Positions 1 to 64,000 of a DNA stretch of 64,000 bases are shown in pieces; position 1 is the stretch's first letter; every line of letters starts with the position of its first letter. Source of the DNA: a virus. The stretch spans positions 16,004 through 80,003 of IMG/VR virus record IMGVR_UViG_3300029914_000015; one strand, given 5' to 3'. The position numbers and the translations under genes are program-made. The notes beneath the pieces are model-generated. The model saw nothing but the letters and a program-made list of their open reading frames with translations, was not told where the DNA came from and made no database searches.

Positions 1-1
1 T

Positions 2-91
2 GTAACTGTAGTTAATCCACTTAAACCAAATGATCCTGGATTAACTTATAAACAAGCAGATTTTGCGAATGTAATGGCATCGCACTCATAA
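2..91 (+). CDS. 3' end of an upstream gene (partial)
   Basis: An open frame enters from the left edge and ends in TAA after 29 codons (last residues FANVMASHS). It lies 12 nt before the gp25-like gene in the same direction, so it is probably the gene preceding gp25 in the baseplate operon. Too little is visible to name it. Confidence 0.55.
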   Translation, partial: VTVVNPLKPNDPGLTYKQADFANVMASHS

Positions 92-103
92 ACAAGGTGA
101 ATT

Positions 104-466
104 ATGGCAATATATAGCGGATTTTCCACAGTTAATTCCAAGTCTCAAAAAAAATTTACATTGACTGGAAAAAATCTCATAAAACAAGATTTAATGAATG
201 CTCTCATGGCTAGAAGAGGGCAGAGAGTAATGCAGCCGAATTTTGGTTGCATTGTTTGGGAGAAGTTATTTGAAAATTTATCTCCTACAGATGTTAATGA
301 TATTGCAGCAAATATTTCTCAAATTATAAACAGTGATCCAAGAGTTGTAGTTTTGAGTGTTGATGTGTCGCCATCGCAAAATACTATAGTAGTCACTACC
401 ATAATTCAATATGTTGGGACAGATGAAACAGATCAATTAATTTTAAATTATAATACATCGCTTTAG
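104..466 (+). CDS. 25: gp25-like baseplate wedge protein
   Basis: A 120-residue protein of the GPW/gp25 family, close to T4 gp25 in length (about 132). The segment MNALMARRGQRVMQPNFGC matches the family pattern of a basic-Gly-x-Arg turn followed by a phenylalanine-glycine pair. In T4, gp25 joins gp6 and gp53 in the baseplate wedge and seeds sheath assembly. The start is supported by AAGGTGA 3 nt before the ATG. It is followed directly by a gp6-like gene, the order expected in T4-type tail operons. Family assignment is confident; the exact contacts in this phage are inferred. Confidence 0.85.
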   Translation: MAIYSGFSTVNSKSQKKFTLTGKNLIKQDLMNALMARRGQRVMQPNFGCIVWEKLFENLSPTDVNDIAANISQIINSDPRVVVLSVDVSPSQNTIVVTTIIQYVGTDETDQLILNYNTSL

Positions 467-497
467 AAATAATACCCAAATTGAGTCGATTTTATAG

Positions 498-505
498 CAT
501 AAATA
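498..505 (+). promoter_or_regulatory. late promoter octamer before gp6
   Basis: CATAAATA, one base from the T4 late consensus TATAAATA, with exactly 5 nt to ATG 511. At T4 late promoters the start point falls about 6 nt after the octamer, so transcription would begin at the ATG itself. Confidence 0.5.
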
Positions 506-510
506 ATAAT

Positions 511-3500
511 ATGGCCACGTCATCTCAAATAACGACAAATTTTGGTGTTCAAGACTGGACAAAAATTTATCAGTCGTTCAGCAATCCTGATTTATCCAGT
601 TATGATTTTGCAACATTAAGAAAATCATTCATAAATTATCTGCAAGCACATAATCCAGAGAATTTTAATGACTACATAAATTCAAGCGAATATATTGCTC
701 TTGTTGACCTCATAGCATTTATGGGTCAAAGCATGTCTTTTCGTTTTGATATGAATGCTCGTGAAAATTTTCTTTCTACTGCCCAAACAAGAAATTCAGT
801 AAATTATCTTGCAAATTTAGTAAATTATCAACCTACTAGAAATTTAGAAGCAAATGGTTACTTAAAAATTAATAGCATTTCTATTAATGAAAATGTATAT
901 GATAGTCTGGGTAATAATCTAAATGGTATTGCTATTAATTGGAACGATCATACTAATACAAATTGGTTAGACCAATGGAACAGCATTGTAAATGCAATAT
1001 TGGTAAATTCACAAACTATTGGAAATCCAGGCAATTCAAATATCATAAATGGAATAAATTGTTCTGAATATGGGGTATCTACATCAACTGGCCAAATTCC
1101 TCCATATACATTCAATGCAATAATTGACAACGACAGTATGAATTTTGAAATTGTAAACCCAACATCTGTTGGCCAATCATATATTTATGAAGTTGACCCA
1201 GAAAATTCATCTCAATTCAATTTATTATACGAAACTGATGGCTTGGGATATAGTAGTGTTAATACTGGTTTCTTTTTATATTTCAAACAAGGTAGTTTAA
1301 CATCACAATCATTTAACATAGCTTCTCCACTGCCAAACACTACCATTAGTTTGGCAGCAACTGGAATCAATAACTCAGATGTTTGGTTATATCAGTTAAA
1401 TTCAGACGGAAGTTTAACTTTATGGTCACAAGTCCCAGCAATATATGGAGAAAATACTACATTTAATAATTTACCAACAACTGAACAAACAATCTATTCT
1501 ATTACAAATAATACAAATGATGCAGTAACATTGGTGTTTGGTGATGGAGTATTTGGAGCAATGCCTATTGGAACTTTTATATGTTTTACTAGAAGTTCTA
1601 ATGGTTTGACATATAGAATTAATCCAAGCGAAATGTCAAATATCACATTATCTATTCCATATAATAGTAAAACCAATAGAAACCAATTATTTACAGTCAG
1701 AGCTAGTTTACAATATACAGTAGGAAATAGTGCTGGAACTGAAACTTTGGCTAATATAAAATTAAAAGCCCCACAAAGTTTTTATTCTCAAAATAGAATG
1801 GTGAATGGACAAGATTATAATTCTTTTCCATTTACTCAATTCAGCAATTTATTGCAAATCAAAGCTGTAAATCGAACATCCAGCGGAGTTAGCAGATATT
1901 TAGATGTTATTGATCCTACTGGCAAATATAGTAGTACAAATATTTTTGGTGATGATGGATTTATGTATTTGGATTCCAGTATTATAACTAATAATTATAC
2001 TTATTCAAATATTAATAATTTAGCTTCCATCATAGAAACACAAATTGCCAATATAATTTCTGGTAGCAGCACATTGAATTTTATTCTAAATAATTATCCT
2101 TTAATTTCACCAACAGATAATATCATATGGAATATGGTGCTAACTGATAACACATCCAGTAGCGGATGGTTAAGCAATGCTGCAACTGGAAATTTAATAA
2201 CTCTGTCTGATCCAACATTTAATGGATATTTAAACACTTCTCTTGGAAATATTTTGCAATTTACTGCTCCTGGACCATCAGCACTATTTCCTTTTGGGCA
2301 AGCGTTTGATACTAATAATAATATCGTTGCCAAAACATCATCCACATTATCATTTAATCAAAAAGCATATATTTATGCAGCCATAACTGGAAATCCAGTA
2401 AATAATGGTATTGGAAATGATATTAGTATGAATGGTGTAAATGTTGACGGCACTGGAGCAATATTATTGACTCAAAAAATTCCATTAGGCGCAGTATTAA
2501 GCAATATTTTGCCATTCTTTAGTCCATTTCTTCCGCAAAATGTAATTCAAAATATGATTAATTATATAAATGCTGGTAATGCATTTTCATTGGAATATCA
2601 TCCTGAAAATATAATTAATAATCAACCATCATTTTGGGTTATCAATCAAGGATTGCCATTAAATTTTAATCCAGCAATTTATGGATCAAGTTTTATTGCT
2701 CCAACTGCTGTTGGTGCTACTGTAACTAATAGTTGGACTTTAGCATTTGTTCCTGGCACATCACCAAATAATTTTACAGTTTATCAACGACAAAATACAT
2801 ATTACTTTGGAAGTCAGATACAAACATCATTCTATTTTGATTCTAATGCAAAAGTTTATGATCCCATTAATTCAACAACATTAACTGATACTATAACTGT
2901 TCTTCAAACAAATAGTGCTCCTGTAAATACATTAAATCTCGGCCTAACTCAAGATATACCAGTTGATGTTTCAGCAACAGTTAACGAAATAAATGGCACT
3001 GTTGATACCAGTCGCGTTGTTATTGAATCATCTGGTATAGAATCTACTGGTATACCAATAAATCCATTTTTCTTTAATGATTGTGTAGGAAATAATAATT
3101 TTATATTTTTGGTAACTGATAATTCGCAAAATACTACCACTTTAATACCATCTGGAACTACTCAAGTTGTAATTGTTACTTCCCCTTCTATTATTAATAA
3201 CAATTTATATTCTTATGCTGATGGAACTATTGTTTTTTCATCATCTAACCAAGCATTTTATAAAATTTCTAGAAGCGGGGCAGTTGCTTCTAAAACCATG
3301 TTGAACAATCCAGGAGACACATTAACTTATTCATATTATATTGGTCGCCAGAATTTAAAATTTCAATATCAGCACAATGCAGCAGATTCACGAAGAATTG
3401 ATCCAAGTCCTGCAAATATTATTGATATGTATTGCTTGGAAGCAAGTTATGCAACCGCTTATCAACAATATGTTACTGACCAAACTGGTCAAATATCAAA

Positions 3501-3969
3501 ACCAACTCCACCAACAACTGATACATTAAGTAATGATTTTTCAACGCTTACTAATTTCAAAATGATTTCAGATGAGCTTATATTTAACTCCGCTCAGTTC
3601 GTTCCACTATTTGGGAGTAAAGCAGACTATTCACTTCAAGCAACTTTTGTTGTTGTAGCAAATCAAAATATTTCTATTGGTTCTGGAGAAATTGCAAGTC
3701 AAGTCATTAATAATGTCAACAACTATTTCTCTATTGGTAATTTTAGCTTTGGTCAAACTTTCTATTGGGCACAATTAAGTAATTATATTTTAAGTCAAAT
3801 GGGAAATATTATTAGCGCAATTCATTTAGTTCCAAGTGCTGGCAACTTGTCTTATGGTGCTCTTGAACAAATTTTATGCAACCCATATGAAATATTTATA
3901 AGTTCTGCAACTGTTCAGAATGTATCAGTTGTTGCTTCTTTAAACAATTTGAATTTGAGGATTAGCTAA
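511..3969 (+). CDS. 6: gp6-like baseplate wedge protein (baseplate J family)
   Basis: A 1152-residue baseplate wedge subunit, much longer than T4 gp6 (about 660). The N-terminal part has the family signature: an early FINYLQ helix, a FRFDMNARENFLSTAQTR segment, then a NYLANLVNYQPTRN segment. A VFGDGVFGAMPIGT segment is the typical baseplate-J glycine turn. gp6 forms the ring joining wedges and binds gp25, which is encoded just upstream. A frame extension to a TTG at 481 exists, but I chose ATG 511 because a late-promoter octamer lies exactly 5 nt before it and the sequence upstream has no Shine-Dalgarno. The extra length is in Asn/Ser-rich beta-strand-like sequence, probably added tail domains. 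Confidence 0.85.
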   Translation: MATSSQITTNFGVQDWTKIYQSFSNPDLSSYDFATLRKSFINYLQAHNPENFNDYINSSEYIALVDLIAFMGQSMSFRFDMNARENFLSTAQTRNSVNYLANLVNYQPTRNLEANGYLKINSISINENVYDSLGNNLNGIAINWNDHTNTNWLDQWNSIVNAILVNSQTIGNPGNSNIINGINCSEYGVSTSTGQIPPYTFNAIIDNDSMNFEIVNPTSVGQSYIYEVDPENSSQFNLLYETDGLGYSSVNTGFFLYFKQGSLTSQSFNIASPLPNTTISLAATGINNSDVWLYQLNSDGSLTLWSQVPAIYGENTTFNNLPTTEQTIYSITNNTNDAVTLVFGDGVFGAMPIGTFICFTRSSNGLTYRINPSEMSNITLSIPYNSKTNRNQLFTVRASLQYTVGNSAGTETLANIKLKAPQSFYSQNRMVNGQDYNSFPFTQFSNLLQIKAVNRTSSGVSRYLDVIDPTGKYSSTNIFGDDGFMYLDSSIITNNYTYSNINNLASIIETQIANIISGSSTLNFILNNYPLISPTDNIIWNMVLTDNTSSSGWLSNAATGNLITLSDPTFNGYLNTSLGNILQFTAPGPSALFPFGQAFDTNNNIVAKTSSTLSFNQKAYIYAAITGNPVNNGIGNDISMNGVNVDGTGAILLTQKIPLGAVLSNILPFFSPFLPQNVIQNMINYINAGNAFSLEYHPENIINNQPSFWVINQGLPLNFNPAIYGSSFIAPTAVGATVTNSWTLAFVPGTSPNNFTVYQRQNTYYFGSQIQTSFYFDSNAKVYDPINSTTLTDTITVLQTNSAPVNTLNLGLTQDIPVDVSATVNEINGTVDTSRVVIESSGIESTGIPINPFFFNDCVGNNNFIFLVTDNSQNTTTLIPSGTTQVVIVTSPSIINNNLYSYADGTIVFSSSNQAFYKISRSGAVASKTMLNNPGDTLTYSYYIGRQNLKFQYQHNAADSRRIDPSPANIIDMYCLEASYATAYQQYVTDQTGQISKPTPPTTDTLSNDFSTLTNFKMISDELIFNSAQFVPLFGSKADYSLQATFVVVANQNISIGSGEIASQVINNVNNYFSIGNFSFGQTFYWAQLSNYILSQMGNIISAIHLVPSAGNLSYGALEQILCNPYEIFISSATVQNVSVVASLNNLNLRIS

Positions 3970-4008
3970 GCAAATATAATTATATTCTTGATATACGGTA
4001 TTTTCAAT

Positions 4009-4016
4009 CATAAATA
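4009..4016 (+). promoter_or_regulatory. late promoter octamer before the giant tail gene
   Basis: CATAAATA followed by 5 nt and ATG 4022. Same spacing as at gp6, predicting a leaderless late transcript. No Shine-Dalgarno is present. Confidence 0.5.
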
Positions 4017-4021
4017 CTATT

Positions 4022-7000
4022 ATGGCAACCACATCTACATTTCTTCCTCCATATTTAAATACGATACCCAATAAGAGATTCCTTAATGGTACTCTTGATC
4101 TACTGACCAGCGCCCCTCAACTAGCAAGGTTTGATGGATTTATCGGTCGTCAATTTAATAATGGTAAATTATTGGAAGGATCATATCTATTAGAATCCAC
4201 TGCGCCAAGGCAAAATTATCAATTAGAACCTGCATTTGTAACTTATGATTCAAATAATAACATTACAAATATTTCAAACTTCATTGATCTATTAAATACT
4301 TGCGCCAACAAAGAATCAATTACAAGCTCTTGGAATAGATTGCTTACATCTGGAGTGTATAGCTGGAAAGGATTTACAGATACAGATAAAATCATCAATT
4401 ATCAAAATTATTGTTGGATGGGAAAATCACTTGCAGCAAATAATGATTGGTATTGGACTAGCAATATTGCAATCAATGATATATCAACCAATGTTATTGG
4501 AAAAACAAATTACACTACATTAAATGGAATAAAACTATTAAATGGCATGATTGTTTCATTTAATGATACTTCAGAACCTGCAATTGTTGAAGGTATTGGA
4601 GAAGAAATTATACTCATACCTTTATCAAATATAATTATTCCAACATTTGCAAATGATCAAAATAATCCACCAGATTATATAACCATTAATCGTTCTGCGG
4701 TAGATTTAAATTTATGGTCCAGAAGCAATTTATGGGTTCACAAAGACACTCTGAATGCAATTATTTCAATATTATCTATCACGAATAACTCTGAATTTCA
4801 ATTTGCAGTTAGACCAATCTTAGAATTCATACCAATGGTATTATTTGGCCATGGAAAAGTAGGTTTAACTCCTGCAACTTATTATGATGCTTATACTCCT
4901 GATGCAATATCCATAATTCAAGGAACAACTAATTTTACAGTAGATGGATTTCAATTAAATGATGGAGATTCTGTAATATTTGCTGCTGATAAAAATCAAA
5001 CAGTTAGAGATGCAATTTACGATGTAAATTTCGTCGATCCTTCTATTACTACTCAACTTTCAAGACTTTATCCAGTTCAAGCAGCAACTACATCCAATAT
5101 TATTGCTTTTGGATCACAAACTATAGATGGGTACATAACATCTGTTGGAGATAGAATTCTTGCTGTTAATCAATCTAATATTCCAAACGGAATTTATATT
5201 GTTACTAATGAAGATTGGAAACTAGCTCCTGACTTCATTTCAATTAATCCAAATGAAAATGAAATAGGGGTACTAGTGTTGTCAGGTCTTTCTTTGAAAG
5301 GAACTTATTTTATTTGGATTCCATTCACACACAATTTTACAATCGCTACCAATATTCCAGTAATTCAACTTACTCAAAGAGAAATACCAACAAATAACAA
5401 TTGTGTTCTTATAACCAGCGGAAATACTTATGTAGATAATACTGTTTCATGGGGAGGATCATACTGGAAAATTGATTCTCAAATTAAAACAGCAATAAAT
5501 CAATCACCATTGTTTGATGTTTTTGATTTAAATAATATTAGTTTTAGTAATATATCTGTTTATCCTGAATCCAGTTTTGCTGGAAGCAAATTATTTTCTT
5601 ACGAAATTGGGGTAGGCCCCAATGATCCAATTTTAGGTATGCCGCTTACTTACGGACCAATTGGAAATTTAAATGATGTGATATTTAATAACAATTATTT
5701 TACTGATTCTTTTTCATTTACTACTTCTGAAAATGTTCCAGAAAGTATTGTGTCTGGAAGAGCACATATTATCGATGGTATAACCAAAATAGAAAATGTT
5801 TATGACACATGGCAATATATTAATAGTAATTTAGAATTATATCAAAACTTGGTTGCAGTTGGGTCCAATGTAATTAATTTTACTGGAAAGTTACTTATAA
5901 AAAGCACCCCAAATGCTTTTCAAACACAAGTTTTCGTTGATGGAATTCAACTTTCCTCTGATGAGTTTTCTGTGGCTGAATCTAACGGAATTGTTACTGT
6001 CACAATATCATCATCAATAACAGCGACCAGTTTGATTTTTATAAAAATATTGTGCTCTACTCCTATTGCCAATGCATGGTATGACGTTCCTCCCTCATTT
6101 GAATCAAATTCATTGGGAGAAAATTTACAATCATTTAGCATGAGTGATATAAGAAATCATGCAACAACTTCTAATATAAATTCAAATAATACTTCAGATA
6201 TAATAAATCTTCAATTAAATGAATTTCAAGGAACACCAGGAAGCATATTATTCAATGAATCATTAAGCATATTACCAACTTTATTATTAACTAATAATAA
6301 TTTTGATATTGATCAAGCCATTAAAGTTGCTGGAAATGCATATATTATATTCAAACAGAAATTAATTAATGTATTTTCTCAAATATCAAATATTCAAAAT
6401 CTTAATAATAAGCAAGCAGTTGATCAAGCATTGCAACAATTAGCTCTTGGTTATACAAATTCTCAACCGTGGAATACTAGTGATATGTGTTTCTGGGGAG
6501 GAAATGTTCAAAATGTAACCATTTCTAGTATTAAAAAAGTTAATTTCAATTTACAACAAACTTATATTTGGGATCAACCAAATTATCTAGCACTACAAGT
6601 ATATTTAAATTGCTCTCAGCTTATTAATAACATTGATTACTATACTGCTGGAAATATTTTGACCATCACTCATGCTCTTAATACTGGTGATAATTTATCA
6701 ATCTATGAAATTCCAAATACCACTGGTTCTTTTATTCCTGCAACACCCACCAAACTTGGATTATCTGCTGCGTATGTTCCGCAAATTTATGTAGATAATA
6801 CATATCAAATTCCTCGTAATGTTTTACAAGGTCACGATGGTAGCATAACTGAATGCTTCAATGATTATCGTGATAATCTTTTATTGGATTATGAAATAAG
6901 AGTTTACAATAACTTAAAGGTTAATAATCAATTATTAACTGATATCATACAAACACATGTTCCTCAAAATGGTAGATTCAGAAATGAATTAGCATATGAT

Positions 7001-10000
7001 TTTTCTCCGTATTCTCCTTCTGAACAATTAACTATTTCTCAAAGAATGTTTTTTGAATGGGCAGCACAATATAATATAAATTATACCAATTTCTACGATG
7101 CCAATAATATGTTTACTTGGAATTGGAGTAGTAGTTTAGATAAATTTTCAGATAGCCAACCATTATTGGGATACTGGCGCGGAATTTATAATTGGTTTTA
7201 TGATAGCGAAAATCCAAATACTCGACCATGGGAAATGTTAAACATCTCTGTAAAACCAGCTTGGTGGGATTCAATTTATGGACCAGGCCCATATACTGGA
7301 GGAAACTTAATTCTATGGAACGATATTGCAAATGGAATTATAAGAAATCCATCAGGAATAACAACAAGCAGTTATGGTATTAGATATTATAATACCAATT
7401 CAGTTTTATCAGTTATACCTGTTGATTCATATGGAATTCTATTAAATCCAAATCAAAGTATTATTGGGACTTATAATGATTCTGCTGCTGAAAATAGTTT
7501 TGTTTTTGGCGACAGCGGCCCTGTCGAAACTGCTTGGAAGCGCAGCAGTATATACCCATTTTCAAAGTTAAGATCAAAAATTTTACAAAATCCTTTGTTC
7601 ATGCTTGGCACTTTATGGGATACCAATAATTATCTTCCAACAGTTGAATTAAATCAATTTAGATTTCAAAATGGATTATTGGGAAGCATTAAACAAGTTG
7701 CACTTAATAGTGTAGATAATAATGGATTGGCTCAAATAAATAGTATTCTTAATTATTCAATTGAATATCTTAGAAATGAAGGAAAAGATCCTTCTTTACT
7801 AAGAACTGCCATCGATAATACTAATGTAAATCTTGTATATAATTTGGGGGGATATGCAGACGCAAATAATTTGACTGTGTTAGCAACTCCAAATAACCCA
7901 AATGACGTTGGAGCTGCTGAATTAATTTCCAATGAGGATTACTCTCTTTTCCTAAATGAAAGTTCTCCAGTTGGTGTTCTAACATATAGTGGTATAATAA
8001 TTACAACGGCTGCAAATGGGCAAGGATATCAAATTTCTGGGTATGATAAGGGAAATCCATATTTTATGATATATCCTGCGCTATCATTTGTTTCTGGACC
8101 AACTATTGGCATATCTCCAAATTTATTTACTTACCCCAAACAGTTTGATTCTAACCCTAGCATAGTCTCATATAACACTATCTTTGGGACACAACAAGAA
8201 GTAATTAATTTTATTGCTGGCTATGAACAATTTTTAATTTCCAATGGGCTAAATTTTAATACAAATCCAACTCAAGATAAAATTGATTATGCTGCTGCTG
8301 CTTTGCAATTTGTTAAGTGGAGTTTAGTAAATTGGAACAATTCTCAAAATATATCACTAATTATAAATCCAGCAGCTTCTATCATAGAATATGATGCATT
8401 AACTGGAACATTACATGATTTAACTGATTCAACTTCTAGCTTATTATTGGATGTAAATGGAAACATTATTGATGGAAAATATTTAGATGTTTTTAGAGAC
8501 ATAAACACAGTAACTATTACTCATCAAGGTGGAGGAGTATTTTCTTGCATTCGTGCAAATATTATAAATTATGAACATAGATTTACAATTAACAATATAT
8601 CTTCGTTTAATGATACTATCTATGATCCAATAACTGGAAATAGACAATTGCGTTTGAAAATATCTGGACAAAAAACTGCAAATTGGACTGGTTCATTAGA
8701 TTTTCCAGGATTTTTGATTTGCACAAATCAAGTCAATCTTTGGAATCCAAATCAAGATTATTTGATTGGGTCTATCGTTCAATGGAAAAATTCAAATTAT
8801 GTAGCTACAACAAATATTATTGGATCATCAACTTTTCAATATTCACAATTTAGTTTAATAACTACAAAATTTACAAATTCTATTTTACCAAATCTCTCAT
8901 TAAAAGCGACTGATTATAGTCACGCGTATGATCCAAATTACCGTCCATATATTAATGATTTGGTTTCTCTTCGCAATAATACTATTGGTTATATTGAGAG
9001 AGATTGGCTTAATTCTTTGAATATTGATTTGTCAGCGCAATCTAATTTTTATAGAGGATGGATTAAAGAAAAAGGAACTCTAAATTCATTGAACAGTTAT
9101 AGTAGAGGATCTACTCCTGGATTAAATACGCAAGTTATTCTTAATGAAGAATACGCTATGAAAGTTGGAGAGTATGGTTCAGATAGTAGAACTGGATATG
9201 GAGAAGTGAGTTTGCCGCCTACTGTAAATTCTCAAAATCCATTAGTTATTTCTTTTGTATCTTCTCCCAATTCTGAAGACACTACAACAACTCAAATAGT
9301 TCCTTTTAATTTATATGAAAAATCTATAAATTGGACCAACGATTTTATTCAAAATTTTGGGAATTTAAAAGCAACCACTTCTTCATTTGAATCTGCTGGT
9401 CCTGTTATTCCTAGCAGATTAATAACTCAATCTTATCAAAATATTCCTGGTTTTGAAAAATCAGATGAAGATTCATTATTTTTTTCTAATGTGCAAACTC
9501 TGATAAACAGCACATCTCAAAATAGTATTATAAAAATAGCTGAAAATAATGGTTCTTTTTGGTTAGAAACAAACCAAATATCTGCTGGCCCAAATCAGTG
9601 GGATATTATTACTTTTTCTCCTGCAATCACTAATATTTTATCTATAACTCAACTTAACCCACAAACATTAAGTTTTAATTTAACATCAAATATAAATGCG
9701 ATTATTAATAGCGTTATCATTATCGATCATGTTGATCCATCTGCAAACATATCAATACAAGGATCTTTTATAGTTTCAGATTATTTCTTGCAAAATGGTT
9801 ACGCAAATTTAATTGTTGCCACTAGCAATAATATATTAAATGGAAATATTATCACTTATAATCCTGCATGGAATTCAACTTCGATCTATACAAGCAAAAG
9901 TTTGCGAAGCAATTCTATTGCAGAAAGCAATATTTCATTATCAGATACTACTCGATATGTGGATAAAGATAACATTACTTGGGCTGAATATGAATTAATT

Positions 10001-13000
10001 GCTCCATATACTAATCAAATAACTTATCCAGATGTTGCTTTTCAATTACCAATTACGTCTGTTGCGTATGATGATATTAATCAACTATTATGGTCTGGAA
10101 AACCTTCAGCTATAGGAAATAATGGATTAGTAGAACTTAGACAATTGACTGAAAATATATCTTCCACTGATATTTTGGTATCTGTTATTGGTGGAAGTGT
10201 CTATGATATTGAAACTATTAGGCCAGATACTGCTCTTCTTGGATCAGCAGTAGTGTGCGCTAACGGATTTGCTGTAGCAACAGCAACCAGTTCTAATGCT
10301 ACTGCTAATATTAATAATATTGGTCAAATATATATTATCAAAAATAATACAAATGGATTATACCCAGAAATAACTCAAATTCTTAGCGCAGACGCTGTTC
10401 CAGCGATATATTTAAATGGTGCAAATTTTGGAAAGAATTTAGCCATAAGCGATGATGGAAATTGGCTGTATGTAGTTATTGATAATTTTGATGGTACAGG
10501 ACATGGGGGAATCAATGCGTATCAATTAAAAACTAACGCTAATGCTTCTTCATATACATTGGCAGAGCCTCCAAATAATACATTAATTAAAGTTACTACA
10601 CCAATCTTTAATGCTGATTCGTACAGCATTACTGTAACAGTGTCAGTTCCAAACGAAATACCAATTATATTAATACCTCATATGGATTATTCTGTTAATC
10701 CTTTCGACCCAACTGATATTTTCTTATTTGGAAATCCAATTCCGAATATTGTGGGTACTACTGTTTCTGTCGAAGGTCTTTCTCAATATTATGCTTGGGT
10801 TGATACATTGGTAACTCCGTTGGGATCAAATACCAATTTCGGAGCGTCAATATCTTGTGATGCAACTGGAGAAGTAATAACAGTTGGAGCACCTGATTAT
10901 AATAATGGTGCAGTTATTATATACAGAAGAATTATTGAAAACTTATATAATCCGACAACTGGTGTATACACTCAAACATTTCCATCGCTAAATTCATTAA
11001 AATTTGAGTTATCTCAAATTTTGAACGCACCAAATTCATATGATTCTCAATTTGGTGCTTCTGTTGCTATCCAAAATAATCAATTATTGGTGGGAAGTCC
11101 TAATAGCACAATAAATAATAAACTCAATAAAGGAGTTATATATTGCTATTCATTAGACACCCAAGTTCAAACTCAAAAAAATGTACCAGTAGCAAATTTA
11201 ACTTTTCCAATTTTACCTTTTAGAATTAATAATTGGATAACAACAAATACCTCTTTGGATATTTCATCATTACTAACAAATATAAATTCATTATCTAATT
11301 ATTCTGGAGTTACAGCGACTCTAATAAATTCAAATATTATATTGACTATAAATGAGACGTTGCATACTTCAGGTTTGACTCCAGCTTTAATTTTTTGGAA
11401 TATAGATTCTCCATTATTTAATAATGGACCATTATTCAGTGAATTCACATTAACAAATACTTTATATTCAAATTCAATTAACTCCACCAATTTTGGTCAA
11501 AATATAAAATGGATTGCATCTGACTTATTCGGAGAAATTGAAAATATTGGATTTAATCAAGTAAATACCCCTGATTCCACTGATGGCACTTACTATGATG
11601 GCGGAAATACTAATTTCAATGAAACAACCAATCAATATTCTCAGAATTTAAAAATTTATCAAGTTTTGAAATCCAATCGATCTTGGATACATTCAAATTC
11701 TGATTTGTTGCAACCAATTGTTGTTTTTACAAAAACAATATCTGGTATAAACTATCCATCTATAATATATGCCGCAGATATTACAAATCTGTTTGTGATA
11801 GATAGTAACAATCCAACAAAATCAGTTGAAGTATTTAACAATGAAAATTTTGCTCATGGCTGGACTGTAGCAACCGCTCAAGAATTTCCAATTGATTCTA
11901 CTAGCATCAGTAGAGCATGGATTTATGATTCTATTACAAATATTAAACTTTCTGATTTAGAAATAGTTGATTTAAATGCTGGAATTTTACCAGGAGCAAT
12001 TGCCAGCGATCTGGATTTTATTTGTGATAATGATCCTGCTAATTATAATACACAAAAATGGAATCCTGGAACATTATATAATATGGGAGATAGAGTTATA
12101 TACAATAACCAATTGTATGCAGCATTATTTTCTGGAAAAAGTGGCAGCATATTTAATTCTTCTTTATGGGAATTATTGAGTCTTCAAAAAACATTTGAAG
12201 CTTTTGGTCCATCTTTATGGGGATCGCACCAAAAAGGCATGACATGGTTCAAAACTAATAATTTAAAAACTGTAAATGCACAATTGGGAAATATATCTGA
12301 ACGCGCTGCAAATTGGAATACTTGGTTTCCAAATTCAAATATTGAAGTTTATGAATGGGTTACAAGCTCTGTTCCTCCCAATTCATATATATCCAATGAC
12401 ACAAATGGATTCATCATAGATATTAATTGCCCATATACATTTGATAATTCAACAAAAATATATGGCTTCTGGGTTTATAATAAATCCATACCTGGTTCTT
12501 TGCATACAGTTTCTACCAATCAGCTTATATCATCATTATCTGATATTCAAAATTCTGGAATTCCCATGATTACTGCTATTGATAATAATGTTATATCTAT
12601 TTGGAATATCAATCAATTTATTTCCAATAATACAGCAATTCTCCACATAGATTATGTTGTGGCAAATGGAAATAATCAATTACATAATGAATTCGCCCTT
12701 ATCAGCAATGATGGGAAAAAATCTTGGTATAAAACTCCAATCTATTCTAAATTCATTGATAGTTTGAGTGGCATGACTGATTTAAATCAATTAGTACCAG
12801 ATATTACTTTACCAATAAATCAGCAAACAGGAATATTAATAAATCCTCAACAATCTATTTTTGTTGATAGAATACAAGCAGCAAATATATATTTTACTGT
12901 AATAAATCAGAACTTATCAAATTTGGCAGTCGCATCATCATCAGTTATTTCTTTATTAAGTGCATCTGATCCTATTCCAACTACTGGATTTTTGCAACAA

Positions 13001-16000
13001 ATTCCAGACAGAGATGTTTTGAATGAATTAAATATTAATGATTATCCAGAACATTATAAAATTTTATTGACTACTGATGATCTTCTATCTCCTGCTGGAT
13101 GGTCAATAGTAGAAGCTATTAATGGAAATTGGGAATTTTTTAAAGTACAATTATATAATTTAACCAATAACTGGAAATATGCTGATTGGTTTTCTTCAAA
13201 CTATGTAAAGTCTACTCCAATGTTTGTTTTGAATAATATTGGAGAACTACCAAGCATAGTATACAATATAAATGATATTATTCAGATTAATACCAATGGA
13301 AATAACAATAAAATAATTTATAAAGTTCTTTCCAATGAGTTAAATCCTGATATTTTGGAGTTAAATCCTATATTTATTCAAAACGGAACCATTCAATTTT
13401 TGTCGAATATTTATGATTTTGGATTTGACATTGACGCATTTGATACTACTCCTTTTGATGATGATCCATACATTGAACTTCGTATGATTACTCAAATACT
13501 AAATGATTATATTTTAACTGGAAGCAAAGATTTAACAACAGCAGCCGACGATGCATTTTATGCAGTGTTACAATATGTCATTCATGAAAATAAAAATCTT
13601 GATTGGTTATTTAAAACTAGTTTTATTACTGTCAATTACATTAATAGAAATTTAAATATTCAAGGATCATATGAACCTGATAATCAATCTATTATTGAAG
13701 ACTTTGTAAATGAATCTACTCCTTTTCATACTCGTATCAGAGCATTTTATGATACTTACACTGCCAATGATTATGGAAACATTGGAACTGTAGATTTTGA
13801 TTTGCCAGCACAGTATGATGAAAATTATGCCAATATTGTATTAAATTACAGCGATAATGTAAAACCAAACGGATTATTGCAATTAAGTCAATTTGGCCAA
13901 AATGTTGGAATGGCTGCTGATTTTGATTCTTTTTATATTACATCAACTGGCATTCCTATTATTTCTCAAAGTAATGATAGTATATCACAAGATTGGATTT
14001 TTGGATTTAAACAGCATGTGTATTCTGATTCTATTAATTTTAATACTGTTCCCAATAACATTGGGCCTATTGCTTCTGCAATAGACGGTGTGCCATTCTA
14101 CAGCGCAAATAGTGGAATTATGGAAACATTATACCAAACTGGAAACTTAATAAATTCACAAACATTTACAATTAATACTGTATGGCTAGATCAACAAAAT
14201 AATATAGATACTGGTATAGGGCTACCAAATGAATTGGGAATTTGCCAATATCTATCAGATCCTTATTTATTATATAATAAAAATGTTTTAACACATAGTC
14301 CATTACTAGGATATGCTTGGGACGGAGTTCCTATATATGGTCCTTATGGATATGTAGAAAATAATGGAGACGGCGGAATTTTTATTAACACTAGCAGTTA
14401 TAAGTTATTAACTACTCCTAGATTAGATAAAACTGGATTTTCAATTGTTAATGGTTTGCAATTGGCAAATTATAATATGCCAACTGGAGAATATATTGAA
14501 GATTATGAATATGTTCCTGGTTTTGGTAGTCTTGATCAAAATAATGGAAGATATTGCACAACACCAGAATATCCATTAGGAACATATGCATACTTTATTT
14601 CTGTCGATTCAATTTTTCTAAAACCAGTATATCCATATGTAATTGGGCCAACTTATTACGGAATTCCTTATGGATTAAAATATTCATATGTTAATGGTAT
14701 TAGTACACCAGTTTATCAAAATGGAAAAGTTGCTCTGCCTCAAATTAATATAGCAAATAGTGCCAATTTCATTAGAACACCAGATGGTTCTGTTAGTTCT
14801 GATTCTTTAACTTTACAGAAACCAATTTATGCTCCTTGGAATGATAATTATATTAACAATAGTCAGTTGATTAGGCATCTCAATACCACAATAAGATTTG
14901 ATAGAGTTAATAAAGAAATTGAATATTTAACTGCAAACACATCTTATCCAGCCAAAGAAGTATTATTTAATTCAAATTCTGGAATATTTATGCAATCGTT
15001 AGTTGCCAATGCCAACAGCGCAAATATTATAGATGCAAATATTTGGGGAGTAGCAAATTCAATGGCAATTGCAACTTCTACAGCAATGAACCGAATAACA
15101 GCAGAATATTCGCCGTCTTCCAACATGTTTGCCAATCAAGCAAGATTACTAATGGACGGTATTGATTATTCTGGTGTAATAGTAAAAAATGAAAATTTTG
15201 TTGATTCATATTCTGTTCCAACAGGTTCATTGTTTGATTTAGATGATTCTTTTGCAGCAAACACTTCATTAAATATTTCTTGGAGGCCAGGATTGATTAC
15301 CAGTTCTGCATTATCCAGCGAAGTTTATAGATTTGGTAACTCATCTGGAGCATTCAATACCAAAACTAAACAATATATATCTGCAAATTTAATGAGTGAT
15401 GATATTTCTGCTCTGAGTATCAATTCTAGTAATTTTACATTGGAATTTTTCGTTAACTTCAGCAATTTAAATGCTGGCAATATCATGGTTATGGTAGATA
15501 CGAGAGATTATTACTATTCCCCATCTGGCTTAGTAATATATAAAAATAATGGCAATCTTTGTTTGGGATCAAATACTTCCATGCCATTGTTATCATATAA
15601 TTTACCACCATTACCACAAAATGAATGGCAATTTATTACTGCACAAGGATATACTACTAATATTAATGGAAATCTTTCTAGCAATCTATACATGTATTTG
15701 AATGGGCAATTAATAAATAGTATAATGCAATATTACAATTTTTCCGATTCAAATTTAACTTTAGGTGCTGATGTTATTGGAGGGAATGTATGTTGTGGAT
15801 ATATGGACGAAATCAGATTAACCAAAAATATTAATCGTTATGATTATAATGCTATAAATATTAATGTTCCATCCAGTCCATTTCCAAGAGAGAATGATCC
15901 ATATCTTAATATAATAGATACTCCTTTGTTGTTTGGATTTGAATCTTTTAATAATGAAGGTCCAGCGTCAATAACATTTAATTCAATTAATTCGCAAACA

Positions 16001-16123
16001 TTAATTAATGATTTATCATGGAATACTAAAACTCTAGAGCTTGTAAACTATAATGCTGGAAATGTTATTGTAGATTCTTCTCTAATAAACAATCAAAATT
16101 TTTCCGTAAAACTAAATCAATAG
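4022..16123 (+). CDS. giant 4033-residue baseplate/tail protein with FG-GAP, carbohydrate-binding-like, YHYH-like and LamG-like regions
   Basis: The largest gene in the window, in the position gp7 holds in T4-type operons (after gp25 and gp6); it may be the gp7 counterpart fused to fibre-like domains. Visible parts: a unique N-terminus (FLPPYLNTIPNKRFLNGTLD); a carbohydrate-binding-module-like stretch near residue 1575 (WNPNQDYLIGSIVQW); FG-GAP-type repeats around 2065-2380 (FGASISCDATGEVITVGAP, FGASVAIQNNQLLVGSP); a second module-like stretch near 2680 (WNPGTLYNMGDRVIY); a YHYH-like motif near 3430 (YAWDGVPIYGPYG); and a concanavalin A/LamG-like domain at about 3755-3945. Composition is rich in Asn, Ser, Ile and Thr, typical of beta-rich adhesins. 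I infer a tail-tip or baseplate-attached adhesin that binds host glycans. No catalytic site is evident. Structural role is confident; the gp7 link is not. Confidence 0.7.
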   Translation: MATTSTFLPPYLNTIPNKRFLNGTLDLLTSAPQLARFDGFIGRQFNNGKLLEGSYLLESTAPRQNYQLEPAFVTYDSNNNITNISNFIDLLNTCANKESITSSWNRLLTSGVYSWKGFTDTDKIINYQNYCWMGKSLAANNDWYWTSNIAINDISTNVIGKTNYTTLNGIKLLNGMIVSFNDTSEPAIVEGIGEEIILIPLSNIIIPTFANDQNNPPDYITINRSAVDLNLWSRSNLWVHKDTLNAIISILSITNNSEFQFAVRPILEFIPMVLFGHGKVGLTPATYYDAYTPDAISIIQGTTNFTVDGFQLNDGDSVIFAADKNQTVRDAIYDVNFVDPSITTQLSRLYPVQAATTSNIIAFGSQTIDGYITSVGDRILAVNQSNIPNGIYIVTNEDWKLAPDFISINPNENEIGVLVLSGLSLKGTYFIWIPFTHNFTIATNIPVIQLTQREIPTNNNCVLITSGNTYVDNTVSWGGSYWKIDSQIKTAINQSPLFDVFDLNNISFSNISVYPESSFAGSKLFSYEIGVGPNDPILGMPLTYGPIGNLNDVIFNNNYFTDSFSFTTSENVPESIVSGRAHIIDGITKIENVYDTWQYINSNLELYQNLVAVGSNVINFTGKLLIKSTPNAFQTQVFVDGIQLSSDEFSVAESNGIVTVTISSSITATSLIFIKILCSTPIANAWYDVPPSFESNSLGENLQSFSMSDIRNHATTSNINSNNTSDIINLQLNEFQGTPGSILFNESLSILPTLLLTNNNFDIDQAIKVAGNAYIIFKQKLINVFSQISNIQNLNNKQAVDQALQQLALGYTNSQPWNTSDMCFWGGNVQNVTISSIKKVNFNLQQTYIWDQPNYLALQVYLNCSQLINNIDYYTAGNILTITHALNTGDNLSIYEIPNTTGSFIPATPTKLGLSAAYVPQIYVDNTYQIPRNVLQGHDGSITECFNDYRDNLLLDYEIRVYNNLKVNNQLLTDIIQTHVPQNGRFRNELAYDFSPYSPSEQLTISQRMFFEWAAQYNINYTNFYDANNMFTWNWSSSLDKFSDSQPLLGYWRGIYNWFYDSENPNTRPWEMLNISVKPAWWDSIYGPGPYTGGNLILWNDIANGIIRNPSGITTSSYGIRYYNTNSVLSVIPVDSYGILLNPNQSIIGTYNDSAAENSFVFGDSGPVETAWKRSSIYPFSKLRSKILQNPLFMLGTLWDTNNYLPTVELNQFRFQNGLLGSIKQVALNSVDNNGLAQINSILNYSIEYLRNEGKDPSLLRTAIDNTNVNLVYNLGGYADANNLTVLATPNNPNDVGAAELISNEDYSLFLNESSPVGVLTYSGIIITTAANGQGYQISGYDKGNPYFMIYPALSFVSGPTIGISPNLFTYPKQFDSNPSIVSYNTIFGTQQEVINFIAGYEQFLISNGLNFNTNPTQDKIDYAAAALQFVKWSLVNWNNSQNISLIINPAASIIEYDALTGTLHDLTDSTSSLLLDVNGNIIDGKYLDVFRDINTVTITHQGGGVFSCIRANIINYEHRFTINNISSFNDTIYDPITGNRQLRLKISGQKTANWTGSLDFPGFLICTNQVNLWNPNQDYLIGSIVQWKNSNYVATTNIIGSSTFQYSQFSLITTKFTNSILPNLSLKATDYSHAYDPNYRPYINDLVSLRNNTIGYIERDWLNSLNIDLSAQSNFYRGWIKEKGTLNSLNSYSRGSTPGLNTQVILNEEYAMKVGEYGSDSRTGYGEVSLPPTVNSQNPLVISFVSSPNSEDTTTTQIVPFNLYEKSINWTNDFIQNFGNLKATTSSFESAGPVIPSRLITQSYQNIPGFEKSDEDSLFFSNVQTLINSTSQNSIIKIAENNGSFWLETNQISAGPNQWDIITFSPAITNILSITQLNPQTLSFNLTSNINAIINSVIIIDHVDPSANISIQGSFIVSDYFLQNGYANLIVATSNNILNGNIITYNPAWNSTSIYTSKSLRSNSIAESNISLSDTTRYVDKDNITWAEYELIAPYTNQITYPDVAFQLPITSVAYDDINQLLWSGKPSAIGNNGLVELRQLTENISSTDILVSVIGGSVYDIETIRPDTALLGSAVVCANGFAVATATSSNATANINNIGQIYIIKNNTNGLYPEITQILSADAVPAIYLNGANFGKNLAISDDGNWLYVVIDNFDGTGHGGINAYQLKTNANASSYTLAEPPNNTLIKVTTPIFNADSYSITVTVSVPNEIPIILIPHMDYSVNPFDPTDIFLFGNPIPNIVGTTVSVEGLSQYYAWVDTLVTPLGSNTNFGASISCDATGEVITVGAPDYNNGAVIIYRRIIENLYNPTTGVYTQTFPSLNSLKFELSQILNAPNSYDSQFGASVAIQNNQLLVGSPNSTINNKLNKGVIYCYSLDTQVQTQKNVPVANLTFPILPFRINNWITTNTSLDISSLLTNINSLSNYSGVTATLINSNIILTINETLHTSGLTPALIFWNIDSPLFNNGPLFSEFTLTNTLYSNSINSTNFGQNIKWIASDLFGEIENIGFNQVNTPDSTDGTYYDGGNTNFNETTNQYSQNLKIYQVLKSNRSWIHSNSDLLQPIVVFTKTISGINYPSIIYAADITNLFVIDSNNPTKSVEVFNNENFAHGWTVATAQEFPIDSTSISRAWIYDSITNIKLSDLEIVDLNAGILPGAIASDLDFICDNDPANYNTQKWNPGTLYNMGDRVIYNNQLYAALFSGKSGSIFNSSLWELLSLQKTFEAFGPSLWGSHQKGMTWFKTNNLKTVNAQLGNISERAANWNTWFPNSNIEVYEWVTSSVPPNSYISNDTNGFIIDINCPYTFDNSTKIYGFWVYNKSIPGSLHTVSTNQLISSLSDIQNSGIPMITAIDNNVISIWNINQFISNNTAILHIDYVVANGNNQLHNEFALISNDGKKSWYKTPIYSKFIDSLSGMTDLNQLVPDITLPINQQTGILINPQQSIFVDRIQAANIYFTVINQNLSNLAVASSSVISLLSASDPIPTTGFLQQIPDRDVLNELNINDYPEHYKILLTTDDLLSPAGWSIVEAINGNWEFFKVQLYNLTNNWKYADWFSSNYVKSTPMFVLNNIGELPSIVYNINDIIQINTNGNNNKIIYKVLSNELNPDILELNPIFIQNGTIQFLSNIYDFGFDIDAFDTTPFDDDPYIELRMITQILNDYILTGSKDLTTAADDAFYAVLQYVIHENKNLDWLFKTSFITVNYINRNLNIQGSYEPDNQSIIEDFVNESTPFHTRIRAFYDTYTANDYGNIGTVDFDLPAQYDENYANIVLNYSDNVKPNGLLQLSQFGQNVGMAADFDSFYITSTGIPIISQSNDSISQDWIFGFKQHVYSDSINFNTVPNNIGPIASAIDGVPFYSANSGIMETLYQTGNLINSQTFTINTVWLDQQNNIDTGIGLPNELGICQYLSDPYLLYNKNVLTHSPLLGYAWDGVPIYGPYGYVENNGDGGIFINTSSYKLLTTPRLDKTGFSIVNGLQLANYNMPTGEYIEDYEYVPGFGSLDQNNGRYCTTPEYPLGTYAYFISVDSIFLKPVYPYVIGPTYYGIPYGLKYSYVNGISTPVYQNGKVALPQINIANSANFIRTPDGSVSSDSLTLQKPIYAPWNDNYINNSQLIRHLNTTIRFDRVNKEIEYLTANTSYPAKEVLFNSNSGIFMQSLVANANSANIIDANIWGVANSMAIATSTAMNRITAEYSPSSNMFANQARLLMDGIDYSGVIVKNENFVDSYSVPTGSLFDLDDSFAANTSLNISWRPGLITSSALSSEVYRFGNSSGAFNTKTKQYISANLMSDDISALSINSSNFTLEFFVNFSNLNAGNIMVMVDTRDYYYSPSGLVIYKNNGNLCLGSNTSMPLLSYNLPPLPQNEWQFITAQGYTTNINGNLSSNLYMYLNGQLINSIMQYYNFSDSNLTLGADVIGGNVCCGYMDEIRLTKNINRYDYNAININVPSSPFPRENDPYLNIIDTPLLFGFESFNNEGPASITFNSINSQTLINDLSWNTKTLELVNYNAGNVIVDSSLINNQNFSVKLNQ

Positions 16124-16131
16124 GAATAAAC

Positions 16132-17583
16132 ATGAGCACACCAGGATATATTCGGGCTGCTGGGGACCAAAATTATAATTTTGGAAATAATGATTTCACT
16201 GTGGAATTTTTTGCAAGTACTATAAGCAATAACTATCCTCAGACATTATTTGAAATTTCAAATAATGAATCTTTTGCAGCCAATAATTATAATCAAACTC
16301 GTTTTATAACAGCTATAGAAAATGGCAATATCAATTCTTATGCTTTACAAACTAATAACAATTCTTTATTATTTTCCATAAATGGTAATGAATTTTCTCC
16401 AAATGTTACTCACTTTATAAGTGCAGAAAGAAAGAACAATAAATTTTATCTGTTTTTGGATGGAGTTTCTCAAAGTCAACCCGTTAATGCTGCTATTCCA
16501 ATTCCTGCACAATATATTATAAATAACTCGAATAGTATGCAATTACCAAGAATAAACAGCTCAGCATTGATTACAATAGGTGCTGATAAAAATGGGGCAA
16601 ATACTTTCATTGGAAGTTTTGGAGATTTTAGAGTAACCAATGGAATTGCGCGTCATGTAAGAGAATCACAAGTACAAAACAAAATCACCAGTGAATTTAC
16701 TGATATTGTCTTAGGAACTAGAGCAGAAGATATCAATATTGCTGGAGGAAATTTTATAGATAGTATATCAAGTCATTATCCAGAAGAATTGGTGCCAGGG
16801 CAAATGTTTGATGCTTTAAACATATCTGTGTATCAAAATTCAAATTGCGCAAATTTAAGTTCCAATATAGCTAATATTCAAGCAATAACAACAAATACAC
16901 CAAATCCATCATTTAATGCAAATTCAGTATTGCTTGGTTTTAGAATATTTAAAGATACAATAGAGATTGGACCAATTGGAGAATATAATTTTAACACTGA
17001 AAATTCTCTAGGAATCTTTCCAGTTCCATGGTCGTCGATATCTTCTGATTCTGGAACTGTATCAATAAATGGAAATATTATTGATTCTTCTCTATGGAAT
17101 ATACAAGCCAATAAATTATATTTATATGTTACTGCTCCATTAAATAGCAATATACAAATTATTGCAACTGGACCAACTTCGTATTATAGTATTGGTGCCA
17201 ATGCCATAACCACGTTATCTAAAAATTTATATTCAACTGATTCTCTAATTTCAGCGAGTAATGTGGCTGGATTTATAACTCCAAACCCTTTAACAAACAC
17301 CCGCGGAAAATTGTTTATTAATGGAGAATGTATAACTTATCTATATATTGATAGAATTGGAAATACTTTATCAGGATTAAGAAGAGGAGTTAATGGAACA
17401 GGAGTTCCAAATATATACATAGCCAATGCTAATATTCAAGTTATAAGTGCATCATATGATCGGGAACTTCCTGGCAATCCAGGAGAATTTATTTGGTATA
17501 ATAATTCAAATTCAAATTTGGCTGCTACCAATTCTAATATTTCAAATTTTTTAATTAATCAAGGGACTATTCCTCCAGTATAA
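16132..17583 (+). CDS. LamG-like virion structural protein
   Basis: A 483-residue protein starting 8 nt after the giant gene; the AGGAAT ribosome site overlaps that gene's stop codon. Residues 1-185 resemble the C-terminal concanavalin A-like domain of the giant protein (DFTVEFFAS, then FYLFLDGV, then a FGDFRVTNGIAR strand), so the domain was probably duplicated between neighbours. Near the C-terminus, GKLFINGECITYLYIDRIG and LSGLRRGVNGTG form a module common in phage tail and fibre proteins. A baseplate or fibre-attachment role is inferred from position. Confidence 0.65.
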   Translation: MSTPGYIRAAGDQNYNFGNNDFTVEFFASTISNNYPQTLFEISNNESFAANNYNQTRFITAIENGNINSYALQTNNNSLLFSINGNEFSPNVTHFISAERKNNKFYLFLDGVSQSQPVNAAIPIPAQYIINNSNSMQLPRINSSALITIGADKNGANTFIGSFGDFRVTNGIARHVRESQVQNKITSEFTDIVLGTRAEDINIAGGNFIDSISSHYPEELVPGQMFDALNISVYQNSNCANLSSNIANIQAITTNTPNPSFNANSVLLGFRIFKDTIEIGPIGEYNFNTENSLGIFPVPWSSISSDSGTVSINGNIIDSSLWNIQANKLYLYVTAPLNSNIQIIATGPTSYYSIGANAITTLSKNLYSTDSLISASNVAGFITPNPLTNTRGKLFINGECITYLYIDRIGNTLSGLRRGVNGTGVPNIYIANANIQVISASYDRELPGNPGEFIWYNNSNSNLAATNSNISNFLINQGTIPPV

Positions 17584-17586
17584 ATA
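17579..17586 (+). promoter_or_regulatory. late promoter octamer TATAAATA
   Basis: Perfect T4-type octamer overlapping the stop codon of the LamG-like gene, exactly 5 nt before ATG 17592. Confidence 0.55.
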
Positions 17587-17591
17587 CATAT

Positions 17592-17726
17592 ATGAATATG
17601 AAACCTGATGAATTTCCAGCAATATCTGTTACTGAACATTTAAAAATTAAAGTAACTGAAAAAAATAGTAACTCATCAATTATAACTGAAAAAGTTTGCC
17701 TTAACAAGAGAGTGAAAAATGAATAA
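17592..17726 (+). CDS. small protein resembling the N-terminus of the next tail protein
   Basis: A 44-residue frame (MNMKPDEFPAIS...) that begins 5 nt after a perfect late octamer and overlaps the start of the following gene. Its HLKIKVTEKNSNSSIITEK stretch resembles HVKITDAITNEILVEK of the downstream protein, suggesting a duplicated N-terminal module that was truncated. Function unknown; the promoter placement is the best evidence that it is expressed. Confidence 0.45.
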   Translation: MNMKPDEFPAISVTEHLKIKVTEKNSNSSIITEKVCLNKRVKNE

Positions 17727-18324
17727 ACAAATACCAATGAGTTTTGGTCATGTTAAAATTACAGATGCAATAACTAATGAAATTTTAGTTGAAAAAACCA
17801 ACGCTATAAATTTTGAAAATTTATCTGTTGCTATTGCTCAAAGTTTATTATCAGGACCATTAAATGCAACTTCTGGTCCTGGATTTATTTATACTATGGC
17901 TTTTGGAAACGGAGGAACAACAGTTAGTAATACAGGAATTATAATATATAATTCACCAAATACTATCGGAAGTTCAGCAACGTTATATAATGAAACTTAT
18001 AGCAAAGTTATCAATAATTATTTTTCATCTAATTTGGATCCTATCAATAATAACATTGTTTATAATCACATTCCTGGAAAAGCATATACTGATATTGTAG
18101 TTTCTTGTCAATTAGATTATAATGAACCATCTGGGCAAACTGCGTTTGATAATGCAAGTAGTTTAAATAGTAGTCAATTTTCTTTTGATGAAATAGGACT
18201 TGTTAGCTTTAACGGGCAACTGTTGACTCATTGCATTTATTCTCCTGTGTTAAAAAGCGCCAATAGATTATACAATATTACTTACACACTAAGAATTTCA
18301 ACATTATCTTCATTAATCGCGTAA
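17719..18324 (+). CDS. tail-region structural protein, unrecognised
   Basis: A 201-residue protein, beta-rich by composition, between the LamG-like protein and the tail fibre. It opens with MNKQIPMSFGHVKITDAITN and has glycine-rich and Asn/Ser-rich segments (TMAFGNGGTTV). No domain was recognised. Its position in the tail operon, with short spacing to the fibre gene downstream, suggests a fibre connector or baseplate component. Confidence 0.55.
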   Translation: MNKQIPMSFGHVKITDAITNEILVEKTNAINFENLSVAIAQSLLSGPLNATSGPGFIYTMAFGNGGTTVSNTGIIIYNSPNTIGSSATLYNETYSKVINNYFSSNLDPINNNIVYNHIPGKAYTDIVVSCQLDYNEPSGQTAFDNASSLNSSQFSFDEIGLVSFNGQLLTHCIYSPVLKSANRLYNITYTLRISTLSSLIA

Positions 18325-18334
18325 GGATTTAAAT

Positions 18335-19933
18335 ATGGCATATGAAATTTTAAAAACTAATGGAACAGTATTAACATCAATCCCAGATGGTCAATTGGTA
18401 TCTTCTTATGGCGGATTAACTCTAATGGGCCACAAATATCCTGCCATCGGTACTATATTAAATACTGACTTGGTTCATATTGTAGAAAATTTTGCAAGCA
18501 CTACTCCTCCAACAAATCCATTAATTGGTCAATTATGGTATGATAGTGTTTCAAATACTATTAATTTTTGGAATGGTAACGAATTTAATTCCATTAGTGT
18601 GATTACCAGCGCAGAAACCGCTCCACTAAGTCCAATAGGAGGAGATGAATGGTTTAACACTATAACTAATCAACTTTATATTTGGTCTGGAAATCAATGG
18701 ATTCTTGTCGGCCCACCAGGAGCATCTGGTGGTGGGACTGAAGGTTTGGTAGTTCAATCCATTAATGTAAATGGTAATCAAATTTATTATATTGAATTAT
18801 ATGCAAATAATCAATTATTAGGTATTATATCAACTGAAGAAATATTACAACCAGGAATTGATGGTTTTGGGAATATTAGACCTGGTTTAAATTTTGTAAT
18901 TTCACCAACTTTAGGATTGGCTTCTGGTGGTATTTTTAACATAAATGAACTAACTATTGGAGATTCTGATCAAATTGATATAACTTTAGATTCTAAAGAT
19001 AATTTGGTTCTTGCTTTAAATGAAAATAATAATGGTGGCAATATTCTGATTGCTGCTACAAATGGAAACACTCCTTCAGAAATTTCTTCATTAATTGGAA
19101 CTGTTTATGTTAATAATTTAGTAGCAATTGGAAGTTTATCAGGGAATGTGCCTGGGGCAGACGGCCATATATTATTCAATAACCATGGTATAACTGATGC
19201 TTTATTAAATTTATATGCTTCAACTGATCGATCCAGTATAAATATTCCAACTATATTAAATGTAAATAATATTAATGCCAATAGCGAAATAATTAATGGT
19301 CCATTATCTGTTTCTGGTAGTTCAACAACAAATACATTGACTGTTAATCTAACTGCAAATATTTCTACTTTAGATGTTACTGGAACTACCACAACATCAA
19401 CATTAGATGTTACTGGAACCACCACAACATCAACATTAGATGTTACTGGAAATGCTACAATTGTGGGACCAGCATCTTTTCAACATCCTGTTACATTTAA
19501 TTATTCATCTGCAAATGCTTTCATTCTTCCGCCATCTGCTGGTATAATTGGGCAAGCAGTTACTTCAAATGGAAACGGAACTACTTCTTGGAGTAATATA
19601 GCTGGAGCAAAGTCTTTATCTCCATCATCAACTTCATTTACTGGAACTAATACCACTGGATCAGTGGCAGGTTACCAAATATTACCTGGTGGATTAATTT
19701 TGCAATGGGGGACTGTTACTGGAAGTGGCGGATTCAGCACGCCAAACGGAAGTTTTAATTATTTAATTGCTTTTCCTAATACAGTACTATCAGTAATTGG
19801 ATCTATTTTATCAGCAAGTCAAGATGGATTTGTGATGTTTTCTTCTTATTCTTCTTCTGCGGCCAATTTTAAACTTCATTTTGACGCTGATATATCAGGA
19901 TGGACTTTCAATTGGTTTGCAGTAGGATTCTAA
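18335..19933 (+). CDS. tail fibre protein
   Basis: A 532-residue fibre. The N-terminal part has two short fibre modules (LWYDSVSNTINFWNGNEF and EWFNTITNQLYIWSGNQW), then a PPGASGGG collagen-like turn. The middle has perfect short repeats (LDVTGTTTTST) encoded by a 33-nt tandem DNA repeat, which could change copy number by slippage. The C-terminal part (GGLILQWGTVTGSGGF, followed by FPNTVLSV) matches the gp53-like C-terminal domain found at the receptor-binding tip of many phage fibres. An AAGGA site precedes the ATG. I infer host-receptor recognition. Confidence 0.75.
   Translation: MAYEILKTNGTVLTSIPDGQLVSSYGGLTLMGHKYPAIGTILNTDLVHIVENFASTTPPTNPLIGQLWYDSVSNTINFWNGNEFNSISVITSAETAPLSPIGGDEWFNTITNQLYIWSGNQWILVGPPGASGGGTEGLVVQSINVNGNQIYYIELYANNQLLGIISTEEILQPGIDGFGNIRPGLNFVISPTLGLASGGIFNINELTIGDSDQIDITLDSKDNLVLALNENNNGGNILIAATNGNTPSEISSLIGTVYVNNLVAIGSLSGNVPGADGHILFNNHGITDALLNLYASTDRSSINIPTILNVNNINANSEIINGPLSVSGSSTTNTLTVNLTANISTLDVTGTTTTSTLDVTGTTTTSTLDVTGNATIVGPASFQHPVTFNYSSANAFILPPSAGIIGQAVTSNGNGTTSWSNIAGAKSLSPSSTSFTGTNTTGSVAGYQILPGGLILQWGTVTGSGGFSTPNGSFNYLIAFPNTVLSVIGSILSASQDGFVMFSSYSSSAANFKLHFDADISGWTFNWFAVGF
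19370..19435 (+). repeat. 33-nt tandem repeat inside the tail fibre gene
   Basis: Two near-identical 33-nt units (one C/T difference) followed by a partial third, encoding LDVTGTTTTST. Because 33 is a multiple of 3, copy-number change would keep the frame and alter fibre length. Confidence 0.8.
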
Positions 19934-19934
19934 A

Positions 19935-20528
19935 ATGAAAATATTTGAAGTAATTGATCCTTTAAATTTCAACTCGATAAAAGAATTTATAGAAATCAAT
20001 TGCTCAGATATACTTAAATTTTATAAAGAAACTGGAAATATGCTATATCGAGGCATAAAAAACAATAAACCATATTTAATTAACAATCCTGTTAAATATA
20101 GAACACCAGTAGATACTCCTGTGAACATTCAATATATAGTAGATGTGAAACTTGAGGCAGCAGGATTTACAGCATTAAGATCAAACAGCATTTTTTGTTT
20201 TGGAAATTCTTATAATCCCAAATTTTATGGTAGAGTATATATGGTTTTTCCTTTCAATGGTTTTTCATATACTTGGTCTTTAAAAATTAAAGATTTATAT
20301 GACGACTATGCTAGTGTATCTATGTTTTCAGGTAAAGCAATTAAAGATATGGAAAATATGTCTCCAAAAGAAGTCGTTGATATTTTTGATTTTGTTTCAA
20401 CAAATTTAAAAACTGCTTGTAATACTCCCAATGAAATACTAATTCATGGAAAATGTTTATTAGTAAACGCTGAATTATATGAAAATAAAATAAATAAATT
20501 TATCTCTTTTTATTATTATCCCAATTAA
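19935..20528 (+). CDS. ADP-ribosyltransferase-like effector candidate (paralogue 1)
   Basis: A 197-residue member of a five-gene paralogous family in this window. The layout fits the ADP-ribosyltransferase fold: an arginine strand (LYRGI), a serine strand (ALRSNSIFCF), a central VYMVFPFNGFSYTW strand, and a late glutamate strand (NEILIHGKCLLV). In true ARTs these supply the R, S and E residues that hold NAD+ and catalyse transfer, but the usual second acid of the ExE pair is not seen. The N-terminus MKIFEV carries the M-x-[IL]-x-E signature shared by many accessory genes here. It begins 1 nt after the fibre stop codon and so is probably expressed late. T4 Alt, a head-packaged ART, is the functional model; the assignment is inference. 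Confidence 0.5.
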   Translation: MKIFEVIDPLNFNSIKEFIEINCSDILKFYKETGNMLYRGIKNNKPYLINNPVKYRTPVDTPVNIQYIVDVKLEAAGFTALRSNSIFCFGNSYNPKFYGRVYMVFPFNGFSYTWSLKIKDLYDDYASVSMFSGKAIKDMENMSPKEVVDIFDFVSTNLKTACNTPNEILIHGKCLLVNAELYENKINKFISFYYYPN

Positions 20529-20533
20529 TTATC

Positions 20534-20562
20534 TTGACATCTTTATAAAAATAAACTATAAT
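20534..20562 (+). promoter_or_regulatory. consensus sigma70 promoter
   Basis: TTGACA, 17 nt, TATAAT: perfect in both boxes and spacing. The -10 box ends 6 nt before the ATG of the helicase-like gene, so the start point should fall at or next to the ATG, predicting a leaderless or nearly leaderless early mRNA. Confidence 0.8.
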
Positions 20563-20568
20563 TAAAGC

Positions 20569-21876
20569 ATGATTAAATTTGTATCAGCGTTGTGTGGATC
20601 AGGAAAGACAGAATTTGCATTAAATCTGTCAAAAGAACTCATTAAAAAGAAAATGAGAGTTCTTTTCGTTTGTCCATCCCTCGAATTACAAAATGAAATA
20701 TCTAAAAGATTAAATAATACACCACATCGTATTATAAATTATAAAAATACGATTGCTGGCCAAGGAGTAGTAGGATCAATTGAAAAATATCTGCGACGAC
20801 CAGCAAAATATGAAATTTTAATTATTACTCATGCTTCATTTAAATCCATTTCTCATTTTCCAAATAAAAAAAATTGGACTGTATTTATAGACGAAGAGAC
20901 AGAAATTTTTGATTTTATGTCTTTTAATTCTTGCGATGCAGCAAATTATGGGTATGGCAATGATCTAATTGAAGATATGTTAAAAATAAGCACATTCTCT
21001 TTAAATGAAGGCGGATTTACGTCAATACAACCCAAATCATTATCCAAATCAGATAAAGGTTATTTAAAATCAATTTCATATGGCGGGAAAGATAGTACAT
21101 ATGTATATCCTCCATTTCAAAAATTTATTCAGCATTTATTAAATCCAAATATGGCACTATATGGCGATACTACAACAATGGTTGCTTTTCGTTTTGGAGA
21201 CACAAATGCAGAAATGTGGGCTGAATTAGATACTAATATTTTTGAGGATTTCGCTGATTTATATTTAATGGGAGCAGAGATTCAAAGAAGCAAATTGGCT
21301 GCATATTTAAATTTAAAAGGAATTAAAACTGAAAATTTATTAATATCAAAAAGGTTTGAAACTCACGATCAACCTATTATAATTAAATGGATGACAACAC
21401 ATTCTCCATGGAGCAAAAATTATTATAATGAACCAAATAAAATTGAATCCACAGTTACTAATTTTGAATTATATGACATGTTGGTTGGTTTAACCATTGG
21501 AGAAGAAGAAATACTAGTGCAAAATAATATTGGAAATCCATTTAAGCATATAAAAAATATGATTCAAATGAATTTTGAGATTAAGGGATTAAATAAATAT
21601 AATAATTATGCTCACTATGCTGAGTCAGGTGCTTACAATGTCCCGCCAGCTTGCAATAAAAAAATGACAGATTTGGGTTTTGATATGGAAGAATTGCAGT
21701 TGCATCATGCATTATCTCACGCATATCAAGGATTTCTTAGGTCGAGTATTAGGAATAATATATTTTTAAATAATATTATGTTTCTTCCAACTGAGCAAAT
21801 GGCAATGAATATGAGAAATATATATTTTCCCAATGCTGCTGTCTCACAAATAGAGGGAGCAAAATATTTTTTTTAA
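20569..21876 (+). CDS. SF2 helicase-like ATPase
   Basis: A 435-residue protein with Walker A SALCGSGKTEFAL at residues 6-18, a DE-box at about 107 (VFIDEETEIF), and a motif VI-like AYQGFLRSSIRN near 385 where the arginines would act as fingers. This is short for a full superfamily 2 helicase, so the second RecA lobe is compact. It is read from its own consensus early promoter, separating it from the late tail operon upstream. I infer a nucleic-acid-dependent ATPase in early replication or repair; the substrate is unknown. Confidence 0.65.
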   Translation: MIKFVSALCGSGKTEFALNLSKELIKKKMRVLFVCPSLELQNEISKRLNNTPHRIINYKNTIAGQGVVGSIEKYLRRPAKYEILIITHASFKSISHFPNKKNWTVFIDEETEIFDFMSFNSCDAANYGYGNDLIEDMLKISTFSLNEGGFTSIQPKSLSKSDKGYLKSISYGGKDSTYVYPPFQKFIQHLLNPNMALYGDTTTMVAFRFGDTNAEMWAELDTNIFEDFADLYLMGAEIQRSKLAAYLNLKGIKTENLLISKRFETHDQPIIIKWMTTHSPWSKNYYNEPNKIESTVTNFELYDMLVGLTIGEEEILVQNNIGNPFKHIKNMIQMNFEIKGLNKYNNYAHYAESGAYNVPPACNKKMTDLGFDMEELQLHHALSHAYQGFLRSSIRNNIFLNNIMFLPTEQMAMNMRNIYFPNAAVSQIEGAKYFF

Positions 21877-21903
21877 TGTATAGCAATTTTGATGTTTAGG
21901 TAG

Positions 21904-21911
21904 TATAAATA
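21904..21911 (+). promoter_or_regulatory. late promoter octamer TATAAATA
   Basis: Perfect octamer at the head of the gene-poor stretch, 8 nt before ATG 21920, which opens only a 13-codon frame. It may drive a non-coding transcript through the 36-nt repeats. Confidence 0.45.
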
Positions 21912-21939
21912 GAATTAATATGGAAGATACATGGCAAGT

Positions 21940-22047
21940 AACAATTACTTTTATGGCTTAAATTATGGTGAAGTAAACAATTACTTTTATGGCTTAAATT
22001 ATGGTGAAGTAAACAATTACTTTTATGGCTTAAATTATGGTGAAGTA
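21940..22047. repeat. three perfect 36-nt tandem repeats
   Basis: The unit begins AACAATTACTTTTATGGC and ends ATGGTGAAGTA. Three uninterrupted copies occupy 108 bp downstream of a late octamer. Each unit carries ATGGCT followed by TAA, so + strand reading gives only short peptides. Could be a binding-site array or an RNA repeat. Confidence 0.9.
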
Positions 22048-22480
22048 AACATGGCGAAATAATACAATTTGAGTAATAAAAGTAATCGACTTTCAAACTA
22101 TGTCTTTTTAGTTTCGATTTCAGTGGTAAAGAATTACTAGGCGGGTCCAACCTTCAATAGTAGCTATCATGGCTTGAGTAAAGTGACAGAATAGAGTGGG
22201 AAAGAACATAAGATAATCTTCAATAACCCACAAAAATATATAATGTTAATGAGAACTGTTATATATTTTGCGCTGTTAGTAAAATTATTAATATAAGTCG
22301 TAATACAGGCTTTGAGGGATACAGGATAGCCATCCCAAAATTCAAAGAAGATACGCTGGGTTTATACACAAAAAGTGTCCAGTTTATAATGCAAATAGTA
22401 TTATAAGACGGTTGTAATATCAGTGATCGTTGTGGAGTTTGAAATATTAAAATTCTCATATAATATATTATTTTGATATA
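22048..22480. other. gene-poor stretch with possible coding remnants
   Basis: No intact gene. Protein-like fragments can be read on the + strand but are broken by stops and a frame change, for example AGPTFNSSYHGLSKV near 22140 and SRNTGFEGYRIAIPKFKED near 22300-22350. These may be remains of a decayed gene. No tRNA-like T-loop was seen. Confidence 0.3.
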
Positions 22481-22571
22481 TTATTTTTCCGCAAAAGACG
22501 CCCAATGGCGTTCTTGTCTTTAAATAAATCTAAATTTTTAAAGCGTTTTATTAAAAAATAATCATTATTAA

Positions 22572-22605
22572 AAAATTATTGAGTGCGTAAGCACGAAATA
22601 ATTTT
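22572..22605. other. hairpin with tandem G-A mismatch and GTAA tetraloop
   Basis: Arm AAAATTATT, then GA, GTGC, loop GTAA, GCAC, GA and AATAATTTT. Nine plus four base pairs flank a GA/GA internal loop that can form tandem sheared G-A pairs; the loop is of the stable GNRA class. This looks like an RNA structure rather than a chance inverted repeat. Confidence 0.55.
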
Positions 22606-22625
22606 ATTTATAATTAGTATTTTTT

Positions 22626-22660
22626 GTAGGCGAACAGAGCGAAGCGAATGTTCGCTCTAC
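22626..22660. repeat. inverted repeat in a GC-rich island
   Basis: GTAG-GCGAACA pairs with TGTTCGC-T-CTAC across a 12-nt loop: 11 pairs with one bulge. It sits among GAGCGAAGCGAA-type motifs much richer in GC than the surrounding DNA. Confidence 0.6.
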
Positions 22661-22802
22661 GACAAAATTAAATATATAAACTCTAAAAATAAATAGTGTT
22701 CTTAAAAAGAAAGAACTGGCCATAATTATATCTCTAATTCAAGAGATTAAATATTTGTTTATATAAATGTTGGTATTATTTTTCTTGGACTTCGGCTTCG
22801 CC

Positions 22803-22823
22803 CTGTATTGCTTCGCAATACAG
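22803..22823. repeat. perfect 9-bp hairpin with TTC loop
   Basis: CTGTATTGC, TTC, GCAATACAG. It lies in the same GC-rich palindrome island (about 22480-22960), where no convincing gene was found. Confidence 0.65.
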
Positions 22824-22958
22824 ACAAAGGCTAAAGGAATTAACTCGTTTTTCCTTGGGCTCGTGTCGCTCCGCTCCACTGCGCCAGTCAAAACTCGTTT
22901 ATTGGTTTGCTTCGCCCCATTTCTTTTTTTGAAGAACCAAAGGTTTATTCTTTTTTTG

Positions 22959-22966
22959 TATAAATA
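22959..22966 (+). promoter_or_regulatory. late promoter octamer TATAAATA
   Basis: Perfect octamer exactly 5 nt before ATG 22972, with no Shine-Dalgarno between: another predicted leaderless late start. Confidence 0.55.
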
Positions 22967-22971
22967 CTTAT

Positions 22972-23433
22972 ATGGAAATAGATATATTAGATACTGGTCA
23001 TTGGATTGCCCCATGGAAATTTGATGTAAATAAATTTGTTGGATTTCAATATAGAATTACTCAAATCTCTACAAATAGACAATATATCGGCAAAAAATTT
23101 TTTTATTCTATAACAAGAAAAATAGTCAAAAACAAAAAAAATAGAAAAAAAATAATTAAAGAATCAAATTGGAAAAACTATTGCGGGTCGTGTAAGTGGC
23201 TTCTATCTGAAATAGAAAAGTGTGGAAAAGAAGATTTTATATTTCAAATAGAATCATTGTGTGAATCTCGATCAAATCTTGCATGGAGAGAAGTAGAACG
23301 ATTAGTTAAAGAAAATGTGTTGAGAGAGAAATTACAAGATGGGAGTCCAAAGTACTTTAACGGAATCATTCCGCCAGTAAAATTTAAAATTTGTGAAGAA
23401 ACCCAAAATGAAAAGGAATATAAAATTGATTAA
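22972..23433 (+). CDS. GIY-YIG-like nuclease
   Basis: A 153-residue protein whose core (FQYRITQISTNRQYIGKKFF) resembles a degenerate GIY-YIG motif (Y-R-I, then Q-Y-I-G). It continues with a family pattern known from T4-type phages: a basic stretch, SNWKNYCGSCKWLLSEIEK, and a C-terminal VLREKLQDGSPKYFN segment. A stand-alone nicking or homing nuclease is the likely class; no DNA-binding repeats are visible. Predicted to be leaderless and late. Confidence 0.55.
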   Translation: MEIDILDTGHWIAPWKFDVNKFVGFQYRITQISTNRQYIGKKFFYSITRKIVKNKKNRKKIIKESNWKNYCGSCKWLLSEIEKCGKEDFIFQIESLCESRSNLAWREVERLVKENVLREKLQDGSPKYFNGIIPPVKFKICEETQNEKEYKID

Positions 23434-23449
23434 AACGAGGTAAATTCTA

Positions 23450-24070
23450 ATGGCTATTTCAAATTCAACCCCACTATTAAATAGCCAATTAAAAAGTGCT
23501 TATCGAATATTGGCCAAAGAATGCCATCCAGATGTTAATCCAAATGATCCTGAAGCGACTGAAAAATTTCAAAAATTACAAGAAAAATATAAAGATTGTT
23601 TGCAAGCCATTATTCAAAATAAAAAAATATATTGTGTAACAGTTATTATATCTTTACAAGATTCTATTTTGGGTTGTGACAGATATTTTTCATCTAATGA
23701 TGAAAAACGTAGATTCATATTAAAAATTCCACCTGGAATTATCAGCAATGACACTATAAAATATAGAAATATTCAGATGGAAGAAAATTCTTTAAGTGTT
23801 TTGGAAGTTAAAGTTATCGTTGACTTTCCACCAAACTACTTATATAAGAATGGAAAATTATTTAGGTCTCTATCAATTCCTTTTTGGAAATTGTTTTTCG
23901 GTGGAGAAAAAGTTTTTAATGGTCCAGATAATGCGAGAATCAGAGTCGTAATTCCACCCAAAACAAAATCTGGAACATTATTCTATATCCCAAATGAAGG
24001 ATTGCTGGATAAATTAACCAAAAAAAGAGAAATTTTATATATTAGAATTAAATCTTCAATATTTTGTTGA
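23450..24070 (+). CDS. DnaJ-like co-chaperone
   Basis: A 206-residue protein with an N-terminal J-domain (YRILAKECHPDVNPND; the HPD tripeptide that stimulates Hsp70 ATPase is intact near residue 27). A DnaJ/CbpA-type C-terminal beta-sandwich follows (LKIPPGIISNDTIKYRN, then VVIPPKTKSGTLFYIPNEG). There is no cysteine zinc finger and no long G/F linker, so it resembles a shortened CbpA. An ACGAGG ribosome site precedes the start. It sits just before a ClpA-like gene, forming a chaperone pair that probably works with host DnaK. Confidence 0.75.
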   Translation: MAISNSTPLLNSQLKSAYRILAKECHPDVNPNDPEATEKFQKLQEKYKDCLQAIIQNKKIYCVTVIISLQDSILGCDRYFSSNDEKRRFILKIPPGIISNDTIKYRNIQMEENSLSVLEVKVIVDFPPNYLYKNGKLFRSLSIPFWKLFFGGEKVFNGPDNARIRVVIPPKTKSGTLFYIPNEGLLDKLTKKREILYIRIKSSIFC

Positions 24071-24101
24071 CAATCACGCTATATTTTGTTGACAATCGCG
24101 C
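24058..24101 (+). repeat. tandem 22-bp repeat carrying two TTGACA boxes
   Basis: ATATTTTGTTGACAATC followed by ACGC or GCGC, two head-to-tail copies with one mismatch. Only the second TTGACA has a -10 box at 17 nt. The first may be an operator-like duplicate. Confidence 0.7.
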
Positions 24102-24117
24102 CAAACAATGATAATAT
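24089..24117 (+). promoter_or_regulatory. clpA: sigma70 promoter of the ClpA-like gene
   Basis: TTGACA, 17 nt, TAATAT. The spacer contains CCAAAC, shared in position with the two promoters near 62.4-62.6 kb, and the downstream leader has the same CGAAAGGA ribosome site. Confidence 0.75.
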
Positions 24118-24141
24118 CTAAATATATCGAAAGGACAAAAC

Positions 24142-26394
24142 ATGCCAGAATTTAATAATCAATCATTTTTAATTAAGAATATCATTGATATGAGTTTTCA
24201 GTTGGCTATTGGTTTAAATCAAACCACTATCACTTCTGAACATATTTTATATATAGCAATTCAAAATTCTAAAGTAAAAGAATTTTTTAATAATCAAGGT
24301 ATTGAAACTCAAAGTTTATTAAATGATATTTTTAATTACATCAAATCTCAATCCCATTTATTGAAAAATCAAATTTTTAATGAAAATCCAGACGTTATGA
24401 CTGGTCAAATTACTGCATCAGTTCAAATGATCATTGTTAATGCTGCAACTGACGCCCGAAAAAATAATCGTGAAATTTCACATTATGATATATTTAACAA
24501 TATTTTGAAAAATACTGAATCATATGCCAGTTATTTTATGACAAAATATGGAATTGATGAGGAAATGATTAAAAAAATGAATGATGCTGTTGATATTAAT
24601 AAATCAGCTTTGGATGAATTTTGTATTAATCTTAACGAAAAAGTAAAAAAGAATTATGATGTTCTTATTGGCAGAGAGACAGAATTGTTCAGTATTGCTC
24701 ATACTTTGGCAAAAAAGAAGAAGAGCAATGTTTTAATGATTGGCGATCCTGGAGTGGGAAAGTCGCAGATTGTGGAAGGTTTGGCACACAATATTAATAT
24801 TGGAAAAGTACCCAAAATTCTAAAAGATAAGATTATTTTTAGTTTGGATGTGGGTGGTGTGCTGGCTGGTTGCAGATATCGCGGAGATTTTGAAGAAAAA
24901 ATCAAAAATATTATTTCAGAATTAGTTGCAAATCCAAAAGCTATTTTATTTGTAGACGAAGCTCATCAGATGGATGCTGGTGAAGGAAAGAGTCAATCAG
25001 GTGTTGGTTTTTCAGCAATGTTGAAGCCAGAACTTTCTCGCGGAAACATTAAAGTTCTAGCAGCGACTACATGGGAAGGATACCGTCAAACATTTGAAAA
25101 AGATTCTGCTTTGATGCGCAGATTTAGGGTTCTGAATATCGATGAGCCTTCTCATGAAGAAACTATTTTGATTCTTAATGGCAATAAACTTTCCATGGAG
25201 AAATTTCATCATTGCAAAATTAATCAAGATGCAATTAAAGCAGCCGTTGAATTAACTGGAAGATATCAAACTGATAGAAAATTTCCAGATAAAGCAATTG
25301 ATGTTATTGATAGCGCGTGCGCAAGAACTCAAGTTTTATCATTAAAAAATAAAATTGTTAATAGAGAATCTATAGTTGCTGAAGTTTCAGAAATCACTGG
25401 GATTCATATTAAAGATACTGATACAAAAACTTCAATGGATATTTTGACAATTGGAAGTATATTAAAAAATAAAGTATTTCATCAAGATAACGCTATTGAT
25501 TCTGTATCTGAAGGCTTGATTATTGCTCAATCTGGTCTGCGTGATCCAAATAAACCAATTGGAAGTTATGTATTTACTGGTCCTTCTGGCGTAGGAAAAA
25601 CATTTCTCGCCAAGCAAATCGCTGCTCATATGAATATGTCATTACTTAAATATGATATGAGTGAATTTCAAGAAAAGCATACTCTTGCTCGTTTGATTGG
25701 AGCACCTCCTGGATATGTAGGGTTTGGTGATGGCGGGACAGGCGAAGGTCAACTTATTAATGATATTATCAAACATCCGAATTCAGTAATTTTGTTCGAT
25801 GAAATGGAAAAAGCACATCCTGATATTTTTACTATTCTTCTCCAATTATTAGATGATGGCAAAATTACAGGAACAACTGGAAAAGTAGCTGATTGCAGAA
25901 ATTCAATTGTGGTAATGTGCAGCAATCTTGGCTCTAAAGAAAGTGAAAAATTGAATTTAGGATTCAATACCAATAATAGTGGAAAGAGTGAAACTTCAAA
26001 AGCAGTTGATTCATTTATGTTAACAGAACTTCGTGGAAGAATCACTGGTATTGTTGAATTTAACAAATTGGACGATATTAGCCTTCGTAGAATAGTTAAT
26101 GAAAGAATTTTAGATATTGAATCTTTATTAAAGGATAAGAGCATTAAGCTCATCCCCAGTGAAAATTTAATAGATCATATTCTTTCACTAAATACTGATA
26201 GTCAATATGGTGCTCGAAAGATTGCAAAAATTGTTGATTCAACAATTAAGTATCCTTTAAGCGTAAAATTATTAAATGGCGATATATCTAATAATTCAAA
26301 TGTTCATTTGGATTGGTGTAATAATGTTTTAACTGTAAATCATTCTATTTCTACTGTTAAAATAATGAAAAAAGTTGCCCAACCAACAATTTAG
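24142..26394 (+). CDS. clpA: ClpA-like AAA+ unfoldase
   Basis: A 750-residue two-ring AAA+ protein, close to bacterial ClpA (about 758). An N-terminal ClpN-like region is followed by a first AAA module with Walker A GDPGVGKS near 201 and Walker B ILFVDEAH near 270. The second module has GPSGVGKT near 480 and VILFDEMEKAH near 550. Where ClpA carries its IGL loop for docking ClpP, this protein has LGF near 606, so docking to host ClpP is plausible. No ClpP gene is in the window. It unfolds proteins for degradation or remodelling; substrates in infection are unknown. It has its own sigma70 promoter and an AAGGA ribosome site. Confidence 0.85.
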   Translation: MPEFNNQSFLIKNIIDMSFQLAIGLNQTTITSEHILYIAIQNSKVKEFFNNQGIETQSLLNDIFNYIKSQSHLLKNQIFNENPDVMTGQITASVQMIIVNAATDARKNNREISHYDIFNNILKNTESYASYFMTKYGIDEEMIKKMNDAVDINKSALDEFCINLNEKVKKNYDVLIGRETELFSIAHTLAKKKKSNVLMIGDPGVGKSQIVEGLAHNINIGKVPKILKDKIIFSLDVGGVLAGCRYRGDFEEKIKNIISELVANPKAILFVDEAHQMDAGEGKSQSGVGFSAMLKPELSRGNIKVLAATTWEGYRQTFEKDSALMRRFRVLNIDEPSHEETILILNGNKLSMEKFHHCKINQDAIKAAVELTGRYQTDRKFPDKAIDVIDSACARTQVLSLKNKIVNRESIVAEVSEITGIHIKDTDTKTSMDILTIGSILKNKVFHQDNAIDSVSEGLIIAQSGLRDPNKPIGSYVFTGPSGVGKTFLAKQIAAHMNMSLLKYDMSEFQEKHTLARLIGAPPGYVGFGDGGTGEGQLINDIIKHPNSVILFDEMEKAHPDIFTILLQLLDDGKITGTTGKVADCRNSIVVMCSNLGSKESEKLNLGFNTNNSGKSETSKAVDSFMLTELRGRITGIVEFNKLDDISLRRIVNERILDIESLLKDKSIKLIPSENLIDHILSLNTDSQYGARKIAKIVDSTIKYPLSVKLLNGDISNNSNVHLDWCNNVLTVNHSISTVKIMKKVAQPTI

Positions 26395-26402
26395 GAGAAT
26401 TT

Positions 26403-26573
26403 ATGGCAAGAATACATACGACTAAAATAGTGCTATCTTTGAGTACTATTTTGAAAGATAAAGAATCAGAGCCAGAAGAAATGATATCTGTTGGAAAATT
26501 GATAACTCTTTTGGAAGCAGTTGAAGCAATAATTGACGATCAAAAAATTATTGTGGAAATGATAGCGGAATAA
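26403..26573 (+). CDS. small conserved-looking protein, unrecognised
   Basis: A 56-residue protein (MARIHTTKIVLSLSTILKDK...) starting 8 nt after the ClpA-like stop, with AGGAG overlapping that stop as ribosome site, and ending 2 nt before the next gene. Mostly helical and acidic by composition. Tight operon spacing is the main support. Function unknown. Confidence 0.6.
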   Translation: MARIHTTKIVLSLSTILKDKESEPEEMISVGKLITLLEAVEAIIDDQKIIVEMIAE

Positions 26574-26575
26574 TT

Positions 26576-27007
26576 ATGACGGATTTTGGCAATGTGTTGA
26601 TTTCAGGGTTGGATTATGATGGGGGTATTGGTACTAATACCACCAAAGTATCTAATTTTATTTCTCATCCAGTAAAAGGTGCAGGGTTAGTTAATAGATC
26701 AAATGGGCAACACACAATTCAAATTATTGCATCTAATCTTACTGCAAATGTTGCAATTGAAGCAACATTAAATAAATATCCAAATATTGGTCCTTGGATT
26801 CCAGTAGAATTGGTTAGTGGGATGGATGGAAGTTCTGTAAGTAATTTAGTATTTGATTACACTCCATTAGTTCCAGGTATTCAAGAATCTGGCAAGCCTG
26901 TAGTCACAAATAAGTTTTTTACAATTACTGGCCAATATGCGTGGTTAAGAGCTAATGTAAGCAATATGAGTCATGGAATTATTCAAAGCATAAAACTTAG
27001 TTTTTAG
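26576..27007 (+). CDS. beta-rich protein of unknown function
   Basis: A 143-residue protein with glycine/serine-rich beta-type composition (MTDFGNVLISGLDYDGG at the start). It lacks recognisable motifs. It is last in the ClpA operon and is followed by a strong terminator. The composition resembles small virion proteins such as head decoration or tail chaperone clients, which is only a guess. Confidence 0.55.
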   Translation: MTDFGNVLISGLDYDGGIGTNTTKVSNFISHPVKGAGLVNRSNGQHTIQIIASNLTANVAIEATLNKYPNIGPWIPVELVSGMDGSSVSNLVFDYTPLVPGIQESGKPVVTNKFFTITGQYAWLRANVSNMSHGIIQSIKLSF

Positions 27008-27016
27008 TTATTTTAC

Positions 27017-27052
27017 AAAAGATAAGTTAAGAAAAATCTTGACTTATCTTTT
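27017..27052 (+). terminator. Rho-independent terminator after the ClpA operon
   Basis: AAAAGATAAGT pairs with ACTTATCTTTT, with an inner AAGA/TCTT pairing and a T-rich tail. It closes the operon that starts at the promoter near 24.1 kb. Confidence 0.8.
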
Positions 27053-27060
27053 TGTTTGTG

Positions 27061-27068
27061 TTTAAATA
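27061..27068 (+). promoter_or_regulatory. late-promoter-like octamer TTTAAATA
   Basis: One base from TATAAATA and exactly 5 nt before ATG 27074, the same spacing as the other late octamers. Confidence 0.35.
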
Positions 27069-27073
27069 AATGT

Positions 27074-27370
27074 ATGAATGTTGATATCATACAAAAAATT
27101 TCTGAAGCAAAAAATAAATTTAGAATTTTGAAAGATTGGATTATTATTCCCAACGATGAAGGAATATATTCTGGGCAAATTTGCATAAATGAAAAGAAAA
27201 GAGTGGCAGAATTATTTCTGTGGATTAAAGATGATAATCCACCAGATGATTTTTATATACATGAAATGCTTCATGTTGCTTTTAAAGCTTTAAAAGCATT
27301 ACCTAGAAAAAACAAATATGATGCTGAAGAAGAGCTAGTGCAAGATATTTGTAAAATTATATTAACTTGA
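27074..27370 (+). CDS. small HExxH metallopeptidase-like protein
   Basis: A 98-residue protein with IHEMLHVAFKAL, a zinc-metallopeptidase HExxH helix, followed about 20 residues later by an acidic EEELVQD stretch that could supply the third ligand. This is the minimal size for a gluzincin-like fold, common in phages as small putative proteases. An in-frame ATG 18 nt upstream exists; ATG 27074 is chosen because of the octamer 5 nt before it. Substrate unknown. Confidence 0.55.
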   Translation: MNVDIIQKISEAKNKFRILKDWIIIPNDEGIYSGQICINEKKRVAELFLWIKDDNPPDDFYIHEMLHVAFKALKALPRKNKYDAEEELVQDICKIILT

Positions 27371-27377
27371 GGAAATT

Positions 27378-27923
27378 ATGAATAAACAAGAAATTGAAGC
27401 ATATAAAAATGTTAGAGAAATAGCTGTAAAATTAACCACAGGACAGTTAATTCCTAATAATTGGCGTAAAATTCTTACTTATGCAGATGAAGTAATGAGT
27501 TGTGGAGAATTTACAACAAATGAAGATCATAAACATGTTTATCACTGTGATATAGATTCTCCAATATCAGGTATACCAGTTTGTAATTGTGGAGAAACAT
27601 ACAAATACTCAGTAAAAGATGAAATAGGATTGATGGAACAATCTTCAACAGAATCAGAATCATTTAATAAGCAATTATCAAGATTGCTGAATAAATTTAG
27701 TTTAGAAAATACCTCCAACACACCTGATTTTATGTTAGCTGAATATTTGATCGATTGCTTAGTAGCGTACAATAAAATATCAGTTTGGAACTATAAATGG
27801 CATTCAGTTGATGGTGTTCCGAAGAATGAAAGAGATGAAGGGCCATGCTTAGATAGACCATATAGTTCTAAGACAAAATATAAAGAAGCACAAGAAATTT
27901 GTGATTTCTTAGATAGAAAATAA
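27378..27923 (+). CDS. putative metal-binding protein of unknown function
   Basis: A 181-residue protein with a Cys/His cluster (DHKHVYHCD, then VCNCGE) that could bind zinc. Its C-terminal half, FMLAEYLIDCLVAYNKIS, is of a type seen in many phage hypothetical proteins. It has a GAGGAAATT ribosome site and its stop codon overlaps the next start (TAATG). No function can be given. Confidence 0.55.
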   Translation: MNKQEIEAYKNVREIAVKLTTGQLIPNNWRKILTYADEVMSCGEFTTNEDHKHVYHCDIDSPISGIPVCNCGETYKYSVKDEIGLMEQSSTESESFNKQLSRLLNKFSLENTSNTPDFMLAEYLIDCLVAYNKISVWNYKWHSVDGVPKNERDEGPCLDRPYSSKTKYKEAQEICDFLDRK

Positions 27924-28387
27924 TGAAAATAATATTTTTAGATATTGATGGTGTTTTGGTTATAACATCTGATTTTAAAGATCGTGTTGGCAAATCAATG
28001 GTTGCTGACGAAAATTGCATCAAACAATTAAATAAGATAACAGAAGAAACTAAAGCAAAAATAGTTATCACTAGCTCTTGGAAATATTGTGGTCAACAAG
28101 AACTTTCTCTAATAATGAAATATTGGGGAATAACAGGTAAAGTTATTGGTTTGGCACCAGAGTTAAGTTCACATTGGGAAGAAGGAAAAGAATTTCATGC
28201 TGTTGATCGTGGTTTGGAAGTTCAACAATTTTTAGATATTAAAAAAGATGTAAAATCTTTTGTCATTATTGATGATTTTGATATAAATCATTTAAAGTGT
28301 CATTTGATTAAAACAGAATTTAAAACAGGGCTAACAAAAGAATTGGCGAAAAAAGCAATTGAAATGTTGAAAGGAAACGATGAATAA
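27923..28387 (+). CDS. HAD-family phosphatase-like protein
   Basis: A 154-residue HAD domain: motif I FLDIDGVLVI at the N-terminus with both aspartates, motif II ITSSWKY, and an acidic motif IV VIIDDFD. It resembles the HAD domains associated with RNA or nucleotide end-repair (Swiss Army Knife type). It overlaps its neighbours by a few bases on both sides, so is translationally coupled. Likely removes phosphates from nucleotides or nucleic-acid ends; the substrate is inferred only from family. Confidence 0.65.
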   Translation: MKIIFLDIDGVLVITSDFKDRVGKSMVADENCIKQLNKITEETKAKIVITSSWKYCGQQELSLIMKYWGITGKVIGLAPELSSHWEEGKEFHAVDRGLEVQQFLDIKKDVKSFVIIDDFDINHLKCHLIKTEFKTGLTKELAKKAIEMLKGNDE

Positions 28388-28760
28388 AGCAAGCGAGATA
28401 TTTTGGGATGCTTTTGTAGATGGTGGCAGTATCGCCACTGAATGTTCTTGTGGGAGAACTCATTTTTCTTATTCAGAAGATAATGATTGGGAAGAAAATG
28501 AATTGGAAGAACTTCTGGAAAAGCAGAAAGAATATCCAGATAAATATATTGGAACAGAAGATGATTGTGTGGCAGTCGCCATGATTCAAGGAAATCCAGT
28601 TTGTTACAATTGCCCTTGTAATATCGCTGCAAAATATGAAAATTTTATTCTCCAACACGAAACAGAAATAATCAAATACTTTAAAATTAAAGCCTCTAAA
28701 GAATGGGCTAAAGCAACAAAATCTCAATCAGAATTGCAAAGTTTAGAATTGTTTAAGTAA
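28380..28760 (+). CDS. small zinc-binding-type phage protein
   Basis: A 126-residue acidic protein with two cysteine clusters, TECSCGRTHFSY near residue 21 and VCYNCPCNIAA near 75, that could form a zinc ribbon. The CxCGRTHF motif recurs in phage proteins of unknown role. Overlaps the preceding HAD gene by 8 nt. Confidence 0.55.
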   Translation: MNKASEIFWDAFVDGGSIATECSCGRTHFSYSEDNDWEENELEELLEKQKEYPDKYIGTEDDCVAVAMIQGNPVCYNCPCNIAAKYENFILQHETEIIKYFKIKASKEWAKATKSQSELQSLELFK

Positions 28761-28763
28761 ATT

Positions 28764-29675
28764 ATGAAAGAAAATAATACAAATCAATTTTATGTTTATC
28801 AATATATTAGAAAGAATGATTCTAAAAATGGATTAGCTGGAACTCCTTATTATATTGGTAAAGGAAAAAATAATAGAGCATATCAAAGAGTGCATGGTAA
28901 TAATGTTTCAGTTCCAACAGAACTATTCAGAATTCAAATAATTTCAGAAAATTTAACTGAAGAAGCAGCTTTTCAATTAGAAATTGAATTAATTAAAAAA
29001 TATGGCAGGATAGATAAAAGAAATGGTTGTTTACAAAATAGAACATCTGGAGGAATGGGGTTTAAAGGAAAAATAAATTCACCAAAATGTAGAAAGTTAA
29101 TTTCAGAAAACAATTTAGGAACAATTGTAATAAGTAATGAAAAAACGAAAATATGCAAACGAATTAAACCAGAAAATTTAAAAATATATATGCAAAGAGG
29201 ATTTAAACTTGGATATTTGAAAGAAAGTTCAGAAATTCGATCTAAAGCGTTAAAAGGAAAAAATATATGGACATCAAAACAACTTTGGATTACTAATGGC
29301 TATATTGAAAAATTAATTAAATCAGAAAATAAAGAAGAATTTTTAAATAATAATTTTAAGTTGGGTAGATTGAAAAATTCAGAAGAAACTATTATTAAAA
29401 AATCAAATAATCAGAAAAATAAACGATGGGTTAGAAACGATAAAGAAGAAAAATTGGTTAATTTGGTTGAATATGAAACATATTTATTGAATGGTTATAT
29501 TAAAGGAAGATTTGCAATGAGAGAAGATACAAAGAAAAAGAAATCAATTATTACGCATACCAAACGATGGGTTAATGATGAAATTACAAATTTTTATATT
29601 AATGAATCATTAGTACCAGAATTCATTAATAAAGGATATAAATTAGGAATGATACATAAGGATAAAAATAAATGA
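28764..29675 (+). CDS. GIY-YIG homing endonuclease
   Basis: A 303-residue protein with an N-terminal GIY-YIG domain (FYVYQYIRKND, then PYYIGKGKNNRAYQR) and a catalytic-type glutamate further on (AAFQLEIELIKKYGR). The C-terminal half holds about four copies of a 35-40 residue repeat (KQLWITNG..., KRWVRND..., KRWVNDE..., each ending G-[FY]-x-x-G), typical DNA-binding repeats of free-standing phage homing enzymes. It lies between functional genes with a 4-nt overlap downstream, as expected of a selfish insertion that preserved the operon. Confidence 0.75.
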   Translation: MKENNTNQFYVYQYIRKNDSKNGLAGTPYYIGKGKNNRAYQRVHGNNVSVPTELFRIQIISENLTEEAAFQLEIELIKKYGRIDKRNGCLQNRTSGGMGFKGKINSPKCRKLISENNLGTIVISNEKTKICKRIKPENLKIYMQRGFKLGYLKESSEIRSKALKGKNIWTSKQLWITNGYIEKLIKSENKEEFLNNNFKLGRLKNSEETIIKKSNNQKNKRWVRNDKEEKLVNLVEYETYLLNGYIKGRFAMREDTKKKKSIITHTKRWVNDEITNFYINESLVPEFINKGYKLGMIHKDKNK

Positions 29676-30559
29676 ATATAACTCAAGAACAAATAGAGTT
29701 CTTACGCAAAGAACACATTCAATTTGCTATTCCATGTTTTGCGGGACTTGTTCATGAAGTAGTAATGACAAGTTTGATTAAGTTTGTAATTTATGCTCAA
29801 AGAATTGGTTTGCCGTTTAGTATTGACACAATGACAAACGAATCATTAATTACACGAGCTAGAAATCATTTGGTTGCAAAATTTTTGGAAAATTCCGCAG
29901 CAACGAGGCTCATGTTTATTGACAGCGATATTGGGTTTGAACCAGAACATATTTTTAAATTAATATTACATGATAAAGATTTAGTTGGAGGACTTTACCC
30001 AAAGAAAACTCTCCCCCCAGATTTTGTAGTTAACTGTAATCCAGAATGTGTGGATGAAAATGGACAAATAAAAGTGGCTGATGGTATGATACCAGTTAGT
30101 AGATTAGGAACAGGATTCATGTTAATTAAACGAGAAGTTTTTAATAAGATGATGGTTGCATATCCACAAACAAAATTTACCAACAATATTGGTCTTGATC
30201 CAAAGTATAACAAATATTGTTATGCTCTGTTTGATTGTGCTATTAGCCCTGATACTATGGAATATCTATCAGAGGATTGGCTTTTTTCGGCTAGGTATAG
30301 AGCAATTGGTGGTGAAATTTTTGCTGATCCAACAATTAGATTAAATCACTGTGGAACATTTACATTTCCTGGTGATCCAACTGCTCTTTATAATTCAATG
30401 GGACTTTCAATAGAAACAAATCCACAGTTAAACCCAAAAATAGCAGTTAGGCCTGACGAAACAAAACACAAAGATTCTATGTTAGCCATTAAACCAAATA
30501 TGGAAGCATTAACTGAATATGAGGCTAAAAAGAAAGAAATTAATATTGAAATTAAATAA
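29672..30559 (+). CDS. GT-A type glycosyltransferase-like protein
   Basis: A 295-residue protein of the phage GT2-like class. The N-terminus has a QFAIPCFAGLV strand, then the conserved ESLITRARNHLVAKFL helix, and the metal-binding LMFIDSDIGF motif (DxD) near residue 84. A further acidic LSEDWLFSARYR segment near 207 may hold the catalytic base. Such enzymes transfer a sugar from a nucleotide-sugar to phage DNA or to a surface acceptor. Overlaps the homing endonuclease by 4 nt. Confidence 0.65.
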   Translation: MNITQEQIEFLRKEHIQFAIPCFAGLVHEVVMTSLIKFVIYAQRIGLPFSIDTMTNESLITRARNHLVAKFLENSAATRLMFIDSDIGFEPEHIFKLILHDKDLVGGLYPKKTLPPDFVVNCNPECVDENGQIKVADGMIPVSRLGTGFMLIKREVFNKMMVAYPQTKFTNNIGLDPKYNKYCYALFDCAISPDTMEYLSEDWLFSARYRAIGGEIFADPTIRLNHCGTFTFPGDPTALYNSMGLSIETNPQLNPKIAVRPDETKHKDSMLAIKPNMEALTEYEAKKKEINIEIK

Positions 30560-30582
30560 TTGTATTATGAGATACATAACTT

Positions 30583-30798
30583 ATGAATATTTGCGCTGTC
30601 AGTAATAAAATTCCATTTACTTATCTTGTAACTCAAAAATCAACAGGAAAAAGATATTATGAATCAAAATATGGAAAAAATTGTCATCCATCTGATATTG
30701 GAACAAAATATTTTACTTCGAGTAAAGAAATTAAAAAATTTAATATTTCTCCCAAAACTGTTAGAAATATAGTTAAAATAAAAACTTGGAAATATTGA
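30583..30798 (+). CDS. truncated GIY-YIG-like fragment
   Basis: A 71-residue protein with FTYLVTQKSTGKRYYESKYG and DIGTKYFTSSKEIKKF, the N-terminal part of a phage GIY-YIG-like nuclease family. The C-terminal catalytic part is missing, so it is probably a remnant or a regulatory fragment. It ends at the late octamer of the following HAD gene. Confidence 0.5.
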   Translation: MNICAVSNKIPFTYLVTQKSTGKRYYESKYGKNCHPSDIGTKYFTSSKEIKKFNISPKTVRNIVKIKTWKY

Positions 30799-30804
30799 TA
30801 AATA
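30797..30804 (+). promoter_or_regulatory. late-promoter-like octamer GATAAATA
   Basis: One base from consensus, exactly 5 nt before ATG 30810. Confidence 0.45.
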
Positions 30805-30809
30805 TCAAT

Positions 30810-31334
30810 ATGAGACTATATGAAATTAAAGAAGATCAAAAAATATACATTGATTTGGATGGAGTGCTTGTAGATTGTGTAAAAGCTGCCTCTGATTTCA
30901 ATAATATTGATGTTCAAGATTTTATAGATTCTGGATATCATAATAAGTATTGGAAAAATTTTGTGGATCATGCAGATATTAAAAAAGAATTTACTAATAT
31001 GGCTTGGGAAAGCAATGGTAAAAAAATATATCATTGGTTTACTCAGAGAGACATTCCAGTTACCATCTTAACTAGACCAGTTGGAGAACCACATACTAAT
31101 GATTGTATTGCAGGTAAAAAATTATGGTTGAAAAAACATAATTTGGATATTCCTGTTATTTTTGAGAGAGATAAAGAAAAATATGCTGGTGATGGTAATA
31201 TTCTTATAGATGATGATAGTAGAAATATTGATGCGTGGAATAAAGCTGGTGGGGTGGGAATTCTCTATAAAAATGACAAATATGAAGATGTAATTAAGAA
31301 ATTGAATAAATTATTACAAAGCCACCCAATTTGA
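30810..31334 (+). CDS. HAD 5'-nucleotidase-like protein with effector-type N-terminus
   Basis: A 174-residue protein. After the leader MRLYEIKED, the HAD motif I IYIDLDGVLVDC begins at once, followed by ILTRPVGEP (motif II region) and ILIDDDSRNIDAW (motif IV). The arrangement fits a deoxynucleotidase-type HAD. The leader contains M-x-[IL]-x-E and a second I-x-E (EIKE) just before the fold, as if a removable peptide had been attached. Start chosen at ATG 30810 because of the late octamer; an upstream in-frame ATG is less likely. I infer a late, possibly head-packaged enzyme. Confidence 0.65.
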   Translation: MRLYEIKEDQKIYIDLDGVLVDCVKAASDFNNIDVQDFIDSGYHNKYWKNFVDHADIKKEFTNMAWESNGKKIYHWFTQRDIPVTILTRPVGEPHTNDCIAGKKLWLKKHNLDIPVIFERDKEKYAGDGNILIDDDSRNIDAWNKAGGVGILYKNDKYEDVIKKLNKLLQSHPI

Positions 31335-31342
31335 GTGGTTTT
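31318..31342 (+). terminator. Rho-independent terminator
   Basis: AAAGCCAC pairs with GTGGTTTT around the stop codon of the HAD gene and is followed by a T-rich tail (TTTTTCTTTTT). Confidence 0.65.
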
Positions 31343-31358
31343 TCTTTTTGAATTAAAT

Positions 31359-31366
31359 TATAAATA
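31359..31366 (+). promoter_or_regulatory. late promoter octamer TATAAATA
   Basis: Perfect octamer, 5 nt before ATG 31372, directly after a terminator. Confidence 0.6.
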
Positions 31367-31371
31367 TAAGT

Positions 31372-31890
31372 ATGAAGATTAATGAAGTCATTATCGATAA
31401 TGAAAATGGATTAGGAGGAGTTTCATATAATCAAGAAATTGATTATCTTGGTCTTAGAGTGCTAATGTATCCATCCACATTTTTAAGCCTAGCATATTAT
31501 AGAAGTCGAAACGATTTAGGAAATGTTGACTATATAAAAAATTATATTAAAAATGGTGGGACTATTGGCGCTCCATTCCTTCAAATAAGTATTCCTAATA
31601 GATGGGAGAATGATGATTATTCTATTCCATCCATAGTTATTGGTCATGAAGGAAGAAATAGAATGATGGCACTCGATGAACTTCAAGATGAAGGATTAGA
31701 ACCTGATGTGCCAGTTGAAACTCATTTATTGTTTTATAAATATAGAGCCAGGCATTTAAAACCAGAATGGATAATACAATTAAATAAACAACTTTATAAT
31801 CAAAATACAGAATATGAATATCATTCTGGAGAAGTGGCTTATACAGATAGCCCTATAACCAAAGGGCCATTGTTTAAGGTTGTAAATTAG
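31372..31890 (+). CDS. ParB-like candidate effector
   Basis: A 172-residue protein starting MKINEVIIDN. The segment SIVIGHEGRNRMMALDEL resembles the G-H-x-x-R core of ParB/sulfiredoxin-like domains, which bind or cleave nucleotides. A similar core is fused into the 1005-residue protein nearby. It has its own late octamer and terminator-bounded start. The function is inferred from that short core only. Confidence 0.45.
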   Translation: MKINEVIIDNENGLGGVSYNQEIDYLGLRVLMYPSTFLSLAYYRSRNDLGNVDYIKNYIKNGGTIGAPFLQISIPNRWENDDYSIPSIVIGHEGRNRMMALDELQDEGLEPDVPVETHLLFYKYRARHLKPEWIIQLNKQLYNQNTEYEYHSGEVAYTDSPITKGPLFKVVN

Positions 31891-32650
31891 ATATAAAAGA
31901 TTTTACTAAATTATCAATATTTTCTTTATTCCAATATGGAATTATTAATAATGGAATATTATTAATATTACAATAATTATATTTTATATAATCATTTTTC
32001 TTAGTAGATTCAAAATATTTTTGAAAAATAGGTTCATAATGTTGTTTTCCTTGGTATTCAATTAATCCTATAATTTTATTATTTTTAATAATCCCTATAT
32101 CAAAAGGTAATGGATATTTATTTTTGCATAATGTAATTCTTATTTGTTCATCAAATTCTATTGGTAATGATTCCAACGTTTTTATAATTTTTAATTCTCC
32201 AGAACTTCTTTTACATTTTGGACATTTTCTTCCCATTAAGTGTTTATTTGGGCTTTGCCAAAAAGAGCCATGCTTCTTACATATTATTTCAACTTTTTGG
32301 CGTGAAGTTAAATAATTTACATTATCATAAATAAATTCATTTTTGTGTATGATAATAGCTTTTGTTATAAATTCTTTTGTATTGCTTGTTTTTGTTTTAG
32401 AAATACTGTTAAATCCACATTGTGGACAACCAATTTTTTGTAAATGCACGCCGGGGGCTTGTTTAAAAATTCCATGTTCCTTACATTTTATATCCATTTT
32501 CTTTTTGGCGTTGTAATAAGTTTTAGAAATATAAGAATATTTAAAATTATGAATAATATTTGCAGAGTTAACAAATTCTGTAAATGTTCTATTAAATCCA
32601 CAGCATTTTGGGCAACCATTTCCTGATAAATGTGCATGAGAAGATTGCAA
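31874..32650 (-). CDS. EDxHD-type homing endonuclease, 5'-truncated
   Basis: A 258-residue minus-strand protein with zinc-type repeats (C-x2-H-G ... H ... C-x2-C, as in GCPKC and GCPQC) followed by a PD-(D/E)xK/Vsr-like nuclease core: LPFDIGIIKNN, IIGLIEYQGKQHYEP, then KNDYIKYNYC. This is the class of I-Bth0305I-type phage homing enzymes. No ATG is available: the frame stays open to 32779, covering a complete further repeat (IHNFKYNYSKSIYINAKNK), so either a TTG is used or the 5' end was lost where it abuts the RNA element and late octamer. Converges with and overlaps the upstream + strand gene by 17 nt. Confidence 0.65.
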   Translation of the reverse strand: MQSSHAHLSGNGCPKCCGFNRTFTEFVNSANIIHNFKYSYISKTYYNAKKKMDIKCKEHGIFKQAPGVHLQKIGCPQCGFNSISKTKTSNTKEFITKAIIIHKNEFIYDNVNYLTSRQKVEIICKKHGSFWQSPNKHLMGRKCPKCKRSSGELKIIKTLESLPIEFDEQIRITLCKNKYPLPFDIGIIKNNKIIGLIEYQGKQHYEPIFQKYFESTKKNDYIKYNYCNINNIPLLIIPYWNKENIDNLVKSFISNLQP

Positions 32651-32767
32651 AAATTCTCCATGAATTGGGCAAATAATTATTAATTTGTTTTTTGCATTAA
32701 TGTATATAGATTTACTATAATTATATTTAAAATTATGAATTTGATTTTGATATAAAATATGCAGTAG

Positions 32768-32775
32768 TATAAATA
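32768..32775 (+). promoter_or_regulatory. late promoter octamer TATAAATA at RNA element A
   Basis: Perfect octamer immediately before a two-hairpin element, suggesting late transcription of a short non-coding RNA or a structured leader. Confidence 0.5.
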
Positions 32776-32850
32776 GTCATAGCTGAATGACCTCCAGTGG
32801 TCTTTAGAGCGAGTAGATGTCGAAATCATCGTGACTCGCATTTGTATTTA
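32776..32850 (+). ncRNA. two-hairpin RNA element, copy A
   Basis: Hairpin 1: GACC (32789-32792), TCC-type loop, GGTC. A conserved TTTAGAG joins it to hairpin 2: GCGAGT (32809-32814), bulged A, GATG, 7-nt loop, CATC, GTG, ACTCGC. A second copy at 53228 keeps the loop start TCC, the TTAGAG joint, AGATGT and CATCGTG, while both outer stems differ by compensatory changes. It lies between a late octamer and the promoter of the next gene. Confidence 0.5.
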
Positions 32851-32860
32851 TATGAAAAAG

Positions 32861-32868
32861 AATAAATA
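32861..32868 (+). promoter_or_regulatory. late-promoter-like octamer AATAAATA
   Basis: One base from consensus, exactly 5 nt before ATG 32874. Confidence 0.45.
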
Positions 32869-32873
32869 TAAGT

Positions 32874-35800
32874 ATGAGATTACAAAATTTGTTTGAAGAA
32901 AAAATAAAACAAACAACTGCAACAATTTTTAGCGGTGGGTTTCACCCATTCCTTCCACAACATTTATATTGCTGGGAATATTTGATTTCAAAATTTCCAA
33001 ATGCACATCATTATATAGCTTCCACTAATAATATAAGTGAGCGACCATTTTCATTTAAGCAAAAACAATTTTTAGCAGTGCAAGCTGGCATACCTAAAAA
33101 TGGATTTGTACAAGTAACAAGTCCTTATAAAGCATTGGAGATAACTAGTAAATATGATTCAAACAATACTATTGTTATATTTGGTTTAAGTGAAAAAGAT
33201 GCAGAAAGACTCGGACCAACGATAAAGAAAGATGGGACCCTGTCATTTTTACTACCATATCCTGGGCCTTCTACTCCACTAGAAACTTTGAATAAACATG
33301 CATATTATGTAATTATTCCTGTCCATAAGTATAGAGTTTTGGGACAAGAGATAACCTCTGCTTCTCAAATAAGAAAGATGTATACTTCTTCTAATGAAAG
33401 CGATAGATATACTATTATTCGAGAATTATATCCAAATTCTATGAAAGTTGGAGAGATTAAAAAAATATTTGATCAAGTTTTGCTTGCTCCAATAAATGAA
33501 GATATATATGACGTGATTTATAGACCAAAAAACGTTTATAATATAGAAGCGAATGAATATCCAGAATTTATGTTAGATGGGGATGTTCAACGTATGATAT
33601 ATGATTTGCACCAACAGGAAGAGATTGATGCTGGCTCTGATATTTGGGATAGAATGGATAGTGTCTGGTATAAGTTACAAAATGTTTCTATAAAAAAATT
33701 AGATAACATAAATGATTTAGATGAAGATGATGACCAATATTCTGATGAAATAACTCCTTTTCCTCCAATAGTATTAACAAAAAGAGGGGAAATATTAGAT
33801 GGATTTCATAGGACTATTTCTGCTAAAATTCGTGGTGATAAAACAATTAGAGCATATGTTCCTTGCAAAAAACCAATTAATGAATCTAAAGCTGGATTAG
33901 AATATAAATTAAAACTTGGAAACAAAAAATCTGTAATAGATTCAAGTGGCTGGCTATTTCCAGATAAAACTTTTGTTCCACTTGTTCCAGGAACAACTCA
34001 CGAAACAATGGCTACAAGATTGGGATATAATGGTTATGAAGGAATATATAAAATTGGATGTGTAAGAGTTTCCCGTCCAATTTATGCTCCGGGTAAAATT
34101 TATATAGAAACAATACAAAAATTGAGTGATAGTACTTATAAGCTAATTATGAATATTATTCATAGAATAAAAGTGGATGTTAAAATAGATGTTACTGTTG
34201 GATCAGGTAATGGATATTTTCAACATTATAAATGGGATTTCAAAGATAGACAATTGCATAAAACAAATTTTTATGAGTCAGTTATAAATGAAGAACCTGA
34301 TTTTAATTATACAAAATTTAATAATAGAGATGAAGAGCTTTCAAGATTAAAATTTGATTATTCAGTAATACCCAGTAATAATGACGGAATTGGTGGATTT
34401 TGGATAATTGTAAATAACTCCTCTGGTGTTAGTGTGGCAGATATTGATTTGGTGGAAGTTAATTCAAAAACATTAGTAATTTCTTTTATTAGAATTAATT
34501 TAAAATGGAAAGGTACTGGACTTGGGCAAATTCTGTATGACAAAGCGATTAAAAAAGCCAAACAATTAGGATATAAATATTTTCGATCAGATACTGATAG
34601 ATCAGCGGCTGCTGAAAAAGCGTGGAAAAGATTGGCAGCAAGATATACAGTTAAGTACAAAGAAGGCAAAGAATTTAATAAAGGGTATTATGAAATTGAT
34701 CTAAGTAAAGTTCAATTAAAAGAATCATTTGATTATTCCTATAGAGCTAAATTATTTCAACTTAGACCACAAATGATTAAAGCTGCACAAAAAATATATG
34801 ATAAATGGGAAGGAGGAGAAGTTGGTTTGTGTGATAGTATTGCAGAGTCAATTTCTGATTGTGTATTAAAAAATATAAAGAATATTGATTCATACGTGGT
34901 TGGCCATAAAAATCCAAAATTGCATGAACTTCATTTTTGGGTAAGAGTAGATTTTAATAATGGAGAAAAATATTATGATATTGACTTACCATTTGGAAAA
35001 TATGAAAGATATGATAATAAAAAACATTATTTTGTAAAAATACCAAATGTAAAATTTCAATTAAATGATTTATTAATATATCAATCATCTTTAAATTATA
35101 ATAAAGCTCCTTGGGAAATAAGAAATAGTTATACTCCACATAAATCAGATAGTTATTTTATCAGCGAATCTATTGCACAAGAAGTTATAAAAGTTGGTAA
35201 AAGCAATGATGAAATTATAAAATTAATCAAAGAAGCTACAAAATATAAATTATATGTTCCTACATTTACAGCGCAAAAAGAATTTGGTTGGATATTACAA
35301 ACAGGAAATAAAGGTAAAATAAGTAAAATGGCTATGATGTATGTTAACAACATGCCTGTCGCTTGGATCATTTATTGGAAACATGGAAGTTTTATGTCTG
35401 ACTCTAATCCAAGAACAGAAAATGACAAATATTGGAGATTTACTAAAAAAGAATTTAGAAATATAGGTTATTATCATAAATTAAAAAAAGCTTTATGGAA
35501 TATAATTAATGAGGCACCAGATTTTGGCTACAAAAGTTTTAATGATAGAGATGAAGATATAAGCAAATTAAAGTGGGAAATTGATAAAAGACCATTTAAA
35601 GATTGGAATAGTGATGAGGAACACCTAGGAATAATAATTAGGGCAAGAAATCCAGAAACTAATGAAGTAGAAGGTTTTATAACTTCTAATGAGATAACCA
35701 AGAAAACATTAAAAATTTCAAGAAGTCAATTAACATCTAATCATAATTGGCAATCGACTGGTCTTGGACAAATGTTATATGATAAACTTATTAACGTTGC

Positions 35801-35891
35801 AAAAGAATTAGGTTTTGATTATGTAGACAGTGATTATATTTTATCTGTGGATGCTAGAAAAGCTCTGAAAGATATCCAGTGCAAAAATTAA
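32874..35891 (+). CDS. 1005-residue modular effector polyprotein candidate (NMNAT-like, ParB-like, transglutaminase-like, GNAT modules)
   Basis: Seven modules separated by [IL]-x-E tripeptides at E209, E337, E473, E617, E765 and E880, giving segments of 115-209 residues. Module 1: nucleotidyltransferase of NMNAT type (IFSGGFHPFLPQH, later ITSASQIRKMY). 2: ParB-like core (GEILDGFHRTISAKIRG). 3: unrecognised. 4: GNAT acetyltransferase (WKGTGLGQILYDKAIK). 5: Cys-His-Asp layout like a transglutaminase/cysteine protease (GLCDSIAE, HELHFWVRV, YYDIDLP). 6: degenerate GNAT-like. 7: GNAT (WQSTGLGQMLYDKL). Modules 4 and 7 begin with the same INE-x-PDF start, so the junction is a true duplication boundary. 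The last module appears frameshifted: the adjacent frame continues PVQKLKHDGENYLSIELSKI and would end at 35938, in an ATGA overlap with the next gene. Late and leaderless by its octamer. Confidence 0.7.
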   Translation: MRLQNLFEEKIKQTTATIFSGGFHPFLPQHLYCWEYLISKFPNAHHYIASTNNISERPFSFKQKQFLAVQAGIPKNGFVQVTSPYKALEITSKYDSNNTIVIFGLSEKDAERLGPTIKKDGTLSFLLPYPGPSTPLETLNKHAYYVIIPVHKYRVLGQEITSASQIRKMYTSSNESDRYTIIRELYPNSMKVGEIKKIFDQVLLAPINEDIYDVIYRPKNVYNIEANEYPEFMLDGDVQRMIYDLHQQEEIDAGSDIWDRMDSVWYKLQNVSIKKLDNINDLDEDDDQYSDEITPFPPIVLTKRGEILDGFHRTISAKIRGDKTIRAYVPCKKPINESKAGLEYKLKLGNKKSVIDSSGWLFPDKTFVPLVPGTTHETMATRLGYNGYEGIYKIGCVRVSRPIYAPGKIYIETIQKLSDSTYKLIMNIIHRIKVDVKIDVTVGSGNGYFQHYKWDFKDRQLHKTNFYESVINEEPDFNYTKFNNRDEELSRLKFDYSVIPSNNDGIGGFWIIVNNSSGVSVADIDLVEVNSKTLVISFIRINLKWKGTGLGQILYDKAIKKAKQLGYKYFRSDTDRSAAAEKAWKRLAARYTVKYKEGKEFNKGYYEIDLSKVQLKESFDYSYRAKLFQLRPQMIKAAQKIYDKWEGGEVGLCDSIAESISDCVLKNIKNIDSYVVGHKNPKLHELHFWVRVDFNNGEKYYDIDLPFGKYERYDNKKHYFVKIPNVKFQLNDLLIYQSSLNYNKAPWEIRNSYTPHKSDSYFISESIAQEVIKVGKSNDEIIKLIKEATKYKLYVPTFTAQKEFGWILQTGNKGKISKMAMMYVNNMPVAWIIYWKHGSFMSDSNPRTENDKYWRFTKKEFRNIGYYHKLKKALWNIINEAPDFGYKSFNDRDEDISKLKWEIDKRPFKDWNSDEEHLGIIIRARNPETNEVEGFITSNEITKKTLKISRSQLTSNHNWQSTGLGQMLYDKLINVAKELGFDYVDSDYILSVDARKALKDIQCKN

Positions 35892-35934
35892 AGCATGATG
35901 GAGAAAATTATTTAAGTATTGAATTGAGTAAAAT

Positions 35935-36204
35935 ATGAGAATAAGCGAAGTTAACAATTCGACGTTAGATATAACTAAATTGAAGTGGAAAGGAGAACTT
36001 CAAAAGAAATCGTATCAATTGAGAGTTAGCGGAGAAGGATATGGCGAAGTTGGTATGTTTTTAACAACCAATAATAAAAATGATTGGAAAATTTTTTATG
36101 TATTTGTAGATAATGATTGGAAGAATACAAATTTGAAACATATGATGTATGTAAAAATGAAAGAAATTGCTAAAAAATACGGAGCAAAATTACATGCTGC
36201 TTAA
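35935..36204 (+). CDS. GNAT-related fragment with effector-type N-terminus
   Basis: An 89-residue protein starting MRISEVNNS. The following DITKLKW matches the start of the GNAT modules fused in the upstream polyprotein (DISKLKW), and NTNLKHMMYVKMKEIAKKYG corresponds to the acetyl-CoA helix region, though the G-x-G loop is gone. The acetyltransferase fold is cut short by the overlapping next gene, so it is probably degraded or inactive. It shows that the N-terminal I-x-E of a stand-alone module occupies the same place as the internal I-x-E linkers. Confidence 0.5.
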   Translation: MRISEVNNSTLDITKLKWKGELQKKSYQLRVSGEGYGEVGMFLTTNNKNDWKIFYVFVDNDWKNTNLKHMMYVKMKEIAKKYGAKLHAA

Positions 36205-36871
36205 TGAATTTGACAAATCGAAAGGTTTTTCAGCTTATGTAAAAGAAGATGAGACTAAAATTTTAATATTCTTAAATAAGCATTGCAGTGAAATTATGTC
36301 TTTGTATAGAGAATATGGAAAAGTATTGTATCGCGGCATCACACGATATTTTGGCAGTAATATATATAATTTCAAAGATGGAGATGTATTTTTCGGAAAA
36401 TCCCCATCTGATAGACACCCAATAGATATACCATCTTCAGTACAGAAGCAAATAGATAGTAAATTACAAAAAAGTGGGTTTGAAGCATTAAGATCAAACA
36501 GCATTTTTTGTTGTTCTTCTAAACTATCAGCGCAAAAATATGGTGACCTACATATTATATTTCCATTGGATGGATTTTCATATACATGGTGTAATACTGC
36601 TATTGATTTATATGACGAATATGTAAGAGCTTTGACTCCCACTCCTTGGGGTGAGACACCATCACAAGAAGATATTAATAAAGCAGAAATATTTAAAGAA
36701 AATTTATATAAGCTTTCTTCAACTGATTTTATTAGAGATTATGGTTTCAAGAATACAGATTTAACTCATGCAATTATTAGAAATAATGAAATTTTAATTC
36801 ATGGTGACTATATCGCAATGAGCGAGAAATTAGGAAATAAAATAATATTTAGTAATAGGAGAAGTATATAA
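36194..36871 (+). CDS. ADP-ribosyltransferase-like effector candidate (paralogue 2)
   Basis: A 225-residue paralogue with LYRGITRYFG (arginine strand), ALRSNSIFCCSS (serine strand), LHIIFPLDGFSYTW and NEILIHGDYIAMSE (glutamate strand). All three ART-type positions are kept, as in paralogue 1. Start chosen at ATG 36194 (MLLNEFDKSKG), which fits the shared M-x-[IL]-x-E signature; an upstream in-frame ATG at 36167 lies inside the preceding gene. It overlaps the Dps start by one base (TAATG). Confidence 0.5.
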   Translation: MLLNEFDKSKGFSAYVKEDETKILIFLNKHCSEIMSLYREYGKVLYRGITRYFGSNIYNFKDGDVFFGKSPSDRHPIDIPSSVQKQIDSKLQKSGFEALRSNSIFCCSSKLSAQKYGDLHIIFPLDGFSYTWCNTAIDLYDEYVRALTPTPWGETPSQEDINKAEIFKENLYKLSSTDFIRDYGFKNTDLTHAIIRNNEILIHGDYIAMSEKLGNKIIFSNRRSI

Positions 36872-37308
36872 TGAATAACTTAGAAATGAGTCTGAAAGTG
36901 GCGACTGCAACTGTTTTTCATTTAGGAATTAAATTTCATATTGGGCATTTTAATATAACTGGTCCAAGATTTTTCGAGTTACATTTATTGCTTGAAAAAA
37001 TATATCAAAATCTTGAAAGTAATTTTGACAGTATTGGTGAGCAACTTAGAGCATTGGATATATTTGTTCCATCGTCCGTAAATGAATTACTTAGTTTATC
37101 AGTTATAGAAGATTTTCAAGAAGTATTGCCAGCAAATGAAATGATTCATGAATTATTGATTGACAATGATAAATTATTGGAAATGCTAACTGAAGTTGAT
37201 AAATTGGCAGTAAATCATATTGGTCTTCAAAATTATATTGAAGGATTAGCAGATCAACAAGAAAAGTTTGGTTGGTTTTTAAGAGCAACATTACAAGCAG
37301 TAAAATAA
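36871..37308 (+). CDS. Dps-like ferritin
   Basis: A 145-residue Dps-family protein (FHIGHFNITGPRFFELHLLL). Aligning with E. coli Dps, all five ferroxidase positions are present at the right spacing: H26, H38, E42, D53 and E57 (H51, H63, D67, D78, E82 in E. coli). It should form a dodecamer that oxidises iron with peroxide and may coat DNA. It lacks the M-x-[IL]-x-E leader of its neighbours and sits between two ART-like genes with abutting junctions, so is co-expressed with them. Iron or oxidative-stress control, or DNA packing, are possible roles. Confidence 0.75.
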   Translation: MNNLEMSLKVATATVFHLGIKFHIGHFNITGPRFFELHLLLEKIYQNLESNFDSIGEQLRALDIFVPSSVNELLSLSVIEDFQEVLPANEMIHELLIDNDKLLEMLTEVDKLAVNHIGLQNYIEGLADQQEKFGWFLRATLQAVK

Positions 37309-37908
37309 ATGAAAATATGTGAACTACATATCGATGCTTCTGCTTTTGAACAGCAAGGATTAATTCTTAAAAAAGCTTTGGAAGAAGTGTCAGTATTATG
37401 CTCAGAATTTTTAAAATTTTATGAAGAAGCTGGACCAATGTATCATGGATTTCAATCAGCACCAAGTAATATTTTTGTAGGGGAACCACATACAGATAGA
37501 AAACCATTATCGCTTACTTATAAAGAACAATATGAGATAGATAAAAAATTATCATTGGCAGGATTTCATCAATTGCGTGGCAATAGTTTGTTCTGTATAG
37601 GAAATATTACAACAGCATCTGAGTATGGTGCAGTTTATCAAATTTTTCCAAAGAATGGTTTTAGATATACTTGGAGTGATTTTTGCGATTTAGTTACAGA
37701 TATAAGATATACAGAAATGATGTATGATCTTCATTCTTTAAGTCCCAATGATTTTGCTGATAAGTATGAATTTAGGGAAAATATGGGATTATCATTGGCT
37801 TTACAACAAGGAAAAGAAATATATCTTGGTGGAGAATTTATTGCAATATCAGAATTAATGGTAACTAGACATTCAAATACATATTTACAGTGGACAAAAA
37901 CTTTATGA
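37309..37908 (+). CDS. ADP-ribosyltransferase-like paralogue 3, arginine lost
   Basis: A 199-residue paralogue starting MKICELH. The serine strand QLRGNSLFCIG, the VYQIFPKNGFRYTW strand and the last strand KEIYLGGEFIAISE are recognisable. The first strand reads MYHGF where paralogues 1 and 2 have LYRGI, so the NAD-contacting arginine is replaced by histidine. It is either a diverged enzyme or a pseudoenzyme. Its stop overlaps the next start (ATGA). Confidence 0.5.
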   Translation: MKICELHIDASAFEQQGLILKKALEEVSVLCSEFLKFYEEAGPMYHGFQSAPSNIFVGEPHTDRKPLSLTYKEQYEIDKKLSLAGFHQLRGNSLFCIGNITTASEYGAVYQIFPKNGFRYTWSDFCDLVTDIRYTEMMYDLHSLSPNDFADKYEFRENMGLSLALQQGKEIYLGGEFIAISELMVTRHSNTYLQWTKTL

Positions 37909-38720
37909 AAATAAACGAAATCAGTAAAAAAATAAAGATTGGAATGCATCCCTCAAATGAGCCAGAAGATAAAATTGTTCAGTTCATTAAGAAAAACTGT
38001 TCTCAAATTGTAAAAGTTTATGAAAACAGTCATAGTAATTTTTTATTCAGTGGGAAAGAGTCTTATAGTGATGTATTTTTTGGCAAACCTATTAATAATA
38101 GAGCACCACTGGGAACAGACCGCAAGATCAATAATAAATTAAATAGTGTTCTAAGACAAGTTGGATTTAAAGCACGACGAGATAATAGTATTTTTACTAC
38201 TTCTATGGAAGTTACAGCGCAGGAATATGGCAAAGTATATATAATTTTTCCATTGAATGGTTTTGACTATTCGTGGTGTGCTCTTGCTGAAGATTTAACT
38301 ATGGAGTTTGATATTGGCGAAAAAAAATATAGTGTCTCCAGAGAGAATAATGAATTTTACAATGATTTGATTACATTGCTGCCACAAGAGTTTGTTCAAA
38401 AATATCATTTTAAAAATAATGAAGGATTTGAATATGCATTGACAAATGGATTTGAAATTTTGATACACGGAAGTTATGTTGCAATTAGCGAAGAATCTTC
38501 TTTATTAGAAATAATATTACCATTTTATAGATTTAATGAAGATAACGATTTAGAAGAATCAGCATCGTGCGGATCAACTAGTTCTGGATCGATTGCAACT
38601 GTCAACGGAACAAACACTCCTCCATCTGGGCAATTTTTTGGTGGAGATCCTAATAGTTCAGTATATGGAAAAATTAAGAGAAATCGTAGGAGAAGAAAGA
38701 ATGCTACTCCGAGAGTTTGA
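37905..38720 (+). CDS. ADP-ribosyltransferase-like paralogue 4, arginine lost
   Basis: A 271-residue paralogue starting MKINEISKK (chosen over an upstream ATG because of the shared leader and ATGA overlap). It keeps the serine strand (ARRDNSIFTTS), VYIIFPLNGFDYSW and FEILIHGSYVAISE, but the first strand reads NFLFSGK, without the arginine. A C-terminal extension of about 70 residues is Ser/Gly-rich (SCGSTSSGSIATVNG) and ends in a basic tail (KRNRRRRKNATPRV) that could bind nucleic acid. Confidence 0.5.
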   Translation: MKINEISKKIKIGMHPSNEPEDKIVQFIKKNCSQIVKVYENSHSNFLFSGKESYSDVFFGKPINNRAPLGTDRKINNKLNSVLRQVGFKARRDNSIFTTSMEVTAQEYGKVYIIFPLNGFDYSWCALAEDLTMEFDIGEKKYSVSRENNEFYNDLITLLPQEFVQKYHFKNNEGFEYALTNGFEILIHGSYVAISEESSLLEIILPFYRFNEDNDLEESASCGSTSSGSIATVNGTNTPPSGQFFGGDPNSSVYGKIKRNRRRRKNATPRV

Positions 38721-39588
38721 TTTGGATATGTCAAAACTAAGTTCAGGAGATGTTAAAGAAATCAATGCTAATGTTGAATCTTTATCTCTATGGATAAAAG
38801 ATCATTGTTCAGAATTTTTGAAAATGAAAGGAGCAAATGATCTCGTTCGAGGTGTTAGAGAAAACTCACCAAGTATTTTTATGGGATATCCAAGAAAAAA
38901 TAGAAGAAGTATTGAAGGAGAAATATCTACTGAGCTTACTAAAATAGTAGACAAATATATGCAAATGACTGGTTTTACTGCTCTTCGAGGAAATAGTTTA
39001 TTTTGTAATAGTGATCCTGAAATGGCTGAACCATGGGGTGAATTATATGTCATATTCCCTATAAATGGATTTACTTTTGCGTATAGTAAACGACATACTT
39101 GTTGTTCAGGGGCAAGTTATATATTTCCAACAGAAGCTATTGACGAAAATTTACGCACATATGTAGACCAAATTTCTGATTTTTGGAATCGTAAAAAATA
39201 CGATGTCCATGGATATTCAGAAAATATAAAAAAATTTTTAAAATATTGGTATACTCTTAATGAGTTTTATTCCAAAAAAGTAAATTATTTTAATATTACT
39301 ACAGTAATAAGAAATATTATTAAGACGTACAATTCTTTTACTAACGACGAAAAGGTTATGTTATCTGGTTCAGTAGTTGATCGTGCAATTATTGATCTTG
39401 GAAGAGAATTGAAACAGTTAGGAACAGATGAAATAATTGCTAAAAAATTCATAGTAAACAATAAATTGACCAATAAAAATTTGAAATGGGCTTTAGAAAA
39501 TAGCTATGATGTGTGGATTCACGGAGCATATATTGCCATTGACAGAGAATTATATATACATAATTTTGATTTATTTGAAAAACTATAA
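38701..39588 (+). CDS. ADP-ribosyltransferase-like effector candidate (paralogue 5)
   Basis: A 295-residue paralogue. Start at ATG 38701 (MLLREFDLDMSK), supported by AGGAGAA just upstream and the shared leader, overlapping the previous gene by 20 nt. It has LVRGVRENS, ALRGNSLFCNS, LYVIFPINGFTFAYS and, after an insertion of about 100 residues, YDVWIHGAYIAIDRE, where the late glutamate is replaced by aspartate. The insertion (residues 170-270) is helical and unrecognised. Confidence 0.5.
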   Translation: MLLREFDLDMSKLSSGDVKEINANVESLSLWIKDHCSEFLKMKGANDLVRGVRENSPSIFMGYPRKNRRSIEGEISTELTKIVDKYMQMTGFTALRGNSLFCNSDPEMAEPWGELYVIFPINGFTFAYSKRHTCCSGASYIFPTEAIDENLRTYVDQISDFWNRKKYDVHGYSENIKKFLKYWYTLNEFYSKKVNYFNITTVIRNIIKTYNSFTNDEKVMLSGSVVDRAIIDLGRELKQLGTDEIIAKKFIVNNKLTNKNLKWALENSYDVWIHGAYIAIDRELYIHNFDLFEKL

Positions 39589-39591
39589 ATA
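39584..39591 (+). promoter_or_regulatory. late promoter octamer TATAAATA
   Basis: Perfect octamer 30 nt before ATG 39622; here a conventional leader with TTGGAG ribosome site would result. Confidence 0.5.
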
Positions 39592-39621
39592 CTAAAGAGA
39601 ATAAATTATTGGAGTAACTAT

Positions 39622-42600
39622 ATGAAAAAGAAATCATTATTGGGATCAACAAAACCATACAGAAATCCAAAGTGGCTTGGCCCACAAGATAAAGTTGACA
39701 ATCTTGGCCCAATTCTTGGAGCAAAACCAAAAAAATCAAAAGTTTTGAGCACAAAATTCATGGGATGCAGCAAAAATATGACTAATAAAAATATCATTGC
39801 GGAAAATAATAAATATTCATCAAATGAAAAAGCACAACTGGCTGCTGTTCGACGAGATGGTTATGCAATTGAATGGATTGACAATCCAAGCGAAGCTGTG
39901 CAAATGGCTGCTGTTAAACAAAATGGTTATGCAATTGGATACATCAGCAAGCCAAGCGAAGCTGTGCAAATGGCTGCTATTCAACGAAATTATCGTGCAA
40001 TTGAATACATCGACAAACCAAGCGAAGCTGTGCAAATGGCTGCTGTTCGACAAGATGGTTGGGCAATTGAATACATCGACAATCCAAGCGAAGCTGTGCA
40101 ACTTGCTGCTGTTCAACAAAATGGTCGTGCAATTCAATTCATAAAAAAGCCAACAATTAATGTCAAATTAATGGCTAAATCAAAAGTTTTGAGCACGAAA
40201 TTTCAAGGTTGTTCCATAGATCGCTCCAATAGCAATATTATTTCTGAATATAAAGATGATTATAATCCATCCAATGAAGAATGGCTTAAAAATGAAATTG
40301 ATTACGCCTATGAAATTTTTAATAATGAGGAATTTCCAAGAGTGGACAGAGAAGAAGCTCATCGAAGAATAAAGCTTTTAAATGCTGAAGCAAAAAAGAA
40401 AGGATATATTGATAAGTGGAATAAAGAAGCGCAAGAAGAAGCAGAAAAGACTCATATTAAACCAGAACTTTTAGATGTTCTTGATGATGTACGAGGCTAT
40501 ATTCATCACGGGAAAACTATAAACAAAGCTGATAGTAATATGTTACATAGTATGGGAATTAGTGAAGCTGTAAACAAATATCCAATTTCTGCCAGAATAA
40601 ATCCAAGATCATTAAAAAAATTATCTTTGTTGGGGCCAGAAGATAAACTTGGATTTGGAGCAGGATTAATAACAATCACTAATAAAGTATATATTGCAGC
40701 ATGGCATTCAGAAATTCGTGCAAAACGTGGTTATGATATTTGTAGATTAAGTGAAGGAGCAATTAGAATTAGACAGGGTGGTTGGGATTGCGGAGATAAT
40801 ACAATAATTGAGTTTGGAAAATATGATGATGACACAATTTATAGACTTAAACAAATAATTCCATATGTTACTTCTCCAACAAATAAATTTAAATTAGAGT
40901 GTGATGCTCGTGGAATAAATAATGATCATTTATATGTGACTGGAAATAAAGAATATATTATGGCAGAATTGGAAGAATGGTTAACTCCAAGACAAAAAGT
41001 TCCACTTCCAGGAAGTGTTATGGCATTTCATATGCAAGAATCAAAAGAAACTCCAAAATTAACATATAGAGAGTTTGCAAACGCAAGCAAAGCAAAGAAT
41101 AAGAAGTGCCCAACTTGTGAAAGCGAATTTAAGAATGTTCACTCAGCGAATCAAAAATATTGTTCCTCGGATTGTGAAGTGAAAGGAGAGACAGTTAAAA
41201 AATTACAAGAAGCGTTTGATAAATCAATAATAAGAAAAGCTGGATTTATTCCTTATTATTTTGATAACTTTGGAAAACTCAGAATGATGTTTGTTATGAG
41301 CAGTGATCCAACTTATGGCGGAAGCAAGTGGATGATAGCTAAAGGGCATATCGATGGAAAAGAAACAGATTTACAAGCTGCTTTACGAGAAGGAAACGAA
41401 GAGTGTGGGGTTAAGCAGTCAAATATTAAATTTATTAAACTTGGGTGGAAAGGTTTAATAAAAGGTTACACAGAATCTTCTGAAATGACAATTTATATTG
41501 GAGAAGTTAAAGACCCAGTTGATTTTGATAAACCAGGTAACGAAATAAAAGCTGTTAAATGGATAACTCCAGAAGAATTTAATTCGATTGGAAGAAATAG
41601 TCAAAAATTTATTGTTGAAGCATGTGTAAACAAAATTGGAGATAAAATGCGATTTTCTGAAATAAAAGAATCAAGAAAATTTACAGTTTATAAAGATGGT
41701 GGTTTTTATGGCCCAAAATATGAATATGGATACATAGGAGTTCAAGACGAAGATGGGCATGATATGACTTATATTGGAAAGAAAAGTGTTCCCAATATGA
41801 ATATACAGCAAGCAATATCAGCCCTTAAACAACAATTTCCAGGATGTGAAGTGAAAATTAAACTATCAAAAATATCTGAAGGTATGCTCAATGGACTAAC
41901 TGTTATGTCTCTCGATCAATTTTTGGATGGCGAAAATCCAGAAGAAACTGAATTGGAAGACGAGATGTTGGGAGAAGCTGGAGAATTTGGTCTTGGTTCT
42001 AAATATCGAAACGCAAGTCATAAAGAAATGCAGGATTATCTTGATAGAACAGTATTCAAGAAGAAAAATAAACTTGATCCATACACTATGCCATATATTC
42101 ACCCAAGCAATGTAAAAAAGAATGCAGATGGTTCAGTTCCTATTATTGATGAAAATGGCGATAAGTATGATCTTGATGCTTTAAGAGATGCTATTACTAA
42201 AAGACCTAGTGGCTTACTTAAACAGAATGAGAAGATGAAACACAGTAATGGTACTGCCACAGTTTATTATAATGTTGGTTTGCCAGCATTAAAAGGATTG
42301 TCAGTTAATGAAGAAACAGGAGAATTTGTAGTTGTTGATACTTGCCCTGGTGCAGGTATTTGCAAAAATTATTGTTTCGCAATGAAAGGAAGCTATATTA
42401 TGTTTCCTGGAGTTAGCATGAAGTCTGCGCAAACATTAAATTATTTATTGAATGATCCAGAAGGATTTAAAGCAGAATTAATTGGTGAAATTTCAAAAGC
42501 AATCGCTAAATGGGATAATTTTACAGATAAAGATTTTAATAAAGGAGATGTTGAAGTTTCAATAAGGTGGCATGATTCAGGAGACTTCTTCAGTCCTGAA

Positions 42601-43083
42601 TATATGGATATGGCTTGGGATGTTGCTAGAGAATTCCCAAATAATTTGTTTTATGCTTACACCAAAATAGCTGATGTTGCAAATTCAGAGGACAAGCCAG
42701 ATAATTTTGTAATTAATTTTAGTGCTGGTGCATCTTCAACGCAAAGCAATTTAGTTAATATAAGTGCAGTTAAACATAGCCAAGTAGTGCCCAAAGATTT
42801 ATTCTATGATTTAATTGCACGCAAAGGTATTAAGCTTATTAAAAATGCAGCAGGAGCCACACAATTTAGAGGTCCAGAAGAATGGAATGAATTAAAAGAT
42901 AGATTGGCTGAAAAATATGATATAGATGTTGATACTATTTTAAGTTATGATGAATTTGTGGAAAAGAAGATGAATAAAACGCTCGGCACTAAACCAAAAT
43001 GGAATGTTACAGTTCTTCCTGGAGAAGGAGACGTTTCAGCAACAGATCCTACAGTAAAAGGTACATACTTAATGTTTCACTAA
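39622..43083 (+). CDS. 1153-residue mosaic protein: DUF4116-like repeats, zinc ribbon, Nudix, Gp88-like domain
   Basis: Order: five 22-residue DUF4116-like repeats (69-180), flanked by two copies of KSKVLSTKF-x-GCS; a helical segment (210-315); an unrecognised domain (316-472); a zinc ribbon (C496, C499, C514, C518); a Nudix box at 575-597 that fits GX5EX7REUXEEXGU except Gly at the hydrophobic U after RE; a short domain (684-753); and a C-terminal Gp88-like domain (about 790-1153) with a cysteine cluster from C908 (DTCPGAGICKNYCFAMKG). Junctions carry [IL]-x-E: NIIAE, NIISE, GISE, EIKE, KISE, and MLGE nearby. MRFSEIKE at 676-683 looks like the start of a once-separate gene. I infer a polyprotein of fused effectors. 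The Nudix part would hydrolyse nucleoside diphosphate-X compounds. Confidence 0.65.
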   Translation: MKKKSLLGSTKPYRNPKWLGPQDKVDNLGPILGAKPKKSKVLSTKFMGCSKNMTNKNIIAENNKYSSNEKAQLAAVRRDGYAIEWIDNPSEAVQMAAVKQNGYAIGYISKPSEAVQMAAIQRNYRAIEYIDKPSEAVQMAAVRQDGWAIEYIDNPSEAVQLAAVQQNGRAIQFIKKPTINVKLMAKSKVLSTKFQGCSIDRSNSNIISEYKDDYNPSNEEWLKNEIDYAYEIFNNEEFPRVDREEAHRRIKLLNAEAKKKGYIDKWNKEAQEEAEKTHIKPELLDVLDDVRGYIHHGKTINKADSNMLHSMGISEAVNKYPISARINPRSLKKLSLLGPEDKLGFGAGLITITNKVYIAAWHSEIRAKRGYDICRLSEGAIRIRQGGWDCGDNTIIEFGKYDDDTIYRLKQIIPYVTSPTNKFKLECDARGINNDHLYVTGNKEYIMAELEEWLTPRQKVPLPGSVMAFHMQESKETPKLTYREFANASKAKNKKCPTCESEFKNVHSANQKYCSSDCEVKGETVKKLQEAFDKSIIRKAGFIPYYFDNFGKLRMMFVMSSDPTYGGSKWMIAKGHIDGKETDLQAALREGNEECGVKQSNIKFIKLGWKGLIKGYTESSEMTIYIGEVKDPVDFDKPGNEIKAVKWITPEEFNSIGRNSQKFIVEACVNKIGDKMRFSEIKESRKFTVYKDGGFYGPKYEYGYIGVQDEDGHDMTYIGKKSVPNMNIQQAISALKQQFPGCEVKIKLSKISEGMLNGLTVMSLDQFLDGENPEETELEDEMLGEAGEFGLGSKYRNASHKEMQDYLDRTVFKKKNKLDPYTMPYIHPSNVKKNADGSVPIIDENGDKYDLDALRDAITKRPSGLLKQNEKMKHSNGTATVYYNVGLPALKGLSVNEETGEFVVVDTCPGAGICKNYCFAMKGSYIMFPGVSMKSAQTLNYLLNDPEGFKAELIGEISKAIAKWDNFTDKDFNKGDVEVSIRWHDSGDFFSPEYMDMAWDVAREFPNNLFYAYTKIADVANSEDKPDNFVINFSAGASSTQSNLVNISAVKHSQVVPKDLFYDLIARKGIKLIKNAAGATQFRGPEEWNELKDRLAEKYDIDVDTILSYDEFVEKKMNKTLGTKPKWNVTVLPGEGDVSATDPTVKGTYLMFH
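39832..40155 (+). repeat. 66-nt repeats, five units, within the mosaic gene
   Basis: Near-identical 66-nt units encoding A-V-Q-x-A-A-V-x-Q-x-G-x-A-I-x-x-I-x-x-P-S-E. They match the repeat genes at 61.3-62.4 kb closely at DNA level, including the shared tail that encodes KKPTINVKLMAK. Confidence 0.85.
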
Positions 43084-43091
43084 GGAAAAAT

Positions 43092-43505
43092 ATGAGACTA
43101 GATGAATATTCAAAACCAAGAGTTCCTGTAAAAGTTTTTAAAGTAGTTGATGATGAAGTTCGTACTTCATCATCTTCATTGAATATGGACCAAAAATTAG
43201 AAAAACTTGGTTGGGAATTTTTTAACGGAGGGTCTTTTGCAGCAGTATATACAAATCCTAAAAAACCATATATTCTAAAAATCAATAAACAACCGGATAA
43301 AGCTTATGCTTATTATGTGTCAATAATAAGAAAATTGCATAATAAACATTTTCCAAAAATAAGTGATTTGAAATTTATAGAAGTTAATGGTGGTCGATAT
43401 TACATATATCTTATTGAGAAATTACATAAGGCAAAATATGGAGTAGCAATAGCTAGTAGACTAGATTTTATTATGAATAATTATGAAATTCCTCTGAAAA
43501 AATAG
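43092..43505 (+). CDS. protein-kinase-like paralogue 1, N-terminal part
   Basis: A 137-residue N-lobe (MRLDEYSKPRVPVK start) of a kinase-like family: glycine-loop-like GGSFAAVYTNP, lysine strand YILKINK, and hinge-like YYIYLIEKL. It stops at TAG directly after AAA AAA. The C-lobe continues in the -1 frame (next entry), giving a 204-residue product equal in length to its paralogues. AAGGAAAA precedes the start. An ATG 93 nt upstream lies inside the previous gene and is not favoured. Confidence 0.55.
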   Translation: MRLDEYSKPRVPVKVFKVVDDEVRTSSSSLNMDQKLEKLGWEFFNGGSFAAVYTNPKKPYILKINKQPDKAYAYYVSIIRKLHNKHFPKISDLKFIEVNGGRYYIYLIEKLHKAKYGVAIASRLDFIMNNYEIPLKK

Positions 43506-43705
43506 AGCAAGATTATTATAGATTATATGATACAAAAGCAGGATTTGAATATTTTGAAAAACATCTTGATTTATTTAAAGCTGCACAAATTATTGGAAAA
43601 AATAAAGAAACAAGTAATGTGCCAGGATTATTTTTTGATATGCATTCTGGAAATATTATGCAGAGAAAAGACGGAACAATTGTTATAACTGATCCATACT
43701 TCTAA
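43502..43705 (+). pseudogene. protein-kinase-like paralogue 1, C-terminal part in -1 frame
   Basis: The frame beginning IEQDYYRLYDTK completes the kinase-like fold, ending with the catalytic-type FDMHSGNIMQRKDGTIVITD. One extra A in the six-A run would join the two parts, so this is a real frameshift mutation, a homopolymer base-calling error or recoding. The heptamer G AAA AAA is only a weak slippery site. Confidence 0.55.
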
Positions 43706-43713
43706 GGATAACT

Positions 43714-44304
43714 ATGAATTTAAATGAATTATACAAACCGAAAATATCTAAAGATATTGATAATGAAATAAATTATCATTTCAATTATGGCGCTGGAAAT
43801 ACTCAGCAACTAAGAAATCGTCTTAAAAAATTTGGATGGATATATTTAGATGAAGGAGTTTATAGTTCAGTTTGGGGAAATGTTAAAAAATCTTATATTC
43901 TTAAAATAAATAAAGTTCCTGATAGAGCATTCGATCATTATGTTAATATAATTAAGAAAAGTAAAAATCCTCATTTTCCAAAAATAAGTGATATGAGAGA
44001 AATAGCTATTGGACCTAAAATTTATTGTGCTTATTTAATTGAAAAATTATTTAAAATTCCTGGCCATTTTGTTGGTGATAATTACTCAACTTTTTTCAAT
44101 ACAATTATTAATGCGGATCCAAAATATTCAATTTCTAAACTGTTTAATAACCATATTCCTACCATATTTAAAAAACAACCAAAACTAGTTGATGCATTAT
44201 GCATAGTTGGTTCTGAACACAATAACTATTTTATTGATATGCATTCTGGAAATATTATGCAAAGAAAAGATGGAACAATTGTTATAACTGATCCTTATGC
44301 ATAA
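43714..44304 (+). CDS. protein-kinase-like paralogue 2
   Basis: A 196-residue minimal kinase-like protein starting MNLNELYKPK. It has a glycine-loop-like GVYSSVWGNV, lysine strand YILKINK, hinge-like YCAYLIEKLF, and the loop IDMHSGNIMQRKDGTIVITD, where D-x-H-x-G-N matches the catalytic loop of the aminoglycoside-phosphotransferase/RIO group and TDP stands for DFG. The fold is much smaller than typical kinases. Substrate unknown; T4-type phages use ART and kinase activities to modify host transcription and defence, which fits an injected-effector role. Confidence 0.55.
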   Translation: MNLNELYKPKISKDIDNEINYHFNYGAGNTQQLRNRLKKFGWIYLDEGVYSSVWGNVKKSYILKINKVPDRAFDHYVNIIKKSKNPHFPKISDMREIAIGPKIYCAYLIEKLFKIPGHFVGDNYSTFFNTIINADPKYSISKLFNNHIPTIFKKQPKLVDALCIVGSEHNNYFIDMHSGNIMQRKDGTIVITDPYA

Positions 44305-44353
44305 TTTTTATTAACTCTTTAATATCTTTTAACTTTCCATATAATAATCGATA

Positions 44354-44515
44354 TCAATTTTTGGTTCTATTTCGTTTATTCTCATTATTCCACCACAATG
44401 AATGATCACTCGTGTCTGGTTTACCAATGTACTCTAAATTTATTTCAACTTCTCCAGACGGTCTTTCTGGATATTCTCTAATGAGATTCCATTTTGGAAT
44501 TTCATCGATTTTCAT
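44354..44515 (-). CDS. small minus-strand protein with effector-type leader
   Basis: A 53-residue frame starting MKIDEIPKWNLIREYPERP. It overlaps the end of the upstream minus-strand gene by 14 nt. Within its 3' part, in another frame, lies a further short frame MRINEIEPKIDIDYYMES with the same leader. Both look like ends of truncated members of the island. No function recognised. Confidence 0.4.
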   Translation of the reverse strand: MKIDEIPKWNLIREYPERPSGEVEINLEYIGKPDTSDHSLWWNNENKRNRTKN

Positions 44516-45308
44516 TTCTTATTTTCTCCAGCCAATCCAGATAATTCATCATAGGATTTCGTATATACCATGCCAATGTTTTATAATCTCTAAATTTCGT
44601 TTTAAATAAATCCTCTTTCAAGCTTGGAAATGTATTGTTCACTTCTATATTCATTCCTGGAATTTTATGCTTTCTATAATACACCAATTCTTTGGCAGCT
44701 TTTCCAACATATTTTTTAAGAAAAGTTCCAATATTAATTAAATAATATTCATCACAATCAAAAATTAATTCATTTTTAGTAAAATTCTTGGGAAGTCCTT
44801 CTCTATATGTAGATGCCATAGATGCTGGAATTCTTCTATCATCTGTCATATGCCCCATATTTCCTGTAATTATCATTCCATATTTGTCTGCATCTTCTCC
44901 AGCGACAGTATTACCACCAATATCAACCACTACTGGACTCCAAACAACTTTATAATTCTCTGTAGGAACAAAAATTCTAGCTTGGCCATGAAACAAATAT
45001 AATTCGCTTGGAGTGATCATAGTACAAAAAGTTGGATTTTTTATGTCCAATTTTTTCATTATATCTGTAAGAGAACTTGCAAACATTCCTTTTGCGTTAT
45101 ATTCAAAATTTTTATTTTCATGATTGGTAACTTTGATAATAGGAGTTTCTGGTGTTGTAGCATTAAATGCTCTATATATTAAAGGATAATTTCCCATTCT
45201 ATCGCAAAAACCTGCAACAATATTTGCACGGGCTCTAATATGCTGAATTTCAGCAGCATGTATAACAGCTTCTTCTAATTTCTCTTTTGTTATTTCATCG
45301 ATTTTCAT
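44502..45308 (-). CDS. possible divergent ADP-ribosyltransferase-like protein
   Basis: A 268-residue minus-strand protein starting MKIDEITKEKLEE. It has the element order of the ART-like family in weaker form: LIYRAFNATT (arginine strand), NPTFCTMIT, ARIFVPTENYKVVWSP and NELIFDCDEYYLINIGTF. The similarity is in spacing and strand types rather than identity, so the call is tentative. It lies between kinase-like genes on the minus strand with short spacing. The leader fits the capsid-targeting-like signature. Confidence 0.35.
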   Translation of the reverse strand: MKIDEITKEKLEEAVIHAAEIQHIRARANIVAGFCDRMGNYPLIYRAFNATTPETPIIKVTNHENKNFEYNAKGMFASSLTDIMKKLDIKNPTFCTMITPSELYLFHGQARIFVPTENYKVVWSPVVVDIGGNTVAGEDADKYGMIITGNMGHMTDDRRIPASMASTYREGLPKNFTKNELIFDCDEYYLINIGTFLKKYVGKAAKELVYYRKHKIPGMNIEVNNTFPSLKEDLFKTKFRDYKTLAWYIRNPMMNYLDWLEKIRNENR

Positions 45309-45320
45309 TATATTTTCCCA

Positions 45321-45911
45321 TCAGCTTGCATAAGGATCAGTTATAACAATTGTTCCGTCTTTTCTCTGCATAATATTGCCGCCATGCATGTCATTGGAAA
45401 TATATGGATTTTTGATATTGTGTTTAAATTTTCCAATAATTCTGAGTGCTGTAACTAATTCTGGATTTTGTTTTAAATAATCAAGTTGCGTATGAGATGT
45501 ATTAAAAAATGTTAGTGATGAATATGGACAATCTATTATTTCACTAAAAACATTAGCTAAATGTTTCATTTCAGAACGTACATCATCTAATTTCTCAATA
45601 AGATATATGTAATATCGACCACCATTAACTTCTATAAATTTCAAATCACTTATTTTTGGAAAATGTTTATTGTTATATTTCTTTATTAAAGATACATATT
45701 GTGCATACGCAGTATCTTGTCTATCATTAACTTTTAACACATAAGATTTTTTTGGATTTGAATATACTGTACTATAATAACCAGCCCCTAGAAGAGTCCA
45801 ACCCAATTTTTTTAATTTGCCTTCTATGGTATATTTATCAGTACTGCGATCAAACACAATTTTAGAAAATTTGGCTGGTATTCTCGTTTTTGAATATTCG
45901 TCTAGTTTCAT
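45321..45911 (-). CDS. protein-kinase-like paralogue 3
   Basis: A 196-residue minus-strand paralogue starting MKLDEYSKTRIP: glycine-loop-like GAGYYSTVYSNP (42-53), lysine strand SYVLKVN with K60, HFPKIS, hinge YYIYLIEKLD, and catalytic loop NDMHGGNIMQRKDGTIVITD. Most similar to paralogue 1 on the opposite strand (both contain DLKFIEVNGGRYYIYLIEKL). A GGGGGTTATA sequence precedes ATG 45911. Active-site residues are all present. Confidence 0.55.
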   Translation of the reverse strand: MKLDEYSKTRIPAKFSKIVFDRSTDKYTIEGKLKKLGWTLLGAGYYSTVYSNPKKSYVLKVNDRQDTAYAQYVSLIKKYNNKHFPKISDLKFIEVNGGRYYIYLIEKLDDVRSEMKHLANVFSEIIDCPYSSLTFFNTSHTQLDYLKQNPELVTALRIIGKFKHNIKNPYISNDMHGGNIMQRKDGTIVITDPYAS

Positions 45912-46521
45912 TATAACCCCCAATGTATGGATCAGTTATTACAATTGTTCCATCTTTTCTTTGCATAAAATTTTCGTCATGCAAATCAATCCTAAAAAAT
46001 GGTTTAGATTCATAGCTAACTATACGCAATGCTTTAATTAATTTTGGTTGTTTTTTGAATATTTCAGGAATTGCTCCATACTCTTCAATTAGTGATTCTA
46101 AAGGTTTTTCTTCCATATTAAGATTAATTACAAAATTGAACATAGATGCATAATCTTCAGCAGTAGCTCTATTTGGAAATTCCTCTAATTTTTCAATTAA
46201 ATATGCATAATAACTTCTTCCTGTAATAAATATTTGTCTTCTATCACTAATTTTTGGAAAATGTGGATTTCTACTTCCTTTAATAACAGAAACATAATGA
46301 TCAAATCCAGGATCTGGTATTTTATTTATTTTAAGGATATATGATTTTTTGGGATTACTCCAAACCGAACTATAAACACCGGATCCTTCCAATTTCCAAC
46401 CAAATTTTTCAAGTTGATTTTTTAAATATGGAATATTAAGAGGATTATTGAAAAGATGATTCGTTATAGCATAAGTTGCGCTCTTAGATATTTTCGGTTT
46501 GTAGAATTCATTTATAAGCAT
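45862..46521 (-). CDS. protein-kinase-like paralogue 4
   Basis: A 219-residue minus-strand paralogue starting MLINEFYKPKIS: GSGVYSSVWSNP, SYILKINK, YYAYLIEKLEE and a modified catalytic loop RIDLHDENFMQRKDGTIVIT, where G-N has become E-N. The C-terminus extends past the usual TDPY end by about 20 residues because the frame runs into the next gene. Closest to paralogue 2. Its ATG is 5 nt after a late octamer, so the minus-strand block should be late and begin with a leaderless mRNA. Confidence 0.55.
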   Translation of the reverse strand: MLINEFYKPKISKSATYAITNHLFNNPLNIPYLKNQLEKFGWKLEGSGVYSSVWSNPKKSYILKINKIPDPGFDHYVSVIKGSRNPHFPKISDRRQIFITGRSYYAYLIEKLEEFPNRATAEDYASMFNFVINLNMEEKPLESLIEEYGAIPEIFKKQPKLIKALRIVSYESKPFFRIDLHDENFMQRKDGTIVITDPYIGGYNETRRIFKNENTSQIF

Positions 46522-46526
46522 ATAAG

Positions 46527-46534
46527 TATTTATT
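46527..46534 (-). promoter_or_regulatory. late-promoter-like octamer AATAAATA
   Basis: On the minus strand, exactly 5 nt before the kinase-like ATG at 46521. It heads the minus-strand block and is divergent from the dsbA promoter. Confidence 0.45.
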
Positions 46535-46550
46535 GCTTTAATAAATATTA

Positions 46551-46579
46551 TTGCTATTAAACACGACTCATGATACAAT
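46551..46579 (+). promoter_or_regulatory. sigma70 promoter of dsbA
   Basis: TTGCTA, 17 nt, TACAAT, 25 nt before ATG 46605, followed by an AAAGGAG ribosome site. Confidence 0.55.
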
Positions 46580-46604
46580 TAATTATAAACAAAGGAGCAT
46601 TAAT

Positions 46605-46865
46605 ATGGCATTGACACAAGCATTAGGACCAGCAGAAATTCAAAGATTGAAAGATTTGGTATATGAAGGAGTTAAAGTAAAAGAGGAAGTGGAATCATTA
46701 AATGAAGGCATGAATGAAACAGTTAAAGCCATTTCAGAGGAACTTCAGATTCCAGCGAAGCTGTTAAAGACTGCTATTACAGTGGCTCATAAAGGTAATT
46801 TTAAAGATCACGAAGAAGATTTAAAAGATTTGGAAGCTATTCTTACAGCTATTGGACGCAAATAA
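46605..46865 (+). CDS. dsbA: DsbA-like late-transcription dsDNA-binding protein
   Basis: An 86-residue, highly helical, charged protein. The pattern YEGVKVKEEVESLNEGMNET, then ISEELQIPAKLLKTAI and a VAHKGNF segment, matches the DsbA family of T4-type phages in length and layout. T4 DsbA binds double-stranded DNA near late promoters and helps late transcription. AAAGGAG lies before ATG 46605. The abundance of TATAAATA-type octamers here fits a phage with T4-style late transcription. Confidence 0.6.
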   Translation: MALTQALGPAEIQRLKDLVYEGVKVKEEVESLNEGMNETVKAISEELQIPAKLLKTAITVAHKGNFKDHEEDLKDLEAILTAIGRK

Positions 46866-46880
46866 TACGGAAACTTAATA

Positions 46881-48029
46881 ATGCGGGCAAATACCACAGC
46901 GATCTTTATAAAAAAATCAAATATTGCTCATAATAGTAAATTTGGTTATCAAAAATCAGTATATATTAATAATAATACTAATATATGCGTTATTTGCCCA
47001 ATTCACGGAGATTTATTGGTTAATCCAGCAAATCATATGAAAGGTCATGACTGTTTTGAATGTTCTAAAAATAATCGTCCCAGAAAATCAGTAGACGAAT
47101 TTATTACTTTTTGTAATTCTTTATATAACAATAAATATGATTATTCTAAAGTTACAGAAACATATTCTATTATTAGAAATAAAGTATGTATAATATGCCT
47201 CATTCATGGAGAATTTTGGATTACTGCTGATAGTCATAAACATGGCCATGGTTGTATTCAATGTTCTAATAAACTTGGTGGAATTTTACGGCTAAAAACA
47301 CTAGAACAATTTATTAAATATGCAAATAAAATTCACAATTTTAGATATGATTATTCAAAATCTATATATCTCGGTGATAAAGCTAATATAGAAATTATTT
47401 GTAAAACTCATGGAAGTTTCTGGCAAACTCCTAATAATCATTTAGCTGGAGAAAATTGCTTAGAGTGTGGGAGAGAATCTACTAGTGATAAATTGAGAGG
47501 GAATATAGTTGATATTATCAATAGAGCAAATATAGTACATAATTTCAGATATCAGTATAATTTAATCAATGAATATAAAAAATTCAGTCAAAAAGTTAAA
47601 ATAATATGTCCTGATCATGGAGTCTTTGTTCAAACAATTGGCAGTCATTTATCTGGAAATGGGTGCCAAAATTGTAAATTATCTAATGGGGAATTATTGA
47701 TTAGAAATTATTTAAAGACTAATAATATTAGCTTTAATTCGCAAATAAAATTTAATGATTGCAAGAATATAAAAAGTTTACCATTTGATTTTGGTTTAAG
47801 AAATAAAGATAACAAATTAATAGCACTTATAGAATTTCAAGGTGGCCAGCATTACAAATCTATAGAATTGTTTGGTGGAGAAATAACATTTAAAAATCAA
47901 CAAAGAAATGATCAAATAAAATTTGATTTTTGTTTTAATAATAAAATTCCTTTGTTATGTATTCCTTATTGGAAGCAAAAGACTATTAATAAAATACTCG
48001 ACGAATTTATTCTAACTTTAAAATTTTAA
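46881..48029 (+). CDS. EDxHD-type homing endonuclease with four zinc repeats
   Basis: A 382-residue protein. Residues 1-250 are four repeats of about 60 residues (each C-x2-H-G ... H ... G-x-x-C-x2-C) like DUF723 modules. A nuclease core follows: SLPFDFGLRNKD, LIALIEFQGGQHYKS, QQRNDQIKFDFC and IPLLCIPYW, giving the D, E, QH and D positions of the EDxHD family. This is the intact version of the truncated minus-strand gene near 32 kb. It sits between dsbA and the DNA polymerase gene, a typical place for a selfish free-standing endonuclease. Confidence 0.7.
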   Translation: MRANTTAIFIKKSNIAHNSKFGYQKSVYINNNTNICVICPIHGDLLVNPANHMKGHDCFECSKNNRPRKSVDEFITFCNSLYNNKYDYSKVTETYSIIRNKVCIICLIHGEFWITADSHKHGHGCIQCSNKLGGILRLKTLEQFIKYANKIHNFRYDYSKSIYLGDKANIEIICKTHGSFWQTPNNHLAGENCLECGRESTSDKLRGNIVDIINRANIVHNFRYQYNLINEYKKFSQKVKIICPDHGVFVQTIGSHLSGNGCQNCKLSNGELLIRNYLKTNNISFNSQIKFNDCKNIKSLPFDFGLRNKDNKLIALIEFQGGQHYKSIELFGGEITFKNQQRNDQIKFDFCFNNKIPLLCIPYWKQKTINKILDEFILTLKF

Positions 48030-48042
48030 TAATTTATTTATC

Positions 48043-48071
48043 TTTACTTTAAATAAAATATAAGGTATAAT
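48043..48071 (+). promoter_or_regulatory. sigma70 promoter of DNA polymerase
   Basis: TTTACT, 17 nt, TATAAT, with 6 nt to ATG 48078. No Shine-Dalgarno fits between, so the polymerase mRNA may be leaderless. Confidence 0.6.
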
Positions 48072-48077
48072 TTTACT

Positions 48078-50747
48078 ATGTCATATATATCAGCAATACA
48101 AAACAAAAAAACTAATTGCATAGATGTTGCGGAGAGAGTTAATGGAAAAAGGATATTTAATACATATCCTGTGGATTATTCTTTTTATATAGATGATCCA
48201 AATGGAAATCACAAAACAATTTATAATACTCCTGTAACTAAGATAATTCCGAAATCTAGTAGTGAATTTTATAAAGAACTTGCTATTTTAAAAGGAAAAA
48301 AACTTTGGGAGAGCGATCTAAATTTAGTTTTTAAATGTCTTTCTTCTAATTATAAAAGCAAACCAGCGCCAGATTTAAATATTTGCTTTATTGATATTGA
48401 ATGCGATTTTGATCAAGAAAAAAGCGGTTATGCTCCAATTGAAGATCCTTTTAATATAATAACATCAATTACTTTGAAATTAGAATGGTTAAATCAATTA
48501 GTTACATTGGCAGTTCCACCTAAAACAATTTCATTTGAAAAAGCACAAAAAATAGCTGAGAAATTTGAAAATACTTTTGTTTTTGAATCTGAAATTGAAA
48601 TGCTCAACACAACATTGGATTTAATTCAAGATGCTGATATTTTGAGTGGTTGGAATTCTGAAGGATTTGACTTACCGTATTTGATTAATCGAGTTGCCAG
48701 AATTATGAGCATCAACGATACGAGAAGATTTTGTTTTTGGAATGAAAAACCCAAAGCATCAAAAGTAGAAAAATATGGAAAAGAAATTAACACGTATGAG
48801 TTAGTTGGAAGAGTTCATATTGATCTTTTGGATTTATATAGAAAATATACATATGAAGAGCGCCACAGTTATAGTTTAAATGCCATTGCTGAATATGAAT
48901 TAGGAAAAAGTAAAACTGTTTATTCTGGTTCGTTGGATTCATTATATAATAATGATTTTGAAAAATTTATCGAATATAATAGGCAAGATGTAATTCTTTT
49001 ATCAGAATTAGAAGAAAAATTAAAATTCATTTTATTATTAAATGAAGTGGCGCATGACACAACAACTTTATTGCCAACTTGTTTGGGGACTGTTGCGACT
49101 TTTGATCAAGCAGTTGTTAATAGGGCTCATGAATTAGGATTGGTTGTTCCAAATAAAGGGAAATATATTGGTTCAAGTGAAGATCGTGGAATTGTTGGGG
49201 CTTATGTAGCTGATCCTAAAGTTGGAATGCACGAATGGATTGGGGTAATTGATATTAATAGTCTGTATCCCTCTGCATTGCGGGCAATGAATATGGGAAT
49301 TGAAACCATTGTTGGCCAGTTACGTCCAGTTATAACAGATAATTATATTCAAGATAAATTTAAGAAAGTTTCAAATATGACCTATGCTCATGCTTGGGAA
49401 GAACAATTTAGTTCTCTGGAATATCAAGCAGTAATGGACCAAAAATCAGGAATAGATATTACTATTGATTGGGAAGATTCAGGAAAAAGCGATACTATAA
49501 CAGCAAAACAATGTTATGATTTGATTTTCAATAGTGATCAAAAATGGATGTTAAGCGCAAATGGTACAATTTTTACATATGAAAGAGATGCTATAGTTCC
49601 AGGTCTTTTCGCTCACTGGTATAAAATTAGAAAAGAATATCAAAAAATTAAAGCAGAGTCAATCGTTCCAAGCGAAAAAATATATTATGATAGATTGCAA
49701 CATGTAAAAAAAATTCAACTTAATTCTGGATATGGGGCAATATCTAACCCAGCATCTAGATTTAGTGATAATAGGGTTGGACAAAGTATTACGTTATCTG
49801 GTAGAACAATTTGTAAACATATGAATTCTTTTATTAATGAATGTATAACTGGAGAGTATAATTATAAAGGTGATGCAATATGCTACGCTGATACTGATTC
49901 AAGCAATTTTTCAGCATGGCCAATAATGAAACCATTAGTTGCTGCTGGCCATACAGAGTGGAATAAAGAAATAGCAGTGCAACTTTATTTGGCAATTGGA
50001 GATAAAGTAAATGAATCATTCCAATCATTTATGGAGAAAGCATTTAATTGTCCAGAAAAATATGGGTCTTTAATTAAAGCAGTATGTGAATCTGTTGGTT
50101 ATCGCGGAATTTATATGACAAAAAAACGTTATGCAATTTTAAATATGTTTAAAGATGGAAACTGGTATGATGATGACCATCTTAAACTAAAAGCAATGGG
50201 ATTGGATTTAAGACGTAGCGATACTCCAGAGATTTGCCAAAAATTTCTTACTGAAATTCTTTTAGATTTGCTGAAAGATGGCAGTGAAGAAATACTAATT
50301 CAAAAAATTAATAATTTTAGAAACAAATTTAAGAATTTGCCATTATGGGAACAAGGTACACCAAAGAGAGTCAATAATTTGACGATGTATACTGCTCAAG
50401 TTAAATCAGGAAAAGGAAGCAGAGTCCCAGGTCATGCAAGAGCAGCGATAAATTGGAATAATTTACGGGAAATGAATAATGATAATATCCATACTCGCAT
50501 AACAGATGGAATGAAATGTGTGGTAGTTCAGCTTAAAAATAATATTTTGGGGATGACTTCTGTAGCATATCCCATTGATGAAGCTCATTTGCCTGATTGG
50601 TTTACTAAACTTCCTATTGATTCTGATTCTGCGTTAGCTTCAGTGGTTGATAAAAAAATAGAAAATCTTCTTGGAAAACTACCAAGTTGGGAAAGAATTA
50701 AAAAAGCAACTCAGCAACACACTACTTTTGAGGATTTCTTTTCATAA
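48078..50747 (+). CDS. 43: family B DNA polymerase (T4 gp43 type)
   Basis: An 889-residue replicative polymerase (T4 gp43 is 898). 3'-5' exonuclease: Exo I CFIDIECDF near 105, Exo II SGWNSEGFDLPYL near 191, Exo III YNRQDVILL near 300. Polymerase: motif A DINSLYPSALRAMN near 392, motif B KKIQLNSGYGAISN near 545, motif C YADTDSS near 603, all with expected acidic residues. The C-terminus ends in TTFEDFFS, resembling the clamp-binding tail of gp43. The clamp gene follows under its own promoter. No intein or split is seen. Confidence 0.95.
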   Translation: MSYISAIQNKKTNCIDVAERVNGKRIFNTYPVDYSFYIDDPNGNHKTIYNTPVTKIIPKSSSEFYKELAILKGKKLWESDLNLVFKCLSSNYKSKPAPDLNICFIDIECDFDQEKSGYAPIEDPFNIITSITLKLEWLNQLVTLAVPPKTISFEKAQKIAEKFENTFVFESEIEMLNTTLDLIQDADILSGWNSEGFDLPYLINRVARIMSINDTRRFCFWNEKPKASKVEKYGKEINTYELVGRVHIDLLDLYRKYTYEERHSYSLNAIAEYELGKSKTVYSGSLDSLYNNDFEKFIEYNRQDVILLSELEEKLKFILLLNEVAHDTTTLLPTCLGTVATFDQAVVNRAHELGLVVPNKGKYIGSSEDRGIVGAYVADPKVGMHEWIGVIDINSLYPSALRAMNMGIETIVGQLRPVITDNYIQDKFKKVSNMTYAHAWEEQFSSLEYQAVMDQKSGIDITIDWEDSGKSDTITAKQCYDLIFNSDQKWMLSANGTIFTYERDAIVPGLFAHWYKIRKEYQKIKAESIVPSEKIYYDRLQHVKKIQLNSGYGAISNPASRFSDNRVGQSITLSGRTICKHMNSFINECITGEYNYKGDAICYADTDSSNFSAWPIMKPLVAAGHTEWNKEIAVQLYLAIGDKVNESFQSFMEKAFNCPEKYGSLIKAVCESVGYRGIYMTKKRYAILNMFKDGNWYDDDHLKLKAMGLDLRRSDTPEICQKFLTEILLDLLKDGSEEILIQKINNFRNKFKNLPLWEQGTPKRVNNLTMYTAQVKSGKGSRVPGHARAAINWNNLREMNNDNIHTRITDGMKCVVVQLKNNILGMTSVAYPIDEAHLPDWFTKLPIDSDSALASVVDKKIENLLGKLPSWERIKKATQQHTTFEDFFS

Positions 50748-50752
50748 TTTCA

Positions 50753-50781
50753 TTGACATTTCTGCCAAATAAACATATAAT
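50753..50781 (+). promoter_or_regulatory. sigma70 promoter of the sliding clamp
   Basis: TTGACA, 17 nt, TATAAT, consensus in both boxes. The leader holds AAAGGAAAA before ATG 50820. Confidence 0.8.
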
Positions 50782-50819
50782 TAAAACATAGAATTTATAT
50801 AAATAATAAAGGAAAAATT

Positions 50820-51542
50820 ATGATTGATGCATTAAAAGAAATATTGGAATATACAAATGGTTTGGGTTTTCTCGAACTAGTTAAAGTTACAGGGACTGAT
50901 ACAACAACTGAATTAAATAGCATTGCTGCTGATCAATCAGTGGTTTTGAATTCACAATTTATTAAACCAGTTTCTGAATTGGAAGGTGTTTTTGGGTTGC
51001 ATGACCTTGGTAGATTGAACACAATTCTATCCATTCCTGAATATAAATCAAATGCATTTATTCAGATAACTAAAACAAATGATGTTCCAGTTGGAATTTC
51101 ATTTCAAAATGCTAATCGAGATTTCAGAAATGACTATCGATTTATGAGCAAAGAAGTAATTGAAACTCAAATTCCCACAAAAATTAGAAAGAATATCAAT
51201 TGGGATGTTTCTTTTGTTCCGACGCAGAATGCTATTCAGAAATTAAAATTTCAGTCGCAAGCAGCAGGTGCTACAGAAGGGACATTTAATGCTAAGGTTG
51301 ACAAGAATAATTTGTATTTTTCAATTGGCGATCATAGTACTCATACTGGCGAATTTGTATTTTCTTCTGGTATTCCTGGAAAACTAAATACTCCCCGAGA
51401 TTGGCCACTTTCTCACGTTCAAGGGATTTTGAATCTCACTGGCGACAAAGTTATGAAGATTTCAGATGCTGGTGCAATGCAAATTACAGTAACGAGCGGT
51501 TTGGCAGTCCATCAATACACAATTCTTGCATCTTGCAAGTAA
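50820..51542 (+). CDS. 45: sliding clamp, gp45 type
   Basis: A 240-residue protein (T4 gp45 is 228). FGLHDLGRLNTIL and the C-terminal AMQITVTSGLAVHQYTILA strand are typical of phage clamp subunits. Three copies would ring the DNA, tether the polymerase and, in T4, also activate late transcription with gp33 and gp55. It directly follows the polymerase gene and has a strong promoter and ribosome site. Confidence 0.8.
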   Translation: MIDALKEILEYTNGLGFLELVKVTGTDTTTELNSIAADQSVVLNSQFIKPVSELEGVFGLHDLGRLNTILSIPEYKSNAFIQITKTNDVPVGISFQNANRDFRNDYRFMSKEVIETQIPTKIRKNINWDVSFVPTQNAIQKLKFQSQAAGATEGTFNAKVDKNNLYFSIGDHSTHTGEFVFSSGIPGKLNTPRDWPLSHVQGILNLTGDKVMKISDAGAMQITVTSGLAVHQYTILASCK

Positions 51543-51553
51543 ATGAGGTAACT

Positions 51554-51586
51554 ATGGAACTACTTGTATTGGGATCCAAAAGATAG
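51554..51586 (+). CDS. possible 10-residue leader peptide
   Basis: MELLVLGSKR, between clamp and dpdA, with TGAGG before it. It may be a leader peptide or chance. Confidence 0.2.
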   Translation: MELLVLGSKR

Positions 51587-51602
51587 TAACTAGGAGAATA
51601 TT

Positions 51603-53123
51603 TTGAATCAGGAAAAATTACCGCAGCATGATATGTGGCAAGAACAACTTGATTCAAATGGATTGAGTAAATGGGCAGCATATCTTCCATCAGTGAGTAA
51701 TTATTTCAGTGCATTTGTTGGACGACAAAGAGCTATGCAAAAGCACTTTGTCGATCCAGCAAGAATTCCTATTAATTTTGAAAATGGCATTGAAGGTCTT
51801 AATTGGACTAATAAGAATTTAGGATATTTTTATTATAAACCAAATCTTTTTAGTGCTGGTAATGCAAATTTAGATATTAATAAATATGATTCTAAAGAAT
51901 TAATGTTGCGAGATAGAGATAAAAAACAGAGTTTTGTTCTGGCAGATTCTGGTGGATTCCAAATAGCAAAGGGTAGTTGGGAAGCAGATTGGAAGGACAT
52001 AAACTGCCCCAAAGCTAAAGAAAAGAGAGAGAAAGTTTTATCTTGGATGGAAGCTTATGCAGATTATGGTATTATTTTAGATATTCCTTCATGGACTTGC
52101 TCTTCAGAAAAAAGCAGAAAAGCAACAGGAATTAATTCTATTAATGATGCAACTGTTGCAACTTTGATTAATAATGAGTATTTTATAAAAAATAGGACTG
52201 GAGAATGCAAACTACTTAATGTTCTTCAAGGAAGTAATCATACTGAATCTGATAATTGGTATGGTATTATGAAGAAATTTTGCGATCCAAAACAATATAG
52301 CAATCATTTTGATGGTTGGTCGTTCGCAAGTCAAAATGCTTGGGAACCGCATTTGGCATTGAAAAGATTGGTTGATTGCCGATTTGATGGATTATTAGAA
52401 CCTGGAGTTCATGATTGGGTGCATTTTCTTGGAAATTCTGATTTAGAATGGTCTTTGTTGCTGTCAGATATTCAAAGATCAATTAGAAAATATCACAATC
52501 CCAAATTAACAATTAGTTATGATTGTGCCACGCCGTTTTTAACGGCTGGATTTGGCGGAATATATTATGATACTATAGGTAAAGATAAAGATCATTGGAC
52601 TTTTTCAGTTGCTAAAGGAATCGAAGGTAAAAAATATTCAACTGACTATCGATCATTAAAAGAGGTTGGAGAACAAGATGGTTATTATTCTAAGTTTGAA
52701 GATAGCCCAATTAGTGCAAGACTTAAAATTAGTGATGTGTGTTTTCACGGACCAAAATCACTAAATAAATCAGGAAAAGTATCTAAAAATAGTTGGGACT
52801 CATTTTCATATGCTTTAATTCAAGCACACAATGTTTGGGAGCATATTGAAACTATACATTGTGCAAATAAAAAATATGATAGTGGTATTTTTCCAGCAGT
52901 AATGACTACTTTAACCAGTAATAAAAAAAATGGGTCCATTCTTTATTATGATAAATTATTTTGTAGTGATATCATAGACAGTATTTTTCAAACAAGTCAT
53001 TATGATGAAGCTATGAAATTAATAGATGATTATGATCGATATTGGATGTGCTTTCGTGGTCGTGGGAAGTGCGGATTAAAATCTAAAAATTCACAAACTA
53101 CTTTTAATAAGATATTTTATTAA
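51603..53123 (+). CDS. dpdA: DpdA-like 7-deazaguanine DNA transglycosylase
   Basis: A 506-residue protein of the tRNA-guanine transglycosylase superfamily: FVLADSGGFQIAKGSW contains the DSGGFQ active-site motif, and LTISYDCATPF carries a second conserved aspartate. folE and queE, precursor-pathway genes, lie just downstream, which points to DpdA, the phage and bacterial enzyme that exchanges guanine in DNA for a 7-deazaguanine, rather than a tRNA enzyme. The usual result is resistance to restriction. It starts at TTG with AGGAG 6 nt upstream; the next in-frame ATG is 30 nt on. The 3' end is overlapped by a homing-endonuclease remnant on the other strand. Confidence 0.75.
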   Translation: MNQEKLPQHDMWQEQLDSNGLSKWAAYLPSVSNYFSAFVGRQRAMQKHFVDPARIPINFENGIEGLNWTNKNLGYFYYKPNLFSAGNANLDINKYDSKELMLRDRDKKQSFVLADSGGFQIAKGSWEADWKDINCPKAKEKREKVLSWMEAYADYGIILDIPSWTCSSEKSRKATGINSINDATVATLINNEYFIKNRTGECKLLNVLQGSNHTESDNWYGIMKKFCDPKQYSNHFDGWSFASQNAWEPHLALKRLVDCRFDGLLEPGVHDWVHFLGNSDLEWSLLLSDIQRSIRKYHNPKLTISYDCATPFLTAGFGGIYYDTIGKDKDHWTFSVAKGIEGKKYSTDYRSLKEVGEQDGYYSKFEDSPISARLKISDVCFHGPKSLNKSGKVSKNSWDSFSYALIQAHNVWEHIETIHCANKKYDSGIFPAVMTTLTSNKKNGSILYYDKLFCSDIIDSIFQTSHYDEAMKLIDDYDRYWMCFRGRGKCGLKSKNSQTTFNKIFY

Positions 53124-53232
53124 AAAATTTCTTAATACGTTTTTCTATTTTATTTTTATTACAATAAGAAATGATTAATATTGGAATTTTATTGGCTCTT
53201 TCTATGAAATATTCCGTTGTATAAATAAACAT
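53104..53232 (-). pseudogene. C-terminal remnant of an EDxHD homing endonuclease
   Basis: A 42-residue frame (FIERANKIPILIISYCNKNK...) that matches the C-terminal end of the two larger EDxHD enzymes (NNKIPLLCIPYWKQK in the intact copy). The rest of the gene is gone. Its 5' edge abuts RNA element B and its late octamer, as the truncated copy near 32 kb abuts element A. Confidence 0.5.
53220..53227 (+). promoter_or_regulatory. late promoter octamer TATAAATA at RNA element B
   Basis: Perfect octamer immediately before the second two-hairpin element, the same arrangement as copy A. Confidence 0.5.
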
Positions 53233-53300
53233 ATGCTGATGTTCTCCTATCGAACGTTAGAGTCAGTAGATGTTCTCGCATCGTGGCTGGCATTATTTAT
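53228..53300 (+). ncRNA. two-hairpin RNA element, copy B
   Basis: Hairpin 1: GTTC (53241-53244), TCC-type loop, GAAC. TTAGAG joint. Hairpin 2: GTCAGT (53262-53267), bulged A, GATG, 6-nt loop, CATC, GTG, GCTGGC. The outer stems pair fully in both copies despite different bases. It lies just upstream of the folE promoter. Confidence 0.5.
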
Positions 53301-53302
53301 GC

Positions 53303-53331
53303 TTGACTTTGATAAGTTTCTTTGATAATAT
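53303..53331 (+). promoter_or_regulatory. folE: sigma70 promoter of folE
   Basis: TTGACT, 17 nt, TAATAT, followed by AAGGAAAA before ATG 53353. Confidence 0.75.
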
Positions 53332-53352
53332 TAGATATAAGGAAAAATAATA

Positions 53353-54027
53353 ATGAGCGAAGGAAAAGCTGATCCATTGTTGGGAATGATTATTAAAAAA
53401 ATTCTGCAAGAAAAAGGTGTGGAAACTCCTACGTCAGATTCTTCTATTTTTAATAGTGATTATCAAAAAATTGAATCAATAGAAATAAATTTTCGTAATA
53501 TAATGAAGATGTTGAACTTAGATTTATCTGATGATAGTTTGAAAGAAACTCCCAGAAGATTTGCTAAAATGTTAGTGTATGAAACAATGTGGGGATTGGA
53601 CTATAATAATTTTCCAAAATGTACAACTGTCGAAAATAGGATGCTATATGACGAAATGGTAACAGTAAAAGATATAACAGTTCATTCAGTTTGTGAACAT
53701 CATTTCCAAAATTTTGATGGATATGCAACCATTGCTTATATACCACATAATAAGATTTTGGGATTGAGTAAATTTCCTAGAATTGTTGATTTCTTTTCTA
53801 GAAGACCACAAATTCAAGAGAGATTAACAGAACAAATATTTTATGCTCTTAACTACATTTTAGAAACAGACAATATTGCTGTAGCAATAAATGCAGAGCA
53901 TTCATGTGTTCGCAATCGCGGTATTCGTGACCAAAATAGTAGTACCATTACTTCTAGACTGGGTGGAGTATTTAAAGAGAACCCTAGCGCTAAAGCAGAA
54001 TTTATGGCATTTTTTAATTCTAAATAA
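53353..54027 (+). CDS. folE: GTP cyclohydrolase I
   Basis: A 224-residue enzyme with SVCEHHFQNFDGYATIAYIP (zinc Cys and catalytic His), ILGLSKFPRIVDFFSRRPQ, and AEHSCVRNRGIRD (second zinc Cys). It converts GTP to dihydroneopterin triphosphate, the first step to preQ0. With queE and dpdA it forms part of a DNA 7-deazaguanine modification pathway; queD and queC are not in the window and may be encoded elsewhere or supplied by the host. It has its own promoter and is followed by a terminator. Confidence 0.9.
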   Translation: MSEGKADPLLGMIIKKILQEKGVETPTSDSSIFNSDYQKIESIEINFRNIMKMLNLDLSDDSLKETPRRFAKMLVYETMWGLDYNNFPKCTTVENRMLYDEMVTVKDITVHSVCEHHFQNFDGYATIAYIPHNKILGLSKFPRIVDFFSRRPQIQERLTEQIFYALNYILETDNIAVAINAEHSCVRNRGIRDQNSSTITSRLGGVFKENPSAKAEFMAFFNSK

Positions 54028-54091
54028 ATGCTTGACTGATAGCAAAGACTATCTGGTGGAGGCAATCACATTAAATCGTGATGTCCTAAAT

Positions 54092-54120
54092 AAAAGGGAA
54101 TGAGTAACACATTCCCTTTT
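54092..54120 (+). terminator. Rho-independent terminator after folE
   Basis: AAAAGGGAATG, 7-nt loop, CATTCCCTTTT: an 11-bp perfect stem ending in Ts. The 60 bases before it hold two further inverted repeats (GATAG/CTATC and ATCAC/GTGAT) that may be an RNA 3' structure. Confidence 0.85.
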
Positions 54121-54139
54121 AATTGGAGAAAATATAGTT

Positions 54140-54304
54140 ATGTATCATACTTTGTATTATTTGTTTTCTAAACCAGCCAAAGGAGTAAGTTTATGGACTG
54201 CATTTTGGTGTCGTTTAAAAGGGCATTCGTGTGGAGTTATTTTGTTTACTAGCAATTTTGAACCAGATATGCGTTGTAAAAATTGCAATGATGATTTAGG
54301 ATAA
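54140..54304 (+). CDS. small cysteine-rich protein, unrecognised
   Basis: A 54-residue protein (MYHTLYYLFSKPAKGVSLWT...) with a hydrophobic centre and a possible zinc site: C-x4-G-H-x-C, then RCKNCNDD at the end. GGAGAAAA precedes the ATG and it lies 3 nt before the next gene. Function unknown. Confidence 0.5.
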   Translation: MYHTLYYLFSKPAKGVSLWTAFWCRLKGHSCGVILFTSNFEPDMRCKNCNDDLG

Positions 54305-54307
54305 ATT

Positions 54308-54667
54308 ATGTTGAATGAAAAATTTAATCTAAAAAACGATCTGAAAAATAGTGCATATATAAAAGAGAAAATTAAAGATGATAATTATGCTCAAAATTTA
54401 TATGCTGCATTAATATGCAAATGGCAACCATTGGATATTGAGTCTATATTAGTTGGTGAATATTGGTCAACTTCATGGAGAGGTTCAGGATCAGTGGTTG
54501 CTGAATTGAGAGATTGCGGCGAAACTTATATAAATTATTATTGTTCTGGAATGGGTTCTGACGACATTATTAAATTACGATATCCAAAGTTTGTTAATGA
54601 AGAAGTGGTTACTGATGAAATTAGAACTGATTTATTAAAGCTGGGATGGAAGCAACTAAAGGATTAA
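54308..54667 (+). CDS. hypothetical protein
   Basis: A 119-residue protein, acidic, with a Trp/Gly-rich centre (GEYWSTSWRGSGSVVAELR) and a C-terminal helix ending LLKLGWKQLKD. No family recognised. Sits in the folE-queE interval and abuts the next gene, so may belong to the same operon. Confidence 0.5.
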   Translation: MLNEKFNLKNDLKNSAYIKEKIKDDNYAQNLYAALICKWQPLDIESILVGEYWSTSWRGSGSVVAELRDCGETYINYYCSGMGSDDIIKLRYPKFVNEEVVTDEIRTDLLKLGWKQLKD

Positions 54668-54668
54668 T

Positions 54669-55067
54669 ATGACAAGTTGGCATTTTGGTGGTAATTGTTA
54701 CTTTAAATATCGTTCAGGATCGATTTATTTAATTGATCGACCATGGTGGTTAGCATTGGTTGTATGGTTCAGTGATGAAATTCTTGGAAGAATATGCGAT
54801 TTATTGATGTGTATTCCTCTTCCCAAATATGGAAGAATAGTAGAGCAAGGCCAAGTTTTCACGATTAAAGAATATTATGGAACAGTTGGTGATTTATTCC
54901 ATATTTATATTCATGATCCAGTATTTACTTGGTGTTGGACACATAAAAAGAAAAAAGAAATTATAGTTGACGTTGGATATGATAAATTAAAAGAATTATT
55001 CAATGACTATGATGGCAAGTATTTTAAAGATATAGAAGATAGACATAAGGAATATGATGGCAATTAA
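54669..55067 (+). CDS. hypothetical protein with a hydrophobic segment
   Basis: A 132-residue protein with a Trp-rich hydrophobic region at about 27-50 (PWWLALVVWFSDEIL) that may be membrane-associated, then a basic KKKKEIIVDV stretch. Overlaps queE by 14 nt, so is translationally coupled to it. Function unknown. Confidence 0.5.
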   Translation: MTSWHFGGNCYFKYRSGSIYLIDRPWWLALVVWFSDEILGRICDLLMCIPLPKYGRIVEQGQVFTIKEYYGTVGDLFHIYIHDPVFTWCWTHKKKKEIIVDVGYDKLKELFNDYDGKYFKDIEDRHKEYDGN

Positions 55068-55923
55068 AATAGCAGAAATTTTTGGTGGTAATAAAAAAGG
55101 TGGAACAATTCAAGGCGAAGGATATAGTGGAACTCCTAGTGTATTCGTTCGTGTTTTTGGGTGCAACAAAACTTGTGCTGGATTTAATATGCCACTGGGA
55201 GAAAAAAGCACAGAAAGATTTCAAGTTGATCCAACCAAATATACTGATTTTAAGCAATTACCAATATTAAATTTTGGATGCGATTCTTACAGTTCTTGGG
55301 ACCCTCGTTTTAAAGATTTAAGTCCAGAACAAACCATAGAACAAATAGTTGATAGAATTCAAAATTTGCTTAGAGATGGAAAATTCAATCAGGATTGCCA
55401 TTTGATTTTAACTGGCGGAGAACCCTTACTTGGATGGCAAAAGCAGTATCCAGAGTTATTAAAAGAAATTTATAATAGAAATATGAATCTCACTGATCTT
55501 ACTTTTGAAACTAACGGAACAAAGAAAATTTCCAGTGAATTAAGAAGAGGATTATGTGATTGCTATAATTTTCATCATTTAAATACATTATTTTCAGTTA
55601 GTGCAAAATTGCCTTGTTCTGGAGAAACTTGGGAATCATCTATTTTACCAGAAGTAGTGATGGATTATACAACTATTCCAGGAAGTAAAGTTTATTTGAA
55701 ATTTGTGGTTTCTAATGATGAAGATTTGAATGATGTAAAACAAGCAGAAAAAGAATATAGAGATGCTGGATTCAAAGGATCTATATATTTGATGGCAGAA
55801 GGATCAAATAATGTAAATAATTCTCATAATGCTACAAAAGTAGCAGAAATGGCAATTGAAAATGGTTATAGATATTCACCAAGATTACAATGTTCTTTGT
55901 GGAATAACAAGTGGGGATTTTGA
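55054..55923 (+). CDS. queE: QueE-like 7-carboxy-7-deazaguanine synthase (radical SAM)
   Basis: A 289-residue radical-SAM enzyme. The N-terminus has GGTIQGEGYSGTPSVFVR (substrate strand) and the cluster region FGCNKTCAGF with C37 and C41. The third cysteine is not two residues on but at C76 (NFGCDSYSSWDPRF), an arrangement I recall from other phage QueE proteins. LTGGEPLLGWQ is the SAM-binding GGE motif. It converts carboxytetrahydropterin to CDG on the path to preQ0, feeding DpdA. ATG 55054 or 55057 could be used; AAGGA lies 3 or more nt upstream. Confidence 0.8.
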   Translation: MMAIKIAEIFGGNKKGGTIQGEGYSGTPSVFVRVFGCNKTCAGFNMPLGEKSTERFQVDPTKYTDFKQLPILNFGCDSYSSWDPRFKDLSPEQTIEQIVDRIQNLLRDGKFNQDCHLILTGGEPLLGWQKQYPELLKEIYNRNMNLTDLTFETNGTKKISSELRRGLCDCYNFHHLNTLFSVSAKLPCSGETWESSILPEVVMDYTTIPGSKVYLKFVVSNDEDLNDVKQAEKEYRDAGFKGSIYLMAEGSNNVNNSHNATKVAEMAIENGYRYSPRLQCSLWNNKWGF

Positions 55924-56000
55924 TTAATGCAAACATTGTAATGAGAACACAATAAAAGATGATGGATATAATTTAATAACTAAGGGGAAATAATAGAAAT

Positions 56001-56207
56001 ATGGACGAAATTAAATTAGTGACTCTTGAAGAATGGAACAAGATGCCCCCAAAAACACAAGGCTATGTGTTTTATATGCAAGCTGAATGGCCAGAAAGTG
56101 AATTAAAATCAAAATCTAATCCATATGAGAAAAAATCAAAAGAATTTAATTTATTTGAAGAAGGCGAAGAAAGAGCTTATATTGATGTATTGGATATGGA
56201 GGAATAA
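56001..56207 (+). CDS. small acidic hypothetical protein
   Basis: A 68-residue protein (MDEIKLVTLEEWNKMPPKTQ...) with an amphipathic N-terminus and acidic C-terminus. It abuts the next gene (TAAATG). AAGGGGAAA lies upstream at longer than usual spacing. Function unknown. Confidence 0.55.
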   Translation: MDEIKLVTLEEWNKMPPKTQGYVFYMQAEWPESELKSKSNPYEKKSKEFNLFEEGEERAYIDVLDMEE

Positions 56208-56561
56208 ATGAATTTTATAAAGAAATTTTTTGAAAGAAGAAAATCTAGAAAAGAACAAAAATCAGCGAAAGAAACTGCGACACTAAATCATGAGCCATGG
56301 GTTGATATAATTGGATTTAATATCGATCCTAATAATTTATCGGATGGCGCATTTGATTTAGATTGGAATGATGTATTTCTGGCCAAATTAGTAAAAGCTG
56401 GATATAGGGGAAGAAACGATCATGCAATAGTAGAACAATGGTTTAATGATATTTGTAGATCAGTTATTACTGAAGAATATGAGCAAGAAACTGCTGACCC
56501 AGATAAAAGAAAAATTATCAAAAGAAAGCAATTAGAAGATGGCAGAACTGAACATTCATAA
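56208..56561 (+). CDS. conserved T4-type hypothetical protein
   Basis: A 117-residue protein with a basic N-terminus (MNFIKKFFERRKSRKEQK) followed by PWVDIIGFNIDPNNLSDG, FDLDWNDVFLAKLVKAGYRG and VEQWFNDICR. This pattern recurs in T4-type myoviruses, where it has no assigned function. GGAGG lies before the start. Confidence 0.6.
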   Translation: MNFIKKFFERRKSRKEQKSAKETATLNHEPWVDIIGFNIDPNNLSDGAFDLDWNDVFLAKLVKAGYRGRNDHAIVEQWFNDICRSVITEEYEQETADPDKRKIIKRKQLEDGRTEHS

Positions 56562-56569
56562 AGGAAATA

Positions 56570-57019
56570 ATGAAAATAATTATTATTGTTATGTCAATAA
56601 TGTTATTCTTAGCATTGGGAATTTTCATACAATTTTATGTGGGAATTATTCCAAATAAAAAAACTGATTTATTGCCAGATAATCCAACAATTGTAAGCAT
56701 AAATGGAAAACAATGGTATATATGGAACGTAGATGATTTAGGTCAAGGATTTTTCGATCATCTAAAAGATAGAAAAGCAGTAGCAGCTACAGATTGTGAA
56801 AATTTTCAAATAATATATTCATATACTTTGGGTCATAGGGATTTGAGAAATACATTATGGCATGAAATTTTTCATGCTGGAGCTTGCCCGCATGATGCTT
56901 CTTATTGGAACAGCAAGAGTGATAAAGATGAAGAGCACGAAGGAATACAACATCTTGCAGATTTTATAGAAAATTTCACAAGAGCAAATCCAGAATTTAC
57001 GAAATGGGAGATGCAATGA
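56570..57019 (+). CDS. membrane-anchored HExxH metallopeptidase-like protein
   Basis: A 149-residue protein with an N-terminal membrane segment (IIIVMSIMLFLALGIFIQFY), then LWHEIFHAGACPHD, an HExxH zinc helix, and downstream acidic and histidine residues (EEHEGIQHLADF) that may give the third ligand. The anchor predicts an inner-membrane location with the catalytic part facing either side. Role unknown. GGAAATA precedes the ATG. Confidence 0.55.
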   Translation: MKIIIIVMSIMLFLALGIFIQFYVGIIPNKKTDLLPDNPTIVSINGKQWYIWNVDDLGQGFFDHLKDRKAVAATDCENFQIIYSYTLGHRDLRNTLWHEIFHAGACPHDASYWNSKSDKDEEHEGIQHLADFIENFTRANPEFTKWEMQ

Positions 57020-57066
57020 ATACATTAAGAAATATTATTCTTATATAAGATTTGGGTGCAAAGTGC

Positions 57067-57192
57067 ATGAACATCATTTTATTCATGCTGGTTCTAATAC
57101 TTTCAGGTGTGATATTAAATGATGTATTGCTTTGTATTGTGAGCAAAATTGGACTTAATTTCTTGACAAGGATAAAGGATCATAGTTTATGA
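57067..57192 (+). CDS. small single-pass membrane peptide
   Basis: A 41-residue peptide (MNIILFMLVLILSGVILNDV...) that is one hydrophobic helix followed by a short basic end. It overlaps the RNase H start as ATGA, which supports translation. Size and shape resemble small phage membrane proteins; function unknown. Confidence 0.4.
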   Translation: MNIILFMLVLILSGVILNDVLLCIVSKIGLNFLTRIKDHSL

Positions 57193-58175
57193 ATAAATTT
57201 TTATTGATCGATAGTAATCATCTCTTGCATCGGGTAAAACATATGATTAAAGGTACGCCAGAAGAAATAGTTGGCATGTCTTTACATATGCTATTTGCGA
57301 GTATTGGTAAAATTTGGCGGGTTCGATCTGGTACACATTTAGTGTTCTCATTTGATGGCAACAGTTGGAGAAAAAGTGTATATCCCCCATATAAAAGAAA
57401 TAGAGCAGAAGCTAAAAAAAAATGTACTCCAAAAGAGCAAGAATTAGATCAATTGTTTTTTGATGCTTTTGATATTTTTCAGAAATTTATTACAGAAAAA
57501 ACCAACTGCACAGTATTATATAATCCTATTTTGGAAACAGACGATAATTTTTCAGGTTTCATTCAGGCACACCCAAATGACTATCATATTATTGTAAGCA
57601 GCGATAAAGATTTTGAACAATTGCTTGCACCCAATGTAATTATGTATAACGGAATTGCAGACCAAACAATAACAACTCAAGGAGTGTTTGATTATAAAGG
57701 AAATGTAGTTAAAGATAAAAAGACCAATCTTCCAAAAGTTCCCCCAGACCCAGAATGGTCAGTATTTGAGAAAGCAGTTCGTGGGTGTACTACTGATAAC
57801 ATATTCAGTAGTTTTCCAGGAATTCGAGAAAAAGGAAGCAAAACAAAAGTTGGTTTGCGAGAAGCATTTGAAGATAGATATAAACAAGGATTTGCATGGT
57901 CCTCAATGATGATGACGAGATGGCTAGATCATAATGGAATTGAACACAAAGTTTTGGATGATTATAATAGGAATGTTGGATTGGTTAATCTTACTATGCA
58001 ACCAGATCATATTAAAGAATTAATATTTGAGACTATTGCTGATGCGTGCGTTCCAAAGAATCGTTCGAGTATTGGAATATTTTTTCTAAAGTTTTGCGGA
58101 AAATACGAACTAACCAAAATTAGCGATCAAGCAAATTATTTTTCGCAATTATTGAGTGCTTCATATCCAGAATAA
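57189..58175 (+). CDS. rnh: RNase H / 5'-3' exonuclease (T4 rnh type)
   Basis: A 328-residue FEN-1-like nuclease (T4 RNase H is 305). Acidic metal-binding stretches appear in order: LLIDSNHLLHR, FSFDGNSWRKSVYPPYKRNR, ETDDNFSGF, VSSDKDFEQLL and CTTDNIFSSFPGIREKG. It removes RNA primers from lagging-strand fragments. It overlaps the membrane peptide start by 4 nt. Confidence 0.85.
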   Translation: MNKFLLIDSNHLLHRVKHMIKGTPEEIVGMSLHMLFASIGKIWRVRSGTHLVFSFDGNSWRKSVYPPYKRNRAEAKKKCTPKEQELDQLFFDAFDIFQKFITEKTNCTVLYNPILETDDNFSGFIQAHPNDYHIIVSSDKDFEQLLAPNVIMYNGIADQTITTQGVFDYKGNVVKDKKTNLPKVPPDPEWSVFEKAVRGCTTDNIFSSFPGIREKGSKTKVGLREAFEDRYKQGFAWSSMMMTRWLDHNGIEHKVLDDYNRNVGLVNLTMQPDHIKELIFETIADACVPKNRSSIGIFFLKFCGKYELTKISDQANYFSQLLSASYPE

Positions 58176-58182
58176 ATAATTG

Positions 58183-58560
58183 ATGCTAACAAAACTACAA
58201 TGGGAAGTAAAAATATATCAAGACTATCGTGATATTTATAAAATGGAACTTCCTATTTTAGATAATTTAAGTTGGTGGATTAAAGGAAAAGGAATGCATC
58301 TAACAGCAGATGGATTTTTTAGATTTAATCAAGTAAAAATAGAATTTTATAAATTTGAAATAGATTATAATACTATATGGTCTGGATCAATAGTATTGGG
58401 ATTGGCAAAAATGCCTTGCCCATATTATTGTGATCATAATAAAAATCAAAAGTCTTCTCTATTATATATAGTCGAACAACAATATGCTGTTTTATTGAAA
58501 ATGTTAGATTTGGACTTAAATACTTTTACAAAGGAATTTATTAAAAATGAAATCGTTTAG
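58183..58560 (+). CDS. hypothetical protein
   Basis: A 125-residue protein (MLTKLQWEVKIYQDYRD...) with LTADGFFRFNQVKIEFYKF in the middle and a CPYYCDH cysteine-histidine cluster. ATG 58183 is preferred over the TTG just before it. Its stop overlaps the phosphoesterase start by 14 nt. Function unknown. Confidence 0.5.
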   Translation: MLTKLQWEVKIYQDYRDIYKMELPILDNLSWWIKGKGMHLTADGFFRFNQVKIEFYKFEIDYNTIWSGSIVLGLAKMPCPYYCDHNKNQKSSLLYIVEQQYAVLLKMLDLDLNTFTKEFIKNEIV

Positions 58561-59041
58561 TGATTTTTATAAAATAATGGAAGCAGCAGAAAAAAAGAAA
58601 GGAACATACTCTTCTTTCCAGTTGAATAGTGAAAGTAGAAAAAAATTGCATGATTGGTTGGAAACCAATAAAATAGAAAATTTGGTCGATCTAGATGAAT
58701 ATCATGTTACAGTTACTTATTCTCGAAAAGCTGTTCCAGAAATTTATGATATAAAACCAAAATTGCCAATAAAAGTAAAAGCTATTGGTTGGGAAGTTTT
58801 TGGTGATTTGTTGGTGCTAAAATTGGAAAAAGATAAATTAATTGGAATTTATTCCCAATCTATAGAATTAGGAGCAGAATCAGATTATGATGAATATATT
58901 CCTCATGTTTCTGTGGCCAAAAAATATACAGGAGAAGTTCCAAAGACATATCCAAAATTTTATATTACGTTGAATGAATTTAAAGTTGAAGAATTAGATT
59001 TTGATTTTAGTTATTCATTTTCAGAGGATGAAAAAGAATAA
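58547..59041 (+). CDS. 2H phosphoesterase, Acb1-like anti-CBASS candidate with capsid-targeting-like leader
   Basis: A 164-residue 2H (LigT-like) phosphoesterase. The two catalytic H-x-[TS] motifs are at H53 (EYHVTVTYSR) and H120 (YIPHVSVAKK), 67 residues apart. T4-type Acb1, which cleaves cyclic oligonucleotide signals of CBASS defence, has the same size and nearly the same spacing. The N-terminus MKSFSDFYKIMEAAEKK resembles the T4 capsid-targeting peptide (MKTYQEF...), including an I-x-E before an alanine, suggesting the enzyme is packed in the head and delivered with the DNA. Other 2H enzymes act on RNA ends or cyclic nucleotides, so the substrate needs testing. Confidence 0.65.
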   Translation: MKSFSDFYKIMEAAEKKKGTYSSFQLNSESRKKLHDWLETNKIENLVDLDEYHVTVTYSRKAVPEIYDIKPKLPIKVKAIGWEVFGDLLVLKLEKDKLIGIYSQSIELGAESDYDEYIPHVSVAKKYTGEVPKTYPKFYITLNEFKVEELDFDFSYSFSEDEKE

Positions 59042-59685
59042 TGGAAGATTGGAAATCAACCCCGATTTATATAACTAATTTTAATAATCTGGAAAGAGGA
59101 TTTAGAAAATTGGTTAATTGGCTTTGGGACGCAGGTATGACAAATATTGCTGTGATTGATAATGCATCAACATGGGAACCATTGCTTTGTTATTACAAAA
59201 CATCAGGATTGAATATTATCAATAGAACTTCCAATCTTGGCCATGATGCATTTTGGAAACTTAATATAGTTCAAAATACAAGATTTATAGTAACTGATCC
59301 TGATGTTGTTCCAGATGCAAATTGTCCAGCAGATTTGGTAAGAAAAATGCACGAAGTTGCTGATAGATATGCTCCTGCAAAAGTTGGCCCTGGATTACGA
59401 ATAGATAATCTTCCAGATCATTATCATAGAAAACAATTAATGTTGGACAGTGAAGTAAATTATTGGACTAGAAAAACTGCTGATAATGATTCTTACTTTG
59501 CTCTTATAGATACAACTTTTGCTTTATATAATCCAGGATGGGGAATTTGGCCATCAGCGACACACATAAGGCTTGATTTTCCATATGTTATGGAGCACTT
59601 GCCATGGTATGAAGATAGCAATGCAATTAATGAAGAACGAGATTTTTATAAAAGAACAGCATTGCCAGGAATTAGCAATGCATAA
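59041..59685 (+). CDS. glycosyltransferase-like protein
   Basis: A 214-residue GT-A-type protein: PIYITNFNNLERGFRKLVNW at the start, AVIDNASTWEPLL, and the metal motif FIVTDPDVVPD near 85-92. Shorter than usual for GT2 enzymes. It overlaps the phosphoesterase stop by one base and is followed by two methyltransferases, so the three may build or decorate a modified sugar, base or surface glycan. Confidence 0.6.
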   Translation: MEDWKSTPIYITNFNNLERGFRKLVNWLWDAGMTNIAVIDNASTWEPLLCYYKTSGLNIINRTSNLGHDAFWKLNIVQNTRFIVTDPDVVPDANCPADLVRKMHEVADRYAPAKVGPGLRIDNLPDHYHRKQLMLDSEVNYWTRKTADNDSYFALIDTTFALYNPGWGIWPSATHIRLDFPYVMEHLPWYEDSNAINEERDFYKRTALPGISNA

Positions 59686-59695
59686 CGGAGATTGA

Positions 59696-60190
59696 ATGAG
59701 AATCACTAAATTATTTAATTATACACAAACATCTGATCCATATGCAACACATATGAATATGTTATCTGCTATGGGAGATGATGTAAAGAGTATTTTGGAG
59801 TTAGGCGCTGGCAGATATAGTACTGGAATGTTTTTGAATCGTGAATTATTTCCACTTTTGAAAAAATTGGTAACTGTTGAAAATGATCCAAATTGGGCTG
59901 CTGTTGCAAAAGTTGAAGATAGCAGACATACTATGATTGTAGTTCCAGAACCAATAGAAACATTTTTGGATTCTTTGGATTTAGAATTGTTTGATCTAAT
60001 TTTTGTAGATAATTCTACTTCTGGTGATCGTAGATGTGATACTATAAAATATATCTCAGAAAAAGTTAAGCAGCCATTAGTAGTAATGCACGATTTTCAA
60101 GTTCCTTCTTATGCGGCTGCTGCGAAAGCATTTAAGCATATCATTGTAGACAATCGACAAGAACCATACACAGCTTTGGGATGGAATTAG
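59696..60190 (+). CDS. class I SAM-dependent methyltransferase-like protein
   Basis: A 164-residue Rossmann-type protein: motif I SILELGAGRYSTGMFL, motif II acid in KLVTVENDPNW, and FDLIFVDNSTSGDRR as motif IV region, then QPLVVMHDFQ. This is the layout of small O-methyltransferases. Part of a three-gene set with the glycosyltransferase before it. Substrate unknown. Confidence 0.6.
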   Translation: MRITKLFNYTQTSDPYATHMNMLSAMGDDVKSILELGAGRYSTGMFLNRELFPLLKKLVTVENDPNWAAVAKVEDSRHTMIVVPEPIETFLDSLDLELFDLIFVDNSTSGDRRCDTIKYISEKVKQPLVVMHDFQVPSYAAAAKAFKHIIVDNRQEPYTALGWN

Positions 60191-60199
60191 GAGGAAATA

Positions 60200-60721
60200 A
60201 TGCACAGATCAGCATTGATAAGTGGAAAAAAGTTTTTTGATAAGTACGTTCAATCAGGAACCATTGTTGAAATAGGAAGCCAAGAAGTGGTTCCAGCACA
60301 AGGATCGTTACGACAAGTGGCATCTCCAAATTGCAAATATATTGGTCTTGACTGTTCTGCTGGAATTGGCGTAGATATTGTCACAGATGATTCATATGTA
60401 TTGCCATTGGAAAATAATTATGCAGATGTAGTAGTGTCGTCTTCAGCATTTGAGCATATGGAACTTTTTTGGGTTATGTTTTTAGAAATGGCAAGAGTAG
60501 TAAAAAGTGGTGGATATATTTATATCAATTCGCCGAGTAATGGTTATGTTCATCGGCATCCAGTGGATTGCTGGAGATTTTATCCAGATGCAGGAAATGC
60601 ATTGACCAAATGGGCTGTTAGAAATGGTTATGATCTGGAATTAGTTGAAACATATATTGGTGCTCCAGATGAAGATATCGCTCATTGGGAAGATTGGGTA
60701 AGTATTTGGAAGAAGAAATAA
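60200..60721 (+). CDS. class I SAM-dependent methyltransferase
   Basis: A 173-residue methyltransferase: motif I GTIVEIGSQEV, acid II in KYIGLDCSAGIGVD, motif IV ADVVVSSSAFEHME and ARVVKSGGYIYINSPS. This is the Methyltransf_11 type used on sugars, lipids or small molecules. AGGAGG precedes the ATG. Last gene before a strong terminator. Confidence 0.65.
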   Translation: MHRSALISGKKFFDKYVQSGTIVEIGSQEVVPAQGSLRQVASPNCKYIGLDCSAGIGVDIVTDDSYVLPLENNYADVVVSSSAFEHMELFWVMFLEMARVVKSGGYIYINSPSNGYVHRHPVDCWRFYPDAGNALTKWAVRNGYDLELVETYIGAPDEDIAHWEDWVSIWKKK

Positions 60722-60745
60722 AATACCGCACAATTTGCGGTATTT
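60721..60745. terminator. bidirectional Rho-independent terminator
   Basis: AAATACCGCA, CAATT loop, TGCGGTATTT, with A-rich and T-rich flanks, placed between convergent genes. It ends the + strand operon and could also stop minus-strand transcription. Confidence 0.85.
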
Positions 60746-60787
60746 TATTTCTTCTTCCAATTTAGTATATGTAAATTGATTTCTCTT

Positions 60788-61254
60788 TTAATACTTCACG
60801 AAAATTGTCCAATTCTTCTGTGCCATAGCATTCCCAAGAAACAGAAAATCACATCTATTTTGTGCATCCCAACTCCATCTATCAGCAATATATTTTGTTT
60901 CTATCAACCCATATTTGTAGTAATTATAAGTGGGTCCATCATTTTTATCAATAATTTGAGATGAACGAATTGCTTTAATTACATTGATCTTGTTAATCAT
61001 TGGAACCGTCCAACGCAACGTTACATTTAAATTATCTCTGCAAAGAATACGCATCATTGCCATTCCTGATGCATCCCCTAGACATGCATCTATATTATTG
61101 AATAATTCTGACGCAAGATTGGGTCCATATGCATTTTTAAAACAGACCTCATTTTTAAACCAGATTCAACAATACAGTTAAGCTGGCTTTCGTCAATTCT
61201 GGATGATTTTCGCGCATGTAAAAATATTATCAAACTTTGGAATAAAATCAACAT
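60788..61254 (-). pseudogene. minus-strand gene split by a -1 frame change, possible signal peptide
   Basis: An ATG at 61254 opens a frame with a hydrophobic, signal-peptide-like start (MLILFQSLIIFLHARKSS) that continues to IVESGLK. From there the -1 frame carries on (NEVCFKNAYGPNLASELF...) to a stop at 60788, giving about 155 residues. The join is the heptamer T TTA AAA, a canonical -1 slippery site; one missing A would explain it equally well. The product would be exported and has conserved-looking cysteines. Family unknown. Confidence 0.4.
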
Positions 61255-61294
61255 AAATATTGACAAATAAATTTATTTAGGATATTCTTTATAT

Positions 61295-62062
61295 ATGAAT
61301 GAAAAAGAACAACTAGCTGCTGTTCAACAAAATGGTTGGGCAATTGAATACATCAGAAATCCAAGCGAAGCTGTGCAACTGGCTGCTGTTCAACAAAATG
61401 GTTGTGCAATTTACCACATCAGCAAGCCAAGCGAAGCTGTGCAACTGGCTGCTGTTCAACAAAATGGTTGTGCAATTGAATACATCAGAAATCCAAGCAA
61501 AGCTGTGCAACTAGCTGCTGTTCAACAAAATGGTTGGGCAATTGAATACATCAGAAATCCAAGCGAAGCTGTGCAACTAGCTGCTGTTCAACAAAATGGT
61601 TATGCAATTGAATACATCAGAAATCCAAGCGAAGCTGTGCAACTGGCTGCTGTTCAACAAAATGGTTATGCAATTCGAGGCATCAGCAAGCCAAGCGAAG
61701 CTGTGCAACTGGCTGCTGTTCAACGAAATGGTTGGGCAATTGAATACATCAGAAATCCAAGCGAAGCTGTGCAACTAGCTGCTGTTCAACAAAATGGTTG
61801 TGCAATTTACCACATCAGCAAGCCAAGCGAAGCTGTGCAACTGGCTGCTGTTCAACAAAATGGTTGTGCAATTAAATACATCAGGAATCCAAGCGAAGCT
61901 GTGCAACTGGCTGCTGTTCAAGAAGATGGTTGGGCAATTTGCTACATCGACAAGCCAAGCGAAGCTGTGCAACTGGCTGCTATTCAACGAAATTATCAGG
62001 CAATTCAACACATAAAAAAGCCAACAATTAATGTCAAATTAATGGCTAAATTGCTGTCTTAA
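61295..62062 (+). CDS. DUF4116-like repeat protein, 11 repeats
   Basis: A 255-residue protein made almost wholly of 11 units of 22 residues (LAAVQQNGWAIEYIRNPSEA type). It resembles DUF4116 repeats, known from large phages and giant viruses without assigned function; the units probably stack as an alpha solenoid. It ends KKPTINVKLMAKLLS, like the repeat block in the 1153-residue mosaic protein. Upstream it has the palindrome AAATAAATTTATTT and TTAGGA as ribosome site. High DNA identity between units predicts copy-number change by recombination. Confidence 0.7.
   Translation: MNEKEQLAAVQQNGWAIEYIRNPSEAVQLAAVQQNGCAIYHISKPSEAVQLAAVQQNGCAIEYIRNPSKAVQLAAVQQNGWAIEYIRNPSEAVQLAAVQQNGYAIEYIRNPSEAVQLAAVQQNGYAIRGISKPSEAVQLAAVQRNGWAIEYIRNPSEAVQLAAVQQNGCAIYHISKPSEAVQLAAVQQNGCAIKYIRNPSEAVQLAAVQEDGWAICYIDKPSEAVQLAAIQRNYQAIQHIKKPTINVKLMAKLLS
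61301..62026 (+). repeat. 66-nt tandem repeat array (11 units)
   Basis: Units are nearly identical at DNA level, with CCAAGCGAAGCTGTGCAACT recurring in almost every unit. The same unit occurs in the genes at 39.8-40.2 and 62.1-62.3 kb. Confidence 0.9.
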
Positions 62063-62122
62063 AATATTCAAAACAAAGCACTTATTGTTAACAAATAAAT
62101 TTATTTAGGATATTTTTTATAT

Positions 62123-62362
62123 ATGAATGAAAAAGCACAAATGGCTGCTGTTCAACAAAATGGTTATGCAATTGAATACATCAGCAAGCCAAGCAAAGCT
62201 GTGCAAATGGCTGCTGTTCAACGAAATTATCGTGCAATTCAATACATCGACAAGCCAAGCAAAGCTGTGCAAATGGCTGCTGTTCAACAAAATGGTTGGG
62301 CAATTGAATATATAAAAAATCCAACAGAAACAGCAAAATTGGCATCAAAAAGAAACTCTTGA
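62123..62362 (+). CDS. short DUF4116-like repeat protein, 3 repeats
   Basis: A 79-residue protein with three of the same 22-residue units, ending NPTETAKLASKRNS. The 35 bases before its start nearly match those before the 11-repeat gene, so the two arose by tandem duplication including the control region. Confidence 0.65.
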   Translation: MNEKAQMAAVQQNGYAIEYISKPSKAVQMAAVQRNYRAIQYIDKPSKAVQMAAVQQNGWAIEYIKNPTETAKLASKRNS

Positions 62363-62387
62363 CAATCATCCCAAACTTTGTTATGCT
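62359..62387 (+). promoter_or_regulatory. sigma70 promoter with CCAAAC spacer box
   Basis: TTGACA, 17 nt, TATGCT. TTGACAATC and CCAAAC are shared with the ClpA promoter, and the leader has the same CGAAAGGA. Confidence 0.6.
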
Positions 62388-62412
62388 ATATTTGTAGTCG
62401 AAAGGACATGAA

Positions 62413-62496
62413 ATGCGTAATCTTTACAACAGTGTTGGAGTCTGGTATTTGACAAACGTTTTTCCAACTGTTCTACAAATCAGTCTATCCTTTTAA
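62413..62496 (+). CDS. possible 27-residue peptide
   Basis: MRNLYNSVGVWYLTNVFPTV... starts 10 nt after CGAAAGGA. A strong promoter and ribosome site precede it, but nothing else supports it; an overlapping 14-codon frame starts 5 nt earlier. Confidence 0.3.
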   Translation: MRNLYNSVGVWYLTNVFPTVLQISLSF

Positions 62497-62528
62497 AATC
62501 AACAACTTAGCCTGTGGAAAAGAAAAGC

Positions 62529-62557
62529 TTGACAAACAACCCAAACATTGATACCAT
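62529..62557 (+). promoter_or_regulatory. sigma70-type promoter of the MoxR gene
   Basis: TTGACA, 17 nt, TACCAT, spacer with CCAAAC, leader with CGAAAGGA. Third member of the same promoter family. Confidence 0.55.
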
Positions 62558-62594
62558 TAAAGAGTAGCAAAAATACGAAAGGATAACACAAAAA

Positions 62595-63785
62595 ATGGCA
62601 AAGATTGACACAACTGCATCGTACACGCTGAATGAATTGGTTCCTCTGATCAAGCGATGCTTGAAGAAACAGCGCCCGCTTTTTCTGTGGTCTGGTCCTG
62701 GAATTGGCAAGTCGTCAGTTATAGCGCAAATTGCCAAGCTTCTTGGTGGAATTTCTATTGATCTTCGTTTGAGTCAGATGCAGCAATCTGATCTCATTGG
62801 TATTCCATATTTAAATCCAACTGCAAATAACGGTGCTGGCGCTATGCGCTGGGCGCCTGACGAGCGTATGCCGACTGCTGAATTTGCTGCTGAGTATCCA
62901 ATTGTCATTTTGTTTTTGGACGAAATGAATAGTGCTGCTCCTGCTGTGCAAGCTTCTGCATATCAGTTGGTTCAAGACCGAGCTGCTGGAACGTATAAGC
63001 TTCCTGACAATGTGGTTATTGTCGCCGCTGGAAATCGTGAGACAGACCGCGGAGTAACTTTCCGTATGCCTTCTCCGCTTGCAAATCGTTTTGTTCACTT
63101 TCAAGTTAAGCCTGATTTTGATTCTTGGTTGGATTGGGCTTTGAGCGAAAATATCAATCCTGATGTTGTTGCTTTTTTGTCAACCTTCAAAGACAAGTTG
63201 TATGAGTTTGATCCTACGAGCGCTGATAAGTCTTTTCCGACTCCGCGTAGTTGGGAATTTGTAAGCCAGCTTATCACTACTGATAAAGATGAAGCTTCTC
63301 TGTCAGATAGTGTAATTCGAGATTTGGTTGCATCTGCTGTTGGTTCTGGTACCGCTACATCGTTCATGGCGTATATGAAGATTGGCAAGACTCTTCCACA
63401 TCCTGCTGATATTCTGTCTGGTAAAGTGACAGAGATTAAGACAACTGAAATCAGCGCACATTATCAGATCATTATGAGCATGTTGTACGAGTTGCGTAAT
63501 TTTTGGTTTGATCACAGCGATGGGACTGGTGTTATGGAAAAGGTAGCAGATCGCCAAGTTGAAAAGCGTGATTGGCGCACGGACAAGCCATATTTGAAGA
63601 CTTGGGCTACAATGCTTGAGAATTTTAACAATTTTGTTCTTACGCAAGTGAAGACTGAAGTTGGAATTATGGCAGTTCGTATGGCTTTCAAGAATTACAA
63701 TTTCATGAAGTCTATGCCAATGACCAATTTGAAGTCTTGGACCAAGATCGCAGAGCAGTGGGGAAAGTTTATCTTCTCTGCTTAA
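62595..63785 (+). CDS. MoxR-type AAA+ ATPase
   Basis: A 396-residue AAA+ protein: Walker A LWSGPGIGKSSVIAQIAKL near 32-50, Walker B VILFLDEMNSA near 104, sensor-type VVIVAAGNRETDRG and an arginine-finger-like SPLANRF. MoxR ATPases remodel protein complexes, often with a VWA-domain partner; none is visible, and the partner may lie to the right of the window. Codon use is richer in G and C than neighbouring genes (many AAG, GAG, CGT and CTT codons), suggesting high expression or separate origin. It has its own promoter and a strong terminator. Confidence 0.8.
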   Translation: MAKIDTTASYTLNELVPLIKRCLKKQRPLFLWSGPGIGKSSVIAQIAKLLGGISIDLRLSQMQQSDLIGIPYLNPTANNGAGAMRWAPDERMPTAEFAAEYPIVILFLDEMNSAAPAVQASAYQLVQDRAAGTYKLPDNVVIVAAGNRETDRGVTFRMPSPLANRFVHFQVKPDFDSWLDWALSENINPDVVAFLSTFKDKLYEFDPTSADKSFPTPRSWEFVSQLITTDKDEASLSDSVIRDLVASAVGSGTATSFMAYMKIGKTLPHPADILSGKVTEIKTTEISAHYQIIMSMLYELRNFWFDHSDGTGVMEKVADRQVEKRDWRTDKPYLKTWATMLENFNNFVLTQVKTEVGIMAVRMAFKNYNFMKSMPMTNLKSWTKIAEQWGKFIFSA

Positions 63786-63792
63786 TCAAACC

Positions 63793-63837
63793 AAAAACCA
63801 GAAATTTGACAGTCCAATAGTCAAATTTCTGGTTTTT
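63793..63837 (+). terminator. Rho-independent terminator after the MoxR gene
   Basis: An 18-bp perfect stem (AAAAACCAGAAATTTGAC with its complement) around a 9-nt loop, ending in five Ts. Confidence 0.9.
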
Positions 63838-64000
63838 AACTTGTTGATTCTAAAGGGACAAAATTGGCTAAATTGCCCTATAACCCGCTCTAAGCCCCTC
63901 AGACATGTCCAAGTGCCATAAAGCAAATAATATTGCTTAAAAGGCATTTTTAAGCTCTTTGTTTTGTGTTTGTTACAAATTGTTGATTGCAAAGCACTTA
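63838..64000. other. no gene seen at the right edge
   Basis: No convincing frame or structure was found; it is probably the leader region of a gene beyond the window. Confidence 0.4.

Follow-up and report, generated by a model that had tools for sequence, protein, structure and literature searches.

A phage Acb1-family phosphodiesterase with a putative T4-type capsid-targeting leader: a candidate anti-CBASS enzyme, probably delivered in the virion

The closest known enzymes to the protein described here are Acb1 of phage T4 (gp57B) and of Erwinia phage FBB1 (PDB 7T26/7T27), which share with it the family, the fold, the HxT/Hx[ST] tetrad, the glutamate E141 and the stacking aromatics; the catalytic and binding residues of Acb1 were assigned by Hobbs et al. 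(PMC9117128). The N-terminus, on the other hand, differs, since T4 Acb1 has only MMEFKDFST and no cut site, whereas the present protein has an 18-residue leader containing I-x-E/A (a slash marks the predicted cut here and below). This leader resembles those of the T4 internal proteins IPI, IPII and IPIII, with aromatics at positions 4 and 7, an acidic residue at 6 and I-x-E/A, but their cargo is different: the T4 proteins are injected inhibitors of type IV restriction, and ours is a cyclic-nucleotide phosphodiesterase whose packaging is putative. The T4 internal proteins are a precedent for the packaged-protein strategy (PMC12373910). In IPIII, residues 1-10 are enough for packaging, residues 4 and 7 target the protein and residues 8 and 10 govern its processing, and gp21 cleaves after L/I-x-E (PMC9026906). 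The strategy proposed below, an anti-signalling protein delivered with the genome, also has a parallel in Tad1 of phage phiKZ, which has been described as an injected protein that blocks both CBASS and Thoeris (PMC13282480), although Tad1 sequesters the signals whereas Acb1 cleaves them. Finally, the Acb1 proteins of the cultured Straboviridae phages phiAS5 and Aeh1 of Aeromonas, about 30% identical to ours, carry comparable leaders (MIRSFSEFITEAA and MLKSFSEFTEA, respectively) in genomes where an S77 protease is present.

The window, that is, the whole stretch of 64,000 nucleotides analysed here, corresponds to bases 16004-80003 of the virus record IMGVR_UViG_3300029914_000015, which totals 80,003 bases. 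T4-like baseplate, recombination and replication genes, named by reading, were recognized in the first 16 kb and the window, and no head genes were found in these two parts, which make up the whole record. By their polymerase, the nearest known phages are the jumbo phages Phosso, Atu_ph07 and 121Q, about 40-45% identical, and Acb1 is absent from these three. The acb1 gene, a member of PF23474, is an open ATG reading frame of 164 codons on the plus strand (58547..59041). Its start is overlapped by a hypothetical ORF on the same strand that matches no family (58180..58560), its stop overlaps by one base the following ORF (59041..59685, plus strand), and both are probably in the same operon as acb1. 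A scan for the T4 late promoter (TATAAATA) showed no enrichment, and is uninformative in DNA so AT-rich.

The initial annotation had called this protein Acb1-like, a call that proved sound and even too modest, since the protein is above the family cut-off, has the Acb1 fold and keeps the substrate-binding residues. Pfam Acb1 (PF23474) is its sole Pfam match, covering residues 18-155 (E 9.5e-21, 74.5 bits against a cut-off of 27), and both histidine motifs lie within this full-length match. It also matches phrog_755 (E 1.7e-22), whereas the only convincing sequence match in the PDB is FBB1 Acb1 (7T26, E 4.8e-7); PADLOC gave no match for it. In the AlphaFold model, computed with the window protein and 22 related loci as input, pLDDT is 90-98 across most of residues 21-150, and the top solved folds are the Acb1 crystal structures 7T26 and 7T27 (E 1.7e-9 and 1.1e-8). 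Model and Pfam together place the 2H-phosphoesterase domain at residues 19-155 (58601..59011, plus strand). The spacing of 67 residues noticed at first between the H-x-T and H-x-S motifs was recovered exactly, from H53-V-T55 to H120-V-S122, compared with 69 in T4 Acb1 (H44/H113). H53-V-T55 (58703..58711), invariant in the alignment, corresponds to the first catalytic motif H44/T46, and H120-V-S122 (58904..58912) aligns with the second, H113/T115, with a threonine-to-serine change relative to T4 and FBB1 (PMC9117128). E148 (58988..58990), the equivalent of E141, which recognizes adenosine (PMC9117128), is likewise invariant. The four stacking aromatics are kept in the alignment, Y12 as Y21 (58607..58609; base-stacking role from PMC9117128), W74 as F85, F107 as Y114 and W147 as F154, the placement of F85 and F154 being the least certain; the two tryptophans are thus phenylalanines here and F107 is a tyrosine. 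Acb1 has a flexible C-terminal lid; in the model of our protein, pLDDT of residues 154-164 is under 50. The assignment to the Acb1 family is therefore solid and close to certain, and cleavage of cyclic di- and trinucleotides containing adenosine is the expected activity. As an enzyme the protein is an ordinary member of a common family, 1,440 phage records matching the Acb1 protein of phiAS5.

The interest of this protein lies in its N-terminus. The likeness to T4 leaders noted for it beforehand was confirmed, the sequence being MKSFSDFYKIMEAA with I10-M11-E12 before A13. The putative capsid-targeting leader MKSFSDFYKIME (58547..58582, plus strand; motif and model) is followed by two alanines and combines F4 and F7, the targeting residues of IPIII, with the gp21-type cut signal I10-M-E12, directly followed by the small residue A13, as the T4-type L/I-x-E signal asks. 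The cut is predicted after 58582; the propeptide would then be 12 residues long, compared with 10-19 for the T4-type capsid-targeted internal proteins, and a linker AAEKKK would run from the cut to the enzyme domain (58583..58600, plus strand; alignment and model). A motif was written to cover IPI, IPII and IPIII of T4 and every in-frame ATG was scanned with it. In T4 it matched exactly these three proteins (3 of 1,357 ATGs), in the 80 kb record acb1 alone (1 of 514), and elsewhere one start in Aeh1 (1 of 2,494) and one in 121Q (1 of 2,958); the scan should be read as a calibration and not as a blind test, since the motif was fixed after the sequences had been seen. Both the leader and the histidine motifs exceed chance. 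A looser motif alone, hydrophobic-x-[DE]-hydrophobic, was rejected as a diagnostic because it is too common in T4. The enzyme proper does not include the leader, since residues 1-20 are outside the modelled domain (pLDDT 62-67, the leader being a low-confidence helix) and the chain in the FBB1 crystal has no leader and starts directly at the domain, with SGLY. The same crystal chain indicates that the leader is dispensable for the Acb1 fold.

The leaders of the Acb1 family were then compared in eighty Acb1 loci from viral contigs, reduced to 58 non-redundant proteins, 47 of which have a leader of at least 8 residues. [LI]xE, a short motif that is common in helices, was present in 30 of the 47 leaders, compared with 9.8 +/- 2.5 in shuffled leaders (none of 2,000 shuffles reached 30) and with 7.1 expected from the N-termini of neighbouring genes taken at the same lengths (maximum 15 in 1,000 draws). 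The hydrophobic-x-[DE]-hydrophobic motif at positions 3-8 was found in 23/47 leaders and 14/274 neighbours (p 4e-13), the two results not being independent because the motifs overlap in some leaders. Every leader element together was encountered in just 5 of the 58 Acb1 proteins and in 3 of the 274 neighbours. About half of the non-redundant homologues have no L/I-x-E leader, many leaders are very short, and in Acb1 leaders other than ours the residue after the glutamate is often not A, G or S. Clear examples are MTPFKTFIEE/ANTNGTY (L096), MKLEDLLE/AAMKGTY (L127), MRYQELLE/GKTSGTF (L134) and MFEFIKKLHILLE/AKKPAGDY (L105), together with MIRSFSEFITE/AAEQ in the cultured phage phiAS5. On a tree built from the domain only, the leader label is clustered and needs 12 changes, indicating that it is inherited within clades and was gained or lost several times.

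A leader of this type calls for a T4-type (S77) prohead protease. A search of short fragments with PF03420 returned nothing, the positive control being silent too, and it was repeated on complete phages. Of 20 longer relatives, 17 have the protease, among them 121Q, Phosso, Atu_ph07, Aeh1, phiAS5 and the L073 contig, the latter encoding an Acb1 46% identical to ours with the leader MKLFSEFLVEE. None was found in the 80 kb record, where the head region is missing, which is why the protease of the window phage is unseen. At the position where the T4 capsid protein has LTE/A, the capsid proteins of several phages show L/I-x-E/[AST] (LTE/S in 121Q, LME/T in Phosso, IFE/A and LAE/S in G014 and G021), as judged by eye against T4 gp23. 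From these sites, the prohead protease of the relatives very likely keeps the T4 specificity and accepts threonine after the cut. The likeness of the Acb1 leader to T4 capsid-targeting sequences is thus real and specific, and it recurs in Acb1 homologues of phages with a prohead protease.

In T4, gene 57B adjoins ipI. Morganella phage MP1 has gp137 as its 57B homologue; the next genes, gp136 (MKTFQEFINE/A) and gp135 (MKTFQEFMLE/S), are adjacent to each other and have textbook leaders beside the Acb1 homologue (gp135 and gp136, 3719-3988 and 4009-4299 of contig L157), and fusion of such a leader to Acb1 would thus be easy. Mass spectrometry of MP1 virions detected gp136 with 59% coverage and, in virion gels, two peptides of gp137 (PMC5384007). 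At this very locus, then, the leader does predict a virion protein, as gp136 shows; the detection of gp137 is weak, because the data also include replication enzymes such as dNMP kinase. The Acb1 homologue of phage YerA41 is annotated as a structural protein, and 63 particle-associated proteins were reported for this phage (PMC7354516). We set aside YerA41 and MP1 gp137 as weak virion evidence, both sets holding replication enzymes and neither homologue having a cut site. T4 gp61.1 (L035, 18966-19130) starts with the leader-like MKTFKEFIKE-D, with an aspartate after the glutamate, and is possibly an overlooked internal protein.

From these features we infer cleavage, packaging, injection and anti-CBASS action of the window Acb1, and the reading that we favour, as fairly probable, is that Acb1, a phosphodiesterase of cyclic oligonucleotides, is joined here to a T4-type capsid-targeting propeptide and delivered inside the virion. 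F4 and F7 of the leader would attach the protein to the prohead core late in infection. Cleavage behind I10-M-E12 by the S77 (gp21-type) prohead protease would then leave the mature Acb1, from A13 onward, in the head with the DNA. Ejected together with the genome at the next infection, the enzyme would degrade the CBASS signals (cyclic di- and trinucleotides), cutting them 3' of adenosine, before any phage gene is expressed. The alternative that we take most seriously, although we rather doubt it, is an ordinary Acb1 synthesized within the infected cell, its extension being a variable tail or an amphipathic helix with no role in packaging. Acb1 is indeed active without such a leader, T4 having only 9 residues there and the FBB1 crystal chain none, the T4 enzyme confers protection when expressed (PMC9117128) and the leaders of many homologues are very short; against this, the window leader matches the determinants mapped in IPIII, and the family leaders are far more regular than the N-termini of neighbours or shuffled sequences.

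The two remaining alternatives concern the substrate and the start codon. A 2H phosphoesterase, packaged or not, whose main substrate is different (RNA 2',3'-cyclic ends or another defence signal) seems improbable to us. PHROG 755 is labelled RNA ligase, LigT-type RNA phosphodiesterases also match the model fold, the second motif is HxS and identity to Acb1 is just about 25-30%. However, Acb1 is the only Pfam match and is above its cut-off, the best structures are those of Acb1, not of LigT, which ranks behind 7T26/7T27, and the Acb1 glutamate and stacking aromatics are retained. Translation from M11 would give MEAAEKKKGTY and remove the leader altogether; we give this very little credit. An in-frame ATG does exist at 58577, but a ribosome-binding site is absent before it, whereas an AAAGGA sequence read 11 nt 5' of the first ATG (58530..58535, plus strand) resembles one. 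Relatives with 46% identity, moreover, carry aligned leaders (MKLFSEFLVEE and MKRKTFIDYLNET, in which MKLFSEF and MKRKTFIDY align with the window leader). M1 is thus favoured by the better ribosome site and by these aligned leaders.

An Acb1 injected with the genome could erase a fast chemical CBASS signal before any phage gene is read. If delivery in the virion is true, a signal-destroying enzyme joins the list of injected phage proteins, and packaged anti-defence proteins could be found by their leader sequence, as was done for the ip genes of T-even phages. In the literature available to us, no earlier description of a packaged Acb1 was found. Only tentatively, and with considerable doubt, do we raise the wider possibility that virion delivery of Acb1 by protease-cleaved leaders is widespread in T4-related and jumbo phages and perhaps ancestral, MMEFKDF of T4 being then a remnant or an uncleaved form of the same signal.

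A second class of leader, M[KRLN][IL]xE[FILVY] (e.g., MKINEISKK, MRLDEYSKP and MLINEFYKP), was observed in 10 of the 70 genes of the record and in 3 of 274 elsewhere (p 1e-5). These genes start at 19935, 35935, 36194, 37905, 38701, 43092 and 43714 and, on the minus strand, at 45308, 45911 and 46521. The leader resembles that of T4 Alt (MELITE-LFDED) and may mark another set of packaged effectors. Most of the five phrog_11975 paralogues (19935-20528, 36194-36871, 37309-37908, 37905-38720 and 38701-39588), of unknown function, carry it; their LRxNSIF and EI(L/Y)xxGxxIA motifs are ADP-ribosyltransferase-like by eye. It is also present in two paralogues related to phrog_15752, a protein kinase family (43092-43505 and 43714-44304), to which the ORFs at 45321-45911 and 45862-46521 are similar; the paralogues are probably truncated or mini kinases. 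Several ORFs of the window (39622-43083, 61295-62062 and 62123) contain repeats some 25 residues long (EAVQLAAVQQNGxAIxxIxxPS). TGT-like (51603-53123), GTP cyclohydrolase-like (53353-54027) and QueE-like (55054-55923) genes, recognized by reading, together suggest a 7-deazaguanine DNA modification. On contig L013, a gp46-like gene (5428-8310) has an apparent intein, also recognized by reading, within its Walker A motif (GSRNGCGK...THNTT).
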